Shown: in pieces, positions 1 through 64,000 of the stretch
Position numbering within the stretch: position 1 is the stretch's first letter
Layout: every line of letters begins with the position of its first letter
Source: Actinomycetota bacterium
GTDB taxonomy: Bacteria; Actinomycetota; Thermoleophilia; Solirubrobacterales; Solirubrobacteraceae
Assembly (NCBI GenBank): GCA_005884115.1
Contig: VAXW01000003.1
Location: forward strand, 310,001-374,000
Reading direction: 5' to 3'
DNA: 64,000 bases
Made by a program: the position numbers and the translations under genes
The notes under the pieces: model-generated
The model's database searches: none
Seen by the model: only the letters and a program-made list of their open reading frames with translations
Told to the model about the DNA's origin: nothing

Positions 1-629
1 ATCGCCAGGTCTCAGACCGCACCTCGCGCGCCACCTCGCTGACCGCGCGCGCACAGCGGGCGCAGGCGGCCGCGGCCCAGCTTGCCCCCTACACGAGCTT
101 CGTCGCGCTTCGCGAACAGCGCATGCAGGCCGTCTCGCAGCTCGTGGACTCGCGCTTCGACTGGGCGCACGCCTTGCACGAGCTCGGCCGGGTGCTGCCC
201 CACGGCGCCTCCGTGAACACGCTCGACGGGCTGATCGGCTCCTCGACGTCGGGATCGACGAGCGCGGCACCGGCCGCGAGCTCTAGCGCGAGCTCGACCT
301 CGGCTTCCGCGAGCCAAGCTGCGAGCACGTCCGTGACCTCCGCGACGCCGCCCGGCGCTGTCCCGGTCTTCGCGGTGTCCGGCTGTGCGACGAGCCAGTC
401 GGAGGTGGCACTCACGCTCGAGCGCCTGCGCCTGATCGACGGCGTCACCTCCGTCAGCCTGCAGAGCTCGACCGCGTCCAGCACCGGTGCGAGCTCGGGC
501 TCGGGCGCCGGCTGCCCGCAAAACGACCCGGCCTTCGCGCTGACGATCTCATTCGACCCGCTGCCGGCGTCCGTCTCGGCTGCCAAGCCCTCGGCGGCGC
601 TCGCCTCCAACCAGGGAGCCGCACGATGA
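1..629 (+). CDS. pilN: PilN-like type IV pilus assembly protein, 5' truncated
   Basis: The reading frame is open from base 3 at the window edge, well upstream of the ATG at 123 used in the ORF track, so about 208 C-terminal residues are visible and the N-terminus and membrane anchor lie outside. The visible part begins with an Arg/Ala-rich coiled-coil-like stretch, then the segment around RFDWAHALHELGRVLP, which is typical of PilN proteins (the Y..F..L...R...V..L...RFDWA pattern). The C-terminal half carries a long Ser/Ala/Thr-rich insertion with only short ordered islands. In the family, PilN pairs with PilO to form the inner-membrane alignment complex linking PilM to the pilus machine. The stop overlaps the next start (ATGA), and the neighbour is PilO-like, which supports the call. 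Confidence 0.75.
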   Translation, partial: RQVSDRTSRATSLTARAQRAQAAAAQLAPYTSFVALREQRMQAVSQLVDSRFDWAHALHELGRVLPHGASVNTLDGLIGSSTSGSTSAAPAASSSASSTSASASQAASTSVTSATPPGAVPVFAVSGCATSQSEVALTLERLRLIDGVTSVSLQSSTASSTGASSGSGAGCPQNDPAFALTISFDPLPASVSAAKPSAALASNQGAAR

Positions 630-1390
630 CCGCTCGTGACCGCCTCGTCCTGATTGCCCTCGCGGCGTTGGCCCTGCTCGGCGCGGTGTGGGTGCTGGCC
701 GTATCTCCTGAGCGCAAGAAGGCCACTGAATTGAGCACGAAGGTGAACGCCGCGAGCGCCGAACTCGCGAGCGCCGAAGGCAAGCTCGCCGACGCCCGCC
801 AGGCGCAGGCCAGCTATGCCTCAGCCTACGCCTCGATCGTCAAGCTCGGCAAAGCCGTCCCGGCTGGAGATGAAGTGCCCGCGCTCGTCTACCAGATCGC
901 GCAGGCCTCCCACCGCCGCGACGTCAACTTCGCTTCGATCGTCGCCGGAACCGGCTCGGCTTCGAGCTCGCCGAGCGCGAGCGCGGCGAGCGCTGCCTCC
1001 GCCACGACGGCTGCAGGCTCCAGCACCGCAGCTGCGGGCTTCCAGCAGCTGCCGTTCACGTTCACCTTCGAAGGCACCTTCACCGACCTCTATCGCCTCT
1101 TTGTGCAGCTCAACCGAGCGACCGTGCGCACGTCCGGCGGCCTGGACGTGAGCGGGCGCCTGCTCACCATCCAGGGCGCAAAGCTCACGCCGGTGACGAC
1201 CTCCGCCTCGGCCAAGCCTTCCGCACGGCTCACCGGAACGATCACGGCCACCGCATATGTCCTCCCCGGAGGGCAGACCCTGACGGGTGGAGCAACGGCG
1301 TCGTCCCCGAACGGAGCCGCGACGCCCGCCTCGACGCCGGCGAGTGCAAGCTCGCCCGCCGCACCGGCCGTCGCGAGGGTGACGCCATGA
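626..1390 (+). CDS. pilO: PilO-like type IV pilus assembly protein
   Basis: This 254-residue protein has one N-terminal membrane helix (LVLIALAALALLGAVWVLAV), then an Ala/Lys/Glu-rich coiled coil, then a ferredoxin-like periplasm-type domain including LPFTFTFEGTFTDLYRLFVQLNR. That layout is the family pattern for PilO, the partner of PilN in the inner-membrane platform of type IV pili. A Ser/Ala-rich stretch interrupts the domain around residues 110-135, like the one in the preceding PilN. The start ATG overlaps the pilN stop and its own stop overlaps the next start, so the genes are translationally coupled. Sequence similarity in this family is weak, so the call rests on architecture and context. 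Confidence 0.75.
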   Translation: MTARDRLVLIALAALALLGAVWVLAVSPERKKATELSTKVNAASAELASAEGKLADARQAQASYASAYASIVKLGKAVPAGDEVPALVYQIAQASHRRDVNFASIVAGTGSASSSPSASAASAASATTAAGSSTAAAGFQQLPFTFTFEGTFTDLYRLFVQLNRATVRTSGGLDVSGRLLTIQGAKLTPVTTSASAKPSARLTGTITATAYVLPGGQTLTGGATASSPNGAATPASTPASASSPAAPAVARVTP

Positions 1391-2385
1391 GCGACTTCTT
1401 GAACGCCATCAAGGTCGACCTGCTCGACAGCCGCCGTCGCCCGATTCTCGCGGTGCTCGTGGTCGCGCTCGTAGCGGCGCTCGCATACGCGCTGCTCGGT
1501 GGCGGCTCGAGCGCGAGCTCTCCCGCGCTCTCGCCGCTTCCTGTTCGGCCCGGCTTCTCTGGCATCCCCGTGAGCCAGGCGCCGGCCAACACCGACCAGG
1601 CAGTGGCCGAGACGACCAGCGGGGCATCCAAGCAGCGCACGGGAAGCTCGCGCGACCCGTTCGCGCCGCTACCCGGCACGGGTGTCACGACGACCTCTAC
1701 GGCCACGGCGACGAGCACGGCGAGCTCCTCGCCCGCCGGTGCGCAGTCGGGATCCTCGACCCAGGGCGGCGGTGGAACGAGCTCCGGGACCGGAACCCAG
1801 AAAGCGTCGACGCCGAGGGTCCTGATTCGCTACCACGTGACCGCGCAGTTCGGTGTCGTGCCGCCTGTCGCCGAAGGTGCGCCGCCGCAGCCGGCCGAAC
1901 TGAAGACGTACCGGCAGCTGGCGCTGAACCAGCCGCTGCCCTCCAAGGACAACGCGCAGCTGGTGTTCCTCGGAGTGGTGCTGCGCACGGGCAATGAAGC
2001 GGTGTTCGCGCTCACCGGCGCCGCGATCCTGCACGGGGCCGCCGTCTGCCTGCCGAGCGCGACGCAGTGTCGCGGGATCAAGCTCCACCTGGGCCAGAGC
2101 GAGACGCTCGACACCTTCGACGCGAACGGCAACCCGGTGACCTATGAACTGAAGCTCGTCGCCATCGCCAAGCATGAGGTGTCGGCTTCGACAGCGCGCG
2201 CACGCACTGCAACGCGCGCCGCGAAGGCCGCCCGCATCGCCCTGGCTGATGGCGCCGCGCGCCACCCCCACACTCCGCACAGCCTGGGACTTCGCTTCGA
2301 CCCGCTGATGGGCGGCCTTGATCTCGCTCATCCGCGCAAGGTGCTTCTCGCACGCGGAGCCAAAGCCGCTGCTCGCTCGCGCTAA
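1387..2385 (+). CDS. PilP-position membrane-anchored protein of the pilus block
   Basis: This 332-residue protein has a short cytoplasmic start, one membrane helix (PILAVLVVALVAALAYALL), a long Ser/Thr/Gly-rich linker and a C-terminal globular domain of about 150 residues. The motif SSRDPFAPL resembles the DPF motif of PilP lipoproteins, and the gene occupies the PilP position after pilN and pilO, overlapping pilO by ATGA. It has no lipobox. I infer a role as a third alignment-complex component, but I cannot prove homology. The extreme C-terminus is Arg/Ala-rich. A 33-bp gap separates it from aroC. Confidence 0.5.
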   Translation: MSDFLNAIKVDLLDSRRRPILAVLVVALVAALAYALLGGGSSASSPALSPLPVRPGFSGIPVSQAPANTDQAVAETTSGASKQRTGSSRDPFAPLPGTGVTTTSTATATSTASSSPAGAQSGSSTQGGGGTSSGTGTQKASTPRVLIRYHVTAQFGVVPPVAEGAPPQPAELKTYRQLALNQPLPSKDNAQLVFLGVVLRTGNEAVFALTGAAILHGAAVCLPSATQCRGIKLHLGQSETLDTFDANGNPVTYELKLVAIAKHEVSASTARARTATRAAKAARIALADGAARHPHTPHSLGLRFDPLMGGLDLAHPRKVLLARGAKAAARSR

Positions 2386-2418
2386 AGCGCCCGCATAGCC
2401 AGCAAATAAGCTTGGAGC

Positions 2419-3594
2419 ATGGCGCTCCAGCTGATCACCGCCGGCGAGTCCCATGGGCCTGGGCTGACGTGCATCGTCGAGGGCCTGCCCGCCGGCCTGC
2501 GCCTCGGCCGTGAGGAGCTCGACGCCGACCTGGCCCGCCGCCAGCTAGGCCACGGCCGCGGCGGTCGCATGAAGATCGAGCGCGACACCGCCGTGGTGAC
2601 CGCGGGCGTGCGCCACGGGCTCACGCTGGGAAGCCCGATCGCGCTGCAGATCGAGAACCGCGACTACGCCAACTGGCAGGAGCGCATGAGCCCCTGGCCG
2701 CCGCAGGCCGGCGCGGACGAGGGCGAGGTGCACCTGCCCAGACCCGGCCATGCCGACCTCGTGGGCATCCAGAAGTACAAGCACACCGACGTCCGCAACG
2801 TGCTCGAGCGCGCGTCCGCGCGCGAGACCGCCGCGCGCGTCGCCGGCGGGGCGCTGTGCAAGGCGTTCCTGCGCGAGCTCGGCGTTCAGGTGCGCTCGCA
2901 CGTGATCCAGATCGCCTCGGTGCGCGCCCCGGAGTTCTCACGCCCGCTCGCTCCCGAGGACTTCGACGAGGTGGACAGCTCGCCGGTGCGCTGCCTGGAC
3001 GCGCAAGCCTCCGCGTCGATGGTGCAGGAGATCGACGACCTGCGGCGCGCGAACGAGTCGCTCGGCGGGGTTTTCGAGGTGCAGGCGTTCGGCCTCGTCC
3101 CCGGCCTCGGCTCGCACGTCTCCTGGGAGGAGCGCCTCGACGGCCGCCTGGCGATGGCGATCTGCTCGATCCAGGCGATCAAGGGCATGACGATCGGCGA
3201 CGCCTTCTCCCTGGCCGGCGTTCCCGGATCGGCCGCGCACGACGAGATCTTCTACACCCCCGAGCGCGGCTACTACAGGGAGAGCAACCGCGCGGGGGGC
3301 CTCGAGGGCGGCATGACGACCGGCTGCCCGCTGATCGTGCGCGCCGCCATGAAGCCGCTGCCGACGCTCACCAAGCCGCTGCGCTCGGTCGACACCGAGA
3401 CGCATGAGCCCGCTCAGGCTCTGCGCGAGCGCACGGACTCGTGCACGGTCCCGGCCGCGGCGGTGGTGGGCGAGGCGATGATCGCGTTGGTGATCGCCGA
3501 TGCGTACAGGCGCAAGTTCGGCGGCGACCACATCGACGACGTGCGCGTTGCCCTGGCGGCCTACGAAGAGCGGATCGGATGGCGGCGCCAGTAG
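2419..3594 (+). CDS. aroC: chorismate synthase
   Basis: This 391-residue protein catalyses the last step of the shikimate pathway, converting 5-enolpyruvylshikimate-3-phosphate to chorismate with reduced FMN. The N-terminus LITAGESHGPGLTCIVEGLPAG, the segment RRQLGHGRGGRMKIE, the NRDYANW stretch and the conserved SNRAGGLEGGMTTG and RTDSC segments are all family hallmarks, and the length is normal. The ATG at 2419 fits the conserved protein start, although the only SD-like sequence (GGAG) sits one base before it, so initiation may not rely on a classical SD. It overlaps the aroKB start by 16 bases, forming an aro operon. Confidence 0.97.
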   Translation: MALQLITAGESHGPGLTCIVEGLPAGLRLGREELDADLARRQLGHGRGGRMKIERDTAVVTAGVRHGLTLGSPIALQIENRDYANWQERMSPWPPQAGADEGEVHLPRPGHADLVGIQKYKHTDVRNVLERASARETAARVAGGALCKAFLRELGVQVRSHVIQIASVRAPEFSRPLAPEDFDEVDSSPVRCLDAQASASMVQEIDDLRRANESLGGVFEVQAFGLVPGLGSHVSWEERLDGRLAMAICSIQAIKGMTIGDAFSLAGVPGSAAHDEIFYTPERGYYRESNRAGGLEGGMTTGCPLIVRAAMKPLPTLTKPLRSVDTETHEPAQALRERTDSCTVPAAAVVGEAMIALVIADAYRRKFGGDHIDDVRVALAAYEERIGWRRQ

Positions 3595-5180
3595 CGAGCG
3601 CGCCCTCGCGGGCGGTCGTACTGATCGGCTTCATGGGCGCCGGGAAGTCGACCGTCGCCGCCGAGCTCGCGCGCGCGCTGGGCGTGGACGCCCTCGACAG
3701 CGACGAGCTGCTGGAAGCGCGCCTCGGACATTCGATCGCCGAGGAGTTCGAGCGCCGCGGCGAGCCCTCGTTCAGGGCTCAGGAGGAGGAGGTCGTCTGC
3801 GGGCTGCTCGCGAGCGCCAAGGGCGGGAGCGTGATCTCGCTCGGGGGCGGGAGCGTGCTCTCCGCGCGGGTGAGGGAGGCGCTCGAGCCCCACCTCGTGG
3901 TGCTCGTCGACGTGGACCCGGAGGTGGCTTGGGAGCGCGTCGGCGGGAGCGCCAACGGGGGCCGCGGAGGCCGGCAGGCGCGCCCGCTGGCGCGCGAACG
4001 TGAAGCCTTCTTCGCGCTGCATGCCGAGCGCCGCGCGCTATACGAACAGGTGGCCGACGCGCACCTGCCCCCGCTCGTGCGCGGCAGTGCGAACAAGGCG
4101 CTGGATGCGCTCCGCGCGCTCGCCGGCGCACCACGGGGAACGCGCCTGCTGTGGGCGACCTCGAGCGCGGGCGAGTACCCCGTGGTGATCGGTCGCGGGC
4201 TCCTCAGCGCCGCTCCGGCGAGTCGCCTGGTCGATCTGTGGCCCCTCGACAGCTCCGCCTCGCGTCCCTTCTGCGTCACCGACGAGACCGTCGCAGCGCT
4301 GTACGGCGAGCGGCTCGGGCACGTCGCCGCCACGATCACGCTCCCTCCGGGCGAGCAGCAGAAGACGCTGGCCGGCGCCGAGCGGGTGTGGCGCGCGCTC
4401 GTGGCAGCTGGCGCAACGCGCGCCGACCATCTCGTAGCGCTCGGCGGCGGCGTCGTCGGCGACCTGGCGGGATTCTGCGCGGCCACCTACCAGCGCGGCG
4501 TGCCCGTGGTCCACGTCCCCACGACGCTCGTCGCGCAGGTGGACTCGGCGTACGGGGGCAAGACGGGGGTCGACCTCGCCGAGGCCAAGAACTACGTCGG
4601 CGCCTACCACCAGCCGGCCGGCGTCATCGTCGATCCCGACACGCTCTCGACGCTGCCCGCGCAAGAGCTCGCGGCGGGGTGGGTTGAGGTGCTGAAGACC
4701 GCCCTGATCGCCGGCGGCGAGCTGTGGGCGGGCGTCGCGCGCGGCGAGGAGGTGGACGAGCGTACGATCATCGCGTGCGCGCGAACCAAGCTGTCGATCG
4801 TCGCCGCGGACGAACGCGACCGCGGCCGGCGCATGGAGCTGAACCTCGGGCACACGGTGGGCCACGCGATCGAGGCGGCCACCGGATATGCGCGCTACCG
4901 CCACGGCGAGGCGGTCGGGCTCGGGCTGCTCGCGGCGCTCCGCCTCTCCGGGCAGGAGGCTCTGCGCGGAACCGTGCTCGAGCTGCTGCGCAACCGCGGC
5001 CTTCCCGTGAAGGTCGAGGGGGCGCCGGTAGCTGCGGTGCTCGAGGCGCTCGCGCGCGACAAGAAGCGCCTCTCCGGCGCGGTGCCGTTCGTGCTCGTGG
5101 CTGCACCTGGGGAGGTGGAGGTCGGATGCGAGGTGTCCGCCGAGGACGTGCGGGCGGCCCTCGCGGAGCTCATGGAATGA
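3579..5180 (+). CDS. aroKB: bifunctional shikimate kinase / 3-dehydroquinate synthase
   Basis: The track ORF begins inside aroC. The ATG at 3579 gives a sensible 533-residue protein with a shikimate kinase start. Residues 1 to about 180 are shikimate kinase: P-loop GFMGAGKST, DSDELLE, FRAQE, LGGGSV, the lid ARPL and a C-terminal ERRALYEQVA. Residues about 185-533 are 3-dehydroquinate synthase: GGGVVGDLAGF, the substrate loop YGGKTGVDLAEAKNYVGAYHQP, and the zinc-ligand region LNLGHTVGHAIE with RHGEAVG. One polypeptide therefore carries the second and fifth steps of the shikimate pathway. No stop or frameshift lies between the domains. AroK-AroB fusions are known in a few bacteria, such as Thermotoga. 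The stop overlaps the aroQ start. Confidence 0.95.
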   Translation: MAAPVASAPSRAVVLIGFMGAGKSTVAAELARALGVDALDSDELLEARLGHSIAEEFERRGEPSFRAQEEEVVCGLLASAKGGSVISLGGGSVLSARVREALEPHLVVLVDVDPEVAWERVGGSANGGRGGRQARPLAREREAFFALHAERRALYEQVADAHLPPLVRGSANKALDALRALAGAPRGTRLLWATSSAGEYPVVIGRGLLSAAPASRLVDLWPLDSSASRPFCVTDETVAALYGERLGHVAATITLPPGEQQKTLAGAERVWRALVAAGATRADHLVALGGGVVGDLAGFCAATYQRGVPVVHVPTTLVAQVDSAYGGKTGVDLAEAKNYVGAYHQPAGVIVDPDTLSTLPAQELAAGWVEVLKTALIAGGELWAGVARGEEVDERTIIACARTKLSIVAADERDRGRRMELNLGHTVGHAIEAATGYARYRHGEAVGLGLLAALRLSGQEALRGTVLELLRNRGLPVKVEGAPVAAVLEALARDKKRLSGAVPFVLVAAPGEVEVGCEVSAEDVRAALAELME

Positions 5181-5629
5181 GCGCTCGGCCGCGCGTGGAG
5201 GTCATGCACGGCGTGAACCTCGACCAGCTCGGTCGCCGCGATCCCGCGCTCTACGGCACCCTCACGCTCGCCGAGCTCGAGCGTCGCATCGAGCGCGAAG
5301 CCGGCGAGCTGAACCTCGCCGCGCGCTTCTTTCAGAGCAACCACGAGGGCGCGTTCGTCGAGCGCCTGCACGCGCTGCGCGAGGACGCGGACGCGGTCGT
5401 GCTCAACCCGGGAGCGTGGACCCACTACGCCTGGGCGATCCGCGACGCGCTGGAGATCGCCGCCCTCCCAGCGGTCGAGGTCCATCTCTCGAACATCCAG
5501 ACGCGCGAGCCGTGGCGGCGGGTGTCGGTCATCGCCGACCTGTGCCTGGCGAGTATCTCCGGCCACGGCGCGGACGGCTATGGCGAGGCGCTCCTCATGC
5601 TGCGTGACGAGCTCGGAGATCCATCGTGA
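5177..5629 (+). CDS. aroQ: type II 3-dehydroquinate dehydratase
   Basis: The ATG at 5177 overlaps the aroB stop (ATGA) and gives 150 residues, the usual type II length. The family pattern is clear: NLDQLGRRDPALYG (normally NLNLLGxRxPxxYG, with the catalytic Arg and Tyr), SNHEGAFVERLH, LNPGAWTHYAWAIRDAL, the catalytic His region EVHLSN, and GADGYGEAL near the end. The first motif reads MHGVNL where most homologues have LNGPNL. The enzyme interconverts 3-dehydroquinate and 3-dehydroshikimate, the step after AroB, which matches the operon. It is probably active but divergent. Confidence 0.9.
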   Translation: MSARPRVEVMHGVNLDQLGRRDPALYGTLTLAELERRIEREAGELNLAARFFQSNHEGAFVERLHALREDADAVVLNPGAWTHYAWAIRDALEIAALPAVEVHLSNIQTREPWRRVSVIADLCLASISGHGADGYGEALLMLRDELGDPS

Positions 5630-6756
5630 TGCCGGCCTCTGCCAGCGCGCCGCGAACCGCGGAGCGGGCCGAGCGCCTCAGCGCGGCGATGCGCGAGCGC
5701 GAGCTCGACGCGCTGCTCGTCTCCGAGCGGCTGAACGTGCGCTATATGACCGGCTTCACTGGCAGCGCGGGCGTCGCGATCTTCCTGACCGCCGGCGACG
5801 AGGCCGCTGGCGCGGCGGCGCACCGCTTCCTGACGGACTTCCGCTACGCGACCCAGTCGGCCGAGCAGATCCCCGCCCACGTGCGGCGCGAGATCGTCAC
5901 CGGCAGTCTGTTCGAGGCCGCCGCCGCAAAGCTCGAGGGAGAGGGCGGGCGGCTGGGCTTCGATGACGCGAACGTGAGCGTTCGCGATCACGCGCGCCTC
6001 CAGGAGCGCTTGTCGGAGGGCTGGCAGCTGGTGCCGTGCACGGGCATGATCGAGCGCTTGCGCCTCGTCAAGGACGCCGGCGAGCTGGCGCAGATCCGCG
6101 CCGCTGCCGAGCTCGCCGACGAGGCGATGAGCGGGCTCCTGGAGGGACGCATCGTCGGGCGGACAGAGCGCGAGGTCGCGCTCGAGCTGGAGAACCGCAT
6201 GCGCGACCTTGGCGCCGAGCCGTCCTTCCCCACGATCGTCGCTGCCGGCACGCGCGGCGCGCTCCCGCACGCTGAGGCGGGTGCAGCGGAGATCGCGCCA
6301 GACTTGCTGCTCACGATCGACTGGGGCGCGCGCCTGGAGGGTTACTGCTCGGACTGCACGCGCACGTACGCCACCGGCGCGGGCGTATCGGCTCAGGCGC
6401 GCGAGATCTACGAGCTCGTACGCACGGCCCAGGAACAGGGCGTGCAGGCGGTAGCGGCAGGTCCGCGCGGGCGCGAGGTCGACGCGGTGGCGAGAGCCGT
6501 GATCGAGGGCGCCGGTCACGGCGAGCATTTCGGTCATGGCCTGGGCCACGGGGTGGGCATGGACGTACACGAGGCTCCCCGCCTCTCGCGCACGGACGGA
6601 GAGGAGCCACTGCGCGCCGGCAGCGTGGTGACGGTCGAGCCCGGCGTCTACCTGCCCGACTGCCTGGGCGTGCGCATCGAGGATCTGGTGGTCGTCGGCG
6701 AGCAGGACCGCGAGGTGCTCACCCACCTGCCCAAGGAGCTGACGGTCATCTCCTAG
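5626..6756 (+). CDS. pepP: M24 family aminopeptidase (Xaa-Pro type)
   Basis: This protein of about 376 residues has an N-terminal creatinase-like domain (LNVRYMTGFTGSAG) and a C-terminal pita-bread metallopeptidase domain. The metal-binding residues are recognisable in LTIDWGARLEGYCSDCTRTY (the two Asp), GHGLGHGVGMDVHE (His), VVTVEPGVYLP (Glu) and GVRIEDLVVV (Glu). It should remove N-terminal residues before proline in the cytoplasm. The track start is a GTG at 5626; the ATG at 5629 is directly behind it and overlaps the aroQ stop, with GGAG 7-10 bases upstream of either. In many actinobacteria the next gene is efp; here about 4.8 kb of other genes intervene. Confidence 0.9.
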   Translation: MMPASASAPRTAERAERLSAAMRERELDALLVSERLNVRYMTGFTGSAGVAIFLTAGDEAAGAAAHRFLTDFRYATQSAEQIPAHVRREIVTGSLFEAAAAKLEGEGGRLGFDDANVSVRDHARLQERLSEGWQLVPCTGMIERLRLVKDAGELAQIRAAAELADEAMSGLLEGRIVGRTEREVALELENRMRDLGAEPSFPTIVAAGTRGALPHAEAGAAEIAPDLLLTIDWGARLEGYCSDCTRTYATGAGVSAQAREIYELVRTAQEQGVQAVAAGPRGREVDAVARAVIEGAGHGEHFGHGLGHGVGMDVHEAPRLSRTDGEEPLRAGSVVTVEPGVYLPDCLGVRIEDLVVVGEQDREVLTHLPKELTVIS

Positions 6757-6823
6757 GCGTCCAGGTCGCGAGCCTCCCGGTGCGGTCGCAGCGCGCGATC
6801 CCGCGCAGCCGGGGCCCGCAACA

Positions 6824-6848
6824 CCGAGGGCCCGCGCGAGGCCCTCGG
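6824..6848 (+). terminator. stem-loop after pepP
   Basis: A perfect 9-bp inverted repeat, CCGAGGGCC and GGCCCTCGG with a 7-nt loop, lies 67 bases after the pepP stop and before the R2lox gene. It lacks a T tract, as is common in high-G+C actinobacteria, so it is a probable rather than certain terminator closing the pil-aro-pepP transcript. Confidence 0.55.
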
Positions 6849-6913
6849 CACCCCCGAACCGATATGGTCGGCGACCGCACTCTTACGCGATCGCCGAGGA
6901 GAAGGAGAAGGAT

Positions 6914-7819
6914 ATGCCGTCGCTGCTGGATCTGACAAGCCAGGGGGACGTCGGGACGATCTCCGACGAGTCGAAGCTCGCCTCCGTGACGCTCATGACC
7001 CCCCAGCAGCTGTACGAGCTGTGGGAGCGTCAGAACTGGCAGTCGCACACGATCGACCTCTCCCAGGACGTGCGCGACTGGCAGCGGATGGACGCCGATT
7101 TGCGCTCGCGCCTGGCGTGGAACCTGTCGTCGTTCTTCGTCGGCGAGGAGCGCGTCACGACCCAGTTCTCGGGCCTGGTGATGGCTTACGAGAGCCAGAG
7201 CGAAGAGGCGTTCCTGGCCACCCAGCAGGTCGATGAGGCCCGCCATGCGCAGCACTTCAACCGCTTCTACGAGCAGGTGCTCGGTCTCGACGGCACTTTC
7301 GAGGATCGCCTGCAGCGGGCGCGGGACGATCTGAACGCGGCGTTCATCGAGATGTTCGACGGCGTACTCGTCGAGTGGGGGCAGCGCCTGATCGAGAACC
7401 CGAGCGATATCGAGGCGAAGGTCGACTTCGTGACGCTGTATCACATGATCATCGAGGGCACGCTCGCGCTGACGGGCCAGTACTTCCTCACCGACTTCAT
7501 GGAGCGAAAGCAGATCCTTCCCGGGTGGGTGGAGGGCTTCAAGCTGATCTCCCAGGACGAGCACCGCCACGTCGCCTACGGGACCTGGTTCCTGCGCGAG
7601 AAGGCCGCCGACCCCGCGCTGAGGAGGCGCATCGCCGAGCGACTGGTCGAGCTGATGCCGCTCGCGAGCGCAGTGCTCGTGCCACAGGGGGCGGATCCAG
7701 ACGACTACTCGATCCTCGACTACTCGATGCAGGAGACAAACATGTTCGCCTTCAACGCGCTCAACCGCCGCCTGAAGGTGATCGGCGTGGATCTTGCGGC
7801 CGTGCAGGCGGCTGCGTAG
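6914..7819 (+). CDS. R2-like ligand-binding oxidase (ribonucleotide reductase R2 fold)
   Basis: This 301-residue ferritin-like carboxylate protein carries the six metal ligands in R2 order: E78 (GEE), E108 and H111 (DEARH), E181 (MIIEG), E216 and H219 (QDEHRH). Two further residues fit the R2lox subgroup rather than true R2: V81, three residues after the first Glu, and Y176, five residues before E181. These match the Val and Tyr that form the ether cross-link beside the Mn/Fe site in characterised R2lox proteins. No NrdA-type large subunit lies nearby. A very strong SD (AAGGAGAAGG) precedes the ATG. Automated annotation would probably call it a ribonucleotide reductase beta subunit; I prefer an oxidase of unknown substrate. 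Confidence 0.8.
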   Translation: MPSLLDLTSQGDVGTISDESKLASVTLMTPQQLYELWERQNWQSHTIDLSQDVRDWQRMDADLRSRLAWNLSSFFVGEERVTTQFSGLVMAYESQSEEAFLATQQVDEARHAQHFNRFYEQVLGLDGTFEDRLQRARDDLNAAFIEMFDGVLVEWGQRLIENPSDIEAKVDFVTLYHMIIEGTLALTGQYFLTDFMERKQILPGWVEGFKLISQDEHRHVAYGTWFLREKAADPALRRRIAERLVELMPLASAVLVPQGADPDDYSILDYSMQETNMFAFNALNRRLKVIGVDLAAVQAAA

Positions 7820-8025
7820 AGCTCGGCGCGGCGCAGCGAGCTGGCAGGCCCTGCGTCGCGAGCAGGCGCCGCCCAAGGGCGCGCCGCTCACGGCTCTCGG
7901 GCGCGCGGCGGGTTGGGAGTCTCGCGCGGAGGAGTGCGGTGCGACGAGCTCGGCCGCGGCAGCCGGCCACGGCGTGAGCGGCGGGGACGGTTGACATAAC
8001 GCCGGTCGTCCGCCTCCTGCGCTAG
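7820..8025. other. intergenic region upstream of the riboswitch
   Basis: I see no gene in this stretch. The ORF-track entries here are short shadow frames without SD sequences. A TTGACA hexamer occurs at 7991-7996 and a TAGAGT at 8023-8028, but the 26-bp spacing is too long for an ordinary promoter pair, so the promoter of the downstream riboswitch transcript is only loosely located here. Confidence 0.4.
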
Positions 8026-8192
8026 AGTGCGCCTCGTTCTGATCACGCCGAGTCTCCGTCTCCGCGTCGGTGGCGGGGAGCGGGGGACCCAATGGTCACT
8101 GCGGTGGCCGGGGGCGAATCGCCGCCAGGGCGCGGCGTAGCGCACTTCGCGCGAGCCCGACAGCTAACCCCGTAGGCGCCACGAGAGGGACC
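8026..8192 (+). promoter_or_regulatory. c-di-AMP riboswitch (ydaO-yuaA type)
   Basis: The conserved blocks of the ydaO-yuaA riboswitch appear in order: GGGGGACCCA at 8082, GGGGGCGAATC at 8110, and the diagnostic GAGCCCGACAGCTAACCCCGTAGGC at 8152-8176, followed by GAGAGGGACC. A terminal stem may pair CTCGT near 8031 with ACGAG near 8181. The family senses cyclic di-AMP. In actinobacteria it usually precedes cell-wall hydrolase or resuscitation-factor genes. The next gene on the same strand begins at 8459 and encodes a small secreted protein, so this aptamer probably controls it. Boundaries are approximate. Confidence 0.85.
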
Positions 8193-8458
8193 AGTTTGGC
8201 CTTGTGCCGAGGTGCGTCCGACACCCGTTCCTCCGAACGCGCTCCAACCGCGCGTCGTCGGCGCGAGCCTTGCTCCAGGTGGTGCCTGGGCGCAGCCTCA
8301 TACAAACGTGCAGGCGCCGCCGAACGGGCTCATCGCATGAGCGAACGGCGCCGATGCGTTTGCGTTGGGTGGTTGCGGCTGCGTGCCTTCGCGCGTTTGC
8401 CCGCAGCAAAGGAGGAGCGCCTCGGCGGTCCGTCATCTATCTCCAGGAAGGCCTAGGA
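8193..8458 (+). other. long leader between the riboswitch and its gene
   Basis: About 270 bases separate the aptamer from the ATG. It contains a perfect short inverted repeat GCTCATCGCATGAGC around 8329-8343 and an isolated strong SD-like AAAGGAGGAG near 8407 with no start codon behind it. I see no classical terminator with a T tract, so how the riboswitch controls expression is not evident. The track ORF from 8204 passes through this leader, but its N-terminal part looks non-coding. Confidence 0.4.
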
Positions 8459-8908
8459 ATGCTCAAGACGAACTCTGTTCCGCGCTTCGTGCTGCTCGCG
8501 AGCGTGGCCGTACTGTGCCTCGCTGCCCCAAGCGCACTGGCCGCCAAGGGCACGAGCGGGGGAACTCACGCCGGCGGAGGAGGCGGCACGAGCGCCACCA
8601 GCAGCATCAGCCTCGTCGTGCTCAACTCCCCCGATGGCCTGGCGCATTGGGGCGGGGAAGTGACGTTCAACGTCTCAACGACCGCAACAGACCAGCCGTT
8701 CGTCAACCTGCTCTGCTACCAGAACGGCGTCTTGGTGGCCGAAGGCTGGAAGGGCTACTTCGCCGAAGCTCGGGAAAGCAGCTACAACTTCGTGCTCCGT
8801 TCCGGAGCGTGGCAGAGCGGAGCGGCCGACTGCACCGCCTGGCTCGACATGGCCACGAGGCATGGCTGGAAGCAGCTCGCCTCCACGAGCTTCCACGTGT
8901 ACGCGTAA
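8459..8908 (+). CDS. small secreted protein under riboswitch control, function unknown
   Basis: The ATG at 8459 is preceded by AGGAAGG with a 7-nt spacer and opens with a Sec signal peptide (FVLLASVAVLCLAAPSALAA), giving 149 residues. The track start at 8204 would place this signal peptide inside the protein and is unlikely. After cleavage comes a Gly/Thr/Ser-rich linker and a domain of about 100 residues with alternating beta-type hydrophobic pattern and two cysteines (LLCYQNG and ADCTAW), consistent with a small disulphide-stabilised beta-sandwich. No catalytic motif is visible. Because riboswitches of this class usually control cell-wall remodelling genes, a wall- or surface-associated role is an inference only. 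Confidence 0.8.
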   Translation: MLKTNSVPRFVLLASVAVLCLAAPSALAAKGTSGGTHAGGGGGTSATSSISLVVLNSPDGLAHWGGEVTFNVSTTATDQPFVNLLCYQNGVLVAEGWKGYFAEARESSYNFVLRSGAWQSGAADCTAWLDMATRHGWKQLASTSFHVYA

Positions 8909-8944
8909 AGAGCGGTCGAGTCGTCCTCGGAGTCGAGAGAGAAA

Positions 8945-8970
8945 GAGGCCCCGGCTTTCGCCGGGGCCTC
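8945..8970. terminator. bidirectional terminator between convergent genes
   Basis: A perfect 11-bp stem, GAGGCCCCGGC and GCCGGGGCCTC, with a TTTC loop sits between the stop of the riboswitch-controlled gene (8908) and the stop of the minus-strand gene (9001). It probably terminates both convergent transcripts. Confidence 0.85.
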
Positions 8971-9000
8971 CATGTTCAAGACAGCTGCGCCTTTCCGCGA

Positions 9001-11256
9001 TCAGTCCGTGATCGAGACGTTCGACTTCTCGCAGTGAGAGGCCGGGTTTTCGAGGTTGCTGTCTGTGTATTCGACCTTCCATGAGTATTCTCCGGCAGCG
9101 CCCCCGGCTGAGCCATCGGGCTTGGTACCCACGAAGAACGACGTGTTGCTCGTGTTGAACGCCTGAGGACTCGTCGCTTCCGAGAACGTCGTTTCGTATT
9201 TCTGCCCGGCCACCGCAGTGCCTTCGCATTTGCCGCCCGGGAACAGGGTGACGGTGAGTTTGCCATTGAGGTTGGCGTCCCCCGTCACGACCACCCGATC
9301 GTTGGGAAGCCACCTTTGAGCCGACGAGATACTGGCTTTGCCGGTGACGGTAACCGTCTCGGTGCCGCTCGTATCCGGGCAGCTCGTCGACGTTGCGGCG
9401 TTGGTGTTCGAGCCGGTTCCGTCGCCTGGGTAGGACGCGACGAATGTGTAGGTTCCGATTCCGTCGCTTACTTTGGTCGTGTAGCTCGTCGGACCATATC
9501 CGGTCGTCGTGTTGTCACCGCTGACTGTCACCGAAGATGGCGACGTCGCCTTGGTTTCCGAACAACCGCCGCTTTTCGGACTGTAGAGGACCCAGCTGAT
9601 GCTGTGATCGGCCGCGGCCCCGTTTGTGGCGTTGATCGACGGGTAGGTCGAGTTGCCGCCGTTCGTGCCCGGCTGACTGGCCGTGCCTTCGAGGAACGCT
9701 TTGTCTTTGAGCGTGCTCCCGAGGACGCACGGACTCGCAGAACAGCTTGCCGAGGTCGTCAGTTTCGGCGTCACCGGGGCAACGGTGAAGCACTCATTTT
9801 CTCCGTTGTCGTCGGCAGGTTTGACGCCTGCTTTTTCGGATTCGGCATTCGGTTCGAAGTGGGCCGTCCAGCAGTACCGTCCCACGGACGTCAGGTTTGC
9901 CGTGCCGGATACGAACGCTTCCGGGTTCGATTCGTTGCTCACGGTCCTGCTCGTCACCTGGACGCCTTTGGTTTTGTCGCACGAGCCGGTCGCGATCGGA
10001 CCACACAGGTACCAGGCCAACGTCCCGCCCCAGACTTTCGTCCCGGTGACCGTCAACGTGGCCGTGTCGGTGCCCGAGGAGACCGTGCCGGTACCGATGC
10101 TGCCCGGCGAGGCACTGCCGCCGTTTGCGGTGTCGCCGGCTTTCGTCGCGAGAGTCGTTTTGCATTCCCCGAGCACGCCCCTGGCGTAGTCGAACAACGT
10201 CGCGGTCAGAGACTGCGAGGAACGCGTGTCGCCGATGAAGGTGCTAAAGCACGAGGGCACGGTGCCCCCGGCGCCTTCGAACACCTTCGTGATGTCGATC
10301 CCGCCCTCGAAGAAGTCGGGTGGCACGACGGTGTGCCCCACGCCGAGCGTAGCGTCTGAGGTGAGCCACTTGGTTTTGATGTTGCCGTTGAAGGGCAGGG
10401 TTCCCGAGTTGGTGGTCGCGCAGATCGAATCTCCGCCTTCCAGGGCTTTCTTGCAGTCGGCGCCGCTTTTGATCGGCAGCCCGTCGCAACCGCCAGCTTT
10501 CGCGTTCGGGTTGTCGTGTGAGTCGATGCAACCGCTGGCACCGCCCGCCCAGCGGTAGGCGCTGATGCCGCTCACTCCTCCGCCGCTCGTGAATTCGGAC
10601 ACGACCAGGACGTCGCCGTCCTGATGGTTCCCGGTCCACGGAGTGTTCCCGGCCCCCGCCGTGCAGTTCGCTTCGCCCTGGAGGAACCAGAAGCCGACGT
10701 TGTTGTTGCCGTTGTCCTTGTTCTTATCGAGCCCGAAGTAGAGGATCTTGTCCCCCGAGGTCGGATCCGTGTATGACGCCGCGTAGGCGTTCATGATGTC
10801 GATCTTGCTGTTGACGTTGTTGTCCTTGTTGCATTCCCACCCGCCGGTGATGTTCAGGGTGTCCTTGCTGCCCGTCCCGTAGGTCGTGGTGTCGGCGGTG
10901 CAGAAGGTTTCCGACGTCGTGTTCGTCAGCGAACAGGTTTCGGTTCTGCTGACCTTTACGCCGAAGTCCCGGACGAAGCTCGCGGCCGTGAAGGGGCCGG
11001 CGGCATTGACCAGTGACGTGTTGGTCCCATTTTCGTTGAAGAGGCTGTCCCAGTCGTATTTCTGCGTTTCGCAGTTGGGCACGGTGCCGCACACGGTGCT
11101 GGTGTCGCCGTCGAGCTGGAATTTGAGATCGTGGACCGCGAGCGCGTTCGTGATCATGAAGACCCCGAGCGCGGCGACCGCGCCGACGAGTCCGAGAAGC
11201 AGCAGTCGGCGACGTCGCCGCCCGCCTCCGATAAATCCGAGCATGCGATGTCTCAT
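9001..11256 (-). CDS. large secreted protein, cysteine-containing and beta-rich
   Basis: The track start is a TTG; the ATG at 11256 is preceded by GGAGGGG about 9 bases upstream and is preferred, giving 751 residues. The N-terminus has an Arg-rich cluster and one hydrophobic segment (LLLLGLVGAVAALGVFMITNALA), a signal peptide or anchor. Residues about 30-330 form a domain with the pattern DTLNITGGWECN...DIMNAYAASY...ILYFGLD...VGFWFLQGE, which recurs in actinobacterial secreted proteins. The rest looks like several Ig-like beta domains (for example TATLTVTGTKVWGGTLAWYLCGP and TYTFVASYPGDG), each with paired cysteines. No LPXTG or C-terminal anchor is present. The gene is visibly richer in A/T, Asn and Thr than its neighbours. 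Function is unknown, probably a surface or extracellular protein. Confidence 0.8.
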   Translation of the reverse strand: MRHRMLGFIGGGRRRRRLLLLGLVGAVAALGVFMITNALAVHDLKFQLDGDTSTVCGTVPNCETQKYDWDSLFNENGTNTSLVNAAGPFTAASFVRDFGVKVSRTETCSLTNTTSETFCTADTTTYGTGSKDTLNITGGWECNKDNNVNSKIDIMNAYAASYTDPTSGDKILYFGLDKNKDNGNNNVGFWFLQGEANCTAGAGNTPWTGNHQDGDVLVVSEFTSGGGVSGISAYRWAGGASGCIDSHDNPNAKAGGCDGLPIKSGADCKKALEGGDSICATTNSGTLPFNGNIKTKWLTSDATLGVGHTVVPPDFFEGGIDITKVFEGAGGTVPSCFSTFIGDTRSSQSLTATLFDYARGVLGECKTTLATKAGDTANGGSASPGSIGTGTVSSGTDTATLTVTGTKVWGGTLAWYLCGPIATGSCDKTKGVQVTSRTVSNESNPEAFVSGTANLTSVGRYCWTAHFEPNAESEKAGVKPADDNGENECFTVAPVTPKLTTSASCSASPCVLGSTLKDKAFLEGTASQPGTNGGNSTYPSINATNGAAADHSISWVLYSPKSGGCSETKATSPSSVTVSGDNTTTGYGPTSYTTKVSDGIGTYTFVASYPGDGTGSNTNAATSTSCPDTSGTETVTVTGKASISSAQRWLPNDRVVVTGDANLNGKLTVTLFPGGKCEGTAVAGQKYETTFSEATSPQAFNTSNTSFFVGTKPDGSAGGAAGEYSWKVEYTDSNLENPASHCEKSNVSITD

Positions 11257-11389
11257 TGCGTCTTTCCCCTCCAAACGATCGCGCGGACCACCGATCAGCA
11301 GATTGACGAAGGCCGAGTGGCAGGCGCGAAATTTTGCGTCCGAGCGCCCGCGGAAAGCATTCCCCCGTGACCCTGGACATCCTTGTCAT

Positions 11390-11406
11390 AACCGCACTTT
11401 GCGGTT
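11390..11406. promoter_or_regulatory. perfect inverted repeat in the 5' region of the 751-residue protein gene
   Basis: AACCGCA and TGCGGTT form a perfect 7-bp inverted repeat with a 3-nt spacer, just downstream of a possible minus-strand promoter. It could be an operator bound by a dimeric repressor or a short RNA hairpin at the transcript start. Confidence 0.45.
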
Positions 11407-11414
11407 AAAACCCC

Positions 11415-11443
11415 AGCTAACACGCTTAGAGCTCGTTTGTCAA
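11415..11443 (-). promoter_or_regulatory. candidate promoter for the minus-strand secreted protein
   Basis: On the minus strand an exact TTGACA (complement of 11438-11443) is followed after 17 bases by TTAGCT (complement of 11415-11420). The -35 is ideal and the -10 is weak. The start codon lies about 160 bases downstream, leaving a leader that contains the 11390 inverted repeat. Confidence 0.4.
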
Positions 11444-11578
11444 GCGTCGCCGAGGGCCGGATAAGCGCCTCCGAGCGCCGAGGCTGTGCCTACGCACAGG
11501 TTCCAGGCGAGAACGCGACTGGCCGCTGCGGTCCACGCTGATGTCCGCAAGGCGCTGCGGCCCTCTAGGCTGTCCGCG

Positions 11579-12142
11579 ATGGCCATAAGCACCAACCAGT
11601 TCAAGAACGGGAACCACATCGAGGTCGAGGGGACGATCTTCAAGATCCTCGAGTTCCAGCACGTCAAGCCGGGCAAGGGGGGCGCGTTCGTGCGCACGAA
11701 GCTGCGCAGGGCAACGGACGGCAACGTGATCGAGCGGACGTTCAGGGCGGGCGAGAAGTTCCGCGCGGTTCACACCGAGTCGCGCAAGATGCAGTTCCTG
11801 TACGCGGATGGAATTGACGCGCATCTGATGGACGCGGAGTCCTTCGAGCAGATCGCTGTGCCCGAGCGGGGGGTGGCGGACGCGTTGCGCTGGTGCAGGC
11901 CGAGCAGCGAGGTCGAGGTGCTGTTCATCGACGGCCAGCCGGCTGACCTGCAGCTTCCAAGCGCGGTTGATCTCGAAGTCAGCCAGACCGATCCGGGAGT
12001 GCGCGGCGACTCGGTCTCGAGCGGTGGCACCAAGCCGGCCACGCTGGAGACCGGCGCGGTGATCCAGGTCCCGCTGTTCGTCGAGCGGGGTGAGCGCATC
12101 CGTGTCGACACGCGCTCGGGCGAGTACGTGGCTCGCGCATAG
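11579..12142 (+). CDS. efp: translation elongation factor P
   Basis: The track ORF begins upstream; the ATG at 11579 matches the family start (MAISTNQFKNGNHIEVEG) and yields 187 residues, the normal length. The N-terminal KOW-like domain carries the tip loop KPGKGGAFVRTK with the lysine that is modified in some bacteria. The C-terminal OB domains end with TGAVIQVPLFVERGERIRVDTRSGEY, the family signature. EF-P relieves ribosome stalling at polyproline stretches, which are plentiful in this genome, for example in the protein at 62144. It heads the efp-nusB-xseB group. Confidence 0.97.
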   Translation: MAISTNQFKNGNHIEVEGTIFKILEFQHVKPGKGGAFVRTKLRRATDGNVIERTFRAGEKFRAVHTESRKMQFLYADGIDAHLMDAESFEQIAVPERGVADALRWCRPSSEVEVLFIDGQPADLQLPSAVDLEVSQTDPGVRGDSVSSGGTKPATLETGAVIQVPLFVERGERIRVDTRSGEYVARA

Positions 12143-12172
12143 ACGGTTTGGCGATGCAGTTGGTCACCTAGC

Positions 12173-12583
12173 ATGCGCCGCTCCGAACAGCGCAGGGCTG
12201 CGGTCGTGGCGCTCTACCAGCACGACCTCACGGGCCGGCCGCTGAGCGAGACGCACGCTCCGGGCGATTCGAGCTTCGCGCGCGAGCTTGCCGGCGGGGC
12301 CGCCGAGCGCGCGGCTGAGCTGGACTCGGTCATCGACCGCCACGCCCACGGCTGGTCGGTGTCGCGAATCCAGCCGCTCGAGCGCAGCATCATGCGCGTC
12401 GCGCTGATGGAGATGCTGCATCCCGAGCTCGTACCGGCCGAAGAGCCGATCCCGCCCGAGGGCGCGATCGAGGAGGCCGTCGAGACCGCCAAGACGTTCT
12501 GCGGCGCGGACGCGCCCGCGTTCGTCAACGGGGTCTTGGGCGCAGCGTTGCGCGAGGTGCGCGACAATGCGCGCATCCGATGA
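12173..12583 (+). CDS. nusB: transcription antitermination factor NusB
   Basis: This 136-residue all-helical protein starts with the family pattern RRSEQRRAAVVALYQHDLTG, has VSRIQPLERSIMRVALMEML in the middle and ends with AIEEAVETAKTFCGADAPAFVNGVLGA. NusB binds boxA RNA with S10 and promotes ribosomal RNA antitermination. It sits 30 bases after efp, the classic actinobacterial order, and overlaps xseB by ATGA. Confidence 0.95.
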   Translation: MRRSEQRRAAVVALYQHDLTGRPLSETHAPGDSSFARELAGGAAERAAELDSVIDRHAHGWSVSRIQPLERSIMRVALMEMLHPELVPAEEPIPPEGAIEEAVETAKTFCGADAPAFVNGVLGAALREVRDNARIR

Positions 12584-12786
12584 GCAGCGTGGAGCGTCTT
12601 GATGATGTGATCGCGCGCCTCGAGCGCGCGGCCGAGCAGCTGCGCTCGGGCGAGCTCTCGGCGGATGCCGCGGCGACGCTGGTCGAGGACTGCGCAAACC
12701 TCGCAAGCCAGGCCGCGGTGGAGCTCGAGCAGCTCACGCGCAGCGAGGCGTTCTCACCGGCGCCGGGGCAGGACACCCTCCTTTAG
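12580..12786 (+). CDS. xseB: exodeoxyribonuclease VII small subunit
   Basis: This 68-residue protein has the helical-hairpin pattern RLDDVIARLERAAEQLRSGELSADAAATLVEDCANLASQAAVELEQL, typical of XseB. It assembles with XseA into a nuclease that degrades single-stranded DNA. The start overlaps the nusB stop. The large subunit gene is not in this window, whereas the two are often adjacent. Confidence 0.85.
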   Translation: MSSVERLDDVIARLERAAEQLRSGELSADAAATLVEDCANLASQAAVELEQLTRSEAFSPAPGQDTLL

Positions 12787-12802
12787 CTGTCCTTCGGCAC
12801 CC

Positions 12803-13732
12803 GTGGACGCAACCTATCCGGAGAGCCTGCGCGCAGAGGTCGAGCGCTACCTGGAGGCCATGCGCTTCTCCGAGGAGGCGCTGACGGAGGGGTTGGAGGA
12901 GGCGATGCGCTACTCGCTGCTGGCCGGCGGCAAGCGCATACGCCCGGTCCTCGCGCTGGCCACCGCACGCGCGATTGGAATCGAGCCCTCGCAGGTGCTG
13001 CCGCTGGCTGGAGCCATCGAGCTGATCCACACCTACTCGCTGATCCACGACGACCTTCCCGCCATGGACGATGACGATCTGCGCCGCGGGGCGCCGACCT
13101 GTCACGTGAAGTTCGGCGAGGACGTGGCGATCCTCGCCGGCGACGGCCTCTACGCCGAGGCCTTCAGGCACCTGCTCACCTACCAGCGCTCGGCGCCCGA
13201 GCGGGTGCTCGCCGCGGCCGCCGAGCTGGCGGCGGCGACCGGGGTCAACGGGATGGTCGGCGGCCAGTACGCCGACGTCAAGGCGCGCGCGCCGCGGGGG
13301 CCGAGCTCGCTCCGCAGGCTGCACGAGCTCAAGACCGGACGATTGATTGGCGCGTCGGTGCTCTGCGTACTACTGTTGGGGGGCATTTCCGATGCGTCTG
13401 CGACGATTCCCTTCCGTCGCTTTGCCAGCGAGCTCGGCGTGTTGTTCCAGATCGTCGATGACATACTCGATGTGACCGGCACCGATGATGCGCTCGGAAA
13501 GCCGCAGGGCAGCGATGAGCGTCATGGAAAGCGAACCTACGTGAGCGAGTTTGGCATCGAGCGTGCGCGAGAGCTCGCTGCCGAGTCGCACCGCATGGCG
13601 CGCGCGGCGCTGGCGGAGGCGGCGGTGCAGGCGCCTGTGCACGCGGGCGCGTCCGCTGGATCGGGGGCGGAGGCCCACTCGACGCTGGAGCTCGAGCAGA
13701 TCGCCGACTTCATCTACACGAGGACCTCATGA
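12803..13732 (+). CDS. ispA: polyprenyl diphosphate synthase (farnesyl/geranylgeranyl type)
   Basis: The track start lies inside xseB. A GTG at 12803 gives 309 residues beginning VDATYPESLRAEVERYL, a natural start for this family. Key motifs are GGKRIRPVLALA, the first Asp-rich motif DDLPAMDDDDLRRG, the HVKFGEDVAILAGDGL segment, GQYADVK, and the second Asp-rich motif DDILD. It condenses isopentenyl diphosphate with allylic diphosphates; chain length cannot be read reliably. The stop overlaps the dxs start (ATGA), so precursor supply and prenyl chain synthesis are co-expressed. Confidence 0.93.
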   Translation: MDATYPESLRAEVERYLEAMRFSEEALTEGLEEAMRYSLLAGGKRIRPVLALATARAIGIEPSQVLPLAGAIELIHTYSLIHDDLPAMDDDDLRRGAPTCHVKFGEDVAILAGDGLYAEAFRHLLTYQRSAPERVLAAAAELAAATGVNGMVGGQYADVKARAPRGPSSLRRLHELKTGRLIGASVLCVLLLGGISDASATIPFRRFASELGVLFQIVDDILDVTGTDDALGKPQGSDERHGKRTYVSEFGIERARELAAESHRMARAALAEAAVQAPVHAGASAGSGAEAHSTLELEQIADFIYTRTS

Positions 13733-15825
13733 GCCGCAAGGCGACGTCGAAGGCCACTGGCAGCGACAGCTCCCAGAAGAACTCCGGCGCGGGCCCTTCG
13801 GGGCTGCTCGATCGGATCGACGGACCGCAGGACCTGCATGGTCTCTCCGAGCAGGAGCTCGCGGTTTTGGCGCAGGAAGTGCGCACGCTGCTCATCGACA
13901 CCGTTGGCGAGATCGGCGGTCACTTCGGCGCGAACCTCGGCACCTGCGAGCTCGCGGTGGCGCTGCACTCGTTGCTGGACTCCCCCAAGGACAAGATCCT
14001 GTGGGACGTGGGCCACCAGGCCTACCCGCACAAGATCCTCACCGGCCGGCGCGAGCGCCTGGGCACGATACGCCAGTACGGCGGGCTGGCGCCGTTCTGC
14101 TCGATCGGGGAGTCGCCACACGACATCATGGGCGCGGGTCACGCCTCGACCTCGATCGGCTATGCGGTGGGCATCAAGGAGGGCATGCGCCACGCTGGCC
14201 CCGAGGCCGACGGCAAGGTCGTCGCGGTCATCGGCGACGGCGGCATGACCGGCGGGGTGGCCTTCGAGGCGATCGGGCATGCTGGTGGGCTCGGAACGCC
14301 GATCACGGTCGTGCTCAACGACAACGGCATGTCGATCGCTCCCAACGTGGGCGCGCTCTCGCGGTACTTCAATCGCATCAGGCTGAACCCCAGGCTGTGG
14401 CATGCGCGCACGGGCGTGGAGGGCGGGTTGAAGAGCCTGCCCGGCGGCATCGGAGCGGCGTTCGAGCGGCTAGGGCCGCACCTGAAGGAGTCGATCAAGG
14501 CCTTCTGGGCTCCCGGCTTGTGGTGGGAGGAGCTCGACTGGGCGTACATGGGCGTGATCGACGGGCACGACGTTCGCGCTCTGCGAGAGGCGCTCAGGGA
14601 GGCGCTCGCCGCCGAACGCCCGGTCGTCGTCCACATCGCGACCGTCAAGGGCAAGGGCTTCCCGCCCGCCGAGGACGGCGGCCTGGAGGGCATGGAGAAG
14701 TGGCACGCGGCCAAGCCAAAGTCGATCGTCAACGGGCTCCCGGCGAGCCCGGCGAGCGCGGCGAAGGGCCGAGCGGGCGCTCCGGCGGTGGCTCCACCGC
14801 AGTACACGGAAGTCTTCGGCCGAGCCCTCGTGAGCGAGTGCGAACGCGACGAGCGCGTGGTCGGCATCACCGCGGCGATGAACTCGGGAACGGGCCTGAG
14901 CATCCTGCAGAAGGCGATGCCGGAGCGCTACTTCGACGTCGGCATCGCCGAGCAGAATGCGGTTCTGTTCGCGGCCGGGCTCTCGCTGCAGGGCATCAAG
15001 CCGGTGGTTGCGATCTACTCCACGTTCCTGCAGCGGGCCTATGACCAGATCGTGCACGACGTCTGCCTGCAAAAGCTCGGCGTCGTGTTCGCGATGGACC
15101 GCGCGGGGCTGGTCGGCGACGACGGGCCAACGCACCACGGGGCGTTCGACATCGCCTACCTGCGCTGCCTGCCGAACATCGTGCTGATGGCTCCGCGCGA
15201 CGAGGCGATGCTCGTGCACATGCTGCGCACGGCGCTGACCCATGAGGGCGGCCCGATCGCGCTGCGCTACCCGCGCGGCGAAGGCACGGGCGCGAAGCTC
15301 CCCGCGGAGCCTCGCGCGATCGCGATCGGCACCGGCGAGATCCTGCGTGAGGCGCGCTCGCGAGCGCTCGGCGCGGAGGCCTCGCGCTCGCGAATCAGCG
15401 CCGCTTCGTCGGCTCGCGTGGCCCTCATCGGCTACGGAACCGGGGTGGGGAAGGCGCTGGAGGCGGCCGACGCGCTAAGCGAGCATGGAGTTGCGGTCAC
15501 CGTCGCAGACGCGCGCTTCGCCAAGCCCATCGACGCCGGGCTCGTGGCCCAGCTCGCAGCCGAGCACGACCTGCTGGTGACGATCGAGGAGGGCGTGCTG
15601 GCGGGCGGCTTCGGCTCGGCGGTGTGGGAGACGCTGAACGAGGCTGGAGCGACGCCCAGGATCCTCAGGATGGGCCTCCCGGACCGCTACGTCACACACG
15701 GCAAGCCCGCGCTGCTGCACGAGGAAGTCGGCTTCACCGCGCAGCGCATCGTCGAGCGGGTAAAGGCAGCTCTCGCGGGCCGCGAGCAGGACGCGCCGCA
15801 GCCCTCAGAGGCGATCCGCACCTAG
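13729..15825 (+). CDS. dxs: 1-deoxy-D-xylulose-5-phosphate synthase
   Basis: This 698-residue thiamine diphosphate enzyme catalyses the first step of the MEP isoprenoid pathway from pyruvate and glyceraldehyde 3-phosphate. It shows GGHFGANLGTCELAVALH, DVGHQAYPHKILTGR, the cofactor motif GDGGMTGGVAFEAIGHAG...NDNGMSIAPNVG, DVGIAEQNAVLFAAGL with the catalytic Glu, and DGPTHHGAFDIAYLR in the second domain. The usual GGLSGFPKR segment is replaced by GGLAPFCSIGESPHDIMGAGHASTS, a divergent form. The N-terminal 20 residues are a Ser/Lys-rich extension. It ends the efp-dxs operon, followed by a terminator. Confidence 0.96.
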   Translation: MSRKATSKATGSDSSQKNSGAGPSGLLDRIDGPQDLHGLSEQELAVLAQEVRTLLIDTVGEIGGHFGANLGTCELAVALHSLLDSPKDKILWDVGHQAYPHKILTGRRERLGTIRQYGGLAPFCSIGESPHDIMGAGHASTSIGYAVGIKEGMRHAGPEADGKVVAVIGDGGMTGGVAFEAIGHAGGLGTPITVVLNDNGMSIAPNVGALSRYFNRIRLNPRLWHARTGVEGGLKSLPGGIGAAFERLGPHLKESIKAFWAPGLWWEELDWAYMGVIDGHDVRALREALREALAAERPVVVHIATVKGKGFPPAEDGGLEGMEKWHAAKPKSIVNGLPASPASAAKGRAGAPAVAPPQYTEVFGRALVSECERDERVVGITAAMNSGTGLSILQKAMPERYFDVGIAEQNAVLFAAGLSLQGIKPVVAIYSTFLQRAYDQIVHDVCLQKLGVVFAMDRAGLVGDDGPTHHGAFDIAYLRCLPNIVLMAPRDEAMLVHMLRTALTHEGGPIALRYPRGEGTGAKLPAEPRAIAIGTGEILREARSRALGAEASRSRISAASSARVALIGYGTGVGKALEAADALSEHGVAVTVADARFAKPIDAGLVAQLAAEHDLLVTIEEGVLAGGFGSAVWETLNEAGATPRILRMGLPDRYVTHGKPALLHEEVGFTAQRIVERVKAALAGREQDAPQPSEAIRT

Positions 15826-15925
15826 CCTCCTGAGTCAGGACACCAGCGCAGCGCCCTCCTCGCGGTCCTGCGGACAGGCTGGAGCGATTCTCTGCCGGCC
15901 TGCCAGGCGACTTGGACCGCGAAGA

Positions 15926-15956
15926 GAAACGGCCCGCCGGGGAAGCGGGCCGTTTC
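15926..15956 (+). terminator. terminator after dxs
   Basis: A perfect 12-bp stem, GAAACGGCCCGC and GCGGGCCGTTTC, with a 7-nt loop lies 100 bases after the dxs stop. It closes the efp-dxs transcript. Confidence 0.85.
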
Positions 15957-16090
15957 TGAGGGAGGAGGGATGATGCAGTGCTACGGGTACAAGCAACATG
16001 ATGAACCCAGCGCCGGACGGCCTGTGTGACGTTAATCACAGACGCGCGTCATAGGCGGACGCGGGCCTGTTTGTGCAAGGGTTCGCCCAG

Positions 16091-16954
16091 ATGGGCAAGC
16101 GACGGCTCGACGCGCTGCTGGCCGAGCGCGGACTGTTCCCCTCGCGCAGCCGCGCAGCTGCATCGGTGATGGCCGGCGAGGTCCGCGTGGGCCCGAGCGG
16201 CCGCCGCGCGGCAAAGCCGGGGGAGTTCGTCGACTGCGGCGAGCTGGTGAGCGTCGAGAGGCCTGCGGCCTTCGTCTCGCGCGGCGGGATCAAGCTTGCG
16301 AACGCGCTCGCGGGGCTCGAGCTCGAGGTCAGCGGAAGGCGCGCGCTGGACGTGGGGGCCTCGACGGGCGGCTTCACCGACTGCCTGCTCCAGCACGGGG
16401 CGCGCGAGGTGATCGCGCTGGACGTGGCCTATGGCAGCCTGGATTGGCGCCTTCGCAACGACCCGCGGGTGCGCGTCATCGAGCGAACCAACGCTCGCGC
16501 GCTGGCGCCCTCGATGCTTCCTTTCGCCCCCGACCTCGCAGTTCTCGACGTGTCGTTCATCTCGCTGGCCAAGGTGCTGCCGGCGGTGCTCGCGTGTCTG
16601 GCGCCGGGGTATGACGCGCTCGCGCTCGTCAAGCCGCAGTTCGAGCTCGGGCGCGCGCGTGTCGGCAAAGGCGGCGTCGTGCGCGACGCTGCAGACCGCC
16701 GCGTCGCGCTCCTGGCGGTCGGGCGCGCGGCGCTCGAGGCGGGCGCGGCGGTGCTGGGCTACCACAGCTCGGGCCTGCCCGGCCCGAAGGGCAACCGCGA
16801 GACGTTCATCTGGCTCGGCGACCCCGCCGCCACCGGTCATGGCGCTACGGGACGAAGCCCGCTTCGTGCGCTGATGCCGGGCTCGCGGTCTGCGCTGGCA
16901 GATGCGCAGACGCTCGTGGCGCTCGAGGGGCTCGCGCGCGAGGTCGAGCCGTGA
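16091..16954 (+). CDS. tlyA: TlyA family rRNA 2'-O-methyltransferase
   Basis: The ATG at 16091 (MGKRRLDALLAERGL) is preferred over the upstream GTG at 16073 because homologues start with this motif. The protein has about 287 residues: an S4 RNA-binding domain (residues 1-60) and an FtsJ-like methyltransferase domain with DVGASTGGFTDCLLQHGAREVIALDVAYG (SAM site), DVSFISL and ALVKPQFELGR. Homologues methylate 16S/23S rRNA riboses and affect capreomycin sensitivity. The C-terminal 30 residues are a poorly conserved tail. It precedes nadK as in mycobacteria. Confidence 0.93.
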   Translation: MGKRRLDALLAERGLFPSRSRAAASVMAGEVRVGPSGRRAAKPGEFVDCGELVSVERPAAFVSRGGIKLANALAGLELEVSGRRALDVGASTGGFTDCLLQHGAREVIALDVAYGSLDWRLRNDPRVRVIERTNARALAPSMLPFAPDLAVLDVSFISLAKVLPAVLACLAPGYDALALVKPQFELGRARVGKGGVVRDAADRRVALLAVGRAALEAGAAVLGYHSSGLPGPKGNRETFIWLGDPAATGHGATGRSPLRALMPGSRSALADAQTLVALEGLAREVEP

Positions 16955-16982
16955 GCGTGCGCTCCCAGCCGAGGTCCGACCC

Positions 16983-17882
16983 GTGAGGGAGATGACCGTG
17001 TTCACGCACCGGCGCGTGGACGACACCGCCGAGGGGCTGCGCAGGCTCGCGCAGCTTGCGGCGGACGCCGGCGTGACTCTGCGCTTCGACGAGGAGGAGA
17101 CGCGCAAGCACCGCTTGCCGTCGGGCCCGGGCGTCCTCGCAGACGCGCCGGTAGCCGACGATGTCGAGCTCTGCCTGGTGCTGGGCGGCGACGGCACGAT
17201 CTTGCGCGCTCTGCAGCGCTATGCGGGCACGAGGGTGCCCGTGTTCGCGATCAACTTCGGCGAAATCGGCTTCCTGGCGACGATCGAGCCACGCGAGATC
17301 GAGGAGGGCATGCGGCGGGCGCTGAAGCGCGACTTCGAGCTGCTGCGCCTGCCCGCGATCGTCCTCCAGGACGAGGACGGCGCCGCGCAGGCCGGCAGCG
17401 GGGAGGGAGCTGCGGCGAGCGAGCTCGCCACGAACGCGCGACTGGCGATCAACGATGTCGCCATTCACCGCAAGGTGGGCGAGCGCGTCGCCGAGATCGC
17501 TCTGGCACTCGATGAAGAGGTCGTCGGCAGCGTGCGCTGCGACGGGCTCGTCGTCGCCACGCCCGCCGGATCCACCGGCTACAACCTCGCCAACGGCGGC
17601 CCGGTGATGGCCTGGGGCGTGGAGGGCTTCGTGGTCTCCTTCATCGCCCCGCACTCGCTGACCGCCCGCGCGCTCGTGGCGGCACCCGCGGACCGCCTGA
17701 GGATCCACAATCGCTCGCGCGAGCCGCTCGAGATCGCACTCGACGGGCGCCCGGCGGGCGAGATCCTGCCCGGGGGGCATGTCGACGCGCGCTTCCTGGA
17801 CGCGATCGGGACGCTCGCCCAGCTTCCAGGGTCCTCGTTCTATCGCAGGCTGCGCGACAAGTTCGGCCGCCTGGCCAGCTGA
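16983..17882 (+). CDS. nadK: NAD kinase
   Basis: The track ORF begins inside tlyA; GTG at 16983, or ATG at 16992, gives about 299 residues starting near MTVFTHRRVDDT. Diagnostic motifs are LGGDGTILRAL, the FAINFGEIGFLATI segment, DGLVVATPAGSTGYNLANGGP and the late IAPHSLTARALV. The enzyme phosphorylates NAD to NADP. A Gly/Ala/Glu-rich loop (QAGSGEGAAASE) is inserted in the central domain. In Mycobacterium recN would follow directly; here a signalling block intervenes. Confidence 0.95.
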   Translation: MREMTVFTHRRVDDTAEGLRRLAQLAADAGVTLRFDEEETRKHRLPSGPGVLADAPVADDVELCLVLGGDGTILRALQRYAGTRVPVFAINFGEIGFLATIEPREIEEGMRRALKRDFELLRLPAIVLQDEDGAAQAGSGEGAAASELATNARLAINDVAIHRKVGERVAEIALALDEEVVGSVRCDGLVVATPAGSTGYNLANGGPVMAWGVEGFVVSFIAPHSLTARALVAAPADRLRIHNRSREPLEIALDGRPAGEILPGGHVDARFLDAIGTLAQLPGSSFYRRLRDKFGRLAS

Positions 17883-17906
17883 CGCGCCCTCGGCCTACGC
17901 GAGCGC

Positions 17907-18158
17907 TCAGTGCTCGCCGTTGGCCGAAGCGGCGTGTGCTCGCACGTACGACCCGTCGCGGTGCATCGACGTGATGAAGTCGTCGAGCTGGTCGCGGGCG
18001 AAGCGCCGTTGGCCGCCGGGCGTCCTGTAGCAGCTGATGTGGCCCGAGTCGGTCCAGCGGCGGATTGTTGCGAGCGACACGCCCAGGTAGCGCGCCGCCT
18101 GAGAGCTCGTGAAGACGAGCTGGCGGGCGTTGCTTGGAAGCATTGCGCTGGGGGGCAT
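17907..18158 (-). CDS. BldC/excisionase-like helix-turn-helix protein
   Basis: The ATG at 18158 has GAGG six bases upstream and gives an 83-residue protein; the longer track ORF adds an Arg-rich, unlikely N-terminus. Residues 14-65 form a MerR-like winged HTH: LVFTSSQAARYLGVSLATIRRWTDSGHISCYRTPGGQRRFARDQLDDFI. This is the layout of BldC-type developmental regulators and of excisionase-family proteins. BldC proteins bind direct repeats head-to-tail. No effector domain is present. It is convergent with nadK. The target is unknown; no integrase gene lies immediately beside it. Confidence 0.75.
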   Translation of the reverse strand: MPPSAMLPSNARQLVFTSSQAARYLGVSLATIRRWTDSGHISCYRTPGGQRRFARDQLDDFITSMHRDGSYVRAHAASANGEH

Positions 18159-18449
18159 GAGTGGCCTCGTGGTTGCTTTTCTGGTTGTTGTCGGTCGTCC
18201 GGTGCGTATAGGCGGCGGCTCTGCGGGCCTCCTGCTGCGCGCGCCGGCTGTATCAGTCATCGGCCGCGCCGAGCGGTGGGTTGAGCGCCGCTTAGCTTTG
18301 TGGACGTTTCGTCCACTCGCCGCGCGCCGCGGGCCCGGCGAACCGCGGCGGGGCGTGGCGAACCGCCGCCGGGGCCGCGCGGCGCCGCTGAGCCCGCGCG
18401 CCGCTGCCGCGGGGTGGTGCAAACATTCGTGCAGGATCCTCGTCAAAGT

Positions 18450-18663
18450 TGGACATCCCGCCGAAAAGTGCGCTAGTCTTACGCGAACCTACTCACATGA
18501 GGCCGTACGCCTGTGGATGGAGACAAACAGGGGGGCCGCACGACTGGGCCGCGGCCTAGAGAAGGGAGCGCAAACCATGAGGAAGCCGCACGGCGGTTAA
18601 CCCATAAAGTCGTAAGCTGGGTCTGAGGGCGTCTTGCCGGAAGCGCGACGCTCTCATTCCTGT
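18450..18663 (+). ncRNA. candidate small RNA or mini-ORF transcript
   Basis: In this gap a possible promoter (TGGACA 18450-18455, 18-bp spacer, TAGTCT 18474-18479) is followed about 145 bases later by a hairpin, GAGGGCGTC and GACGCTCTC, at 18625-18655 that pairs fully, with one G-U, only as plus-strand RNA and leads into ATTCCTGTTT. Between them GAAGGGAG precedes an ATG at 18577 that opens a 7-codon frame (MRKPHGG, stop 18598-18600). No plus-strand gene follows for 3 kb, so this would be a free-standing transcript of about 180 nt. I do not recognise a known RNA family. The overlapping 163-residue track ORF looks like a shadow. Confidence 0.4.
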
Positions 18664-18727
18664 TTAAAGAAGGGCGCTGTTCGCGGGGCGTCGTCCTCGG
18701 TGAGGGCGGTGATGATCGTGCGACGCG

Positions 18728-20149
18728 TCAGTCGCGCTGCCGCAGGCGCATCGCGACGGGGCTCCGCCCGGCATCCGATTGCGGCTGTGCCATCTTCCGC
18801 ACGCGATTCTCGAACGACAGCTCGGTGCGGTAGTCCGCTTCCTGCCCGAACGTGAGGCCCTTGCGTTCGAGCAGCGCGATAAAGGTCTCCACCAGCGTGG
18901 CATCGAGCTGCGCGCCGGCGATTCTGCGCAGCTCGGCGATCGCCTCCTCCGGCGGCATCGGCGGGCCGTACGTTTCGCGCTTGGTCATCGTGTCGTAGAT
19001 GCTGCACACGGCCACGATGCGCGACGCCAGCGGGATCTCCGAGCCGATCAGGCCCGCGGGATAGCCCGTGCCGTCCATGCGCTCGTGGTGGTAGAGGATC
19101 CCGTCGGCGACGGGCCCGAAGCCGTCGAACTTGCCCACCATCATGGCGCCGTCCTGCGGATGGCGGCGGATGACCGCCCAATCGGCGTCGGTGAGCTGCT
19201 CGGGGTGCAGGATGCGGTCCGACCACGTGAACTTGCCGATGTCGTGGAGCAGCCCCGTCAGGTGAATGGCTTCCTGCTCTTCCTCGTCGCAGCCGACCTC
19301 GATCGCGAGCGCCTTTGCATAGCTCGCCACGGCGGCGCCGTGGCGCAGTGCGGTGGGATCGCGCAGGCCGAGGCCCTCCATGAACGTCGACGGAACGGCC
19401 CACTGGAACGAGGCCAGCTGGCGCGTGCGCCTGTCGAGCTGTTCGGCGCGCTGCTCGGAGCGCATGAGGGCGACCGTCAGGTGGCGGAAGATCAGCAAGA
19501 CGGGGATCGCCGCGAACAGGGCGGGCATGCCGATGGCTCTGTAGGCGATTGCGAGCACGATCGCGATGACGCCCACCGACAGCTCGCTTGGAAGCGTCGG
19601 CAGGAACAGCTCGCGGACGGCCCGCTTGGGCCGGCGGCCGTCGCGCACCAGCAGCTCGGGAACGAAGAGGACGAAGTTGACGACGAGCAGCACGAACGCG
19701 CCGGCGAGCAGGATCAGCCCGAAGACGACGCTCTCCGAGGCAGAGTGGTGGTCCATGCCCGCGACGTCGCCGGCGAGCGCACGCACGATGAGGCCGGCGA
19801 CGAAGGCGGCGACGCCGAACACCACGAAGTTGTTGAGCCACGTCGAGAGCGGGCGCCCGCGAACGGCGGAGTTGACCCCGATCGCGGTCACGCCGCAGAG
19901 CGCCGCCGGCCCTGGGCCGAGCAGCCCCATGGCGAGCGTCATGACCCCCAGCGAGGAGCTGAGGACGCCGGCGCTCGTCTCGACCGTGAACCACTCGCCG
20001 CCGGCCGCCAGCCCGATCAGCAGCGCCAGCAGGCTCATCGGGTGCCATTCGTCCGCGTGCGACAGGAGTGCCCCCAGCACCACAGTGCCGGCGAGCAGCA
20101 CGACCTCAGCGCTCCAGAAGAGGTGTTTTATGAGCTTTCGCGCAGGCAT
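18728..20149 (-). CDS. membrane HD-GYP domain protein (c-di-GMP phosphodiesterase-like)
   Basis: This 473-residue protein has an N-terminal half of about seven hydrophobic segments (for example VVLLAGTVVLGALL, VSVIGVNS-flanking helices and IAIVLAIAYRAIGMPALFAAIPVLLIF), resembling a MASE-type sensor. The C-terminal half is an HD-GYP phosphohydrolase with LLHDIGKF and HHERMDGTGYP both intact and YDTMTKRETY downstream. The family hydrolyses cyclic di-GMP. The degenerate GGDEF protein 4 kb away suggests a local second-messenger theme. It begins shortly upstream of the 3' end of the MFS gene on the same strand. Confidence 0.88.
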   Translation of the reverse strand: MPARKLIKHLFWSAEVVLLAGTVVLGALLSHADEWHPMSLLALLIGLAAGGEWFTVETSAGVLSSSLGVMTLAMGLLGPGPAALCGVTAIGVNSAVRGRPLSTWLNNFVVFGVAAFVAGLIVRALAGDVAGMDHHSASESVVFGLILLAGAFVLLVVNFVLFVPELLVRDGRRPKRAVRELFLPTLPSELSVGVIAIVLAIAYRAIGMPALFAAIPVLLIFRHLTVALMRSEQRAEQLDRRTRQLASFQWAVPSTFMEGLGLRDPTALRHGAAVASYAKALAIEVGCDEEEQEAIHLTGLLHDIGKFTWSDRILHPEQLTDADWAVIRRHPQDGAMMVGKFDGFGPVADGILYHHERMDGTGYPAGLIGSEIPLASRIVAVCSIYDTMTKRETYGPPMPPEEAIAELRRIAGAQLDATLVETFIALLERKGLTFGQEADYRTELSFENRVRKMAQPQSDAGRSPVAMRLRQRD

Positions 20150-20290
20150 GTGGACCTCTGTAGTCCTTAACGGCCCTCAGCGCGTCGTACTTGAGGTGCT
20201 CGACAAGTGTCGGCCGGCAGGACGCCGCATGCCCGTCGCCCGTTCCCTGCGCCGGCGCGCCAGCGACCGTCCGGCGTGCGCTGGCGCCCT

Positions 20291-21661
20291 CTACTCGGGG
20301 GCGGGATGCCCGGGCACGAGAGCCTCGGGGCGAGCGCGGCTGAGCTGCGCCTCCGGGGTCGCCGGTGCCCCCGCCGCCTGGCGCCCGAGGCCCAGCCTGG
20401 TCAGGCGCGCGAACGCGATCGTGGTCGCCAGCGTGCCCGCTCCGGCAACGGCGAAGGCGGTGCGCGTGGAGGTGATCCCGACGAGCGCTCCGCCGAGCGG
20501 CAGGCCGACGGCGAGGCACAGGGCGGCGAGGGATTCGACCGCCCCCATCAGGCGCCCGTGGAGGGGTTGCGGTGTCATCCGCTGCACGAGGCTGATGATC
20601 GACGGCCACTCCAGCCCGTTGCCGAGGCCGCCGAGGAAGGAACCGATGCACCCGAGTGCCAGCGTCGGCGCCAAAGCCATCCCCACGAATCCCGCCCCGA
20701 GCGAGAAGATGCCGAGCGTGAGCAGCACGGCGAGCGAGCGCCGCACCGAGCGAGCGAAGATGACGCTCGCGAGCACCGCGCCCGCGCCCCACGCCGTCAC
20801 GAGCAGGCCGTACCCGCGGTCGCCGGCGTGCAGCGTGTCCTTGGCGTAAGCCACCTCGATCGGCGCGGCGGCCTGGATGAACAGCAGCGCTACGAGCTCG
20901 GCGAGCAGCAAGGGGCGCAAGAGCGGCGCCTCGTTTATGTGGCTCCAGGCCGCACGCAGCCGAGCGCGCACCGAGTGCTCGCCCGCCGCCTCGACGTGCG
21001 GGTGCATGTCGATCAGCGCGGCGCCGCACAGCACGAACGTGGCGACGTCGATGTAGAGCGTCGCGGGTGCGCCCGCGGCTGCGACCACGAGCCCGCCCAG
21101 CACGGGCCCACCGACGAACGAGATCGAGAAGGCCACGTTGAGCGTCGCGTTGGCGCGGCGCTCAGCCTCGTGTGCTTCCCCCTCGACCTCCTCGGACGAT
21201 CGCGCGCCCGCGCTGCGCTCGGTGGCGTGCCGGCGGGCCGTTCGCGCCAGCTCGGCGCGCAGCAGTGAGTTCGCAGCGAGCGCCGCTGTCCCGTCGAGCA
21301 GCGCCAGCAGCAGCACGGCCGGCAGCCAGAAGCGCGACAGCAGGATCGCCAGCGCGGCGGTGACGAGCGCCTCGAAGAGGTAAAGGCGGCTGAGCTCGCT
21401 GCGGCGCGAGGAAGCCTCCACGCGCGCGACGAGCGGAGGGACCAGCAAGGCGGGCAGCGCCTGCCACGCGAGCAGCAGCGCGGCGACAGCGAGCGCGTCA
21501 TGCGTGTGGTCGAACACGGCCAGCGAGAGCGCGACCAGCCCCATCCAGCTCCCAAGGCGATTGACCGTGTAGGCGACGATGATGCGCCGCAGACGCCGGG
21601 ATCGCAGCGGCGAGTCCGCCGCGGGGGAGGATCCCGAGGGGTTGGCGGCCGCCTGAGGCAC
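20291..21661 (-). CDS. MFS transporter
   Basis: This 456-residue protein has about 12 hydrophobic segments in two halves, with a central hydrophilic loop (RRHATERSAGARSSEEVEGEAHEAERR). The layout and motifs such as GPVLGGLVVAAAG and FLGGLGNGLEWPSIISLVQR fit the MFS_3/enterobactin-exporter-like group of drug or metabolite exporters. Substrate cannot be inferred. It is divergent from the response regulator gene, with a 180-bp shared upstream region. Confidence 0.85.
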   Translation of the reverse strand: MPQAAANPSGSSPAADSPLRSRRLRRIIVAYTVNRLGSWMGLVALSLAVFDHTHDALAVAALLLAWQALPALLVPPLVARVEASSRRSELSRLYLFEALVTAALAILLSRFWLPAVLLLALLDGTAALAANSLLRAELARTARRHATERSAGARSSEEVEGEAHEAERRANATLNVAFSISFVGGPVLGGLVVAAAGAPATLYIDVATFVLCGAALIDMHPHVEAAGEHSVRARLRAAWSHINEAPLLRPLLLAELVALLFIQAAAPIEVAYAKDTLHAGDRGYGLLVTAWGAGAVLASVIFARSVRRSLAVLLTLGIFSLGAGFVGMALAPTLALGCIGSFLGGLGNGLEWPSIISLVQRMTPQPLHGRLMGAVESLAALCLAVGLPLGGALVGITSTRTAFAVAGAGTLATTIAFARLTRLGLGRQAAGAPATPEAQLSRARPEALVPGHPAPE

Positions 21662-21842
21662 GCCGCCACGCTAGCGGGTGTTCGCGGGCCGGTCGATCGG
21701 TGCACGGTCGGTGGCGCCGCGCGCGCCGCGCCCGCGCGACGACGCCCGGCGGCTAGGGGCTGTCGTCTGAAAGGTGCAGCTCCGCGTCGTCCTGCGCGGC
21801 CCTCGCGATCGGTCCAGTGCACGCGCTAGCGTGTCCTTCAGC

Positions 21843-22499
21843 ATGGACGAGCCGACCTCTGGCGTGCCGCGGCCGATCAGCGTGATCATCGCCGACGATC
21901 ACTCGGTCGTGCGGGACGGCATTCGCACCGTGCTCGAACGCGAGGACGGCGAGTTCCGCGTGGTGGCTGAAGCGGCGGACGTTCCCTCGACGATCAGCGC
22001 GGTGCGCGAGCACCGTCCCGACCTGCTGACGCTTGATCTGACGATGCCCGGAGGGTCGAGCCTCGGCGCGCTGCCCGCCTGCTTCATGGCTCACCCAGAT
22101 CTGGCCGTCGCGATCCTGACCATGCGCGAGGATCCCGAGTACGCGCGACAGGCCCTGCGCGCGGGTGCCCGCAGCTACGTGCTCAAGGAGGCCGAGCCGG
22201 CTGAGCTCTTGCAGGCGTTCCGGCTCGCGGTCGCCGGGGGCAACTACCTGCACCCGCGCCTCGGCGCGCTGCTGGCCGCCGGCGAGCAGCGCGACTCGGA
22301 TGACGTTGCGCTCTCCGATCGCGAGCGCGAGGTGGTACGGCTCATCGCCAACGGCTACACCAACCCGCAGATCGCCGAACAGCTGCACGTCGCGGAGCGC
22401 ACCGTGAAGACGTACCGTGCGCGTGCGATCGAGAAGCTCGGCTTCTCTTCGCGCGCCGAGATCACCGCCTACGTGCGCCGCGTGGGTCTAGCCGACTAG
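21843..22499 (+). CDS. NarL/FixJ-family response regulator
   Basis: The ATG at 21843 gives a 218-residue protein. Residues 12-130 are a receiver domain: the acidic pair in IIADDHSVVRDGI, the phospho-acceptor region LLTLDLTMPGG, and YVLKEAEPAEL with the conserved Lys. Residues 150-215 are a LuxR-type HTH: LSDREREVVRLIANGYTNPQIAEQLHVAERTVKTYRARAIEKLGF. It probably activates transcription when phosphorylated by the kinase encoded convergently just downstream. Stop-to-stop distance to that kinase is 50 bases. Confidence 0.93.
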   Translation: MDEPTSGVPRPISVIIADDHSVVRDGIRTVLEREDGEFRVVAEAADVPSTISAVREHRPDLLTLDLTMPGGSSLGALPACFMAHPDLAVAILTMREDPEYARQALRAGARSYVLKEAEPAELLQAFRLAVAGGNYLHPRLGALLAAGEQRDSDDVALSDREREVVRLIANGYTNPQIAEQLHVAERTVKTYRARAIEKLGFSSRAEITAYVRRVGLAD

Positions 22500-22549
22500 C
22501 AGCTGGCGCTGCTCGACTCCGCCACTGCCAGCCCCGGCGAGCTTCCCCG

Positions 22550-23689
22550 CTAGTGCGCGGCCCGCGGCGCGGGGCGCCCCGAGAGCGGGACGGTCAGGCG
22601 CACGGTCGTGCCGCGTTCGGGCGCGGGGAGGAACTCGAGCTCGCCTCCCACGAGCTCCGCGCGCTCGCGCATGCCGCCCATCCCGAAGCCGCCCTCGAGC
22701 CCGTCGCCGCGCGGGCCGAGAGCCGAGGCATCGGGCATGCCCTTGCCGTCGTCGGTCACCGAGGCGCGGATCGTCCCGTTCTCTTCTGTCACCCTGACCA
22801 CGGCTCTGGTGGCTTCGGCGTGGCGGCTGACGTTCGTGAGCGCCTCCTGCACGATGCGGTAGACGGTGCTCTCGAGCTCGGCGTCGAGCCGCCGCTGGCC
22901 GGCGCCATCGCCGCCGCCGTCCGCCTCCTGCTCGGCGAGCTCGATCTCGGTCGTAACGTCGAGGCCCTCTATCGCCTGGGCGCGACGCGCGAGCGCCTGC
23001 AGCGCGGCTGCCAGACCGAGGTCGTCGAGCGCCGCCGGGCGAAGCTCGGTGATCAGATGGCGAAGGCCGTCGATCTCGTGCCCGAGGCCCTCGAGCGCCT
23101 CGTCGACGGCCGTTGCGAGCCTCTGGGGGTCGCCGGCGTCGCGCGCGCTGGCGAGCGCAAGCCGCAGCGCGCCGATGCCCTGGATGCTTTCGTCGTGGAT
23201 CTCGCGTGCCCAGCGCGTGCGCTCGCGCTCGCGTGCCTCCATGCCGTAGCGCAGCCGCTCGATCTCCACCGAGCGCTCCGCAACGAGCCGCTCACCGACG
23301 CTCGAGGCGAAGGCCGCCAAGCTCTCGTGGTCCTCGCGGCGGAAGCTGCCGTCGCTGCGCAGCGCGATCACGAGGCCCCCGCCGTAGCCCTCCATGCTGA
23401 GGGGCTCGACATGCGCCGAGCGGGCTTCCAGGCCGAGCTCGTACAGCCACGCCGCCTCCTCGCCGCGTGGCCGGTCGAGCGCCAGCGGGCGTCCCTCGCG
23501 ATACAGCGCTCCGAGCGCCGTCCCCTCCACGGGCGTGATGCGCAGGCGCGCGGTCGCCTCGCCGGCGGTGGCGGCCACCCGCAGCTCGTCGCGGTCCTCG
23601 ATCAGGATCAGCACGGTGTCGGCGTTGGACAGGGCGAGGCCGCGGCCTGCCATCAGCCGCAGCAGCCACAGCTCCGATCCGGAAAGCAC
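22550..23689 (-). CDS. GAF-domain sensor histidine kinase (HisKA_3 type)
   Basis: Starting at a GTG (23689), this 379-residue soluble kinase has an N-terminal GAF-like domain (residues about 10-145), a dimerisation/phosphoacceptor helix with REIHDESIQGIGALRLAL, the marker ITELRPAALDDLGLAAAL, and an HATPase_c domain with EALTNVSRHAEA and VTDDGKGMP. This is the NarL-partner kinase class, matching the convergent response regulator. No membrane segment is present, so the signal is probably cytoplasmic. It lies 8 bases after the degenerate GGDEF gene and is probably co-transcribed with it. Confidence 0.92.
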   Translation of the reverse strand: MLSGSELWLLRLMAGRGLALSNADTVLILIEDRDELRVAATAGEATARLRITPVEGTALGALYREGRPLALDRPRGEEAAWLYELGLEARSAHVEPLSMEGYGGGLVIALRSDGSFRREDHESLAAFASSVGERLVAERSVEIERLRYGMEARERERTRWAREIHDESIQGIGALRLALASARDAGDPQRLATAVDEALEGLGHEIDGLRHLITELRPAALDDLGLAAALQALARRAQAIEGLDVTTEIELAEQEADGGGDGAGQRRLDAELESTVYRIVQEALTNVSRHAEATRAVVRVTEENGTIRASVTDDGKGMPDASALGPRGDGLEGGFGMGGMRERAELVGGELEFLPAPERGTTVRLTVPLSGRPAPRAAH

Positions 23690-23697
23690 GACCTGGA

Positions 23698-24249
23698 TTA
23701 TGAAGGCCCCGGCCGACCGAGCGCGGGGGGTGAGGCCGCGGCGAGCGAAGGCAGGGCGTTGCTGTGCGTTGGTCGCGCGGCCACGCGCGCCTGCCTCAGC
23801 AGGTCCTCGTCGCTAAGCTCGCTGCGCCAAGTGGCCAGTCCGACGGAGATCTCGAGCGGGCGGCGCTCGCCGTCGGCTTCGACCTTGATCGTGCGCAGGC
23901 GCTCGAGCGCGCGCCGCGCGACGATCTCGCCGCGCGGTCCGTCCGCGCCCGGGAGCAGGATCAAGAGCTCGCTCTCGCTCGGCCGCCCGACGCGGTCGAA
24001 GCCGCGCAGCTGGGGGCGCAGCGCGGCGCCCACGTAGGCGAGCGTCTGCTCGGAGAGCTCCTCTCCGTGGTCGCGCGCGAGGGCCTCGAGGTTGCCGACG
24101 GTCACCAGCAGGCAGCTGAGGGGCGTCCCGTGGCGGCCCGCGCGGTTGATCTCCTCCTGCAGGCGCTCCCTCAGCGCGGGGGCCGACAGCAGCGCGACCC
24201 TGCCCGCCGAAGGCGGTTCATTGTTTTGGTTTGTCTCGTTGGCAGCCAT
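23698..24249 (-). CDS. degenerate GGDEF-like protein
   Basis: This 183-residue protein begins MAANETNQNNEPPSAGRVALLSAPALRERLQEEINRAGRHGTPLSCLLVTVGNLEALARDHGEELSEQTLAYVGAAL, which follows the diguanylate cyclase fold (LTGLxNR-type entry, then helix and strand). The position expected to read RxGGDEFxxLLP reads RPSESELLILLPG, so the catalytic GGDEF is lost. The C-terminal ISVGLATW strand is retained. It is therefore unlikely to make c-di-GMP and may bind nucleotide or act as a partner of the adjacent histidine kinase. It is divergent from recN. Confidence 0.7.
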   Translation of the reverse strand: MAANETNQNNEPPSAGRVALLSAPALRERLQEEINRAGRHGTPLSCLLVTVGNLEALARDHGEELSEQTLAYVGAALRPQLRGFDRVGRPSESELLILLPGADGPRGEIVARRALERLRTIKVEADGERRPLEISVGLATWRSELSDEDLLRQARVAARPTHSNALPSLAAASPPALGRPGPS

Positions 24250-24429
24250 GCCGTGGGCGGAGGTGGTCCGGGGTGGTCTCCTCTGCGGCGGTGGATCCGT
24301 CCCCGCTGGGTGGGGACAGAGTACGCCTCTTTATCGTCATCGAAGCCCGCTCGCTACAGCCCCGTCACGCGCCCTGCGCGTAGCCCGTCGGCGCGCGCTC
24401 CGTCGGGGAGCGCTGCTAGGAATCGCACG

Positions 24430-26136
24430 ATGCTGTGCGAGCTGCGCGTCGAGAACCTGCTGCTGATAGAGCAGGCCCAGCTGCGCCTGGCGCCGGGCCT
24501 GAACGTGCTCACGGGCGAGACCGGGGCCGGCAAGACGGTGCTCGCTCACGCGCTCGATCTGCTGCTGGGGGGTCGCGCGCGCACGGGCATCGTGCGGCCT
24601 GGCGCTCAGGAGGCGTACGTGGAGGGCGTCTTCGCTCTGCAGCAGGGTGAGACGCCGCTCCAGGCGAGCATCGGCGAGCGGCTCGCGCCAGGCGCCGAGG
24701 AGCTGGTGCTGGCCCGGCGGGTGGGCTCGGATGGCCGCACGCGCGCGTACCTGAACGGGCGCACGATCGCCGTGGGCGAGATGCGGGAGATCGGCGCCGC
24801 TCTCGTTTGCTTCTACGGGCAGCACGAGCATCGCAAGCTCACGATTGCCTCCTCCCAGCTCGAGCTGCTCGACAGCCTGTGCGGCCCCGAGCACGCCGCG
24901 CGCCTGCGGGCTTGCGCGGCGAGCTGCTCGCAGGTGGCGCGGCTGCGGGCGCAGCTCGCCGAGCTCGACGAGCGTGAGCGCGCGCGTGAGCGCGAGCTCG
25001 AGCTGCTCGAGCATGAGCGCTCAGAGCTCGAGGCCTCCGAGGAGGAGCTGCGCGCGTATGAGTCCTTGCTTCAGACACGCGAGCGCCTGCGCCGCGCGGG
25101 AGCCCTGCAGCAGGCAGCCGAAGCCGGCGCGCACGCCCTCTCGCCGGGCGACACCGTCGACGCTGCCGAGGCCGACGCCGGCGTGCCCGGCGCGCAACGG
25201 CTCGCGGCGGCCGTCTCGAGCCTCCAGGCGCTGGCGGGCGTGGATGAGCGCCTCGATGCCCTCAGCGAGCGCTTGAGCGAGGTGCTGATCGAGTCGCAGG
25301 ACCTGGGTTCGGAGCTGCATCGCTACGCCGAGGAGCTCGCGGGCGTCGCGCTCGACGACGGCGGAGGGCTCGATGCGCTCGAAGAGCGCCTCTTGCCGGT
25401 CGAGCGGCTACTGCGCAAGCACGGAGGGAGCGTCTCCTCGACGCTCGCGCACGCCGAGGACGCCAGCCGGCGTCTGCGCGAGCTGCGCTCAGAGCAGGCC
25501 GCCTCCTGCGAGCTCGAGGCGCACCTGGCGCAGGCGAGCGCCGAGCTCGAGGAGCACGACGCCGCGCTTCGCCGCGCTCGCGTGGCGGCCGCTCCTGGAT
25601 TCCAGAAGGCGGTGTGCGGGGAGCTGCAGGCGCTGGCGCTGGCCGGAGCGTCGTTCGAGGTGGCGCTCTGGAGGCGCGAGGTCGGGCCCAGCGGCGGCGA
25701 TGAGGTGGAGTTCGTGATCGCGCCCAACCCCGGCGTGCCTGCGGGGCCGCTGCGCGAGATCGCGTCCGGGGGAGAGCTCGCGCGTGTGATGCTCGCGATC
25801 ATGAGCGTCGCGACCTCGCCCGCGGGCGCGCCGACGCTGGTCTTCGACGAGGTCGATGCGGGCATCGGCGGCCATGCCGCCCGCGCTGTAGGGGCGCGCC
25901 TGCGCGCCCTAGCACAGCGCCGGCAGCTGCTCTGCATCACCCACCTGCCACAGATCGCGTCGCTGGGGGAGCGCCACTTTGCGATCGTCAAGGACACGCG
26001 CGCCGGGAGCACGAGCGCGACCGTCACCGAGCTCGCCGAGCAGGAGGTCGTCTCCGAGCTCGTGCGCATGCTCGGCGCTGACAGCGCTGACAGCGGTGCC
26101 CTGCGTCACGCGCGCGAGCTGCGGCGGGCGGCTTGA
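24430..26136 (+). CDS. recN: DNA repair protein RecN
   Basis: The track ORF extends about 220 codons upstream through non-coding sequence; ATG at 24430 matches the family start (MLCELRVENLLLIEQAQL) and gives 568 residues. It is an SMC-like ATPase: Walker A GETGAGKTVLAHAL, a long Glu/Arg-rich coiled coil from about residue 150 to 420, the signature ASGGELARVMLAI and Walker B LVFDEVDAGIGG. RecN acts in double-strand break repair. It is followed by the steA-like gene, as in mycobacteria. Confidence 0.95.
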   Translation: MLCELRVENLLLIEQAQLRLAPGLNVLTGETGAGKTVLAHALDLLLGGRARTGIVRPGAQEAYVEGVFALQQGETPLQASIGERLAPGAEELVLARRVGSDGRTRAYLNGRTIAVGEMREIGAALVCFYGQHEHRKLTIASSQLELLDSLCGPEHAARLRACAASCSQVARLRAQLAELDERERARERELELLEHERSELEASEEELRAYESLLQTRERLRRAGALQQAAEAGAHALSPGDTVDAAEADAGVPGAQRLAAAVSSLQALAGVDERLDALSERLSEVLIESQDLGSELHRYAEELAGVALDDGGGLDALEERLLPVERLLRKHGGSVSSTLAHAEDASRRLRELRSEQAASCELEAHLAQASAELEEHDAALRRARVAAAPGFQKAVCGELQALALAGASFEVALWRREVGPSGGDEVEFVIAPNPGVPAGPLREIASGGELARVMLAIMSVATSPAGAPTLVFDEVDAGIGGHAARAVGARLRALAQRRQLLCITHLPQIASLGERHFAIVKDTRAGSTSATVTELAEQEVVSELVRMLGADSADSGALRHARELRRAA

Positions 26137-27473
26137 CGCCCGCCGGGCGCCGTCATCGGCGCGCGAGCGTTACCCTCGACGGGGTGGCGGCGACGCGACC
26201 ACGCCCGACAGAGACTCCTGAAGCGCCCGCAGGGGCCGCGGAGGTCGTGCCCCTGCGGCCGGGTGGCGATGCGCTTCTGCTCGATGAGCTCGCGCGCCCG
26301 GCGCGCGTCGTCAGCGGGGCGGTGCGGTTGGGGCGTCGCACGAAGGTGCTCGTACGGCACCTACTGCGCGGGGAGATCGCGGTCATAGATCACCGCGACA
26401 TCGACAGGGTCTCCGCGGAGGAGCTGATCGCCGCCGGCGCGGCCGCGGTGCTCAACTGCGGCCCCTCCTCCTCGGGCTCCTACCCCAATCTCGGGCCCCA
26501 GCTGCTCGTGGAAGCAGGCGTGCTGCTCGTCGACGTCCCCGGCGACGGGCTCTTCGAGGCACTGGCGGACGGCGATGAGGTGCGCATCGAGGTGCCCGCG
26601 GCGCGTGCAGAGGGCAGGATCACGGGCTCGCCAAGCGCCAGCATCCTGCGCGACGGGCGGCTGCTCGCGCGCGGCGAGGTGCTCGAGCGGGCGCGCATCC
26701 GCACCGAAACGGAGGCCCGCCGGGGCGAGGTCGGCGCGGCACTGGAGCGCTTCGCGCACAACACCATCGCGCACATGCGCGAAGAGCGCGAGCTTCTCGC
26801 GGGCAGAGTCGACATGCCGCGCTTCCGCACCGACTTCCGCGACCGCTCGACGCTGGTCGTCGTCCGCGGCGTGGGCCACCAGCGCGACCTGCGTGCGCTG
26901 CGGCCGTTCATCCGCGACGAGCGGCCGGTGATCGTGGCCGTCGACGGCGGTGCCGAGGCGCTGCTCGACGCGGGCCTCACGCCGGACATGATCGTCGGCG
27001 ACATGGACTCGGCGGGCGAGGCAGCGCTACGCTGCGGCGCGGAGCTCGTCGTGCACTGCTATCGCGACGGCCGCGCTCCCGGGCGCGAGCGCCTCGTGCG
27101 CCTGGGCGTCCCGTTCAAGCTGCTGCCCGCCCCCGGCACGAGCCAGGACGTGGCGATGCTGATCGCCGCGGAGAAGGGCGCCCGCCTTATCGTGACCGTC
27201 GGCTCGCCGTTCAACCTGGTCGAGTTCCTGGACCGCAACCGCGAAGGGATGTCCTCGACGTTTTTGACGAGGCTGCGAATCGGCGAGATCCTGGTCGACG
27301 CCAAGGGCGTGAGCAGGCTGTACCGGCCGCGGCCCAGTCTCGTACCCCTGCTCGTGGTGATCGCCGCCGGCCTGATCGCGATGGTCGCCGTCGTGTGGAT
27401 GACGCCCGCTCTGCACGACGTGGCGAACTTGCTGTGGCTGAAGCTGCAGCTGCTGCTCGGCTCGAGCGGCTAG
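26133..27473 (+). CDS. steA: SteA-like cytokinetic protein
   Basis: This protein has 446 residues if the TTG at 26133 (overlapping the recN stop) is used; a GTG at 26184 is an alternative because the first 20 residues are low-complexity. The body matches the SteA/Rv1697 family: VLNCGPSSSGSYPNLGPQLLVEAGV, RFAHNTIAHMREER, a thiamine pyrophosphokinase-like part with DGGAEALLDAGLTPDMIVGDMDSAGE, SSTFLTRLRIGEILVDAKGVSRLY, and one C-terminal membrane helix (LVVIAAGLIAMVAVVWM). In Corynebacterium, SteA and SteB act together in cell separation. The next gene is the SteB/MctB homologue. Confidence 0.88.
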   Translation: MTPAGRRHRRASVTLDGVAATRPRPTETPEAPAGAAEVVPLRPGGDALLLDELARPARVVSGAVRLGRRTKVLVRHLLRGEIAVIDHRDIDRVSAEELIAAGAAAVLNCGPSSSGSYPNLGPQLLVEAGVLLVDVPGDGLFEALADGDEVRIEVPAARAEGRITGSPSASILRDGRLLARGEVLERARIRTETEARRGEVGAALERFAHNTIAHMREERELLAGRVDMPRFRTDFRDRSTLVVVRGVGHQRDLRALRPFIRDERPVIVAVDGGAEALLDAGLTPDMIVGDMDSAGEAALRCGAELVVHCYRDGRAPGRERLVRLGVPFKLLPAPGTSQDVAMLIAAEKGARLIVTVGSPFNLVEFLDRNREGMSSTFLTRLRIGEILVDAKGVSRLYRPRPSLVPLLVVIAAGLIAMVAVVWMTPALHDVANLLWLKLQLLLGSSG

Positions 27474-27496
27474 ATGTTCTAGCGACGCGGCGAGCG

Positions 27497-28420
27497 ATGT
27501 TCGACTACCGCTACCACGCGCTCTCGCTCGCCGCGGTGCTGCTGGCACTGGCCGTTGGGGTAGTCATCGGGGTGGCGATCGGCGACTCGAACCTCGTCTC
27601 GTCGGCCAAGAGCGGCATCGTGCACGACCTCTCGGCCGAAGTCAGCGACGCCCAGCGGCGCGCGGGCCGGCTTCAGGCGCAGCTCAGCACGCAGGAAGCG
27701 TTCTCAAACGACCTGTATCCGATCGCCACGCACGGCCTGCTCACTGGGCGCAGCGTCGGCCTCGTCTTCTTGGGGGGCTCGTCGAACCGCGTCAATGACC
27801 TCGTGCGCAGCGCGGTCACGCAGGCGGGCGGCGATCTGACAACCGTCGTGGCGGTGCGCGAGCCGCTCGATCTCGCCGGCCTTGCGCACAGCGCCACCGC
27901 GACGCGCTACGAAGCGCTGGGCGAAGTCCTGAACAGCGCGCACAGCCTGACGAGCAAGGGCAAGGAACTGCTCACGCAGTTCGGCGCCCTCGTGGGCCGC
28001 CAGCTCGTCGCCGGCGGGGCGCTAGTCACCCAGGAGCTCCTCAGCCGCGTGCGAGGGCACCTGCTGAGCGCCTTCGACGGCCAGCTCGGCGCCCTACAGG
28101 GGCTGGTGGTGATGCGCGCCGACCCCGCCGGCATGCCCGCCGAACAGTCGCAGGTCTCCGAAGCCTTCGAGTCGGGCATGATCGACGGCGTCGCGGCGGC
28201 CGGCGCGGCGGCGGTGGGCGTCGAGCTGACGAGCACGCAGCCCTCGCAGGTCCCCTGGTACCAGGGCCACGACATGCCCAGCGTGGACGATCTCGACGCG
28301 ATCGCCGGGCAGGCCGCTCTGATCTACGCGCTCAACGGCTCACACGGCGCGTTCGGCACCAAGCCGACGGCCGATTCGCTCCTGCCCAAGGTCGTCAGCG
28401 ACATCCGCGTTGGCCGCTAG
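27497..28420 (+). CDS. mctB: MctB/SteB-like membrane-anchored protein
   Basis: The ATG at 27497 gives 307 residues starting MFDYRYHALSLAAVLLALAVGVVIGVAIGD, the N-terminal helix typical of the copper transporter MctB/SteB (Rv1698) family. A coiled-coil stretch (LSAEVSDAQRRAGRLQAQLSTQE) and a large extracytoplasmic domain follow. Mycobacterial members were described as copper efflux channels, whereas corynebacterial SteB works with SteA in cell-wall cleavage during division. Adjacency to steA favours the second view here, but it is not decisive. Confidence 0.85.
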   Translation: MFDYRYHALSLAAVLLALAVGVVIGVAIGDSNLVSSAKSGIVHDLSAEVSDAQRRAGRLQAQLSTQEAFSNDLYPIATHGLLTGRSVGLVFLGGSSNRVNDLVRSAVTQAGGDLTTVVAVREPLDLAGLAHSATATRYEALGEVLNSAHSLTSKGKELLTQFGALVGRQLVAGGALVTQELLSRVRGHLLSAFDGQLGALQGLVVMRADPAGMPAEQSQVSEAFESGMIDGVAAAGAAAVGVELTSTQPSQVPWYQGHDMPSVDDLDAIAGQAALIYALNGSHGAFGTKPTADSLLPKVVSDIRVGR

Positions 28421-28429
28421 CTTGCGCTG

Positions 28430-32296
<3,867 letters not shown>

Positions 32297-32324
<28 letters not shown>

Positions 32325-33244
32325 CCATTCCCGGCGCGCCGGCCAAGGTGAGCGCGATCGCGACGGCGTACCACCCGGACCCGCGGCTGTTGGAGGTGCT
32401 AGCCGCGGCGCGCGAGGCGTGCTGCGAGGTCGTCGTGGTCGACAACACCCCGGGCGGCTCCGCCCTGTTGCGCGGAGAGGCGCCCGACCAACAAGTCCGG
32501 GTGCTGCGTCCCGGCCGCAACCTGGGGCTGGCCGGCGCGCTCAACCTCGGGCTGCGCGGGGTCTCCCCGGACTCGGACGCTGTGCTGCTGCTCGACCAGG
32601 ACTCGGTGCTCGCCGCGGGCGACGTCCGCAAGCTCGCCACCCACCTTGCCGACTCAACGGTCGGGGTCGCCGCGCCCGCGCCATGGGACGTAGCGCGGTC
32701 CTCCTTCATCGATCCGCGCACGGCTCTGCGTCGACAGATCGCCGATCGGGACGCAGTGATCACGTCGGGCATGGTTGTCCGAAAGTCGCTCATGGACGAG
32801 CTCGGCGGCTTTCGTGAGGACTTCTTCGTCGACTGCGTCGATCAGGACTTCTGCCTGCGGGTCAGGCGAGCGGGCAAGCGCATCGTCCAGGACAAGCGGG
32901 TCTTGCTGCCGCATTCGTTGGGCGCCTTGGCGGAGCACAGGTTCCTGATTGGCCATGTGCGGACGACTCACCACCCGCCTTGGAGGTTGTACTGGGTAAT
33001 TCGCAACGGCACCGTGCTCCTCCGCGAGAACTGGCGCCTGGCGCCGGCATGGTGCCTGGCGTGGGGGCTGATCATGCTGCGGTGGATGCTCCTAACCGCC
33101 CTGTATGAGCGCCCCCGTGGTGCGCGACTTCTGGCGATGTGGCGTGGACTCCTCGATGGCGTGCGCGGTCAAAGGAACGCGCACTACCTTCCCGAGACTG
33201 CGCGCGAACTCGATGGCGGCGGATTGCGCGAGCACAAGCGCTAG
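32297..33244 (+). CDS. GT2 family glycosyltransferase (rhamnosyltransferase-like)
   Basis: The ATG at 32297 has GAGGAGGCGGG upstream and overlaps the peptidase gene by 28 bases; a GTG at 32348 is an alternative start. The 315-residue protein has a GT-A fold: AIATAYHPDPRLLEVL, VVVVDNTPGG, RPGRNLGLAGALNLGL, the metal motif LLLDQDSVL, GGFREDFFVDCVDQDFCLRVRRAG, and C-terminal hydrophobic segments. The DQD-type motif and FVDxVDxDFCLR are typical of RfbF-like rhamnosyltransferases. It probably acts on a cell-wall or surface glycan. Confidence 0.85.
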
Positions 33245-33256
33245 CCTGCTGCCGCG

Positions 33257-34411
33257 ATGCTCAAGCTCCGACGTGCAACCGTCATAGAGGCCGAGAAGAC
33301 CGAAGGGCCTGAGCAGGGCCTGCGTATACAGCTGGATGGGGGCGAGGGCGTGCCGCGCGCGGCGATCGCCGATGTCTCGCTCGTGGGGCCGGCCGAGGCG
33401 GGCGATGAGGTGATCGTGAACGTGCAGGCGCTCGACCTGGGGCTGGGCTCGGGCGGCTTTGACGTCGTGCACGTCAACGTTTCAAAAGGGCTCTCCGGCG
33501 AGGGCACCGACGGGGCGGAGGTGATGAAGCTCAACTACACGAGCCTCCAGCACGCGATCGTCCCGGTGGAGGGGGAGAGCCTGAGGGTTCCGCTGGAGCG
33601 GCCGGTCGCGATCCTCGGCCTGCACGGCCAGCTCGCGCCGCTCGCGTGGGCGTTCGCGCACGCTTTGCCTGGAAGCAGGCTGGGCTACGTTCAGACCGAG
33701 GGCGGGGCGCTGCCCGGCGGCCACTCGCGCACTGCGCGAGAGCTGCGCGAGCGCGACCTCTTGTCCGGTCACATCACCGCGGGTGCGGCATTCGGCGGCG
33801 ATCAAGAGGCGATGACGACGGCGGGCGCGATCCACCACGGCCTGTGTGAGCTCTCGTGGGACGCGGTCGTTTGCGGACCTGGGCCGGGGATCGTGGGCTC
33901 GCGCTCGGCGCTCGGCCACGGTGGCATGTCCGCGCTCGACTCTGCGCACGCGGCGCTCGCGCTCGGCTGTCGCACGCTGCTGGTGGCACGCATGTCCTCG
34001 GCGGATCCGCGCGGGCGCCACCGGGGGATCTCCCACCACACGCTCACGGTGCTGGACCTGCTGCTGGAGCCGGTGACGGTGGCGCTGCCGGCCGGCATGC
34101 GCTCGCCCTTCGGCAGCGACCTCCGCGCGGGCCTGGGCGCAGCGTTCGCCTCCTCGGTGGACACCGACGGCGCGGGGGGAGCGGCCTCATCGACGCTGCG
34201 ATTGGAGCGTCCGGCGCGCATCACGCGCCATGACTGGCGGCCCGCGAGGGTCGACCTGCCGGCCTTCGCAGGCAGCGGGCTGGAGGCTCAGACGATGGGC
34301 CGCGGCGTCACGCAGGATCCGCTGTTCTTCGGCGCCGCCCTGGCGGGCGGCGAGGCGCTCGCCGAGCTGCTCGCAGCGGGTCAGCACACCGCGCCGCCGA
34401 TGAACGCCTGA
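33257..34411 (+). CDS. DUF3866 family protein
   Basis: This 384-residue protein belongs to the DUF3866 family found next to recN/pyrG/xerD genes in actinobacteria and some Firmicutes. Recognisable segments are VLGLHGQLAPLAWAFAHALPGSRLGYVQTEGGALPGGHSRTARELRERDLL, the Gly-rich VVCGPGPGIVGSRSALGHGG and RMSSADPRGRHRGISHHTLTVLDLLLEPV. No biochemical function is established. Family conservation of Gly-rich and His-containing loops suggests an enzyme, but no catalytic type can be assigned. Confidence 0.8.
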   Translation: MLKLRRATVIEAEKTEGPEQGLRIQLDGGEGVPRAAIADVSLVGPAEAGDEVIVNVQALDLGLGSGGFDVVHVNVSKGLSGEGTDGAEVMKLNYTSLQHAIVPVEGESLRVPLERPVAILGLHGQLAPLAWAFAHALPGSRLGYVQTEGGALPGGHSRTARELRERDLLSGHITAGAAFGGDQEAMTTAGAIHHGLCELSWDAVVCGPGPGIVGSRSALGHGGMSALDSAHAALALGCRTLLVARMSSADPRGRHRGISHHTLTVLDLLLEPVTVALPAGMRSPFGSDLRAGLGAAFASSVDTDGAGGAASSTLRLERPARITRHDWRPARVDLPAFAGSGLEAQTMGRGVTQDPLFFGAALAGGEALAELLAAGQHTAPPMNA

Positions 34412-34455
34412 TTGCACCGGCAAGGAAGCGAGGCGGCTGAGGCGAAGCCGTAGGC

Positions 34456-35403
34456 GTGAGCGCCACCGCCCCCGCGGCCGAGCTGGGCATCTCTGCGCCG
34501 ATGCTCGACTTCCTCGCCTACCTCGAGCTGGAGCGGGGGCTGTCGCGCAACACGCTGGAGGCGTACCGCTCGGACCTGCTGCAGTTCGGCCGCTTTCTGG
34601 AGCGCCGCGACGTGGGGGTGCTCGAGGCGCGTCATGCGGACCTGGCCTCGTTCATCTCGGAGCTCGCTGGCGGGCCGGGACCGTCGGGCCCGCGCGAGCC
34701 CGCCGCGGCGGCGACCCTCGGGCGCAAGGTCGCGTGCCTGCGCTCGTTCTACCGCCACCTGCGCAGCGAGGGCGCGATCGAGCACGACCCCGCGGCGGAG
34801 CTCCATGGCCCGCGAAAGACCCAGCGGCTCCCGCGCGTGCTCTCGCGCGAGGAGGTATCGCTGCTGCTCCACCAGCCCCGCGGCACCTCGCCTCTGGCGC
34901 TGCGCGACCGCGCGCTGCTGGAGATGATGTACGCGTGCGGCCTGCGCGTCTCGGAGCTGATTGGCCTGGCGCTGAGCGACATCGACGCCGAGGAGGCGAT
35001 GCTGCGCGCGCGCGGCAAGGGGTCGAAGGAGCGGCTCGTGCCGGTGGGGCGGCGGGCGATGGACGCGCTGAACGTCTACCTCGCCCGGGGACGCCCGGCG
35101 CTGGTTGGCGCGCGCGTGGAGGGCAAGCTGTTCGTGAACAACCGCGGCACCGGGCTCACGCGCCAGGGCGTGTACAAGATCGTTCAGGGCCACGCGCGCA
35201 GTGCGGGCCTGCAGAGGCGCATGAGCCCTCACACGCTGCGCCACTCCTTCGCGACGCACCTGCTGGCCGGCGGCTGCGACCTGCGCTCGCTGCAGGAGAT
35301 GCTTGGGCACGCGGACCTTGCCACGACGCAGGTGTACACCCACCTCTCGGCCGAGCGCCTGAAGGACGCCTACTTCAGCGCGCACCCGCGGGCAACGCGC
35401 TGA
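34456..35403 (+). CDS. xerD: site-specific tyrosine recombinase XerD
   Basis: Starting at GTG 34456, this 315-residue protein has an N-terminal SAM-like core-binding domain (FLAYLELERGLSRNTLEAYRSDLLQFGRFL) and a catalytic domain with the R-H-R-H-Y set: ACGLRVSEL, GKGSKERLVP, SPHTLRHSFATHLL, LGHADLATTQVYTHLS. It resolves chromosome dimers at dif with XerC. Its location after pyrG matches mycobacteria. A Gly/Pro/Ala-rich insertion (GGPGPSGPREPAAAAT) sits in the N-terminal domain. Confidence 0.95.
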   Translation: MSATAPAAELGISAPMLDFLAYLELERGLSRNTLEAYRSDLLQFGRFLERRDVGVLEARHADLASFISELAGGPGPSGPREPAAAATLGRKVACLRSFYRHLRSEGAIEHDPAAELHGPRKTQRLPRVLSREEVSLLLHQPRGTSPLALRDRALLEMMYACGLRVSELIGLALSDIDAEEAMLRARGKGSKERLVPVGRRAMDALNVYLARGRPALVGARVEGKLFVNNRGTGLTRQGVYKIVQGHARSAGLQRRMSPHTLRHSFATHLLAGGCDLRSLQEMLGHADLATTQVYTHLSAERLKDAYFSAHPRATR

Positions 35404-35464
35404 TCGCACCCGGCGGGGCCGCGGATACCGCTCCTCACGCGGCGCACCACCTCGGTGGTCGGCG

Positions 35465-36679
35465 ATGAGCGCGAGCGAGGGCACCCCGAAGGGCACAGGC
35501 AGGCGGGCGATCGTGGTGGTCATCGACGCGTGCGGGGTGGGCGCGCTGCCGGACGCTGCGCGCTACGGCGATGAGGGCACGAATACGCTCGCCCATCTCG
35601 CGCGCGCGGTCGGAGGCCTGCGGCTGCCCACGCTCCAGCGCCTCGGGCTGGGCTCGATCCTCGAGCTCGAGGGTGTGGCGCCGGCGCGCGACCCTGCGAT
35701 CCACGGGCGCCTTGCGCCGCTGGGCCCGGGCAAGGACTCGATCACGGGCCACTGGGAGCTGATGGGCGTCGTCACGGAGCGCGAGCTGCCCACATATCCC
35801 GAAGGCTTCCCGCCCGAGCTGATCGAGCGGCTGGAAGCGGCGATGGGGCGGGCGCTGATCTGCAACCGCCCCTACAACGGCATCGCGGCGATCGACGAGT
35901 TCGGCGCCGAGCACCTGCGCACGGGCGCGCTGATCGTCTACACCTCGCAGGACTCGGTGCTCCAGCTGGCGGCTCACGTTCAGTGCATGAGCGAGAGCGA
36001 GTTGTACGAGGCGTGCACGGCCGCGCGCGCGGTGATGCGCGGTGGGGAGGGTGTAGGCCGGGTGATCGCGCGGCCGTTCAGGGGCGCGGAGGGGGCGTTC
36101 GAGCGCACGCACGGGCGGCGCGACTTCACCCTCACCCCGCCCGCGCGCAGCTACCTGCAGGAGCTCGTGGACTCGGGCGCGGAGGTGCACGCGGTGGGAA
36201 AGGTCGCCGACCTGTTCGCAGGGGTGGGCATCTCGCGCTCGCACCCCGGTGCCACCAACGCGACGGCGCTGCAGAGCACCGAGGAGTTGCTGGACGAGCT
36301 CGATGAGGGTTTCGTGTTCGTGAACCTGATCGAGACCGACCAGCGCTTTGGCCACCGCAAGGACCTCGCGGGCTTTGCGCGGGCGCTGTCAGAGATCGAC
36401 GCGGCGCTCGCGACATGGCTTGGGCGGCTGCGCTCGGACGACCTGCTGGTCGTGACTGCCGACCACGGCGTCGATCCGGCGCAGCCCGGCTCAGACCACA
36501 CGCGCGAGTACGCGCCGCTGCTCGCGCTCACCGGGGAGATGGCGCGACGCCTGTTGCACGGTGCGCGCCTGGACGGCAGGCGTCATGACGGTCCGCTCGC
36601 CGACGTGGGGGCAAGCGTCCTGAGCTGGCTGACCGGGCGCGACGCGCGCGAGCTCCCGGGCGAGTCATTTCTCGGCTAG
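35465..36679 (+). CDS. deoB: phosphopentomutase
   Basis: This 404-residue protein of the alkaline phosphatase superfamily has the metal motifs VVVIDACGVGALPDA, DEGTNTLAHLA, the segment GKDSITGHWELMG with the phospho-acceptor Thr, and TADHGVDPAQPGSDHTREYAPLL. It interconverts ribose-1- and ribose-5-phosphate, linking nucleoside salvage to the pentose pool. Length is normal for DeoB. It follows xerD by 61 bases. Confidence 0.94.
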   Translation: MSASEGTPKGTGRRAIVVVIDACGVGALPDAARYGDEGTNTLAHLARAVGGLRLPTLQRLGLGSILELEGVAPARDPAIHGRLAPLGPGKDSITGHWELMGVVTERELPTYPEGFPPELIERLEAAMGRALICNRPYNGIAAIDEFGAEHLRTGALIVYTSQDSVLQLAAHVQCMSESELYEACTAARAVMRGGEGVGRVIARPFRGAEGAFERTHGRRDFTLTPPARSYLQELVDSGAEVHAVGKVADLFAGVGISRSHPGATNATALQSTEELLDELDEGFVFVNLIETDQRFGHRKDLAGFARALSEIDAALATWLGRLRSDDLLVVTADHGVDPAQPGSDHTREYAPLLALTGEMARRLLHGARLDGRRHDGPLADVGASVLSWLTGRDARELPGESFLG

Positions 36680-36742
36680 CAGCGGCGCCACCCGCTGGCG
36701 CGCGCTCGCCCGAGTGCGGGTCGCGCCTAAGCTGGTGTGACG

Positions 36743-37627
36743 ATGCCAGAGCTGCCTGAGGTCGAGACGATCCGTCGTCAGCTGGCCCCGCTCGTCGAGG
36801 GCCGTCGTCTCGTGGACGTTGAGATTCTCGACGAGCGCTGGTCGCGTCCGTTGGCGCCGGCGGAGCTGGCCGCGGCGCTCGCGGGTCGCCGGGTCGAGGA
36901 GCTTGGTCGGCGCGGCAAGTACCTGCTGTGGGCGCTCGAGGGCGACGTCTATCTCGCTCAACACCTGCGTATGACGGGCGCGCTGCTGTATGAGCCCGAA
37001 CCGGAGCCTTCGCACGTACGCATGCGACTGCTGCTGCGCGACGGCGCCGGCGAGCACCGCTTGGTCGTCGATGACCCACGGCGGTTCGGGACCGGAGAGC
37101 TGCTGCTCGGCACGGATGCGCTGGATGACTTCTTCGCGGCCCGCCTTGGCCTGGAGCCACTGGATGAGGCCTTTACGATCGAGCACTTGCGGCGGGCTGC
37201 CCGGGGGCGCAGGGCGCCGGTGAAGGCGTTTCTGCTCGACCAGCGCCGGGTGGCGGGAGTCGGGAACATCTACGCCGACGAGGCGCTCTTTCGCGCCGGG
37301 GTGCATCCCCTGCGGCCCGCCGGCCGGCTGACCAGGGGCGAATGGGAGCGCCTGCGGACGGGGGTGATAGCCGCCCTGCGGGCTGGAATCGACGCGCAGG
37401 GCGCGAGCATCGATGATTTCCGACACCTTGACGGCGCGCGCGGGTCATTCCAGGAGGAGTTTCTGATCCACCGCCGCGCGGGCGAGCCGTGTCCGCGCTG
37501 CGGTCGCGAGATCGTGAAGATGGTCGCCGCTGGGCGGGGCACGTACGCGTGCGAGGGCTGCCAGCGGCGGCCACGGCGGCGGGGTGGAACTCGACAGAAG
37601 GCGCGAGAGCGCGTGGCGGTGGGTTAG
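36743..37627 (+). CDS. mutM: formamidopyrimidine-DNA glycosylase
   Basis: The track start is a GTG at 36737; the ATG at 36743 is correct because the catalytic proline must follow Met (M-PELPEVETIRRQL). The 294-residue protein has the N-terminal Pro and Glu nucleophile pair, the lysine region RRGKYLLWAL, the helix-two-turn-helix with VAGVGNIYADEALFRAGVHPL, and a C-terminal zinc finger with CPRCGREI and CEGCQR. It excises oxidised purines such as 8-oxoG. A tail of basic residues follows the finger. Confidence 0.95.
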   Translation: MPELPEVETIRRQLAPLVEGRRLVDVEILDERWSRPLAPAELAAALAGRRVEELGRRGKYLLWALEGDVYLAQHLRMTGALLYEPEPEPSHVRMRLLLRDGAGEHRLVVDDPRRFGTGELLLGTDALDDFFAARLGLEPLDEAFTIEHLRRAARGRRAPVKAFLLDQRRVAGVGNIYADEALFRAGVHPLRPAGRLTRGEWERLRTGVIAALRAGIDAQGASIDDFRHLDGARGSFQEEFLIHRRAGEPCPRCGREIVKMVAAGRGTYACEGCQRRPRRRGGTRQKARERVAVG

Positions 37628-37676
37628 CGTCAAACGCCGCCAGCCGCTGTGCGGCACTTCCTTGCGGACGGTTGAC

Positions 37677-37931
37677 TCAGGCGGCCAGCAGCTCGTCCAG
37701 ACGGCCGTCCTCGGCGGCCGCCTGCAGCTCGGCGAAGCCCCCGAGGAGCTGATCGTCGATCAGCACCTGGGGGAAGCTCATCATGCCGGTCCGCCGCGCG
37801 AGCTCGACACGGCCGGTGGGGTCCTTTGAGAGGTTGACCTCGCTGAACTCCACGCCGCGGGCGTCCAGCAAGCCCTTCACCCGACGACAGAAGGAGCAGG
37901 GCTCGGTCGAGTAGACGGTGATGCGCGCCAT
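37677..37931 (-). CDS. grxC: glutaredoxin
   Basis: The ATG at 37931 gives 84 residues, the normal glutaredoxin length; the longer track ORF adds an artificial Arg-rich N-terminus. It has ITVYSTEPCSFCRRVKGLLDARGV with the redox motif CSFC, the cis-Pro region MMSFPQVLIDDQLLGGFAEL, and a short C-terminal helix. It reduces disulphides using a thiol or thioredoxin-type system. CSFC differs from the common CPYC. It is convergent with mutM and 23 bases downstream of the flippase gene, so probably its operon partner. Confidence 0.88.
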   Translation of the reverse strand: MARITVYSTEPCSFCRRVKGLLDARGVEFSEVNLSKDPTGRVELARRTGMMSFPQVLIDDQLLGGFAELQAAAEDGRLDELLAA

Positions 37932-37954
37932 TACTTCACAAAGTATAGCGACCG

Positions 37955-39442
37955 TCACGCGCGCGGGCGCGCGAACGGCGCCCGGGCGCGGAGGGCTTCG
38001 TGCAGCTCGCGCGGCAGTATGCCGACCAGCTGGCCAACGCCCAGGAAGACAACCCCGGCGAGCGCCGCGGCGGCGAAGTCTGGCAGCGCGGATACGAGGA
38101 GAGGCACGCACGCCGCCACCGCGGCCGCTGTGACGCGCAGCAGGAACCGCGCCCCCACCATGACTGCACCGGTGCCGATGCCGGCGCGCAGTCTCCAGTA
38201 GATGAGCGCCGCAAGGAGCGCGTCGCCCGCGACGCTCGCGACCGCGCCGCCCTGCGCATCGAACAGCGGCACGAGCACTCCCGCAAAGACCCCCACGCCG
38301 AGCAGGCCGAGTGAGTTGGTGAGGATGAGCTCGCGCTGGCGCCCGAGAGCGATCAGCGACACGGTCCAGATCTGGTAGAGCGCGATGAACAGCAGCGCGG
38401 CGACCTGAATGCGAAGGACATCCCCCGCCGGTCGGAAGGCATGCCCGCCGATGATCGCCATGACCGGCTCGGCAGCGCGCGCGGCGACGAGCACGACGAG
38501 CACGCCGGCGATGATCGCGCCCTTGCTGAGCCCTGCGATCGCGTAGCGAAGCCGAGCGGGGTCGTCGCGGGCCGCCGCGGTGAGCAGCGGCAGCGCCACG
38601 CCCGCGACGAGGACGGGGATGCTCACAAGCGTCTCCATTGCACGCAGCGATCCGCCGAACAGGCCGGTCTGGCGCGGGCTGGAGACGAGCGACATGAGCA
38701 CGATCACGAGACGGAAGTAGAGCTGTCCGAGCACGATCGCCACCGCAAGCGGAAGGGCCCGGGCAAGCAGCGCGCGGTGCTTGGCGCGGTCGAAGCTGGG
38801 AGCGATGAAGGCGCCGGCGCCCGCCAGCCGCGGGACCAGGGCCAGGACGGCGAGTCCCACGACGATCTGGACTGCAAAGAAAGGGAGCAGGCGCGCGCCG
38901 ACGATCACTAGCACGGCGACGCCCGCGAGCGTCACGGCCTGCCGGAAGAAATCGATGAAGGCGAGTCCGGCGTTTCGCAGTTCGACCGTCAGCGGCAGCA
39001 GCAGCGAGTTGGCGAGCGCCATGATCAGCATGCCGGCGCCGGCGAGCGCGGTACCGGCGATCATGCGAGCCGGGTAGCCGGCGACGGCAGCGAACGCGAC
39101 CATCGCGAGCACCGCCAGCGGCGTGACCACGAGTCGCTGGCCGACGACGTTGGCGATGAGAGCCGAGCGCTCCGGGCGGGGAAGCAGCGCGAGCTCGCGG
39201 CTGGCACTCACGTTGAGCCCGTTTTCGGACACGCTGCCGGCGATCGCGACCAGCGACAGCACGGTCACGTAGCGCCCCGACTCGGCGACGCCCAGGTGGC
39301 GCAGCAGCAGCGCAGCCGTCACGACCCCCACCACGACGCCGGCCGCGTTGCCGGCGGCCCGCAGGGCACTCCCGCGGATTACCCGGCCGCCGGCCTCGGT
39401 GGAGGTGAGGATGTCGCCCGAGACCGCCTCTTGGGGCTCCAT
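37955..39442 (-). CDS. Wzx-like polysaccharide flippase
   Basis: This 495-residue protein has about 14 hydrophobic segments arranged like the polysaccharide transport/MATE-fold flippases, with the early motif LLLRHLGVAESGRYVTVLSLVAIAGSVSENGLNVSASRELA. It should move lipid-linked oligosaccharides across the cytoplasmic membrane. Candidate substrates would be made by the GT2 enzymes in this window (32297, 45813, 47263), but none is adjacent. It is divergent from the integrase remnant. Confidence 0.85.
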   Translation of the reverse strand: MEPQEAVSGDILTSTEAGGRVIRGSALRAAGNAAGVVVGVVTAALLLRHLGVAESGRYVTVLSLVAIAGSVSENGLNVSASRELALLPRPERSALIANVVGQRLVVTPLAVLAMVAFAAVAGYPARMIAGTALAGAGMLIMALANSLLLPLTVELRNAGLAFIDFFRQAVTLAGVAVLVIVGARLLPFFAVQIVVGLAVLALVPRLAGAGAFIAPSFDRAKHRALLARALPLAVAIVLGQLYFRLVIVLMSLVSSPRQTGLFGGSLRAMETLVSIPVLVAGVALPLLTAAARDDPARLRYAIAGLSKGAIIAGVLVVLVAARAAEPVMAIIGGHAFRPAGDVLRIQVAALLFIALYQIWTVSLIALGRQRELILTNSLGLLGVGVFAGVLVPLFDAQGGAVASVAGDALLAALIYWRLRAGIGTGAVMVGARFLLRVTAAAVAACVPLLVSALPDFAAAALAGVVFLGVGQLVGILPRELHEALRARAPFARPRA

Positions 39443-39478
39443 GAGCCGCAGGTTACGTGGGGTGGGGGACAGGGCTAG

Positions 39479-40091
39479 CAGGCGAACGAGCGGGTACTCG
39501 CGCCGACCACCGCCCGCATCGTCCTAATCGCGCTCAACCAGGTGTGCCGCTTCGCCGTCCGGCGCGGCTGGCCCGCCGACAACCCCGTCGCCAAGCTCGA
39601 ACCCGGCGAGAAGCCGCATTGGACGCCGCAGAAGGTTGCGATCCTGGAAAGGCGAGCAGCTCGCCCGCTTCCTCGCCCACGCCGGGCCGCATCGACCACT
39701 TTTCGAGTTCCTCGCCTACACCGGCCTACGCGTCGGCGAAGCCCTCGGCCCCACATGGGCCGACATCGACCTCGACGCGGGGCTGATCCGCGTGCACCGC
39801 GTCGTCGGCAAGGCGTTCCGAGCGACAGTCCAACGCGCCGCCATCACCGCCACCGGACGGCTCTCCCTACACTCCCTCCGCCACGGCTACGCCTCGCTCT
39901 TGATCGCAAAAGGCCTGAACGTCGTCTTCGTCAGCCGCCAGCTCGGGCACGCCAACCCGACTGTGACGCTCTCGACCTACGCGCACCTATTCGAAGCGCG
40001 CAAACCACGCTCACGCGGCGAGGGAGGCGCTGGAGACGAGCTATGCGGCGACAGCAGTCCCCACAGCGCCGTGACCGCTCGCCGGTGGTAA
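39479..40091 (+). pseudogene. tyrosine integrase remnant, frameshifted and internally deleted
   Basis: An in-frame TAG at 39476 cuts off the 5' end. From 39479 one frame encodes part of the core-binding domain (TTARIVLIALNQVCRFAVRRGWPADNPVAKLEPGEKPHW). Near 39650 the homology shifts to another frame (EQLARFLAHAGPHRPLFEFLAYTGLRVGEALGPTWADIDLDAGLIRVHR), where the first catalytic Arg lies. About 70 residues are then missing before LSLHSLRHGYASLLIAKGLNVVFVSRQLGHANPTVTLSTYAHLFE, which contains the HxxR and final Tyr motifs. After LFE the frame shifts again, since HAAREALETSYA appears in a third frame. A functional integrase cannot be made, so this is a decayed mobile-element relic. Confidence 0.85.
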
Positions 40092-40115
40092 CAGCCGTGG
40101 TAACAAGTCGCCGCG

Positions 40116-40280
40116 CAGCTCGCCGCCAAGGGCTTGAACGTGGTGCTCGCCAGCCGCCAGCTCGGACACGCCAACACGGACGTCACCCTCTGCGCCTGCG
40201 CCGACCACGCCGCAAGCGCACGCGACGCGCTCGAAGAAAGCTATGCGGGAATGGCGGTCACCAGCCAAATCGCGACCTGA
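40116..40280 (+). pseudogene. duplicated integrase C-terminal fragment
   Basis: This frame encodes QLAAKGLNVVLASRQLGHANTDVTLCACADHAASARDALEESYAGMAV, clearly homologous to the end of the preceding integrase remnant (KGLNVVFVSRQLGHANPTVTLSTYAHLFE). The catalytic Tyr of TYAHL is replaced (CACADH). The two copies are separated by a short direct repeat, GTGGTAACAGCCGTGGTAACAA at 40084-40105. It is a remnant of a second integrase or a tandem duplication. Confidence 0.75.
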
Positions 40281-40297
40281 GGCCGCAGGCTGAAAAA

Positions 40298-40323
40298 GAG
40301 GGGGCTCCTTGCGGAGCCCCCTC
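40298..40323 (-). terminator. rho-independent terminator of the collagen-like gene
   Basis: A perfect 11-bp stem, GAGGGGGCTCC and GGAGCCCCCTC, with a TTGC loop is followed on the minus strand by a TTTTTC run, the classic intrinsic terminator layout, 38 bases after the collagen-like stop codon. Confidence 0.93.
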
Positions 40324-40360
40324 GCTTGTGCTGCTTATCGTTCAGTTCGGCTGCGTCGGT

Positions 40361-42691
40361 TCAGTTACCAACGCAGATGAAGTTGACCGTGTTGGCGACG
40401 TTAGGAGTGATGACGAATTTGCTTCCGCTGGTGTTCGCCACCTGTACTCCCTTGCTGTTATCGGTCGTATTGGAAACCGTGCAGGAGTAACTCCCTGCAC
40501 TGGTAAACACCGCTGACCCGGTCAGAGTCACGGTTGCCGGGGCCGACACTGATCCTCTGACGATGTGCGAGCCGGCCTGCAGCGTGCCAGATGTGCTGTA
40601 CAACGATTCGGTTCCTGGAGGACCAGTGGCTCCGGTAGCTCCCGTCGCGCCGGTTGCCCCGGTTACGCCTTGTGCACCGGTGTCCCCGGTCGCGCCGGTG
40701 GTCCCAGTCGCACCCGTTCGCCCGGTCGCGCCTTCTTTGGCTACGAGGCTCCAGTAGCTCGTTTCGATGTCTGGTTTCTTGTTCTGGTTAGGTTCTTTGA
40801 GCGAGATGTAAGAACTACCTTCGTAGAAGACCAATTCGTTTATTTTGTATGTGGTCGACGACGACCAGGTACCGTCCCACGCTCCTGCGACGCCCGCGGC
40901 TCCGGTCGAACCGGTTTTGCCTTCTTTGCCTTCGGGTCCAGTCGCGCCTGTCGCGCCGGTAGCTCCGGTGGCGCCGGTGGCTCCTGTAACGCCCTGAGCT
41001 CCGGTGGCACCGGTTTTGCCTTCGGGTCCAGTCGCCCCGGTCACGCCCGTCGCCCCGGTCGTGCCTTTGGCGCCCGCGGCACCGGTTTCGCCTTTGGCGC
41101 CTTTTTCGGCTACGAGGCTCCAGTATTCGTCGTTTTGGTTTCCTTTTGGTGTCTGTTTCAGGTTAGGTTCTTTGATCGAGATGTAAGAGCTACCTTCGTA
41201 GAAGACCAGTTCTTTCGTTTTGTAAGTGGTCTGCGCAGACCAGTTACCGGCCCAGTTACCGGCGACGCCGGCGGCGCCGGTCGCGCCCGTGGCCCCGGTT
41301 TCGCCGGTCGCCCCAGTCGCGCCAGTTGCTCCGGCTCCGGTTGCGCCTGTTGCGCCGGTTGCGCCATTGGTCCCGTTAGTCCCGTTGGTCCCGTTGGTAC
41401 CAGCGGCTCCGGTTGCGCCTGTTGCGCCGGTTGCGCCATTAGTCCCGTTAGTCCCGTTGGTCCCGTTAGTCCCAGCGGCTCCGGTCGCGCCTGTTGCGCC
41501 GGTGGCTCCCGTCACGCCTTTGGCGCCTTCTTTGCCTTCGGCGCCGGTGGCTCCGGTTTCGCCGTTGGTGCCGTTGGTGCCGGCCTGGCCCGTGGCGCCC
41601 GTGGCTCCGGTTTCGCCGCGATCGCCCGTGGCGCCCGTGGCTCCGGTTTCGCCGCGATCGCCCGTGGCGCCCGTGGCTCCGGTTTCGCCGTTGGTGCCGT
41701 TGGTGCCGTTCGTCCCGGCGGCTCCAGTCGCGCCTTCAGCTCCGGTCGCTCCCTGCGCTCCGGTGGCGCCGGTCACGCCCTGCGCGCCCGTTTCGCCCTG
41801 GATGCCCTGAGCACCAGTTTCGCCGCGTTCGCCCTGAGCTCCCTGGGCACCGGCCGCACCGGTGGCTCCAGTTTTGCCTTCGGCGCCGGCAGCTCCGGTT
41901 TCGCCTTTTTCGCCCTGGATGCCCTGAGCACCAGTTTCGCCGCGTTCGCCCTGAGCTCCCTGCGCTCCGGTTTCGCCGCGGTCGCCCTGGGCGCCCGTGG
42001 CTCCAGCTTTACCTTCGGCTCCGGTCGCGCCTTCGGCGCCGGCCGCTCCGGTGGCTCCCTGCGCTCCGGTGGCGCCGGTCACGCCCTGCGCGCCCGTTTC
42101 GCCCTGGATGCCCTGAGCACCAGTTTCGCCGCGTTCGCCCTGAGCTCCCTGGGCACCGGCCGCACCGGTGGCTCCAGTTTTGCCTTCGGCGCCGGCAGCT
42201 CCGGTTTCGCCTTTGACCCCAGTCGCGCCCTGCTGTCCTTCCGCGCCCGTCGCCCCCGTAGCCCCGGTTGCGCCGGAGGCGCCAGTGGCGCCAGTCACGC
42301 CTTGTGGGCCGGCTTCACCGCGTTCACCGCGTTCGCCTTTGGCGCCTTTCGGGCCGGTCGCTCCGGTCGCGCCCTTTTCGCCTTTTTCGCCCCTCAAGCC
42401 TTTTTCGCCCTGTTTACCTTCGGGCCCGGTCGCTCCGGTCGCGCCCCGTTCCCCCCTGGGGCCCTGAGGGCCAGTGGGGCCGGTCGGGCCAGTGGGTCCG
42501 GTGGCTCCGGTCACGCCGGTGGTGTTTGCGCCAAGCGCTAGTGGCGCCATGACGAACAGCATGAGCGCGAACGTCGCAAGGGTCCCAACGAGCGCACGCG
42601 TGCGGCGGGCGGCCTTCGACGCGACCTGAGTCGTCTTTGCCGTCTGCTGGTGGGCTTCCGTGCCCCGGTGGGCGTCCCTGCGCTGGAGCAT
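40361..42691 (-). CDS. collagen-like secreted protein with two chitin-binding-like modules
   Basis: The ATG at 42691 has a strong SD (GGAGGAG, 6-nt spacer) and gives 776 residues. An N-terminal hydrophobic segment ([23 protein letters not shown]) is a signal peptide. Most of the protein is Gly-X-Y repeat, chiefly GATGATG, GPTG, GERGETG, GAQG and GTNG triplets, as in bacterial collagens. Two modules interrupt it, around residues 485-530 and 595-650: [32 protein letters not shown]...YWSLV and [32 protein letters not shown]...YWSLV, resembling CBM5/12 chitin-binding folds. The C-terminal 80 residues form a beta-rich domain suited to trimer registration. Likely an extracellular fibre or adhesin; no wall anchor is visible. 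Confidence 0.88.
41751..41908 (-). repeat. copy 1 of a 158-bp exact intragenic duplication
   Basis: Bases 41751-41908 and 42057-42214 read identically by eye, offset by 306 bases (102 codons, in frame), within the collagen-like gene. They encode the same run of GAQG, GERGETG and GATG triplets. Confidence 0.85.
42057..42214 (-). repeat. copy 2 of a 158-bp exact intragenic duplication
   Basis: Second copy of the unit at 41751-41908. The absence of synonymous differences suggests a recent duplication or gene conversion changing fibre length. Confidence 0.85.
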
Positions 42692-42755
42692 TTGTTCTCC
42701 TCCGTGAGATTGGATAACGAGCGGCACATCGCCGCGCGCGGTTTTCGTTGAGAGA

Positions 42756-42814
42756 ACCGTAAAGGCCCCTGGCCCACGGTCAACCAGAACAAGGCGCAGT
42801 CCTACCTAGACCAA
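42756..42814 (-). promoter_or_regulatory. promoter of the collagen-like gene with shared upstream element
   Basis: On the minus strand the element TTGGTCTAGGTAG (complement of 42802-42814) starts exactly 31 bp before the -35 TTGACC (complement of 42778-42783), followed by a 16-bp spacer and the -10 TACGGT (complement of 42756-42761). The same arrangement occurs before flp and before the gene at 57654. The transcript leader would be about 60 nt. Confidence 0.65.
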
Positions 42815-42940
42815 CGTTTAGGGCCCTCGGGCAGCTGCGGCGCGCCGGCTTGGGCAAGCTAAGCCAGTGGAACGCGTGGCAGAGCCGAACATCCGCGGAC
42901 GCTCGGCCGTTCCATCTGACGGCGCATCTAGCATGCGCGC

Positions 42941-43312
42941 ATGCCCAACGGACCCTTGCTTCCCACTACGGCGCGCGCGTCTCGAATGCGCGGCGGAGCT
43001 GGTGTCGCGATCGCGATGCTCGCATCCTCCGTGCTGCTCGGGGCCTGCGGATCCTCGAAAGGCTCGAGCTCGACCTCGAAAACCAAAATCGACACAGCCC
43101 GCGTCGCGCGCTCGATCGAACAGAGCATCTTCGCGCAGCGCCACCTCAAAGCGAGCGTCGTCTGCCCGACCGGGATACCTCAGGAAGCCGGCAAGACGTT
43201 CGAATGCGTGGCGACCACGCCCCAACCCAAGAACCCGAAGAAACTTGTCAAAACGCCCTTCGTCGTGACGATCCAGAACAGCAAGGGCTACGTGACCTAC
43301 GTCGGCAAGTAG
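42941..43312 (+). CDS. DUF4333-type lipoprotein
   Basis: This 123-residue protein (or 108 from the ATG at 42986) has a lipoprotein signal, VAIAMLASSVLLGAC, with the lipobox LGAC. After a Ser/Lys linker comes a domain with VVCPTGIPQEAGKTFECVATT and a terminal FVVTIQNSKGYVTYVGK, matching DUF4333 domains of actinobacterial envelope proteins. Two Cys probably form a disulphide. No SD is visible; a TAGCAT hexamer seven bases before the first ATG suggests a leaderless transcript. It is divergent from the collagen-like gene. Confidence 0.75.
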   Translation: MPNGPLLPTTARASRMRGGAGVAIAMLASSVLLGACGSSKGSSSTSKTKIDTARVARSIEQSIFAQRHLKASVVCPTGIPQEAGKTFECVATTPQPKNPKKLVKTPFVVTIQNSKGYVTYVGK

Positions 43313-43334
43313 CCGCGCGAGCGCTGGCGTGCGC

Positions 43335-45806
43335 TCAGGCGCTGCGCACCAGCTCGACCCAGTCGAGTGGGCGCCCGCACAGTTCTTCGCTGCGCTGCGG
43401 TGAAACGGCCATCAGCTCGCTCTTCGGCGTCTGCGGCTCAAGCGCGATGGCAGTGAGGTTGGTCAGCGCGTTCTCAGCGCTGCCAGCAGTCAGGTTGGGG
43501 TGCGGATACTCCAGCGCGAACGCATGCACGCCTTGATCCAGCGCCACGTCGGCGACATGCACGTAGCCGTTGATCGACGAAAGCTCGTCCTTGATGACGC
43601 CGATGTAGCGCCCGTCGACGCTCACGCGAAAGCCGCGCGCGAAGCTTCCCCCGAGCCAAAGGCCATATCTCTGGCGGCTGGCGACCGCGATGTGGCTGAC
43701 CGCCTCCCCCGGGCGCGTGGGGCTGAGCGAATGTCCGCTCGGGTCGTGGTACCAGGCAGCGGGCCATAACGTCTGGTCCCCGCGCGCGACGATCGGTTCC
43801 GGACGCATGTACGCGAGAAGCTCAGCGTGCTCGCGGGCGGCCTGGCGCGCAAGCCCCTGGAGCCAGCTGCACGGCGGCGTCGCGACCGGATCGACGGAGC
43901 ACAACGGCTTCGTGGGACCACCCTGGGCGACGCCGCAGTAGGGCAGGGTGCCCGATTCGCCGAGGGCGATGTGCTCGATGATCGCGCTCGCGGGGCGCGC
44001 CGGTCGCTGCCAGAGCTGGTAGTAGCGTCCGTGCCAGATGAGCCGGTAGTTCGACGGTGGGCGGCTTTCCGCCGGCGAGCGTCGTGTGACGATCGAGCGG
44101 TAGGGCTCGAGCGTCGCGAGAGCAAACGAGTCGAGATCCGCGGCGGCGGCCTTCGTCAATATCGATCCGCGCCAGGTCGGCAGCGTGGCCGTGCGGTACT
44201 CCGCCGGCTCGACCGGGGCTCCCGCGCGCAGGAAGTGGCGGTCGGCATAGATTTCGTACTCGTTCACAAACGTCGGGCCTGCGCCGCGCACCAGCTTGCC
44301 GATGTGCGAGAGCTCCGCCAGGCGGGCCCTCGGCGCGAGCGTCGCGTCGCCGTAGCCGAGCACGTTCGACCACAGCACCCCTCCCACGAGCGCGAGGGTC
44401 ACCGCTGCCCCGCCGAGCCTCGCGATCCGCCGGGTCTCTCCGAGGCGCCAGAGGAGCGCCGCACCGCCCAGAGCCGCCACCAGAAGCGCCGGCGAGGAGA
44501 TCGCTAGCGCCTTCCCGATCACCCACGGCGTCGCGTCCGAGGCGTACAACACGCCACATCCGCTCAGCGCGACGGCTACATAGAGCGCCACGCCCGGCTC
44601 GCGCCGGCGTGCGCTCACCCACAGCCCGAACAGCGCCGCCAGGAGCGCCAGGCCGATGAGCAGTGCGCTTGCGAGCGTGGGCGCCGTGAGGCGAAAGTCG
44701 CCGATTGGCCAGATGCCCACGAGCTGAAACGCGCTCAGGGGTTTGATCAGGTTTCCGAGCTTCGTCGCCTGCGTCTGGCCGCTCGAGAATAGGCCGCTCG
44801 CGTTCGAGAGAAAGTGAGCCAGCACCAGCCACACGGGCACCGCGAACGCCGCCGTCTCGACCGCCAGCGAGGCGAGTGAGCCCGCAATCGCGCGGCGTGG
44901 CACGAAAGGACCCTTGCGCCACAGCCAGGAGCCGATGAGCACCACCAGCGCCGGTGCCACCCATCCGGCGGCGCCGGGGCCGAGCGTCTGGATGAGCGCC
45001 CCTGTCGCGAGCGCGAGCGGAAGCAGCGCGCGCCAGCTCGACGGTCGCCGCTGCAGCAGGCCTGCAGCCAGCGCGACCCCGAGCACCAGCAGAAATGCGG
45101 CGGTGAGCTCCTTGATGCCGCCCCACAGGCTGTAACCGTAGAGCAGCGCCGGCTGCGCCGCCGCGAACGCCAGCAGAGCGCGAACACGCGCAGAGGCGAG
45201 GATCTGCTCGAACATCGACCACACACACAGCGCGATAGCCGCGCCGCAGCAGGCCAGGTACGGCTGGAAGATCCAGGCTACGTCCGTGCGCAGCACCCCT
45301 CGAACGACCCCCGGTAGCATGAAGGCGCCGAGCGGGTAGCTCGACCCGACATCGCCCGTGAACACGAGCGAGTAGGTCGATTCGGACTCGCTGCTGACCG
45401 AGCGCGCGTGCGAAAAGACGTGGTCGACGATGTTGAACCAGGTCGACGTGTCGTCGAGCCTCACAAAGCCCGTGAACGTCGCCTGCCCTGACAGCAGCAC
45501 CGGCGCGCCGTAGGCGAGCAGCACACCCGCCGCCGCGATCAGACCCCAGTTCCACAGCCGCCCGCCCGGCCATGCGGCGAACAGCCCAACCGCTGCGCCG
45601 ACGGCGACCACGCTCACGGCCGCGGGCGCTGTGAACGAAAAAGCCGTCGCCGTGCCAGCGACGACCAGCGCCGCTGCAAGACCCAGCGGGATCAGCAGCG
45701 CGTCGGGGACAGTCGTCCCGGCTGCGCGCTCGACGATCGCTCCCCAGCCTGCGCCGAGCGCCGCCAAGAGCAGCGGGGCTGCCACCCACGCCAGCACCAG
45801 CGACAT
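43335..45806 (-). CDS. large polytopic membrane protein of a glycan operon, function unknown
   Basis: This 823-residue protein has about 14-15 membrane segments in the first 560 residues and a soluble C-terminal portion of about 260 residues that looks extracytoplasmic and beta-rich (YGLWLGGSFARGFRVSVDGRYIGVI, GVHAFALEYPHPNL). The first loop contains LDDTSTWFNIVDHVFSHAR, an acidic loop reminiscent of GT-C type glycosyltransferases, although no family motif is certain. It follows two GT2 genes and a DUF2304 gene on the same strand, so a role in building or exporting a surface glycan is inferred. Confidence 0.65.
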   Translation of the reverse strand: MSLVLAWVAAPLLLAALGAGWGAIVERAAGTTVPDALLIPLGLAAALVVAGTATAFSFTAPAAVSVVAVGAAVGLFAAWPGGRLWNWGLIAAAGVLLAYGAPVLLSGQATFTGFVRLDDTSTWFNIVDHVFSHARSVSSESESTYSLVFTGDVGSSYPLGAFMLPGVVRGVLRTDVAWIFQPYLACCGAAIALCVWSMFEQILASARVRALLAFAAAQPALLYGYSLWGGIKELTAAFLLVLGVALAAGLLQRRPSSWRALLPLALATGALIQTLGPGAAGWVAPALVVLIGSWLWRKGPFVPRRAIAGSLASLAVETAAFAVPVWLVLAHFLSNASGLFSSGQTQATKLGNLIKPLSAFQLVGIWPIGDFRLTAPTLASALLIGLALLAALFGLWVSARRREPGVALYVAVALSGCGVLYASDATPWVIGKALAISSPALLVAALGGAALLWRLGETRRIARLGGAAVTLALVGGVLWSNVLGYGDATLAPRARLAELSHIGKLVRGAGPTFVNEYEIYADRHFLRAGAPVEPAEYRTATLPTWRGSILTKAAAADLDSFALATLEPYRSIVTRRSPAESRPPSNYRLIWHGRYYQLWQRPARPASAIIEHIALGESGTLPYCGVAQGGPTKPLCSVDPVATPPCSWLQGLARQAAREHAELLAYMRPEPIVARGDQTLWPAAWYHDPSGHSLSPTRPGEAVSHIAVASRQRYGLWLGGSFARGFRVSVDGRYIGVIKDELSSINGYVHVADVALDQGVHAFALEYPHPNLTAGSAENALTNLTAIALEPQTPKSELMAVSPQRSEELCGRPLDWVELVRSA

Positions 45807-45812
45807 CTAGAG

Positions 45813-46841
45813 TCAGCCTCCGCGCGGGCAGCGCAGCAGGCGCCGCACGATCGCCATGTAGGGGACGCAGAACGCGTTCGCCACGCCCGCGCCTGCTCCA
45901 GAGATGAGCGCCGAGTCAAGGCGATCCTGGAACAGCCCAAGCAGCTCTCGATCGCTGCAGCGCCGCGACTCCTGCACGGCTCGCCGCGAGGCGAGCACGT
46001 GCTTCCTCAAAGCAAACAGCGAGCCGTACGCACGCAGCTTCGCTCCCAGCCACCCTCCGCGGGCTGCCACCGCGAGGAGGCCCGCCTCGCACGCGAGCAG
46101 CATCGGCGCGAGCAGGAGCAGCGTTGAGAGCTGGTAGTTCGTCAGGACGCTGTACATGCGGTTTCTCTCCAGCAGAAACCACTTCTGCGTTCGCGCGCCG
46201 AAGTCGTAGCTGTGGGCGGCCATCGCCCGCGGGCAGTAGACGACGCGCCGGCCCGCAATCCTCGTTCGCCAGCTGAGGTTGACGTCCTCGTAGTAGAGGA
46301 AGAAGTCCTTCACGAAGCCGCCGAGCTCGAGGTAGATCTCGCGGCGCGCCAAAAAGCACGCGCCCGACGCGACCATCGCGTCCTTGGGGTCCCCATCCTC
46401 GCGTGGCTCGCCGAAGCCGCCCGAAGGGGAGATCCCGGTCGGGTGCAGAGGATTGGCGCCCGCGTTGCGCGTGCTCAAGTCCTCCAGCACGATCTGCGCT
46501 CCGACGATGCCGACGCTCGCGTCGGCATCCGCCACCGCCGCGAGCTGCTCCAGGCAGTCGGACTGCGCCCTCGCGTCCGGGTTCAGGCACACCAGGTAGT
46601 CGCCGCTCGAGCGCTCCGCAGCGAGGTTCAGAGCCGTGTATCCGAGGTTCTCGGGGCACTTGATGTGCCTCACCGACGCCGGCGCGTCCGCCAGCGCGCC
46701 GTCGAGCCGCCCGTCCTCGCCGTTGTCCATGATCAGGACCTCGATCGGCGGGCGCGTCTGCGAGAGCAGGCTTTCGACCGCCGCGCGCAGCTGCGCGGGC
46801 TCCTCGTCGTAGCTCACGATCGCCGCGCTGATGCTGCTCAT
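45813..46841 (-). CDS. GT2 family glycosyltransferase
   Basis: The ATG at 46841 overlaps the DUF2304 stop and gives 342 residues. The GT-A fold is clear: AAIVSYDEEPAQLRAAVESLLSQTRPPIEVLIMDNGED, CPENLGYTALNLAAERSSGDYLVCLNPDA (metal region), ACFLARREIYLELGGFVKDFFLYYEDVNLSWRTRIAG, and the C-terminal RNRMYSVLTNY with a hydrophobic helix. It resembles rhamnosyl- or galactofuranosyltransferases of cell-surface glycans. It lies 6 bases upstream of the large membrane protein. Confidence 0.88.
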   Translation of the reverse strand: MSSISAAIVSYDEEPAQLRAAVESLLSQTRPPIEVLIMDNGEDGRLDGALADAPASVRHIKCPENLGYTALNLAAERSSGDYLVCLNPDARAQSDCLEQLAAVADADASVGIVGAQIVLEDLSTRNAGANPLHPTGISPSGGFGEPREDGDPKDAMVASGACFLARREIYLELGGFVKDFFLYYEDVNLSWRTRIAGRRVVYCPRAMAAHSYDFGARTQKWFLLERNRMYSVLTNYQLSTLLLLAPMLLACEAGLLAVAARGGWLGAKLRAYGSLFALRKHVLASRRAVQESRRCSDRELLGLFQDRLDSALISGAGAGVANAFCVPYMAIVRRLLRCPRGG

Positions 46842-47266
46842 AGAGGCTCGTCCGCGCGCGCCTGCAGCGGCGCCTGGGCCGCGGCGTCGGAGCTCTCCTC
46901 GTGCTCTTCGAGCTGGCGCTGCAACAGCGCCACGCGCTGCGCCAGGGCGTTGTTCTGGTGAGACAGGCGCGAGACAGTGGTGGAGAAGTTCACGAGCATC
47001 ACCAGCACGAACAAGAACGTGACCGCGAACAGCGCCGCCGGGGGGTAGTAGATGCCGACCGCGTGGGAGAGCGTCGTCAGAAGGCCCTGCCACAGAGCCA
47101 GCACGAGCACGCTGACGCCCGCCACGAACCACACGATCGCGTAGCGCTCCAGCAGCCGCCTGCGACGCAAGAGCTCGAAGATCAGCCCCGAGATCACGAT
47201 CGCCAGCGCGATCACCTCAACGCGCTGGTTGGATGCGTTGGTCAGGTGTTGCGCGGTCGCAGTCAT
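46838..47266 (-). CDS. DUF2304 family membrane protein
   Basis: This 142-residue protein has three hydrophobic segments (VIALAIVISGLIFELL, YAIVWFVAGVSVLVLAL and AALFAVTFLFVLVMLVNF) followed by a coiled coil (SRLSHQNNALAQRVALLQRQLEEHEE). That is the DUF2304 arrangement, commonly found beside dolichol-phosphate-mannose synthase-like GT2 genes. It overlaps both neighbours by ATGA, indicating a tight operon. It may anchor or assist the upstream polyprenyl-phosphate glycosyltransferase. Confidence 0.85.
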   Translation of the reverse strand: MTATAQHLTNASNQRVEVIALAIVISGLIFELLRRRRLLERYAIVWFVAGVSVLVLALWQGLLTTLSHAVGIYYPPAALFAVTFLFVLVMLVNFSTTVSRLSHQNNALAQRVALLQRQLEEHEESSDAAAQAPLQARADEPL

Positions 47267-48021
47267 GAGACTCCTCGCTTGACGGCGACTGGCGCTGGCT
47301 CGCGGCGTTCCTCGCGCGGGCGCGCGCGGAACAGCGTCACGAAGATCGCCAGCAGCACCTTCACCATGTAGTAGAGGGGCTGGACCCTCGAGATGCTCGA
47401 GACGCCCGAGGTGCGGGGCCGCATGCGCACCGCGATCTCGCGGCTGCGCAGGCGGTGGGCGTGCATGAGCAGGATCGCCTCCACCTCGGGGTAGTCGTGC
47501 GGGTAGTCGCGCGCGAACAGCGCGATGCCAAGGCGGTCGACCATGCGAAAGCCCGACGTCGGGTCGCTCACGCGCTGGCCCGTGACGAGCGAGACGACCG
47601 CCGCGAAGATCCTTATCCCAGCGCGGCGCGACGCCGAGGAGCGGTGGCCCGCCTCCTCGCGCTCCAAGAAGCGCGAGCCCGTGACCATGTTCAGAGAAGG
47701 CGTCTCCCGCAGCACACGCAGCAGCTCTGCGATGCAGCGAGGATCGTGCTGCCCGTCGCCGTCCACCTGCACCGCGACCTCGTAGTCATGCTCGAGCGCG
47801 TAGATGTAGCCGCTCTGCATCGCGCCTCCGATGCCCAGGTTGAAAGGCAGCCGCAGCACGCGCGCGCCCGCGCCCGCGGCCGCCGGCGCCGTCCCGTCGC
47901 TCGAGCCGTCGTCGACCACCAGCACGTCGAAGTCCGGCGCGAAAGCATGGATCTCCCGCACCGTCTGGGCGATGATCTCGCGCTCGTTGTACGCAGGGAC
48001 GATGGCGAGGTAGCGGTTCAT
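47263..48021 (-). CDS. polyprenyl-phosphate glycosyltransferase (DPM1-like GT2)
   Basis: This 252-residue protein has AIVPAYNEREIIAQTVREI, VLVVDDGSSDGT, LPFNLGIGGAMQSGYIYA, VQVDGDGQHDP and DPTSGFRMVDR, the motif set of dolichol-phosphate-mannose synthase-like enzymes that load a sugar onto polyprenyl phosphate. A C-terminal hydrophobic stretch (LYYMVKVLLAIFVTLF) may touch the membrane. It is the first gene of the four-gene glycan operon and would supply a lipid-linked sugar donor. Confidence 0.88.
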   Translation of the reverse strand: MNRYLAIVPAYNEREIIAQTVREIHAFAPDFDVLVVDDGSSDGTAPAAAGAGARVLRLPFNLGIGGAMQSGYIYALEHDYEVAVQVDGDGQHDPRCIAELLRVLRETPSLNMVTGSRFLEREEAGHRSSASRRAGIRIFAAVVSLVTGQRVSDPTSGFRMVDRLGIALFARDYPHDYPEVEAILLMHAHRLRSREIAVRMRPRTSGVSSISRVQPLYYMVKVLLAIFVTLFRARPREERREPAPVAVKRGVS

Positions 48022-48123
48022 GGGGCGGTTCTCCGGCGCATAGGCACGGCTATACGGACAGATTCGTCCCTGCGACTGCGAACCTTTAGTCCGGCTGTGG
48101 CAGGCAGCGCGCGGCCGCGGGGC

Positions 48124-49044
48124 TCAACCTCCGCCGAGCTGTTCGACGACTCGCGAGAGCGCGGGGTAGAGGAGCACGATGAACAGCGCCGGGAAGATGA
48201 AGAAGATCAGCGGGAACAGCATCTTCACCGGCGCCTTCTGCACCTTCTCGGTCGCGGTCTGGCGGCGGCGCTTGCGCGTCTCGGCCGCCAGGTTGCGCAT
48301 CATCGTGCCGATCGAGACGCCGAGCGACTCGCCCTGCGACACCGCGCGCGCGAACGCGCGCACCGACGGCGTTTCGCAGCGCTCGAGCAGGTTGTCAAGC
48401 GCCTGCTGGGTGGACAGCCCCATGCTCTGCTCGTGAAGCGTCAGGCGCAGCTCCTGTCCCAGCGGGCCGTGGAAGCGGTCGGCGACCAGCTGCAGCGAGC
48501 CCGCGAAGCCGAGGCCGGCCTCGATGGTGGCCGTGAGCAGGTCGATGAGCTCCGGCAGGTCGCGGTCGATCAGATCCATGCGCCGCTGTGCCCTGCGTTC
48601 GACGAGCAGCGCCGGGCCGAACCAGCACAGCCCGGCCGTTAGCAGGATCATCAGCAGCCGAGAGGGCGAGAACGAGCCCGATTTCAGCGTTACCAGCAGC
48701 AGGAACGGCGGGACCGTGAACGTGGCCATCACGCGGTAGCCATGGAACACGTCGGGGTCGACCGTGTAGAGCGCCGCCGCGCGGAGCTTGACCTGGCCCA
48801 CGGGCGCTCGCCATGCGCGGCCCTGCACCCTTTGCCCGACCCTTGCCGCCAGCGTGTTGAGCGCAGCCCTCAGGCCCGAGACACCAGGTGCGGGGTCGGC
48901 GATGACTTCCGGCCCGTTGTAGCCGTAGGACTCGATCTCGCGCATCTGCGCGGACATGCGAATCCGGGACAGCGTGAGCGCGCGCGTGACGAGCGCCGCG
49001 GCGCCCGCCAAGAATATGATTCCGATGACGAATAGAAGGGTCAT
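48124..49044 (-). CDS. tadC: Tad pilus inner-membrane platform protein TadC
   Basis: This 306-residue T2SSF-domain protein has an N-terminal helix, two central helices (VPPFLLLVTL and LLMILLTAGLCWFGPALLV) and the type II secretion F domain DRDLPELIDLLTATIEAGLGFAGSLQLVADRF...GESLGVSIGTMMRNLAAE, ending with a membrane helix (IFFIFPALFIVLLYPAL). TadC pairs with TadB as the platform for the CpaF ATPase. It is the last gene of the Tad operon, 4 bases after tadB. Confidence 0.92.
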   Translation of the reverse strand: MTLLFVIGIIFLAGAAALVTRALTLSRIRMSAQMREIESYGYNGPEVIADPAPGVSGLRAALNTLAARVGQRVQGRAWRAPVGQVKLRAAALYTVDPDVFHGYRVMATFTVPPFLLLVTLKSGSFSPSRLLMILLTAGLCWFGPALLVERRAQRRMDLIDRDLPELIDLLTATIEAGLGFAGSLQLVADRFHGPLGQELRLTLHEQSMGLSTQQALDNLLERCETPSVRAFARAVSQGESLGVSIGTMMRNLAAETRKRRRQTATEKVQKAPVKMLFPLIFFIFPALFIVLLYPALSRVVEQLGGG

Positions 49045-49048
49045 GGAC

Positions 49049-50983
49049 TCACGCTTTGATGTCCGTGATCGAGCGCATCCAAAGCGACCCGCAGGTGATC
49101 ATGAAGCCAGCGAGGACGAGCAGCGCGACGCCCGTGGTCGTTTCGAACAGCGGCTTCTCGTAGTCGGGGTTGATGACCGTTATGACGGTCCCGACGAGGA
49201 ACGGCAGGGCGGTGACCACGTAGCGCGACAGCCGCGCCTGCGCGGTAAGCGCCCGCAGTTCGCGGCGCAGTTCGCCGCGCTCACGCACCGAGTCAGCGAC
49301 CCGCTCGAGCACCTCGGCCATGTTCCCGCCGGTGCGCGAGTGCAGCGTGGCCACGAGCGCGACCTGACCGATGTCCTCGGAGTCCATGCGCTCCGCCATC
49401 GGCGCGAGCGCATCCTGCAGCGGGATTCCCAGCTGCTCGTCGGAGACGACCCGGCTCCACTCGGTGTGCGAGGGCTCCTGTGCCCCGCGTGCCATCGAGG
49501 TGATGCTCGCGACCAGGCCGTGCCCGGCGCGCATCGAGGAGGCGAGCTCCTGGAGGTTGTTCGGAAGCTGCTCGGCGTAGTGGTCGCGCTGGCGATGCAG
49601 CAGGCCCTTGACGGCCGCGTTCAGGATCACGGGCCCGAACGGCAGCAGCAGGATCGAGATGACTGGCGTGCCGAGCGCGAGCCCCGCCAGCGCCGCCACC
49701 GCGACGGTGGCCAGCACGCATATTCCAGCGAGCTTGATCGGGCTGTGCTGGATGCGCGCGATCTCGACGTTCGCCTTGAACGTCTCCCACCAGCCGGCCC
49801 GCTCGAGCACACGCTCCAAGCCGCGCAGCGGCCACCGCGTGGTCGACGCGGTGGAGAGCGCCACCTCGGGGACCACAGGGGTCATCGTGAACTCGCCGAC
49901 GCGTTTGCGCAGCCCCTCGCGACGCAGGCGCGGCAGCAGGAAGACGACGACAGCGAGGCCGACGAGCAGCGCGGCGATCGCCGAGAACAGGACGAGCGCG
50001 AGCGTCGAGACCCAGAACGACTTCGTGTGCGGCGGCGCCAGCGTCAGCGAGCGCGGGGCCGGCGGCGACTCGTAGGAGAGCGTCGCCGGCTGCGCGACGC
50101 CGTCGACCCTGATCGACACGAGCACCCGGTGCCCGAGCGGCGCCACCGAGCGGTAGTGGACGACGTACGCGCTCGTCAGCTGGGACTCGATCTGCGTGAA
50201 CACGCCGGCCAGCTGTGCGGAGTCCGATTCGATGAACGAGCCGCCGCCGACGCGCGCGAGCAGGCTCATGCGCGCCGGGGTGAACGAGCTGTCGCGCAGC
50301 CCGACCGTGTAGATCTGAGCGTGCGCCGCGGCGGCAGCGGCCCCGACCGCAGCCGCCGTGACCGTGTGGCCAGGCTTTGGCTTGGCGCCCTGGCTGGCGC
50401 CGTCGGAGAGCAGGATCACCGCGCCGGCCGCGATCTTGGCACTCGCGATCTGCTGCACGGCCGTGGTGAGGGCGTTGTAGATGTACGCGCCCGAGCCTAC
50501 GTGCGGCGTCCTAGCGAGCGCGCGCGAGATCGCCGCGGAGTCGTTCGTGAGCGGCAGCGCGACGGTCGCGCGGCGATCGAAGGTCACGACCGCGAGCTCC
50601 TGCATCCCAGTCCGCTGCGCGGCCAGCGCGCGCGCCGCCGCCATCGCGTGCTCGAGCGGCGCGCCCCTCATGCTGGGGCTCACGTCGATCGCAAGCACCA
50701 CGCCGAAGTCGTGCGCCCCAGCGCTTGCCAGCGGAGTCACCGCGGCGCCTGTCACGGGACGCGAGTCCTCGGTGACGTGCACCTGCGACGGCGACAGCGA
50801 GCTTCGTTTGGGCAGCGACAGCACGAGCGAGCGCGCCGGGAAGGTCGCCCCGCCGCCTTCCGTCACGCGCAGCGTTGCCGGCGCAGCCCCAACCGATCCG
50901 GCCGCGAGGCCGGCAATCAAGATCGCAACGACCAGCCCGATCAGCAGGTGGCCCCGGCGGGCGGGCGCGAGCAGCTGGCTCAC
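49049..50983 (-). CDS. tadB: von Willebrand factor A domain fused to TadB
   Basis: A GTG at 50983 overlapping the cpaF stop (GTGA), with GAGG upstream, gives 644 residues. A signal-anchor helix (LLIGLVVAILIAGLAAGSVGAA) is followed by an extracytoplasmic VWA domain (about residues 92-270) with an intact MIDAS motif DVSPSMRG and the downstream ILLSDGASQG. A membrane helix (LALVLFSAIAALLVGLAVVVFLLP) then leads to a typical TadB T2SSF domain (LPNNLQELASSMRAGHGLVASITSMA...HSRTGGNMAEVLERVADSVRERGELRRELRALTAQARLS) and terminal helices. Both parts are in one frame with no stop. Canonical TadB is about 300 residues, so the VWA half is an addition, presumably a metal-dependent ligand-binding sensor or adhesin coupled to the pilus motor platform. 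Confidence 0.92.
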   Translation of the reverse strand: MSQLLAPARRGHLLIGLVVAILIAGLAAGSVGAAPATLRVTEGGGATFPARSLVLSLPKRSSLSPSQVHVTEDSRPVTGAAVTPLASAGAHDFGVVLAIDVSPSMRGAPLEHAMAAARALAAQRTGMQELAVVTFDRRATVALPLTNDSAAISRALARTPHVGSGAYIYNALTTAVQQIASAKIAAGAVILLSDGASQGAKPKPGHTVTAAAVGAAAAAAHAQIYTVGLRDSSFTPARMSLLARVGGGSFIESDSAQLAGVFTQIESQLTSAYVVHYRSVAPLGHRVLVSIRVDGVAQPATLSYESPPAPRSLTLAPPHTKSFWVSTLALVLFSAIAALLVGLAVVVFLLPRLRREGLRKRVGEFTMTPVVPEVALSTASTTRWPLRGLERVLERAGWWETFKANVEIARIQHSPIKLAGICVLATVAVAALAGLALGTPVISILLLPFGPVILNAAVKGLLHRQRDHYAEQLPNNLQELASSMRAGHGLVASITSMARGAQEPSHTEWSRVVSDEQLGIPLQDALAPMAERMDSEDIGQVALVATLHSRTGGNMAEVLERVADSVRERGELRRELRALTAQARLSRYVVTALPFLVGTVITVINPDYEKPLFETTTGVALLVLAGFMITCGSLWMRSITDIKA

Positions 50984-52353
50984 GCCACGACCTCGCGGCG
51001 GGGCCCATTCTGTGGGCTTGCGGGCGCCGAAGCGTTCACCCACGAGGGAAGCTTGACGCCGCGCTTCTCGAACTTCTCGAGGAAGCCCGGGCGCAGTCCA
51101 GTGCTCGCGAGCTCGCCGACCACCGTGCGGTTGGACGAGATCGAGTCGACGTGGAAGTGGTAGAGCTCCTGCAGCGTGATCACGTCGGACTCCATGCGCT
51201 GCACCTCGGTGATCGCCATCACCTTGCGCGAGCCGTCGTGCACGCGCTCGAGCTGGATGATGAGATCCAGCGCCGAGGCGACCTGCTGGCGGATCGCTCG
51301 CAGCGGCAGGTCGTAACCGGCCATCATCACCATCGTCTCGACACGGGCGAGCGCGTCGCGGGGCGAGTTGGCGTGGATCGTCGACAGCGAGCCGTCGTGG
51401 CCGGTGTTCATCGCCTGCAGCATGTCCAGGGACTCAGAGCCGCGCACCTCTCCCACGACGATGCGGTCGGGGCGCATGCGCAGCGTGTTGCGCAGCAGGT
51501 CGCGAATCGTGACCTCGCCCTCGCCCTCGATGTTCTTTGGCCGGCACTCCAGCCGCAGCACGTGGCGCTGGGCGAGGCGGAGCTCGGCGGCGTCCTCGAT
51601 CGTGACGATCCTCTCGCTGTCGGGGATCGCTGCGGACATCGCGTTCAGCAGCGTCGTCTTTCCCGCGCCCGTGCCTCCCGAGATCAGCACGTTCAGCCGC
51701 GCCTCGACGCAGCGGTGCAGCAGGTCCGCGGTCTCTGGCGAGAGCGTGCCCAGTCGTACGAGGGCCTCGATGTCCAGACGCTCGGCGCCGAACTTGCGGA
51801 TCGTCAACAGCGCCCCCGACAGGGAGAGGGGAGGGATCACGGCGTTGATGCGGCTGCCGTCGGGCAGGCGCGCGTCGACCATCGGCTGGGCCTCGTCGAT
51901 GCGGCGGCCAACCTCCGCCACCATCTTGTTGACGATGCGCCGCAGCTGCGACTCGTCTGTGAAGCGCACGGTCGTCTTGTGCAGCATGCCCTCGCGCTCG
52001 ATCCATACGTCGTCGGGGGCGTTGACCATGATCTCCGACACCGTGTCGTCGGCGAGCAGGCGCTCGAGCGGCCCGTGCCCCAGGATGTCGTCGGTGAGTT
52101 CCTCGATCAGGCGCTCGCGGTCACCACGCGAGAGGCCGCTCTCCTCTCCCAGGCGACTGCGGATCTCTTCGACCACCTTCCCGCGCACCGCGCCGGCGTC
52201 GCCTTCACCGTCGGCGTCGGTGGTGAACAGTTGGCGACCCAGGTCCTCGATCACAGCGAGGTGGATGCGATTCTTCAGCTCGGCGAACGGATCGCGCCGC
52301 GGCTCGGTTGCCTCACCGACCGTGGATGAGGACAGACGCTCATGCAGCTCCAT
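50980..52353 (-). CDS. cpaF: Tad pilus assembly ATPase CpaF/TadA
   Basis: The ATG at 52353 overlaps the cpaE stop (TGATG); the track GTG lies one codon before it. The 457-residue secretion ATPase has an N-terminal helical domain, EIMVNAPDDVWIEREG, the P-loop ISGGTGAGKTTLLNAM, the Asp-box region RIVTIEDAAELRL, Walker B RPDRIVVGEVRGSESLDMLQAMNTGHDGSLSTIHANSPRDAL with the His box, and VASALDLIIQLER. It powers pilus extension and, in some bacteria, retraction. It sits in the cytoplasm against TadB/TadC. Confidence 0.96.
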   Translation of the reverse strand: MELHERLSSSTVGEATEPRRDPFAELKNRIHLAVIEDLGRQLFTTDADGEGDAGAVRGKVVEEIRSRLGEESGLSRGDRERLIEELTDDILGHGPLERLLADDTVSEIMVNAPDDVWIEREGMLHKTTVRFTDESQLRRIVNKMVAEVGRRIDEAQPMVDARLPDGSRINAVIPPLSLSGALLTIRKFGAERLDIEALVRLGTLSPETADLLHRCVEARLNVLISGGTGAGKTTLLNAMSAAIPDSERIVTIEDAAELRLAQRHVLRLECRPKNIEGEGEVTIRDLLRNTLRMRPDRIVVGEVRGSESLDMLQAMNTGHDGSLSTIHANSPRDALARVETMVMMAGYDLPLRAIRQQVASALDLIIQLERVHDGSRKVMAITEVQRMESDVITLQELYHFHVDSISSNRTVVGELASTGLRPGFLEKFEKRGVKLPSWVNASAPASPQNGPRREVVA

Positions 52354-53564
52354 CACGACCCCCTAACCGCGCGCCGGAACAGCTTCCGGCGGCGCTTCTT
52401 GTTCTTCTCACCGTCCGAGAGCTGGTCGGCGATGTACATGCCCGCCAGCGCGTGGAATGAACGAGCCGCATCCGAGCGGCGATGGCCCAGCGAGATCGGT
52501 TCCCCCTGGTTCACCGAGCGCGTGACGTTGCGGTCCGAGGGCACGAGCAGGTCAGGCGCGCGGCCGAGGATCGACACGACGTCCTCGGGTGAGATGCCGA
52601 CGTTCGAATCCGCCCGGTTGAGCACAAGCCTGACCGGTCCCGCGTAGTCCATCAGCTCGAGCGTCTCGACGCCGAGCTTTGAGTTCTTCAGCGAGAGCGA
52701 GTCGAGCATCGCGACGAGGCACACCTCGGTCGAGGCGTCGACTGCACCGATCACCTCGGGCGTGAAGCTCGGCGGCGTGTCGACGATCACGAAGTCGTGC
52801 ATCGAGCGAAGCAGCGGATACACATCCTTCAGGAACGCCGGCGTCACCACCCCGGCCTCGTCCGGGCGCGCCGGCGCCAGCAGCGCGCGGATGCCCGACG
52901 GGTGCACCGTCAGGAAGTCCGCGAGCTTGTCTGCGTCCAGCGTGCCACCCGCGCGCACGAGGTCGTACACCGTGTGCTCGGGCCTCAGCCCCAGCGTCAG
53001 CCCGACATCCCCGAACTGCAGGTCGAGGTCGACGAGCGCCACGCTGTGGCCCGCGTCGGCCAGCGACACGGCCAGGTTGGAGGAGGTCAGCGTCTTGCCG
53101 CTTCCGCCCTTCAGGCCGAGCACACAGATCATGCGGCCGAGTTTCTCGCCCGTGAGCGGGCGAACGCCGCGCCTGCGCGCCATCGCCTTCTCGACGGTGA
53201 ACGCCACCTGATGAGACATGGCCTGGGCGACGCGGGGGTCGCTGTCGGCCGGCAACGTGACGATGTCGTCCACGCCGGCGTCGATCGCCTCCGAGACATA
53301 GCCATTGGTTTCCGAGGTGCATACGATCACGACCGCGCGCTGCGGATGCAGGCTCCGCGCCGCCGCGACGTAGTCGCCCACTTCGGCTGTGAACGCCTCG
53401 CAGGCGACGATCAGCGCGTCACCGGCATCGCCGTTGTGCTCGGGATCCCGCAGCTCGACGTAGTCCGTCACATGAAGCTGCGGGCTGGATGTCAGGATTC
53501 GCTCAACGACGGCACGATCGACCGCGTCGTCGAGAGCCACGCGCGCGCGCGCCGCACCGATCAT
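52353..53564 (-). CDS. cpaE: Tad pilus localisation ATPase CpaE/TadZ
   Basis: The ATG at 53564 has GGAGG six bases upstream and gives 403 residues. The N-terminal 125 residues look like an atypical receiver domain (VVIVCTSETNGYVSEAIDAGVDDIVTLPAD). The MinD/ParA-type ATPase follows with the deviant Walker A LGLKGGSGKTLTSSNLA, DLDLQFGDVGLTLGL and FVIVDTPPSFTPEV. CpaE/TadZ places the Tad machine at specific cell sites. The C-terminus is Lys/Arg-rich. Confidence 0.93.
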   Translation of the reverse strand: MIGAARARVALDDAVDRAVVERILTSSPQLHVTDYVELRDPEHNGDAGDALIVACEAFTAEVGDYVAAARSLHPQRAVVIVCTSETNGYVSEAIDAGVDDIVTLPADSDPRVAQAMSHQVAFTVEKAMARRRGVRPLTGEKLGRMICVLGLKGGSGKTLTSSNLAVSLADAGHSVALVDLDLQFGDVGLTLGLRPEHTVYDLVRAGGTLDADKLADFLTVHPSGIRALLAPARPDEAGVVTPAFLKDVYPLLRSMHDFVIVDTPPSFTPEVIGAVDASTEVCLVAMLDSLSLKNSKLGVETLELMDYAGPVRLVLNRADSNVGISPEDVVSILGRAPDLLVPSDRNVTRSVNQGEPISLGHRRSDAARSFHALAGMYIADQLSDGEKNKKRRRKLFRRAVRGS

Positions 53565-54364
53565 TTGGAACCTCCCGTTCCGATTGGTTTGCTCCCGAGC
53601 AGCAGCGACTGGGCCGTGACGGCCGAGCTGCTGTTGCTCTGAGTGGCCTGGGCCGGGCGCAGCACGAGCCACACCTTGCCGTTGTCAGACGCATAGGCCA
53701 ACGCGCCTGCCTGCGTGTCGGCGACGTCGAGCGTCACGTTGCTGAACGAGTTGTTGGGGTTCTGCGAGCCGCCAAGGCCGCCGCCGCCAGTGGAGCCCGT
53801 CTGCAGGACCTTGATGTTGGCCATAAGCAGGCGCAGCGCCGGTTCCGAGCGGCCGCCTCTCGGTTCGACGTTCACGCCGGCATATACGTCCACGTGGTCG
53901 CCGGCCTTGACCTGGCCCACCATTCCGTGCGACTGGTCAAGGCTGATCGTGATTGCGCGCTGCGAGGGCGCCAGTTCGGTCGCGAGACCACCCTTGGCGA
54001 CGAAGTCCGCTGCGGTCAGCTGCTGACCGGGGTAGATGTCGGCCGCCGCCACCTTGCCATGCAGCAGCGCGGTGTCCGCGATCGCCCCGGCGGTCACCTG
54101 CTTGACCGCGACCGATGTCGATTTGAACAGCTGTCCGCTGGCGATCGAGTCGCCAGAGGTGCCCTTCTGGATCAGCCCCCCGGCCACCAGGACCGTCTCC
54201 TGGTTTCCGCTGGTGTCCACGTTGTGGCGGTAGCGGTTCATGGCGAGCAGGAGAATCCCGGCTGCCACGAGCGCACACACGCCCGCCACGATGATGGTGC
54301 CGCGCCGCGTAGACAGCAGCTTGCGCCAGTCGTTGCGGGTGTAGTTCTTGCTTGTTAGCTCCAC
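53561..54364 (-). CDS. cpaB: Flp pilus assembly protein CpaB/RcpC
   Basis: The GTG at 54364 follows AAGGAGCAGGAG and gives 267 residues; the longer track ORF reads back into tadG. There is one N-terminal membrane helix (TIIVAGVCALVAAGILLLAM), then a SAF domain (VLVAGGLIQKGTSGDSIASGQLFKST...LHGKVAAADIYPGQQLTAADF), and an RcpC-type C-terminal domain (GDHVDVYAGVNVEP). In diderms it contacts the secretin; here, without RcpA, it probably acts in the wall space. Confidence 0.9.
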   Translation of the reverse strand: MELTSKNYTRNDWRKLLSTRRGTIIVAGVCALVAAGILLLAMNRYRHNVDTSGNQETVLVAGGLIQKGTSGDSIASGQLFKSTSVAVKQVTAGAIADTALLHGKVAAADIYPGQQLTAADFVAKGGLATELAPSQRAITISLDQSHGMVGQVKAGDHVDVYAGVNVEPRGGRSEPALRLLMANIKVLQTGSTGGGGLGGSQNPNNSFSNVTLDVADTQAGALAYASDNGKVWLVLRPAQATQSNSSSAVTAQSLLLGSKPIGTGGSK

Positions 54365-54378
54365 GGTTCTCCTGCTCC

Positions 54379-56469
54379 TTACCTTGTTAGGACGGCCACG
54401 CACTCGCCAAGAGAGTTGAGAGTGCATTTCGACCCGCCATTTTGATTGCTGATCGTGTCTATGTACTTGATGAAGTGCCCGACGATCGTGCCGGGTTCTG
54501 CATTGTCGTCTCCGTTGCCTTGACATGGATTGTTGAAGCCATTGCCGTTGTCCTGCCAGCCGGTGACGTAGAAGGTCGCAAAGGCTGCGATCGGATAGCT
54601 CGAGGAGGAGCCGCTACCGCCGAAGCTCCCGAATGGAGTTACGAACACGGTCACGACGCGGGGATCGGTCGGCGACACGCTTGGGACACCGTTGTTAAAG
54701 ATAAAGGTGCTCCAGAGGTTTTTGTTGGTACATACACTCGGCTTTTCACTGCCGAGGACGCGTATGTTCATGCCCTTCGCAACCTGATTTTCCTTGTTGC
54801 CCGTCGCCGGAGAGACACAGTCCGCGGGCGAGGTTTTGTCGGGACACGTCAGGGTTGGGTTGACTGCCCACATGCCGGCACAGCCGCTGGCAAGACCGTT
54901 GAAGTAGGTGTTTTCTCCTTTTACGGCGGTGCAACTGACGGACTGATTCTGGCTGCCGGTGCCGCTGAAGCGCAGCGTGTAGATCGGGTCGGACACGGAT
55001 TGAGCGGTCCCGAGGCTGCTGGAGATGTAGATCGTGACCACCAGCTTCGGCGCGCAGGATGCGCCTTCGTGGCCGGTCTCGCACAAGCGAAATGAGTCCG
55101 CGTCGCGCGGAGCGCCTTCGATCTGGCTCAGGAATGCCTGGTGAACCGGGCCGGAGGTCGCTTCGCTGGCGGCGTAGCTGCGCTGCACCGCTTCGAATTG
55201 TTTGGTCGCCGAGCTGTCCTTGGCCCGCAGGTTGATCTGGACTGCGCCCGCGGCATGCGCGATCGGGACGTAGCCGGTACCTGCGATTTCTTTCGCTTTG
55301 AAGGGTGAGCAGCTACTCGCCGGTGCTGCGCTGGCCGAGCTCCAGAGCTCGTCGGTGCCCGAGGTCGACTGGAAGGTGAGCGCGTAGCACTTGTTGTTGA
55401 CGATCGCGTCAACATCGGCTCCAGTCGGACGGGTTGTGGTGCCCCAGTTGACTGTTGCGGTTACCGCTAGCGCACAGCTGGAGGAGGGATTCGAGAAGTA
55501 GCCGTCGCTGCAGCCGGCCGGCGCTCCCGCGAGCTGCACCTGGCGAACGAGTGGAGCAGAGGTTGTGCCGGTACCGTTGGCGCTGTATCCCTGAATGTGG
55601 AGCAGCCCGAGCTTGGACGAGCTGGCGTCGTAGCATTCTACGAGGGACTGAGCACAGTCGGTAGCCATGTTCCCGCTGAGGCTTGCGTGACCGGTGATCG
55701 CGATGCGAACGCCGACGTTGGGCTTCTTGACGGGGAACGAGAGCGGCGCGCCGCCGTTGTCCCAAACGCTTTCCCCATTAGAGGTCCCGTCGCTCTGCAG
55801 TGCCACGCTGCATGGCGAGGTGCCGCTCGCACCGCAGCTCATCAGTTGTGTGGCGGGGCTGACCGACTCGTCGACGAAGTACGCCTCCGCCGCCTTGGGT
55901 GCGAGATCGTTGACCGCGACCGGAAGCGAGCCCGTCGCTTCAGTCGACTGGAGGATTTCGATGCGCGCGTGAGCGTTGATGTGGGAAACGTTCAGCACGT
56001 GCTCCCAGATCCAAGGCAGTTCCGTCTCGGTCAGCTTCACGTCGACCATCGACGCTTCGCACGGTTTTTTTTCGACGGCGGTTTCGTCCACCGGCGAGGA
56101 CTGTCCGTAGTAGCGCTTGCTGTTGAGCAGCTCGTGAAGCTTGCTCTGCGGCGTGCCCCCGACCTGTTCGTTGTAGAGCGGCGTTTTTGATGTTGCCGGT
56201 TCGGTCGGGGTTGTAACGGAGCTCACACCGCCGTATTGGCCCGCCCGCGACGCGATATTGGCGTCGACGCAGGGTTGAAACTCCCTCGCGGCGGCGAAGA
56301 CGGCGGCGTCGGCTTGGACCTGCAGATGCCGTTTGTGCAGGAACCAGTTGCCTGCGTCCATCGTGAACGCGGCCATGAGGATCACGACCGGGGCGAACAG
56401 CGCGAAGGTAACGAGCACTGCACCGCGCTCATCAGATGCGAGCGCCGCGATACGGGCCGGCGCGCTCAT
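54379..56469 (-). CDS. tadG: TadG-like pseudopilin-related protein
   Basis: The ATG at 56469 overlaps the tadE stop and gives 696 residues. The N-terminus has the TadG pattern DERGAVLVTFALFAPVVILMAAFTMDAGNWFLHKRHLQVQADAAVFAAARE, with a single membrane helix. The remaining 640 residues are an extracellular, Ser/Thr/Gly-rich, Cys-containing region of likely beta structure, without the VWA domain that many TadG proteins carry; that domain is instead fused to TadB here. It probably forms a minor or tip component of the pilus. Confidence 0.85.
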   Translation of the reverse strand: MSAPARIAALASDERGAVLVTFALFAPVVILMAAFTMDAGNWFLHKRHLQVQADAAVFAAAREFQPCVDANIASRAGQYGGVSSVTTPTEPATSKTPLYNEQVGGTPQSKLHELLNSKRYYGQSSPVDETAVEKKPCEASMVDVKLTETELPWIWEHVLNVSHINAHARIEILQSTEATGSLPVAVNDLAPKAAEAYFVDESVSPATQLMSCGASGTSPCSVALQSDGTSNGESVWDNGGAPLSFPVKKPNVGVRIAITGHASLSGNMATDCAQSLVECYDASSSKLGLLHIQGYSANGTGTTSAPLVRQVQLAGAPAGCSDGYFSNPSSSCALAVTATVNWGTTTRPTGADVDAIVNNKCYALTFQSTSGTDELWSSASAAPASSCSPFKAKEIAGTGYVPIAHAAGAVQINLRAKDSSATKQFEAVQRSYAASEATSGPVHQAFLSQIEGAPRDADSFRLCETGHEGASCAPKLVVTIYISSSLGTAQSVSDPIYTLRFSGTGSQNQSVSCTAVKGENTYFNGLASGCAGMWAVNPTLTCPDKTSPADCVSPATGNKENQVAKGMNIRVLGSEKPSVCTNKNLWSTFIFNNGVPSVSPTDPRVVTVFVTPFGSFGGSGSSSSYPIAAFATFYVTGWQDNGNGFNNPCQGNGDDNAEPGTIVGHFIKYIDTISNQNGGSKCTLNSLGECVAVLTR

Positions 56470-56993
56470 TTCGAGCACCCCGCTTTGTAGTTCGTGGGCG
56501 CGGCCTCGAGCCGCATGTATGCCCTGCCCGTGAGTTCAGTCGTCGCGGCTTTGAGATTCAAGACCGGGAGCCATTTGACGATGCTCGTGGCTTCTACCTT
56601 GACGGGCTTCCCGGCTTCAGCACCTTCGGGGAAGCTCACACATATCTTCCCGCTGCTCGTGAGGAAGTTGCTGTCCCCCTGTTGCTTCGCCCACTGCTGC
56701 AGTTCTTCGCTCCCGCCCGGGTTTTGATTGACGATCGCGTAGCGCGCGACCTCATTGGCGAGATGCGTCTCGTCGTTCTCGGAGTTGAGCGCGAGCCCGA
56801 ACTCGAAGATTCCGAAGAGGACCACGAGCAGGATCGGCAGGACAAGTGCGAACTCCGCGAGCGCCTGGCCCCGTTCGTCGGTAGCGCGAGCACGCAGCGT
56901 GCATGCAAGGCGTCGCAACGCCTCGCGTCGAGGCGCCCGCTGCTCTTGCAGCTGGCGGCCGGCTATGCGGTTGTCGGATTGCGTGGTCCTCAT
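56466..56993 (-). CDS. tadE: TadE-like minor pseudopilin
   Basis: Using the ATG at 56993 the protein has 175 residues; no good SD is visible and an upstream start is possible. After a basic leader comes ATDERGQALAEFALVLPILLVVLFGIFEFGLALNSENDETHLANEVARYAI, the TadE domain with the prepilin-peptidase-type G-Q-A-L-A-E-F site. A short extracellular part with one Cys near the end follows. The stop overlaps tadG. Confidence 0.88.
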   Translation of the reverse strand: MRTTQSDNRIAGRQLQEQRAPRREALRRLACTLRARATDERGQALAEFALVLPILLVVLFGIFEFGLALNSENDETHLANEVARYAIVNQNPGGSEELQQWAKQQGDSNFLTSSGKICVSFPEGAEAGKPVKVEATSIVKWLPVLNLKAATTELTGRAYMRLEAAPTNYKAGCSK

Positions 56994-57080
56994 TACCGTT
57001 TGATCGATTGGGTTGGGTTGCTGTTCTTGTTTCTTGGTTTTGCAGTGCGTTTGCTTCAGATCGGCACCACCCCGCTGACC

Positions 57081-57119
57081 GCCGCCGCGCGCCACTCCGG
57101 GTGGTGCGGCGCGGGCGGC
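57081..57119 (-). terminator. G+C-rich hairpin between flp and tadE, possible attenuator
   Basis: GCCGCC at 57081 pairs with GGCGGC ending at 57119, with inner pairing of GCCAC and GTGG around a TCCGG loop. It lies 23 bases after the flp stop. It could partly terminate transcription so the major pilin is made in excess over the assembly proteins. Confidence 0.45.
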
Positions 57120-57141
57120 GCTCAGGAGGTAGCTAACGGGC

Positions 57142-57327
57142 TTAGACTTTGCCGGCGAGTTCTTCCAGCGAGCCCGCGATGTTGCCGCCGAGGAGTTCCA
57201 GGGCGGCGATCGAGACGATCGAGACCAGGGCCAGGATGAGTGAGTACTCGACCAGGGCCTGACCCTCCTCGCGAGCGGTCCGGGCGATGATCAGCCCGAA
57301 CACGCGACTCTTGAGAGCCTTCAACAT
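57142..57327 (-). CDS. flp: Flp type IVb major pilin
   Basis: The ATG at 57327 is preceded by GAGGGGGTGA, a near-perfect match to the anti-SD, eight bases upstream; the track GTG at 57339 lies inside that SD and is rejected. The 61-residue prepilin has a basic leader, the processing site EEG/QALVEYSLILALVSIVSIAAL with Glu+5-Tyr, and a short C-terminal tail (LLGGNIAGSLEELAGKV). It is processed by the prepilin peptidase encoded at 61576 and polymerised by the Tad machine. Confidence 0.95.
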   Translation of the reverse strand: MLKALKSRVFGLIIARTAREEGQALVEYSLILALVSIVSIAALELLGGNIAGSLEELAGKV

Positions 57328-57428
57328 ATTTGTCTTCACCCCCTCTCAGTGTGTCGCCGTATGGGAATTGCCTGCCGACCCGAGCCCACCCGAACGGGCC
57401 GGCGGCGGGCGCTTGCAAGGCAAGACGG

Positions 57429-57488
57429 AATGTAAGTGCGCCCGCGCGCGCTGGTAACGGGCGAAAGGTGCAGTTCGACCTAGACCAA
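57429..57488 (-). promoter_or_regulatory. promoter of the Tad operon with shared upstream element
   Basis: On the minus strand TTGGTCTAGGTCG (complement of 57476-57488) begins exactly 31 bp before the -35 TTACCA (complement of 57452-57457); a 17-bp spacer leads to the -10 TACATT (complement of 57429-57434). The leader to the flp ATG is about 95 nt. The rest of the 57328-57653 gap holds no gene that I can support. Confidence 0.7.
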
Positions 57489-57653
57489 AGTCGGGTGCTT
57501 GAGCTGCGTCGAGCGCGCGGGGCGTCGCGCCTCAAAGGGCGCTCAGGCTGCCCTGGCGGCGAGGTGCGTCATGTCGACGAGGGACCTCCTGTGAGCGGCT
57601 TGCGGGCGGCCAACGGCGGCGGAAGAGGGCGCCGCAACGCCCGCGCGGCACCG

Positions 57654-60527
57654 CTAGCGTCGCCTGAAGGCGCCGGCCGCGTAGCTTCCGAGGCCTCCGC
57701 GTTTGTCCACGGCGGCGACGCGCCAGTACAGCGCGCGGCGGAAGGTCTTCTTGCGCAGGTCGATGCTGGGGGCCCAACTGGTGCCATCCACAGTGCGCGT
57801 TTCTGTGCGTTTGCCGAAGCCGTTGGAGGTAGAGACTTCCACGCGATAGTGAATTGCGTCTTTCTCGGGCCTCCAGGTGATGAGTAGGCGCGAGGCCTTG
57901 TGAACGCCGCGCGCGCCCGCGGGTGGCGGAAGCGTCAGAACCGGCAGTTGCATCGTGGCGGAGTACGGACCCGCGACCTTGCCACCGATTGCGGCCGTCG
58001 GAAACTCAGCGCGCACCGTGAAGTGGCCGAACCCGGTCCCGTAGTATTCCACGGCGCTCGCCGCCGGCGACTCGAACGTGTAGTCCTTCGATTTCCCATC
58101 AGCCTGGTTGATGTGGAGGTCGTAGGAGATCGCACCCTGGAGCGCATTCCACGTCAGTGGTGTCGTCGCGATGGCGGCCGAAGGGCCGAACGGATCCGGC
58201 TGCGGCGTGGGGAGCAGGCGCACGAACGCCTGGGTGGGCGACCAGTTCAGGCCCTGGCCGATCCAGTCGTTGGCGCGCACGCGCCAGTAGAGGGGTGTGT
58301 TCGTCGGGTAGGTGGATGAGCTCGTGTACGCCGTGTCGTCGGTTGTGACGTCATCGATCAGGGTCCCGAAGCTCGGATCCAGCGAGACCTCGAGGCGGTA
58401 GTTGCGGGCGTTGTCCGCCGGCGCCGGCGCCCATCGGAACGTGGGCTGCGTGGAGATCTGTTCACCGTTGGCCGGCGCGAGCGGCGTCGGTGGGCTCGAG
58501 GACTTGTTGAACACCTGGGGGTTGTCGTTGTCGGCTTCGCAGGGATTCGACGGCGTCTGGTAACAGGGGTTGCTGAAGATGCCGGCACCATCGTCTTCCT
58601 TTGCTGGAATCACAGCCCAGTAGTAGCTCGTCGTCTCGTCGGCGAGCGGGGCTTCGTTGTAGACCCGCGGAGCGTAGGCCGGTCCAAGGGTGAAGCCGAC
58701 ATCGGCGACTTCTGTGAAGCGTGCGTCGCGCGCGATCACGACCCAGTAGCTCTTGGCTTCGCCGACACGCTTCCATGTCAGCAGCGGGGTCAACGTCAAG
58801 CTCGAACCAGAGGCGGGCAGCAGATAGGCGCTTGCGGGCGTCACGAGTCCTTCAGGTTTCCCAGGGGGCGGACTCAGGTACGTGAACGCCGCGTGGTTGT
58901 CGCCATTGATCTGGCTCCAGGCGCTGACCACCTGACCTTTCTGGGCATCGTCGTCGCTGCGTGCAAGGACCCGTACGCAATATCTGGGAGTCGCCGTCAA
59001 TTCGACGTTTTTTTCCGTTTGGGTCGCCGCGTTAGTGAGTACGACCGTCGTGCCTTCTACGCGGTCGACTTCGGTCCCGGCTGGCATCCCGGGCCCGGTG
59101 ACAATGTCTCCCACGGCCGGTCTTCCTTCAGGAAAATGCGGGCTGGTGAGAACGTTCGAGCCTGCAGATGTGGTGGCCGTGAATTTGATCTGGGCAGGGA
59201 GATTTTCGAGGGCCTTCTGTGGATGCGGCCAGGCGCTCGGCCCGACACGGAGGACGCTGTGGCCGATCGGCGTCCAGGCCGGCGTGGATGTGAACGCTCG
59301 AAAGGCGTTGGTCGGCTCGTTTTGCAGCCCCTGGCCGGCAAGCGTCCAGTCGCAGCCCGCGCTCGAGTACTGACCGACCTGAACCTCATAGCGCGACGCT
59401 CCGGGAACCGGGTCCCATGTCGCGATCGGCGTGTCGACGGATGGAACGCCGCTGAGGGCATTGCCGGAGGTGTCGCTGACCCTGAGGTTGCGAATGGTCG
59501 GAGTGGAGGGATCGAACGCCTTTTCGAATGGTTCGCCGGGCGGCTGCTGGCTCGGCGGCCCCGGCTGTGAGCGTCCGTAGTTCCAGACTCCTGCGTTGCC
59601 GCGGGCGTCAATCGCCCTGACTCGCCAGTAGTAGCGGTTGTTGGCGAGCACCTTCAGCGGCGCCAGCGATGTACCCGTTGTGGCGCCGGTGCAACACCAC
59701 TTCGAGCCCGCGGCGAAGTGTTCGTCGGCGTTGACCTCGATTTCGTAGCGCGCCGCCCCGGCGACCGGCGTCCAGGAGAACAGCGGATCATCGAACGCGC
59801 CCGCTTCGGGGTTGAGGTCCGTCACGGACACCGTCGACATCTGCGTTGGCCACTGCCAGGTGAAGAACCCCGCGTCCGAGCGCGCTCCCGGGTGACCCTG
59901 CGCGTCGAGCGGCGTGATTGCCCAGTAGTACGGCGCTCCACCGCGCGGATCGAGCGAGGTGGGCAGCGCGTAGTTGACCGCCTGCGTTTCGACCGGGTGC
60001 GTCTTCGTCCCCAGGACGATGTTCGAAAGGCCGGGGTCGGTTGCGACCGTCACGATGTACTTGGCCGCGTAGGGGACGCTGCTCCAGCGCAGCACGAGCG
60101 GTTCGCTTGGCCACCTGATGGTCACGCCGTTGCCGCCTGTCAGCGCCGGCTTCGCCGTCCACCTCTTGACGATCCTTCGCACACGGGACCACGGGCCCGT
60201 GCGGTCCTTCGCCGTGAGCGCGCGCACGCGCCAGTAGTAGGTCCCGTCCGCGACGTCCTTTTCGAGCGCCGCTGCGGTGTTGTACGTGTGCGCCGTGCCG
60301 CGGCCGGGCCCGCTGCCGAGGATGATCGAGTGAAAGCGGGCGTTCGTGGACACCTGGTATTCGTACGCGGCCGCTCCTCGCACCGCCTTCCACTGGATGG
60401 CGGGCAGCTGCTGCACGCGCGCCCCGTTGCCCGGGCTCACAGGCACCGGTGCGCGCAGGCCGCGGGCATCCGCGGCGCTCGTCGTTGCGAGCAGTGTGAG
60501 ACACGCGAGAACGATGACCCTGCGCAT
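57654..60527 (-). CDS. large secreted repeat protein with fibronectin III-like modules
   Basis: The ATG at 60527 starts a signal peptide (RVIVLACLTLLATTSAADA) and gives 957 residues. At least six modules end in a recurring pattern: GTYYWRVRALTAKDRTGPWS, PYYWAITPLDAQG, RYYWRVRAIDARGNAGVWN, SYYWAVIPAKEDDGAG, PLYWRVRANDWIGQGLNWS and ALYWRVAAVDKRGGLG. Each module begins with a proline-rich strand such as PVPVSPGNGARVQQLPAIQWKAV. This is typical of FN3-like domains. Around residues 475-545 an insert (GSNVLTSPHFPEGRPAVGDIVTGPGMPAGTEV) resembles small beta modules of phage and surface proteins. No anchor is visible. Its position and promoter suggest a Tad-associated adhesin or matrix protein. Confidence 0.85.
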   Translation of the reverse strand: MRRVIVLACLTLLATTSAADARGLRAPVPVSPGNGARVQQLPAIQWKAVRGAAAYEYQVSTNARFHSIILGSGPGRGTAHTYNTAAALEKDVADGTYYWRVRALTAKDRTGPWSRVRRIVKRWTAKPALTGGNGVTIRWPSEPLVLRWSSVPYAAKYIVTVATDPGLSNIVLGTKTHPVETQAVNYALPTSLDPRGGAPYYWAITPLDAQGHPGARSDAGFFTWQWPTQMSTVSVTDLNPEAGAFDDPLFSWTPVAGAARYEIEVNADEHFAAGSKWCCTGATTGTSLAPLKVLANNRYYWRVRAIDARGNAGVWNYGRSQPGPPSQQPPGEPFEKAFDPSTPTIRNLRVSDTSGNALSGVPSVDTPIATWDPVPGASRYEVQVGQYSSAGCDWTLAGQGLQNEPTNAFRAFTSTPAWTPIGHSVLRVGPSAWPHPQKALENLPAQIKFTATTSAGSNVLTSPHFPEGRPAVGDIVTGPGMPAGTEVDRVEGTTVVLTNAATQTEKNVELTATPRYCVRVLARSDDDAQKGQVVSAWSQINGDNHAAFTYLSPPPGKPEGLVTPASAYLLPASGSSLTLTPLLTWKRVGEAKSYWVVIARDARFTEVADVGFTLGPAYAPRVYNEAPLADETTSYYWAVIPAKEDDGAGIFSNPCYQTPSNPCEADNDNPQVFNKSSSPPTPLAPANGEQISTQPTFRWAPAPADNARNYRLEVSLDPSFGTLIDDVTTDDTAYTSSSTYPTNTPLYWRVRANDWIGQGLNWSPTQAFVRLLPTPQPDPFGPSAAIATTPLTWNALQGAISYDLHINQADGKSKDYTFESPAASAVEYYGTGFGHFTVRAEFPTAAIGGKVAGPYSATMQLPVLTLPPPAGARGVHKASRLLITWRPEKDAIHYRVEVSTSNGFGKRTETRTVDGTSWAPSIDLRKKTFRRALYWRVAAVDKRGGLGSYAAGAFRRR

Positions 60528-60538
60528 AGGTGTCGCAG

Positions 60539-60598
60539 AGCGTAGGCGTGCCCGGCCGGTCGGCAAACGCCACGAAGCTCTAACTCGACCTAGACAAA
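60539..60598 (-). promoter_or_regulatory. promoter of the repeat protein gene with shared upstream element
   Basis: TTTGTCTAGGTCG (complement of 60586-60598) lies exactly 31 bp before the -35 TTTGCC (complement of 60562-60567); a 17-bp spacer leads to the -10 TACGCT (complement of 60539-60544). The ATG is only 11 bases after the -10, so the mRNA is nearly leaderless. Confidence 0.65.
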
Positions 60599-60637
60599 GG
60601 TGGGGTTCACGCGAGTGCGAGAGAAGAATCTCTAGGG

Positions 60638-60650
60638 CGATCTAGACCAA
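60638..60650 (-). promoter_or_regulatory. second copy of the shared element
   Basis: TTGGTCTAGATCG (complement of 60638-60650) lies 52 bp upstream of the proximal copy, about five helical turns. It could be a secondary activator site, or a site serving the divergent gene at 60698. Confidence 0.5.
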
Positions 60651-60697
60651 CGGCCAGTGTCCGCGGGCGCGCGCAGCGCCAAGAATCACAGGCGGTT

Positions 60698-61579
60698 ATG
60701 GCCAAGACCAAGTTGATCGTCAACCTCACGCGGGACCGCGCGGTTTGCGTCGGGGAGCTCGCCGACGGGCCGCTGCTGCGCATGCGCGGACTGCTCGGCC
60801 GTGAGGGCCTGCCCGCGGGGGAGGGGATGCTGATAACGCCCGCGCCCGGGATTCACACGGCCTTCATGCGCTTCCCGATCGACGCGCTGTTCCTCGACCG
60901 AAGCATGCGCGTGATCGATATCGTCGAGCGGCTGCGCCCGTGGCGGATGGCTTCACGGCGGCATGCACACTCCGTGCTCGAGCTCTCGGCCGGTGAATGT
61001 GCGCGCCAGGGCGTAGAGGTGGGAGACCGCCTTGCGCTGCGTGAGAGGGCCGCGGGAAGCAACGCCGGCGGCAACGGCGCAAGCGGCAACGGCGCGAGTG
61101 GCAATGGCGCGAGCAGCCCGAGAACGTGGTGGCCCTTGCGCAAGCCGGAGCGCGCCGGCGCCGATATCCCGGTTGCGAAGCCCGCGCATGGCCACGAGCC
61201 AAGCGTTCTCACACGGCTTTCGCCGCTGCGTGTGCTGGTGAGCTCTGCTGACCGCCACTTCCGCACCACCACATCGCTGCTGCTGGCACGCCGTAACTGC
61301 TCGGTCACGACGACGGCCAACTCAGGGAGGCTGAGCGAACTGATCGCACGCGAGGGCACCGAGGTCGTCGTGGTTGACCTGGGCGACCCAAGCGCGTCAG
61401 AGGCGATGGGGACCGTGCGGGCGTTCGCGCGCCCCGTAGGCCTCGTGCTGGTCGACGATGAGGCCGGCGTCGGCCCGGGTGGTCAGCCGGTGCTTGCGAG
61501 GTGGGGCCCGTTCGGAGACCTCGTGGTCGCCGTCGAGGACGCGGAGCGGGCGCGCGAGCACGAAGCGGGGCGAGCGTGA
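60698..61579 (+). CDS. DUF192 domain fused to a degenerate receiver-like domain
   Basis: This protein has 293 residues. Residues 1-115 are DUF192: RMRGLLGREGLPAGEGMLITPAPGIHTAFMRFPIDALFLDRSMRVIDIVERLRPWR. A repeated linker (GNGASGNGASGNGASS, encoded by 15-bp tandem units) follows. Residues 177-285 read as a receiver fold: LRVLVSSADRHFRTTTSLLLARRNCSVTTTANSG...TEVVVVDLGD, with an Asp at the phospho-acceptor position (D227), but the N-terminal acidic pair is reduced to one Asp and the late KPF becomes GPF. It is thus probably not a normal phospho-receiver. Its stop overlaps the prepilin peptidase start (GTGA), tying it to the pilus genes. DUF192 function is unknown. Confidence 0.8.
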   Translation: MAKTKLIVNLTRDRAVCVGELADGPLLRMRGLLGREGLPAGEGMLITPAPGIHTAFMRFPIDALFLDRSMRVIDIVERLRPWRMASRRHAHSVLELSAGECARQGVEVGDRLALRERAAGSNAGGNGASGNGASGNGASSPRTWWPLRKPERAGADIPVAKPAHGHEPSVLTRLSPLRVLVSSADRHFRTTTSLLLARRNCSVTTTANSGRLSELIAREGTEVVVVDLGDPSASEAMGTVRAFARPVGLVLVDDEAGVGPGGQPVLARWGPFGDLVVAVEDAERAREHEAGRA

Positions 61580-62139
61580 GCAGCGAGAGCCTCAGCGCTC
61601 GCGGAGCTGCCTCGTTGGGGGGTGCGCTCCCGCGCAGGCCCCTCCTGGTAGGGGCGATGGCCGGCGTCGTCGTGCTCGCCTTTGCGAGCATGGCCTTCGA
61701 CCGCGCCGTCGTGTCTGCGCTCGCGGCAGCGGTTCTCGTGGTGCTCGCGGCGATAGACGTCGAGCGCGGCATCATTCCCAACCGGATCGTCCTACCGGCG
61801 GCTGCGGTCGTGCTGGTCGCAAACATCGCGATAGCCCCGAGCCGGGTCACGGAGTGGGTGCTCGCGGCCCTGATCGCGGGTGTCGTCCTCTCACTGCCGG
61901 CGCTCTTCGGCCGCAACTGGATGGGCATGGGGGACGCCAAGCTCGCACTTCTGATCGGCGCTGCGCTCGGTTGGGGGGTCGTCGGCGCGGTGCTGATCGG
62001 GCTTCTGTGCACCTTCCCGGCGGCGCTGTTCATCGTCGGGCGAGGCGGCCTCGCGGCGCGCAAGGCGACGATCCCGTTCGGACCGTTCCTAGTCGCGGGC
62101 GCGCTGATTGTCATGTTCGGCCCGCACATCTTCACTTGA
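61576..62139 (+). CDS. tadV: A24 prepilin peptidase (CpaA/TadV-like)
   Basis: GTG 61576 gives 187 residues with about five or six membrane segments. The two catalytic aspartates appear in AAIDVERGIIPN and GMGDAKLAL, the family signature. The N-terminal methyltransferase domain of larger PilD proteins is absent, as in Tad systems. It should cleave Flp, TadE and TadG-type precursors encoded just to the left. It also could process type IV pilins of the pilN/pilO system, if that has no peptidase of its own. Confidence 0.92.
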   Translation: MSSESLSARGAASLGGALPRRPLLVGAMAGVVVLAFASMAFDRAVVSALAAAVLVVLAAIDVERGIIPNRIVLPAAAVVLVANIAIAPSRVTEWVLAALIAGVVLSLPALFGRNWMGMGDAKLALLIGAALGWGVVGAVLIGLLCTFPAALFIVGRGGLAARKATIPFGPFLVAGALIVMFGPHIFT

Positions 62140-62143
62140 TGTC

Positions 62144-64000
62144 ATGGCCGTCCTGCGCTTGCTAAAAGAGTCATCCTCCCCGCGCGCGGATCTGCTGTCG
62201 ATGCGTTTTCGCGTCGAGCAGTTCGAGTACGTGCAGGCTGACCTGTTGCTGCGCCTGTCGATTCGACTGTCGATCGAGCTTCCGGCGCACACTTGGCCCG
62301 TCCTGCTCATAGAACGCGAGGCCGTCGAGCTCATGTACGCGCCCATGCTCGGGTGCACGGGCCGCACGCCGATCAGGGACGCAGCCGGGCTGAGCGACAC
62401 GGGTGACTGGCGCTGGCGGGGCGCGTTCGCGCTGCCGCCGGAGCTCGCGTGCGATGACTCGGCGCTGTTCTCCCTGCGCCTCAACGATGAGCTCACGTTG
62501 GGGCTGCCGATGCCGGACATCGACACGCCCGGCCCGGGAACGCCCGCCGGCGGGCCGGGGCGAGGGTCGCGCTCAATCCAGCTCGTGCAGCGCGGCGCGC
62601 TGCTCTTCATCCTCACCTGCCAGCTGTGCTTCGCTCCAGGGCTCGCGCCCGTGGGCGCGCTGGCGGAAGGGACGACGACCGGGACCGAAGCGGCGCTCGA
62701 AGCCACCGAACCCGCACCTCCAGTCTCGACCGAAACCACGCCGCCGTCCCCCGAAGAATCCACGACGCCGGCGCCCCCACCGAGCGAACCTCCGGCGGAA
62801 ACGCCCTCAGACCCTCCGGCGACCGGCGAACCTGGTCCGCAATCCCCTGAACCGCCATCAAGTACACAGGGCGAATCGGCCGAAGCCAGCGCACCCGGGC
62901 AGGGCGCCGACGGGACAAGCGCGCCGGAGAATGCGTCCGAGGGTGCAGGGCAAGCCCAGGTCCATACGAGCACGACTCCCTTCACATCTGCTCGTCCCGC
63001 GACGCTCTCGCACGCAAGGCTCGTGTCCGTCGCTTCTCACCGGCAGGCGTCGTCGCGGATCAGCGCGCGGGACGCGAGAGCGGTTGCTCAACTGCGTGAT
63101 GCACAGGCCGCGGTGCCCTCACCGGCAGCATCGCCGGCACCCCTCGCGGACCCCACCGCAGTCGAAATCCCACCGGCCCTCCTCGGCCTCACCTCGAGCC
63201 TGCTTACGGGCGTCGAAGAAGCACCGCCGCCGTTCCTGATCCCGATCTACAAGGCAGCTGGGCACCGCTACCACGTCCCTTGGCAGGTGCTGGGGGCGAT
63301 CAACGCGGTCGAGACGGCCTACGGCCACAACCTCTCGGTGTCCTCCGCTGGAGCCGAGGGCTGGATGCAGTTCATGCCCGCCACCTGGAGTCGCTGGGGC
63401 GTCGACGCCGACCACGACGGGACCAAGAACCCCTACTCGCCTCAGGACGCGATCTTCGCGGCCGCGCGCTACCTGCACGCGAGCGGGGCCTCGCGCGACC
63501 TGGCGGGAGCGATCTTCGCCTACAACCACGCGGCCTGGTACGTAAGCGAGGTGCTGTTGCGGGCTCGCATGCTCGACAGCGCGGCCTCGTTCGCGAACAT
63601 CGAGAACGGATACGCATTGCCGCTTGATGCGCGCTACATGCGCGAGCTCGGGCGAACCGACGACGGCGTCGACATCGAGACGCCGCCCGACGGGGCGCTC
63701 GTCTACTCGATGACGCCGGGTGTAGTCAGCGCGGTGGCGATCGACCCGGGGGGCTTCGGACCGAACTACCCGGTCATCGAAGCCGGCGAAGGGTCGCTGA
63801 AGGGCCAGCACATCTACTACGGCCACGTCGCCGCGGCGCTCGTTCAGGCGGGCGAGAAGGTCGCGGCGGGCCAGCCGATCGCGATCGTCGGGCACACGGG
63901 CGATGCGGCGTCGCTGGGGCACGGGCACATCGAGATCGGCTTCTCCGACGCGGGCGGCGACCCGCTGAGCCATCACGGAGCCGAGGCGTGGACGCCGGCT
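62144..64000 (+). CDS. lytic transglycosylase with degenerate M23 domain, 3' truncated
   Basis: This gene is absent from the ORF track because it runs off the window. ATG 62144 opens a frame that stays open to base 64000 (at least 619 codons). Residues 1-135 form an unrecognised N-terminal domain (MAVLRLLKESSSPRADLLSMRFRVEQ). A hydrophobic segment near residue 150 (GALLFILTCQLCFAPGLAPV) may be an internal export signal. Residues about 175-290 are Pro/Glu/Thr-rich. Around 365-480 lies an SLT/GH23 domain with AINAVETAYGHN (catalytic Glu), EGWMQFMPATWSRWG and IFAAARYLHASG...AIFAYNHAAWYV. Around 505-602 an M23-like domain keeps YYGHV and HGHIEIGF but lacks the usual HxxxD zinc ligands. It probably opens peptidoglycan for the pilus. 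Confidence 0.85.
   Translation, partial: MAVLRLLKESSSPRADLLSMRFRVEQFEYVQADLLLRLSIRLSIELPAHTWPVLLIEREAVELMYAPMLGCTGRTPIRDAAGLSDTGDWRWRGAFALPPELACDDSALFSLRLNDELTLGLPMPDIDTPGPGTPAGGPGRGSRSIQLVQRGALLFILTCQLCFAPGLAPVGALAEGTTTGTEAALEATEPAPPVSTETTPPSPEESTTPAPPPSEPPAETPSDPPATGEPGPQSPEPPSSTQGESAEASAPGQGADGTSAPENASEGAGQAQVHTSTTPFTSARPATLSHARLVSVASHRQASSRISARDARAVAQLRDAQAAVPSPAASPAPLADPTAVEIPPALLGLTSSLLTGVEEAPPPFLIPIYKAAGHRYHVPWQVLGAINAVETAYGHNLSVSSAGAEGWMQFMPATWSRWGVDADHDGTKNPYSPQDAIFAAARYLHASGASRDLAGAIFAYNHAAWYVSEVLLRARMLDSAASFANIENGYALPLDARYMRELGRTDDGVDIETPPDGALVYSMTPGVVSAVAIDPGGFGPNYPVIEAGEGSLKGQHIYYGHVAAALVQAGEKVAAGQPIAIVGHTGDAASLGHGHIEIGFSDAGGDPLSHHGAEAWTPA

Follow-up and report, generated by a model that had tools for sequence, protein, structure and literature searches.

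In Streptomyces coelicolor, binding of c-di-AMP by the rpfA riboswitch leads to premature transcription termination (PMC10117811), although this riboswitch has no canonical terminator (PMC9960051). The nlpC riboswitch of Corynebacterium glutamicum, which controls the gene of a cell-wall protein, likewise has no canonical terminator and probably acts on translation (PMC9960051). The lack of a canonical terminator is thus already on record for c-di-AMP riboswitches of actinobacteria (PMC9960051). We describe here a locus of this kind in a 64-kb stretch of DNA (the window) from an actinobacterium of the Solirubrobacteraceae. Its leader resembles that of rpfA in being of the actinobacterial type, in having no canonical terminator and in standing before a gene for a secreted protein, but the rpfA product is a lysozyme-like muralytic enzyme, whereas the window protein has no recognised enzyme domain. 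With nlpC it shares the missing canonical terminator. The translational mode proposed for nlpC fits the arrangement seen in most of the genus's other riboswitches, in which the start codon lies next to the aptamer; in the window, by contrast, about 250 nt separate the aptamer from the Shine-Dalgarno sequence (SD), whose modelled accessibility does not track the state of the aptamer.

Our preferred reading, to which we assign a probability of about 0.55, is that an established riboswitch module stands before a laterally acquired gene for a surface protein and probably represses it at high c-di-AMP. The features of the locus are given in Table 1.

Table 1. Features of the riboswitch locus, in coordinates of the window
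Feature	Position	Strand	Basis or remark
Possible -10 element TAGAGT, 5' of the aptamer	8023-8028	+	Read from sequence; weak
c-di-AMP riboswitch aptamer (RF00379), full length	8036-8192	+	Covariance-model match; pair-preserving changes in close relatives
Long leader from aptamer to start codon, strongly structured	8193-8458	+	Fold MFE -137.4, z -2.83
Frame open from a GTG, same frame as the small gene	8204-8458	+	Non-coding look
Small secreted protein of 149 aa, putative beta-sandwich, invariant C86 and C125	8459-8908	+	Translation, nine-sequence alignment, AlphaFold2
Terminator-like hairpin between the convergent genes	8944-8971	. (T-rich tail on - strand)	12 pairs, 10 G-C
Large secreted protein, listed at 757 aa, with an uncertain start codon	9001-11274	-	Conserved convergent partner of the small gene

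The aptamer and its relatives in the genus and family

A search of the window with Infernal and all Rfam models yields RF00379 (c-di-AMP riboswitch, ydaO/yuaA) as the sole match above the gathering score. At 59.6 bits (E 2.8e-11) it exceeds the cut-off of 38 bits, and it covers model positions 1-134 of 134. The initial annotation had recognised the core ydaO-yuaA blocks at 8082-8176 and had proposed an Infernal run with the Rfam ydaO-yuaA model; the blocks fall inside the full-length match. In an alignment of six close relatives, 4 of 41 predicted pairs have both partners changed and are still paired, a modest count; a C-G pair of the window aptamer, for instance, is U-A in its paralogue at locus L005. 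Judged by its sequence, the element at 8036-8192 is a genuine c-di-AMP riboswitch, which resembles others of RF00379 along the whole model, in its sequence as in its structure, and in its position in the leader of a secreted-protein gene. It differs from them in that a gene of unknown family, and not one for a wall hydrolase, lies downstream, and in its long leader without a terminator. Given that the genome encodes a protein with a DAC domain (c-di-AMP synthase, 96 bits), synthesis of c-di-AMP is likely. The aptamer probably still binds its ligand. We consider it highly improbable that it is a decayed relic that has lost c-di-AMP binding: its alignment to the model does contain two non-standard pairs and its pairing with this gene occurs in a single genome, yet the match is full length and well over the cut-off, the core blocks are intact, and pairs have been kept through changes among relatives.

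The window genome holds five RF00379 matches, and the other four precede genes for NlpC/P60, M23 peptidase, DPBB/RlpA-like lytic transglycosylase and Ig/TIG/GHL15 (L005) proteins. All 24 genus genomes carry RF00379, with one to six copies each, and the 101 matches of the genus were sorted by downstream gene. By inspection, nearly all show an SD-like motif together with a start codon at about 60 nt or less from the aptamer core, which suggests translational control there; the window layout differs, and the window copy and L005, both in the window genome, are the only clear exceptions to the short spacing. Copies of the RlpA class (e.g. L004, 1501-1668) have their start codon about 10 nt past the closing helix of the aptamer and lack an SD of their own. 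The AGG in this helix may take on that role, which would allow direct translational control.

The leaders of the window and of L005 are paralogous: over 213 nt they share 81% identity, and the similarity runs from about 20 nt 5' of the aptamer to about 28 nt 3' of it. At L005 the riboswitch (1501-1653) is separated by 287 nt from the Ig/TIG/GHL15 gene, which begins at 1941, and a frame that opens with a GTG just 3' of the aptamer closes in an ATGA shared with the start of that gene. When the window leader is searched against 146 genomes of the family, the nearest aptamers outside the window genome belong to other genera, G264 (84%, 84% and 82%) and G307 (82%), whereas the best match in its own genus, at 80-81%, is shorter and has a far poorer E-value. 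The G264 copies precede genes for two GH16 proteins, an FN3/beta-helix protein and two NlpC-type proteins, and the G307 copy a GH16 gene. In an aptamer tree the G264 and G307 copies group with the window copy and L005; the rows of this tree were chosen by similarity, and its support is hence weak. The aptamers at L170, L171 and L175 lie 5' of genes for secreted GH16 enzymes, in two of the family's genera (G264 and G307); a limited literature search found no report that pairs a c-di-AMP riboswitch with a glycoside hydrolase.

Two further ideas were considered and set aside. Descent of the window aptamer from the PRDLA class of the genus is disfavoured because aptamers of other genera are closer and the tree, similarity-chosen rows included, places the window copy and L005 with those. 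A search of the leader for a relic of the PRDLA peptidoglycan-binding gene turned up nothing convincing, the best E being about 0.001-0.01 among many weak matches. One 150-aa query detected no PRDLA gene in the window genome, which is 88% complete. Neither L005 nor the window copy is syntenic with other riboswitch sites.

The small secreted protein, its spread and its insertion site

The small gene starts 7 nt 3' of the SD motif AGGAAGG (8445-8451), and its product has a hydrophobic, signal-peptide-like N-terminus, both read from the sequence. The protein has no match in Pfam or NCBIfam, in agreement with the earlier observation that it bears no hydrolase motif; by these searches it is neither a cell-wall hydrolase nor an Rpf protein, the products that define the actinobacterial c-di-AMP wall-hydrolase regulon. 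The alignment of nine sequences contains 20 invariant columns, among them both cysteines (C86 and C125) and an ADCTA motif. An AlphaFold2 model built from four sequences is all-beta with seven strands, at low confidence (mean pLDDT 65). Foldseek matches it weakly to Ig-like and carbohydrate-binding beta-sandwich domains such as 8wae, a porphyran-binding CBM (TM by target 0.54-0.55); the likeness lies in the seven-strand beta model, while identity to such domains is 12-17%, Pfam gives no match, and a PDB profile search finds nothing significant. The protein is a putative beta-sandwich, and a role at the surface or in polysaccharide binding is a guess that fits.

The gene is absent from the 145 other genomes of the family. 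Of a sample of 398 further genomes of the class, 3 have it, all three of one other family; as the window genome is 88% complete and the class was covered by a sample, absences are not final. A scan of 85,462 species genomes with a single query sequence, which detects close relatives only, adds three relatives at 53-55% in MAGs labelled Chloroflexi. This patchy spread suggests that the small gene was acquired laterally. The window arrangement recurs in all five relatives with enough contig (L006, L008, L136, L137 and L138; the contig of L007 ends too early): there, too, a homologue of the large secreted protein is encoded convergently to the small gene. These homologues show 32-54% identity, and the large protein has no Pfam match. 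The nearest relatives of the gene pair are in other families and probably in another phylum. At L136 (5303-6347) and L137 (4996-6089) a tandem pair of small genes stands beside the large-protein gene. In the Chloroflexi-labelled MAGs (L006-L008) a short Flp/Fap-pilin-like gene lies just 5' of the small gene, scoring 32.1 bits against Pfam Flp_Fap, just below the cut-off of 32.2.

In the window, the aptamer and the gene pair are placed between an nrdF-like gene and efp. The orthologous interval measures 0.1-7.3 kb in seven genomes of the genus, where it is either empty or filled by other genes; the large gene is missing there in all seven, and none of the RF00379 matches of these genomes lies on a contig carrying the site. 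Mobile-element ends were sought at the flanks of the insertion and only short imperfect repeats were seen. The interval (7820-11580 in the window; L051-L056 and L126) varies in its genes by species and has the look of an insertion hot spot.

Given that the small gene is on the same strand as the riboswitch, that nothing intervenes, and that the next gene is convergent behind a terminator-like hairpin, it is the sole gene left for the riboswitch to control. That it is so controlled, and the direction and the level of that control, are inferences. Conservation gives this no support, since aptamer and gene are paired in one genome only. The comparison of relatives that the initial annotation had called for went against a conserved pair: the other family genomes lack the gene, and RF00379 is found at none of the loci of its relatives, be it in the other family of the class or in the Chloroflexi-labelled MAGs. 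The suggestion of a new member of the c-di-AMP wall set therefore stands as to the riboswitch, which is real, and falls as to the link between aptamer and gene, which is not conserved, so that membership would amount at most to recruitment at the level of the species. The adjacency of aptamer and small gene is real but species-specific, and neither the type of leader nor the missing terminator is new.

The long leader and the level of control

A consensus scan finds no sigma-70 promoter upstream of the aptamer. The TTGACA at 7991-7996 is 26 nt from the possible -10 element, too distant to act as its -35, and TACAGT occurs at the matching place 5' of the L005 aptamer. From the end of the aptamer to the ATG we count 266 nt, and a terminator scan of 7800-9050 finds no intrinsic terminator between aptamer and small gene, the sole terminator-like site in that range being the hairpin 3' of the gene (8944-8971). 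The gap of about 270 nt with no obvious terminator, noted at the outset, is thereby confirmed, but it is less out of the ordinary than the initial annotation held. The gap at L005 is longer still, and from core to start the distance is 212, 196 and 242 nt for the two GH16 copies and the FN3/beta-helix copy of G264, against 297 nt in the window and 318 nt at L005, and terminator-less cases are published (PMC9960051). Since L005 and the G264 aptamers also have long leaders, such a leader is not unique to the window. Its first 28 nt or so are similar in the window and L005; beyond them it matches neither the L005 leader nor the upstream regions of the small gene's relatives.

This divergence bears on whether the aptamer, intact or recently intact, might be uncoupled from a small gene that uses its own promoter within the 266-nt leader. 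The aptamer would then have arrived at the site without its gene, and the relatives' small genes have no riboswitch; the confinement of the pair to one genome, and the modelled accessibility of the SD, which barely shifts with the state of the aptamer, point the same way. Yet the leader shows nothing promoter-like in a scan for sites of the sigma-70 type, aptamer and small gene are separated by neither a terminator nor another gene, and similar long leaders exist at L005 and in G264. We regard uncoupling as possible, though rather unlikely, and keep to control by the riboswitch.

As to its level, the modelled accessibility of the SD region (8443-8449, the motif itself being at 8445-8451) is 0.31 in the free leader; forcing the main aptamer helices gives 0.32, and masking the 5' part gives 0.34. 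Direct occlusion of the SD is not supported, given that modelled accessibility is independent of the aptamer state, and the leader is predicted to fold on its own; together these favour transcriptional attenuation. With moderate confidence, control would be exerted by attenuation in the long leader and not by hiding the ribosome-binding site.

Translation could also be controlled further upstream, with the aptamer gating GTG 8204 and ribosomes reaching the small gene in frame, as an N-extended protein, or by coupling. The frame from this GTG is open into the small gene, and its position is where related genes start; L005 has a GTG at the matching place, with a frame that overlaps the ATG of the next gene by 4 nt, most other copies of the genus begin translation right after the aptamer, and C. 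glutamicum is reported to have a c-di-AMP riboswitch that acts on translation (PMC9960051). However, the frame is not coding-like: GC by codon position is 0.67/0.65/0.72, as compared with 0.59/0.55/0.84 in the small gene, and at L005 the third position reaches 0.61. The chance that such a frame stays open is about 0.28 in the window and 0.12 at L005, 85 residues would stand ahead of the signal-peptide-like start, and the gap from SD to GTG is long. Translation from the leader frame is therefore quite doubtful, and attenuation remains our preferred level of control.

Proposed course of control and its meaning

Within the family, a subgroup of aptamers precedes secreted enzymes that act on the wall or on polysaccharides, and in this species one copy of this subgroup has come to sit between the nrdF-like gene and efp, directly before the gene of the small protein. 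High c-di-AMP would most likely lower expression of the small protein, probably because transcription is stopped inside the long leader, as for Streptomyces rpfA. The protein itself probably acts at the cell surface, where its large secreted partner may act with it.

If this control is real, a surface protein that is not a hydrolase joins the putative c-di-AMP-responsive genes of actinobacteria, the paralogue and the close relatives add secreted glycosidases (GHL15 and GH16) to that set, and the locus would exemplify a riboswitch that, after duplication in its genome, came to stand before an unrelated gene of probable lateral origin. Tentatively, and at odds that we put low, promoter-aptamer modules may move as units within the family, landing before new genes for surface proteins or polysaccharide enzymes (GH16, GHL15, the small protein). 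Should they do so, duplication of the riboswitch would bring new genes under c-di-AMP, which would govern a programme of extracellular polysaccharide and surface functions beyond peptidoglycan hydrolases.

Follow-up and report, generated by a model that had tools for sequence, protein, structure and literature searches.

DUF192 is, to our knowledge, a widespread protein family without a known function. In December 2025, a DUF192 gene was reported towards the 3′ end of the Bulleidia extructa tad operon, Erysipelotrichales and Helcococcus ovis showed comparable cases, and no function was proposed (PMC12786226); within the DUF192 literature, subscription papers and preprints aside, this was the one tie to Tad that we found. 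An atypical receiver has been described in the Tad machine itself, namely that of TadZ/CpaE, which the available part of PMC13170226 places around the motor, while the same part of that source names no DUF192-like component in its in situ model of the Caulobacter machine. Pseudo-receivers, defined as receivers lacking any one of five conserved residues, include FrzS, which takes part in controlling type IV pili through protein contact (PMC12632262).

Herein we analysed a protein encoded in a 64,000-nucleotide stretch of Thermoleophilia DNA (hereafter the window), which resembles each of these systems in part. By Pfam, phmmer and Foldseek it shares the fold and family of PF02643/COG1430 (structures 3pjy and 3m7a), but it differs in being cytoplasmic by prediction, linked to Tad genes, marked by its own motif, placed on a separate branch and fused to a receiver domain. 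The Bulleidia extructa protein is of similar size, lies beside tad genes and has the same structural matches, but it carries no receiver domain and such cases were reported for a few Bacillota only. The multi-phylum breadth, the split between cytoplasmic and exported types and the pseudo-receiver fusion are not described in PMC12786226 and appear to be new. As in TadZ/CpaE, the window protein has a receiver fold; however, TadZ/CpaE proteins are built as a receiver followed by a ParA/MinD ATPase, whereas the window protein has no ATPase domain, a separate TadZ is encoded nearby, and the pseudo-receiver profile, although it aligns with the TadZ receiver profile (hhalign, 89.6% over 126 columns), is no closer to TadZ than to ordinary receivers. 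Like the pseudo-receivers of FrzS and GlnR, the window domain is without the canonical phosphotransfer residues, but its partner domain is DUF192, helix alpha4 is absent from its model and no DNA-binding region was recognised; the GlnR N-terminal model was weakly matched by 9 of 21 pseudo-receiver members.

Results

The open reading frame at 60698–61579 (plus strand) encodes a 293-aa protein composed of a DUF192 domain, a linker and a receiver-fold C-terminus, in which no signal peptide or membrane segment was seen. The DUF192 domain, already proposed by the sequence-only reading, covers residues 20–113 (60755–61036) and matches PF02643 with 71.4 bits (E 7e-20) against a curated cut-off of 27, over model columns 4–95 of 96. 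Its structural model reached a pLDDT of 82.8, with the first 40 residues at lower confidence, and Foldseek matched it to 3pjy (TM 0.81, E 1e-8) and 3m7a (TM 0.76, E 3e-8), so that both score and fold place the protein in PF02643. The domain contains IHTAFMRFPID, a motif typical of the Tad-linked type described below. The variable linker (61037–61219) includes the Gly/Asn/Ala/Ser repeat seen earlier, as three 15-nt units encoding GNGAS at 61070–61114; since this repeat is not conserved among relatives, it was rejected as a functional element. That the fusion is an assembly artefact was also rejected, because the fused form recurs in many genomes. Searching with the single sequence, Pfam recognised only DUF192 in the window protein, and no DNA-binding domain was found.

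The C-terminal region (residues ~175–293, 61220–61576) gave weak or no matches as a single sequence; as a profile of 21 relatives it matched PDB receivers (NtrC1, E 3.7e-7). AlphaFold2 run on the 21-member alignment produced a five-stranded model with a pLDDT of 94.8, in which helix alpha4 is absent between strands four and five, and Foldseek matched this model to receivers with a probability of 1.00 and TM scores of 0.65–0.77. Fold and profile similarity thus assign the domain to the receiver superfamily, with alpha4 absent in the model, and the earlier suggestion of a receiver-like C-terminus withstood the fold check. The active-site register came from alignments to the receivers NtrC1 and PrrA and to those encoded in related loci. 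In this register the acidic pair of receivers corresponds to S183 and A184, the phospho-acceptor to D227, the Thr to D253 and the late Lys to R268, part of a [K/R]W motif (R268–W269) with a near-invariant Trp, which means that of the residues expected in a functional receiver (DD, D, T and K) the acceptor Asp alone is kept. Neither metal-binding acid nor the Thr survives in any of the 21 family members; at the acceptor position 17 have Asp and four have Glu, and the late position holds Lys in 15 and Arg in five. Given S183/A184, D253 and R268, the definition in PMC12632262 makes the C-terminal domain a pseudo-receiver, which is predicted to keep the receiver fold while having lost residues for normal phosphotransfer. 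The sequence-only reading had also seen the late Lys as replaced by a change from KPF to GPF, which proved to be in the wrong register: G270-P271-F272 does not align with the receiver Lys, and GPF as a mutated KPF was rejected.

The locus around the DUF192 gene is a Tad locus. The minus strand encodes a Flp-type pilin of 65 aa (57142–57339) with an EEGQALVEY processing motif (Flp_Fap E 5e-5, under the curated cut-off), TadE (56466–57095), a TadG-like protein (54379–56478, PF13400 Tad), CpaB (53561–54526, TIGR03177 over cut-off), a TadZ/CpaE-type ATPase (52353–53672), the TadA motor ATPase (50980–52356, T2SSE E 7e-69), a VWA domain fused to the TadB platform protein (49049–51043) and the TadC platform protein (48124–49044, T2SSF). 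An N-terminal VWA domain on TadB was also seen in two further Thermoleophilia loci (L093:6430–8448 and L121:1459–3666) and is absent from the Chloroflexota TadB of L011. On the plus strand, the DUF192 gene is followed by a prepilin peptidase gene (Peptidase_A24, 61576–62139) and by a gene for an SLT transglycosylase/peptidase M23 protein (62180–64000), which extends past the window end; the order from DUF192 to SLT/M23 is also found in L002–L005, L113 and L121. A 970-aa protein with Ig_Rha78A_N repeats (57654–60566, minus strand) is encoded in the stretch that separates the Flp pilin gene from the divergent DUF192 gene; it may be a pilus partner that is secreted or exposed at the surface.

The linkage of DUF192 to Tad genes was scored in 61 Thermoleophilia loci (60 plus the window) and in 30 loci from a similarity search (one genome per species), using HMMs seeded from the Tad proteins of the window and calling a locus linked if at least two Tad genes lay within 10 kb. 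Both sets, which share some loci, were picked by similarity to the window protein and not by Tad content. Linkage was found in 42/61 and 23/30 loci, respectively, and the unlinked remainder was mostly on contigs too short to tell. The similarity-search set spans Chloroflexota, Acidobacteriota, Planctomycetota, Bacillota (Salibacterium) and Gammaproteobacteria, and DUF192 is thus encoded in Tad loci across lineages, as a component of the Tad system would be. It lies directly after tadC in several lineages, within ~110 nt in loci of family f7 and within ~490 nt in Chloroflexota. None of 17 exported-type DUF192 controls from the same class was linked, 8 of them being on short contigs. In a set of weaker DUF192 matches, 11/37 were linked and 18/37 were not. 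Two loci from genomes of the same family (L128 and L131) carry a DUF192 gene of the subfamily that neighbours an SLT/M23 gene, and no Tad gene lies closer than 10 kb.

The presence of Tad-type DUF192 also tracks that of CpaB. Among 199 Thermoleophilia genomes, 74 had both, 20 DUF192 only, 32 CpaB only and 73 neither (Fisher p 9e-12, without ancestry correction), and the corresponding counts for exported-type DUF192 were 2, 16, 104 and 77. In one Acidobacteriota class (that of L020, 60 genomes, CpaB presence being a match over cut-off), low-scoring DUF192 occurred in 12/14 CpaB-positive genomes versus 2/46 others, and lay within 15 kb of CpaB at 10/15 places versus 0/16 for high-scoring DUF192. 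In the gammaproteobacterial class of L030 (56 genomes), low-scoring DUF192 occurred in 7/11 CpaB-positive genomes versus 2/45 others, being within 7 kb of CpaB at 7/9 places versus 0/10 for high-scoring. Exported (high-scoring) DUF192 was therefore near CpaB at 0/26 places in these two classes, where the DUF192 type was set solely by Pfam score and the counts were read from tables by hand; in all three samples the counts are uncorrected for shared ancestry. Linkage and co-occurrence together bear out the expectation that DUF192 of this type would accompany Tad loci. Since 4 of the 11 CpaB-positive gammaproteobacterial genomes are without Tad-type DUF192, and some Tad loci hence lack it, it is not a core Tad part.

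The two types differ beyond their gene neighbourhoods. A hydrophobic N-terminus was found in none of 73 Tad-linked DUF192 proteins versus 95% of exported controls, and the characteristic motif is IHTAFMRFPID in the former and of the WMKNT-IPL type in the latter. The exported type also splits off at 100/100 in a tree, which is based on few columns and leaves many forks unresolved. Judged from these sequence features, the Tad-linked proteins form a predicted cytoplasmic subfamily that is distinct from the exported DUF192 proteins, a split that ties the Tad-linked type to a concrete, testable process.

Discussion

We propose that a cytoplasmic DUF192 subfamily is a widely conserved but overlooked accessory of Tad machines in at least six phyla, to which Thermoleophilia have added a phosphorylation-independent receiver that offers a new point of docking or control, a reading to which we assign a probability of about 0.5. 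For the window protein the corresponding role would be that of a soluble accessory protein serving the Tad pilus machine in the cytoplasm, which we hold with the same even odds. As far as gene content and neighbourhood can tell, the DUF192 half has good support as a Tad accessory, while its molecular action is our inference: the DUF192 domain would bind a cytoplasmic motor or platform part (TadA, TadB/TadC or TadZ), and the pseudo-receiver would mediate docking or dimerisation independently of phosphorylation, tuning how the machine is assembled or positioned or how active it is. This proposal draws on the position of DUF192 close after tadC in several lineages and on the precedents of CpaE/TadZ (PMC13170226) and FrzS (PMC12632262). 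Running counter to it, some subfamily members occur away from Tad genes, as in the 18 unlinked weak matches. A recurrent extra cytoplasmic part would add to the known components of many Tad systems, and the pseudo-receiver suggests that Tad control may work without phosphorylation.

Only two Thermoleophilia families, f1 and f7, yielded the pseudo-receiver itself, and there it is fused to DUF192 in 13/20 analysed cases and encoded by a separate neighbouring gene in 7/20; the best 20-taxon tree needs two changes between the fused and split states, of which well-supported branches by themselves force one. In L010/L100 (Gaiella sp. FR_16), the pseudo-receiver part runs over two frames, reflecting a frameshift or sequencing error. 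Most Tad-linked DUF192 proteins are without a pseudo-receiver. The sequence-only reading had derived a new Tad component from the combination of domains; Tad linkage upholds this for the DUF192 half, but the stress on the fusion is too narrow, as it is confined to two families and alternates there with the two-gene form. The regulatory or scaffold role suggested at the same time is plausible.

Families f2, f4, f5, f10 and f11 include 23 loci in which the gene after DUF192 encodes a full receiver protein, ≤250 nt away in 19 of them, and the two such proteins that were checked combine Response_reg with Trans_reg_C (OmpR-type); the pseudo-receiver of f1 and f7 takes the same place. A tentative alternative is therefore that the window protein regulates tad expression, in that an ancestral DUF192-adjacent OmpR regulator lost its DNA-binding region and phosphorylation site, became joined to DUF192 and now acts via another regulator. 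We consider this improbable, though less so than the other alternatives, given that the window protein has no DNA-binding domain, that Chloroflexota and many Thermoleophilia Tad-linked DUF192 loci have no such neighbour, and that profile comparison does not mark OmpR proteins as the closest relatives of the pseudo-receiver (the scores favour neither TadZ nor the DUF192-adjacent regulators as its source). In families that gave no pseudo-receiver, canonical receivers encoded on the same strand after Tad-type DUF192 were observed in L134, L138, L139, L142–L144, L146, L149, L182 and L187, and further in L190–L192, L196, L197, L202, L203, L205, L207 and L209–L211, and these proteins are candidate regulators of Tad.

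In the window, the stop codon of the fusion gene and the GTG start of the peptidase gene share the GTGA at 61576–61579, an overlap of the two genes that the sequence-only reading had noted, and short overlaps also occur in L003, L110, L119 and L125. Such overlaps could mean co-translation and a role for the protein as a partner of the prepilin peptidase that aids pilin processing, and a peptidase lies ≤1.5 kb away in 12/61 loci. However, most Tad-linked loci have no peptidase next to DUF192, which no less often lies beside tadC or diverges from the tad operon, so we regard this role as unlikely; the earlier idea of coupling to the peptidase holds in the window but is limited to some lineages. 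The source genome has a second prepilin peptidase (G000:C2:308008–308319), ~1.7 kb left of the window.

The members found away from Tad genes would also fit a DUF192 that serves some other purpose and travels with Tad genes by genomic accident, but linkage recurs in several phyla with differing gene orders and presence tracks CpaB in three separate samples, which leaves this explanation with little probability. Slightly less probable still is phosphorylation of the receiver at Asp227, weakly or by an unusual donor, for although the Asp (17/21) and a Lys or Arg (20/21) are kept and receivers lacking DD, T or K may still be phosphorylated (PMC12632262), no member retains the metal-binding acids or the Thr and four have Glu at the acceptor position.

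Returning to the locus of the proposed Tad accessory, the window also encodes, at 40361–42727 on the minus strand, a collagen-like protein of 788 aa with extended G-X-Y repeats.
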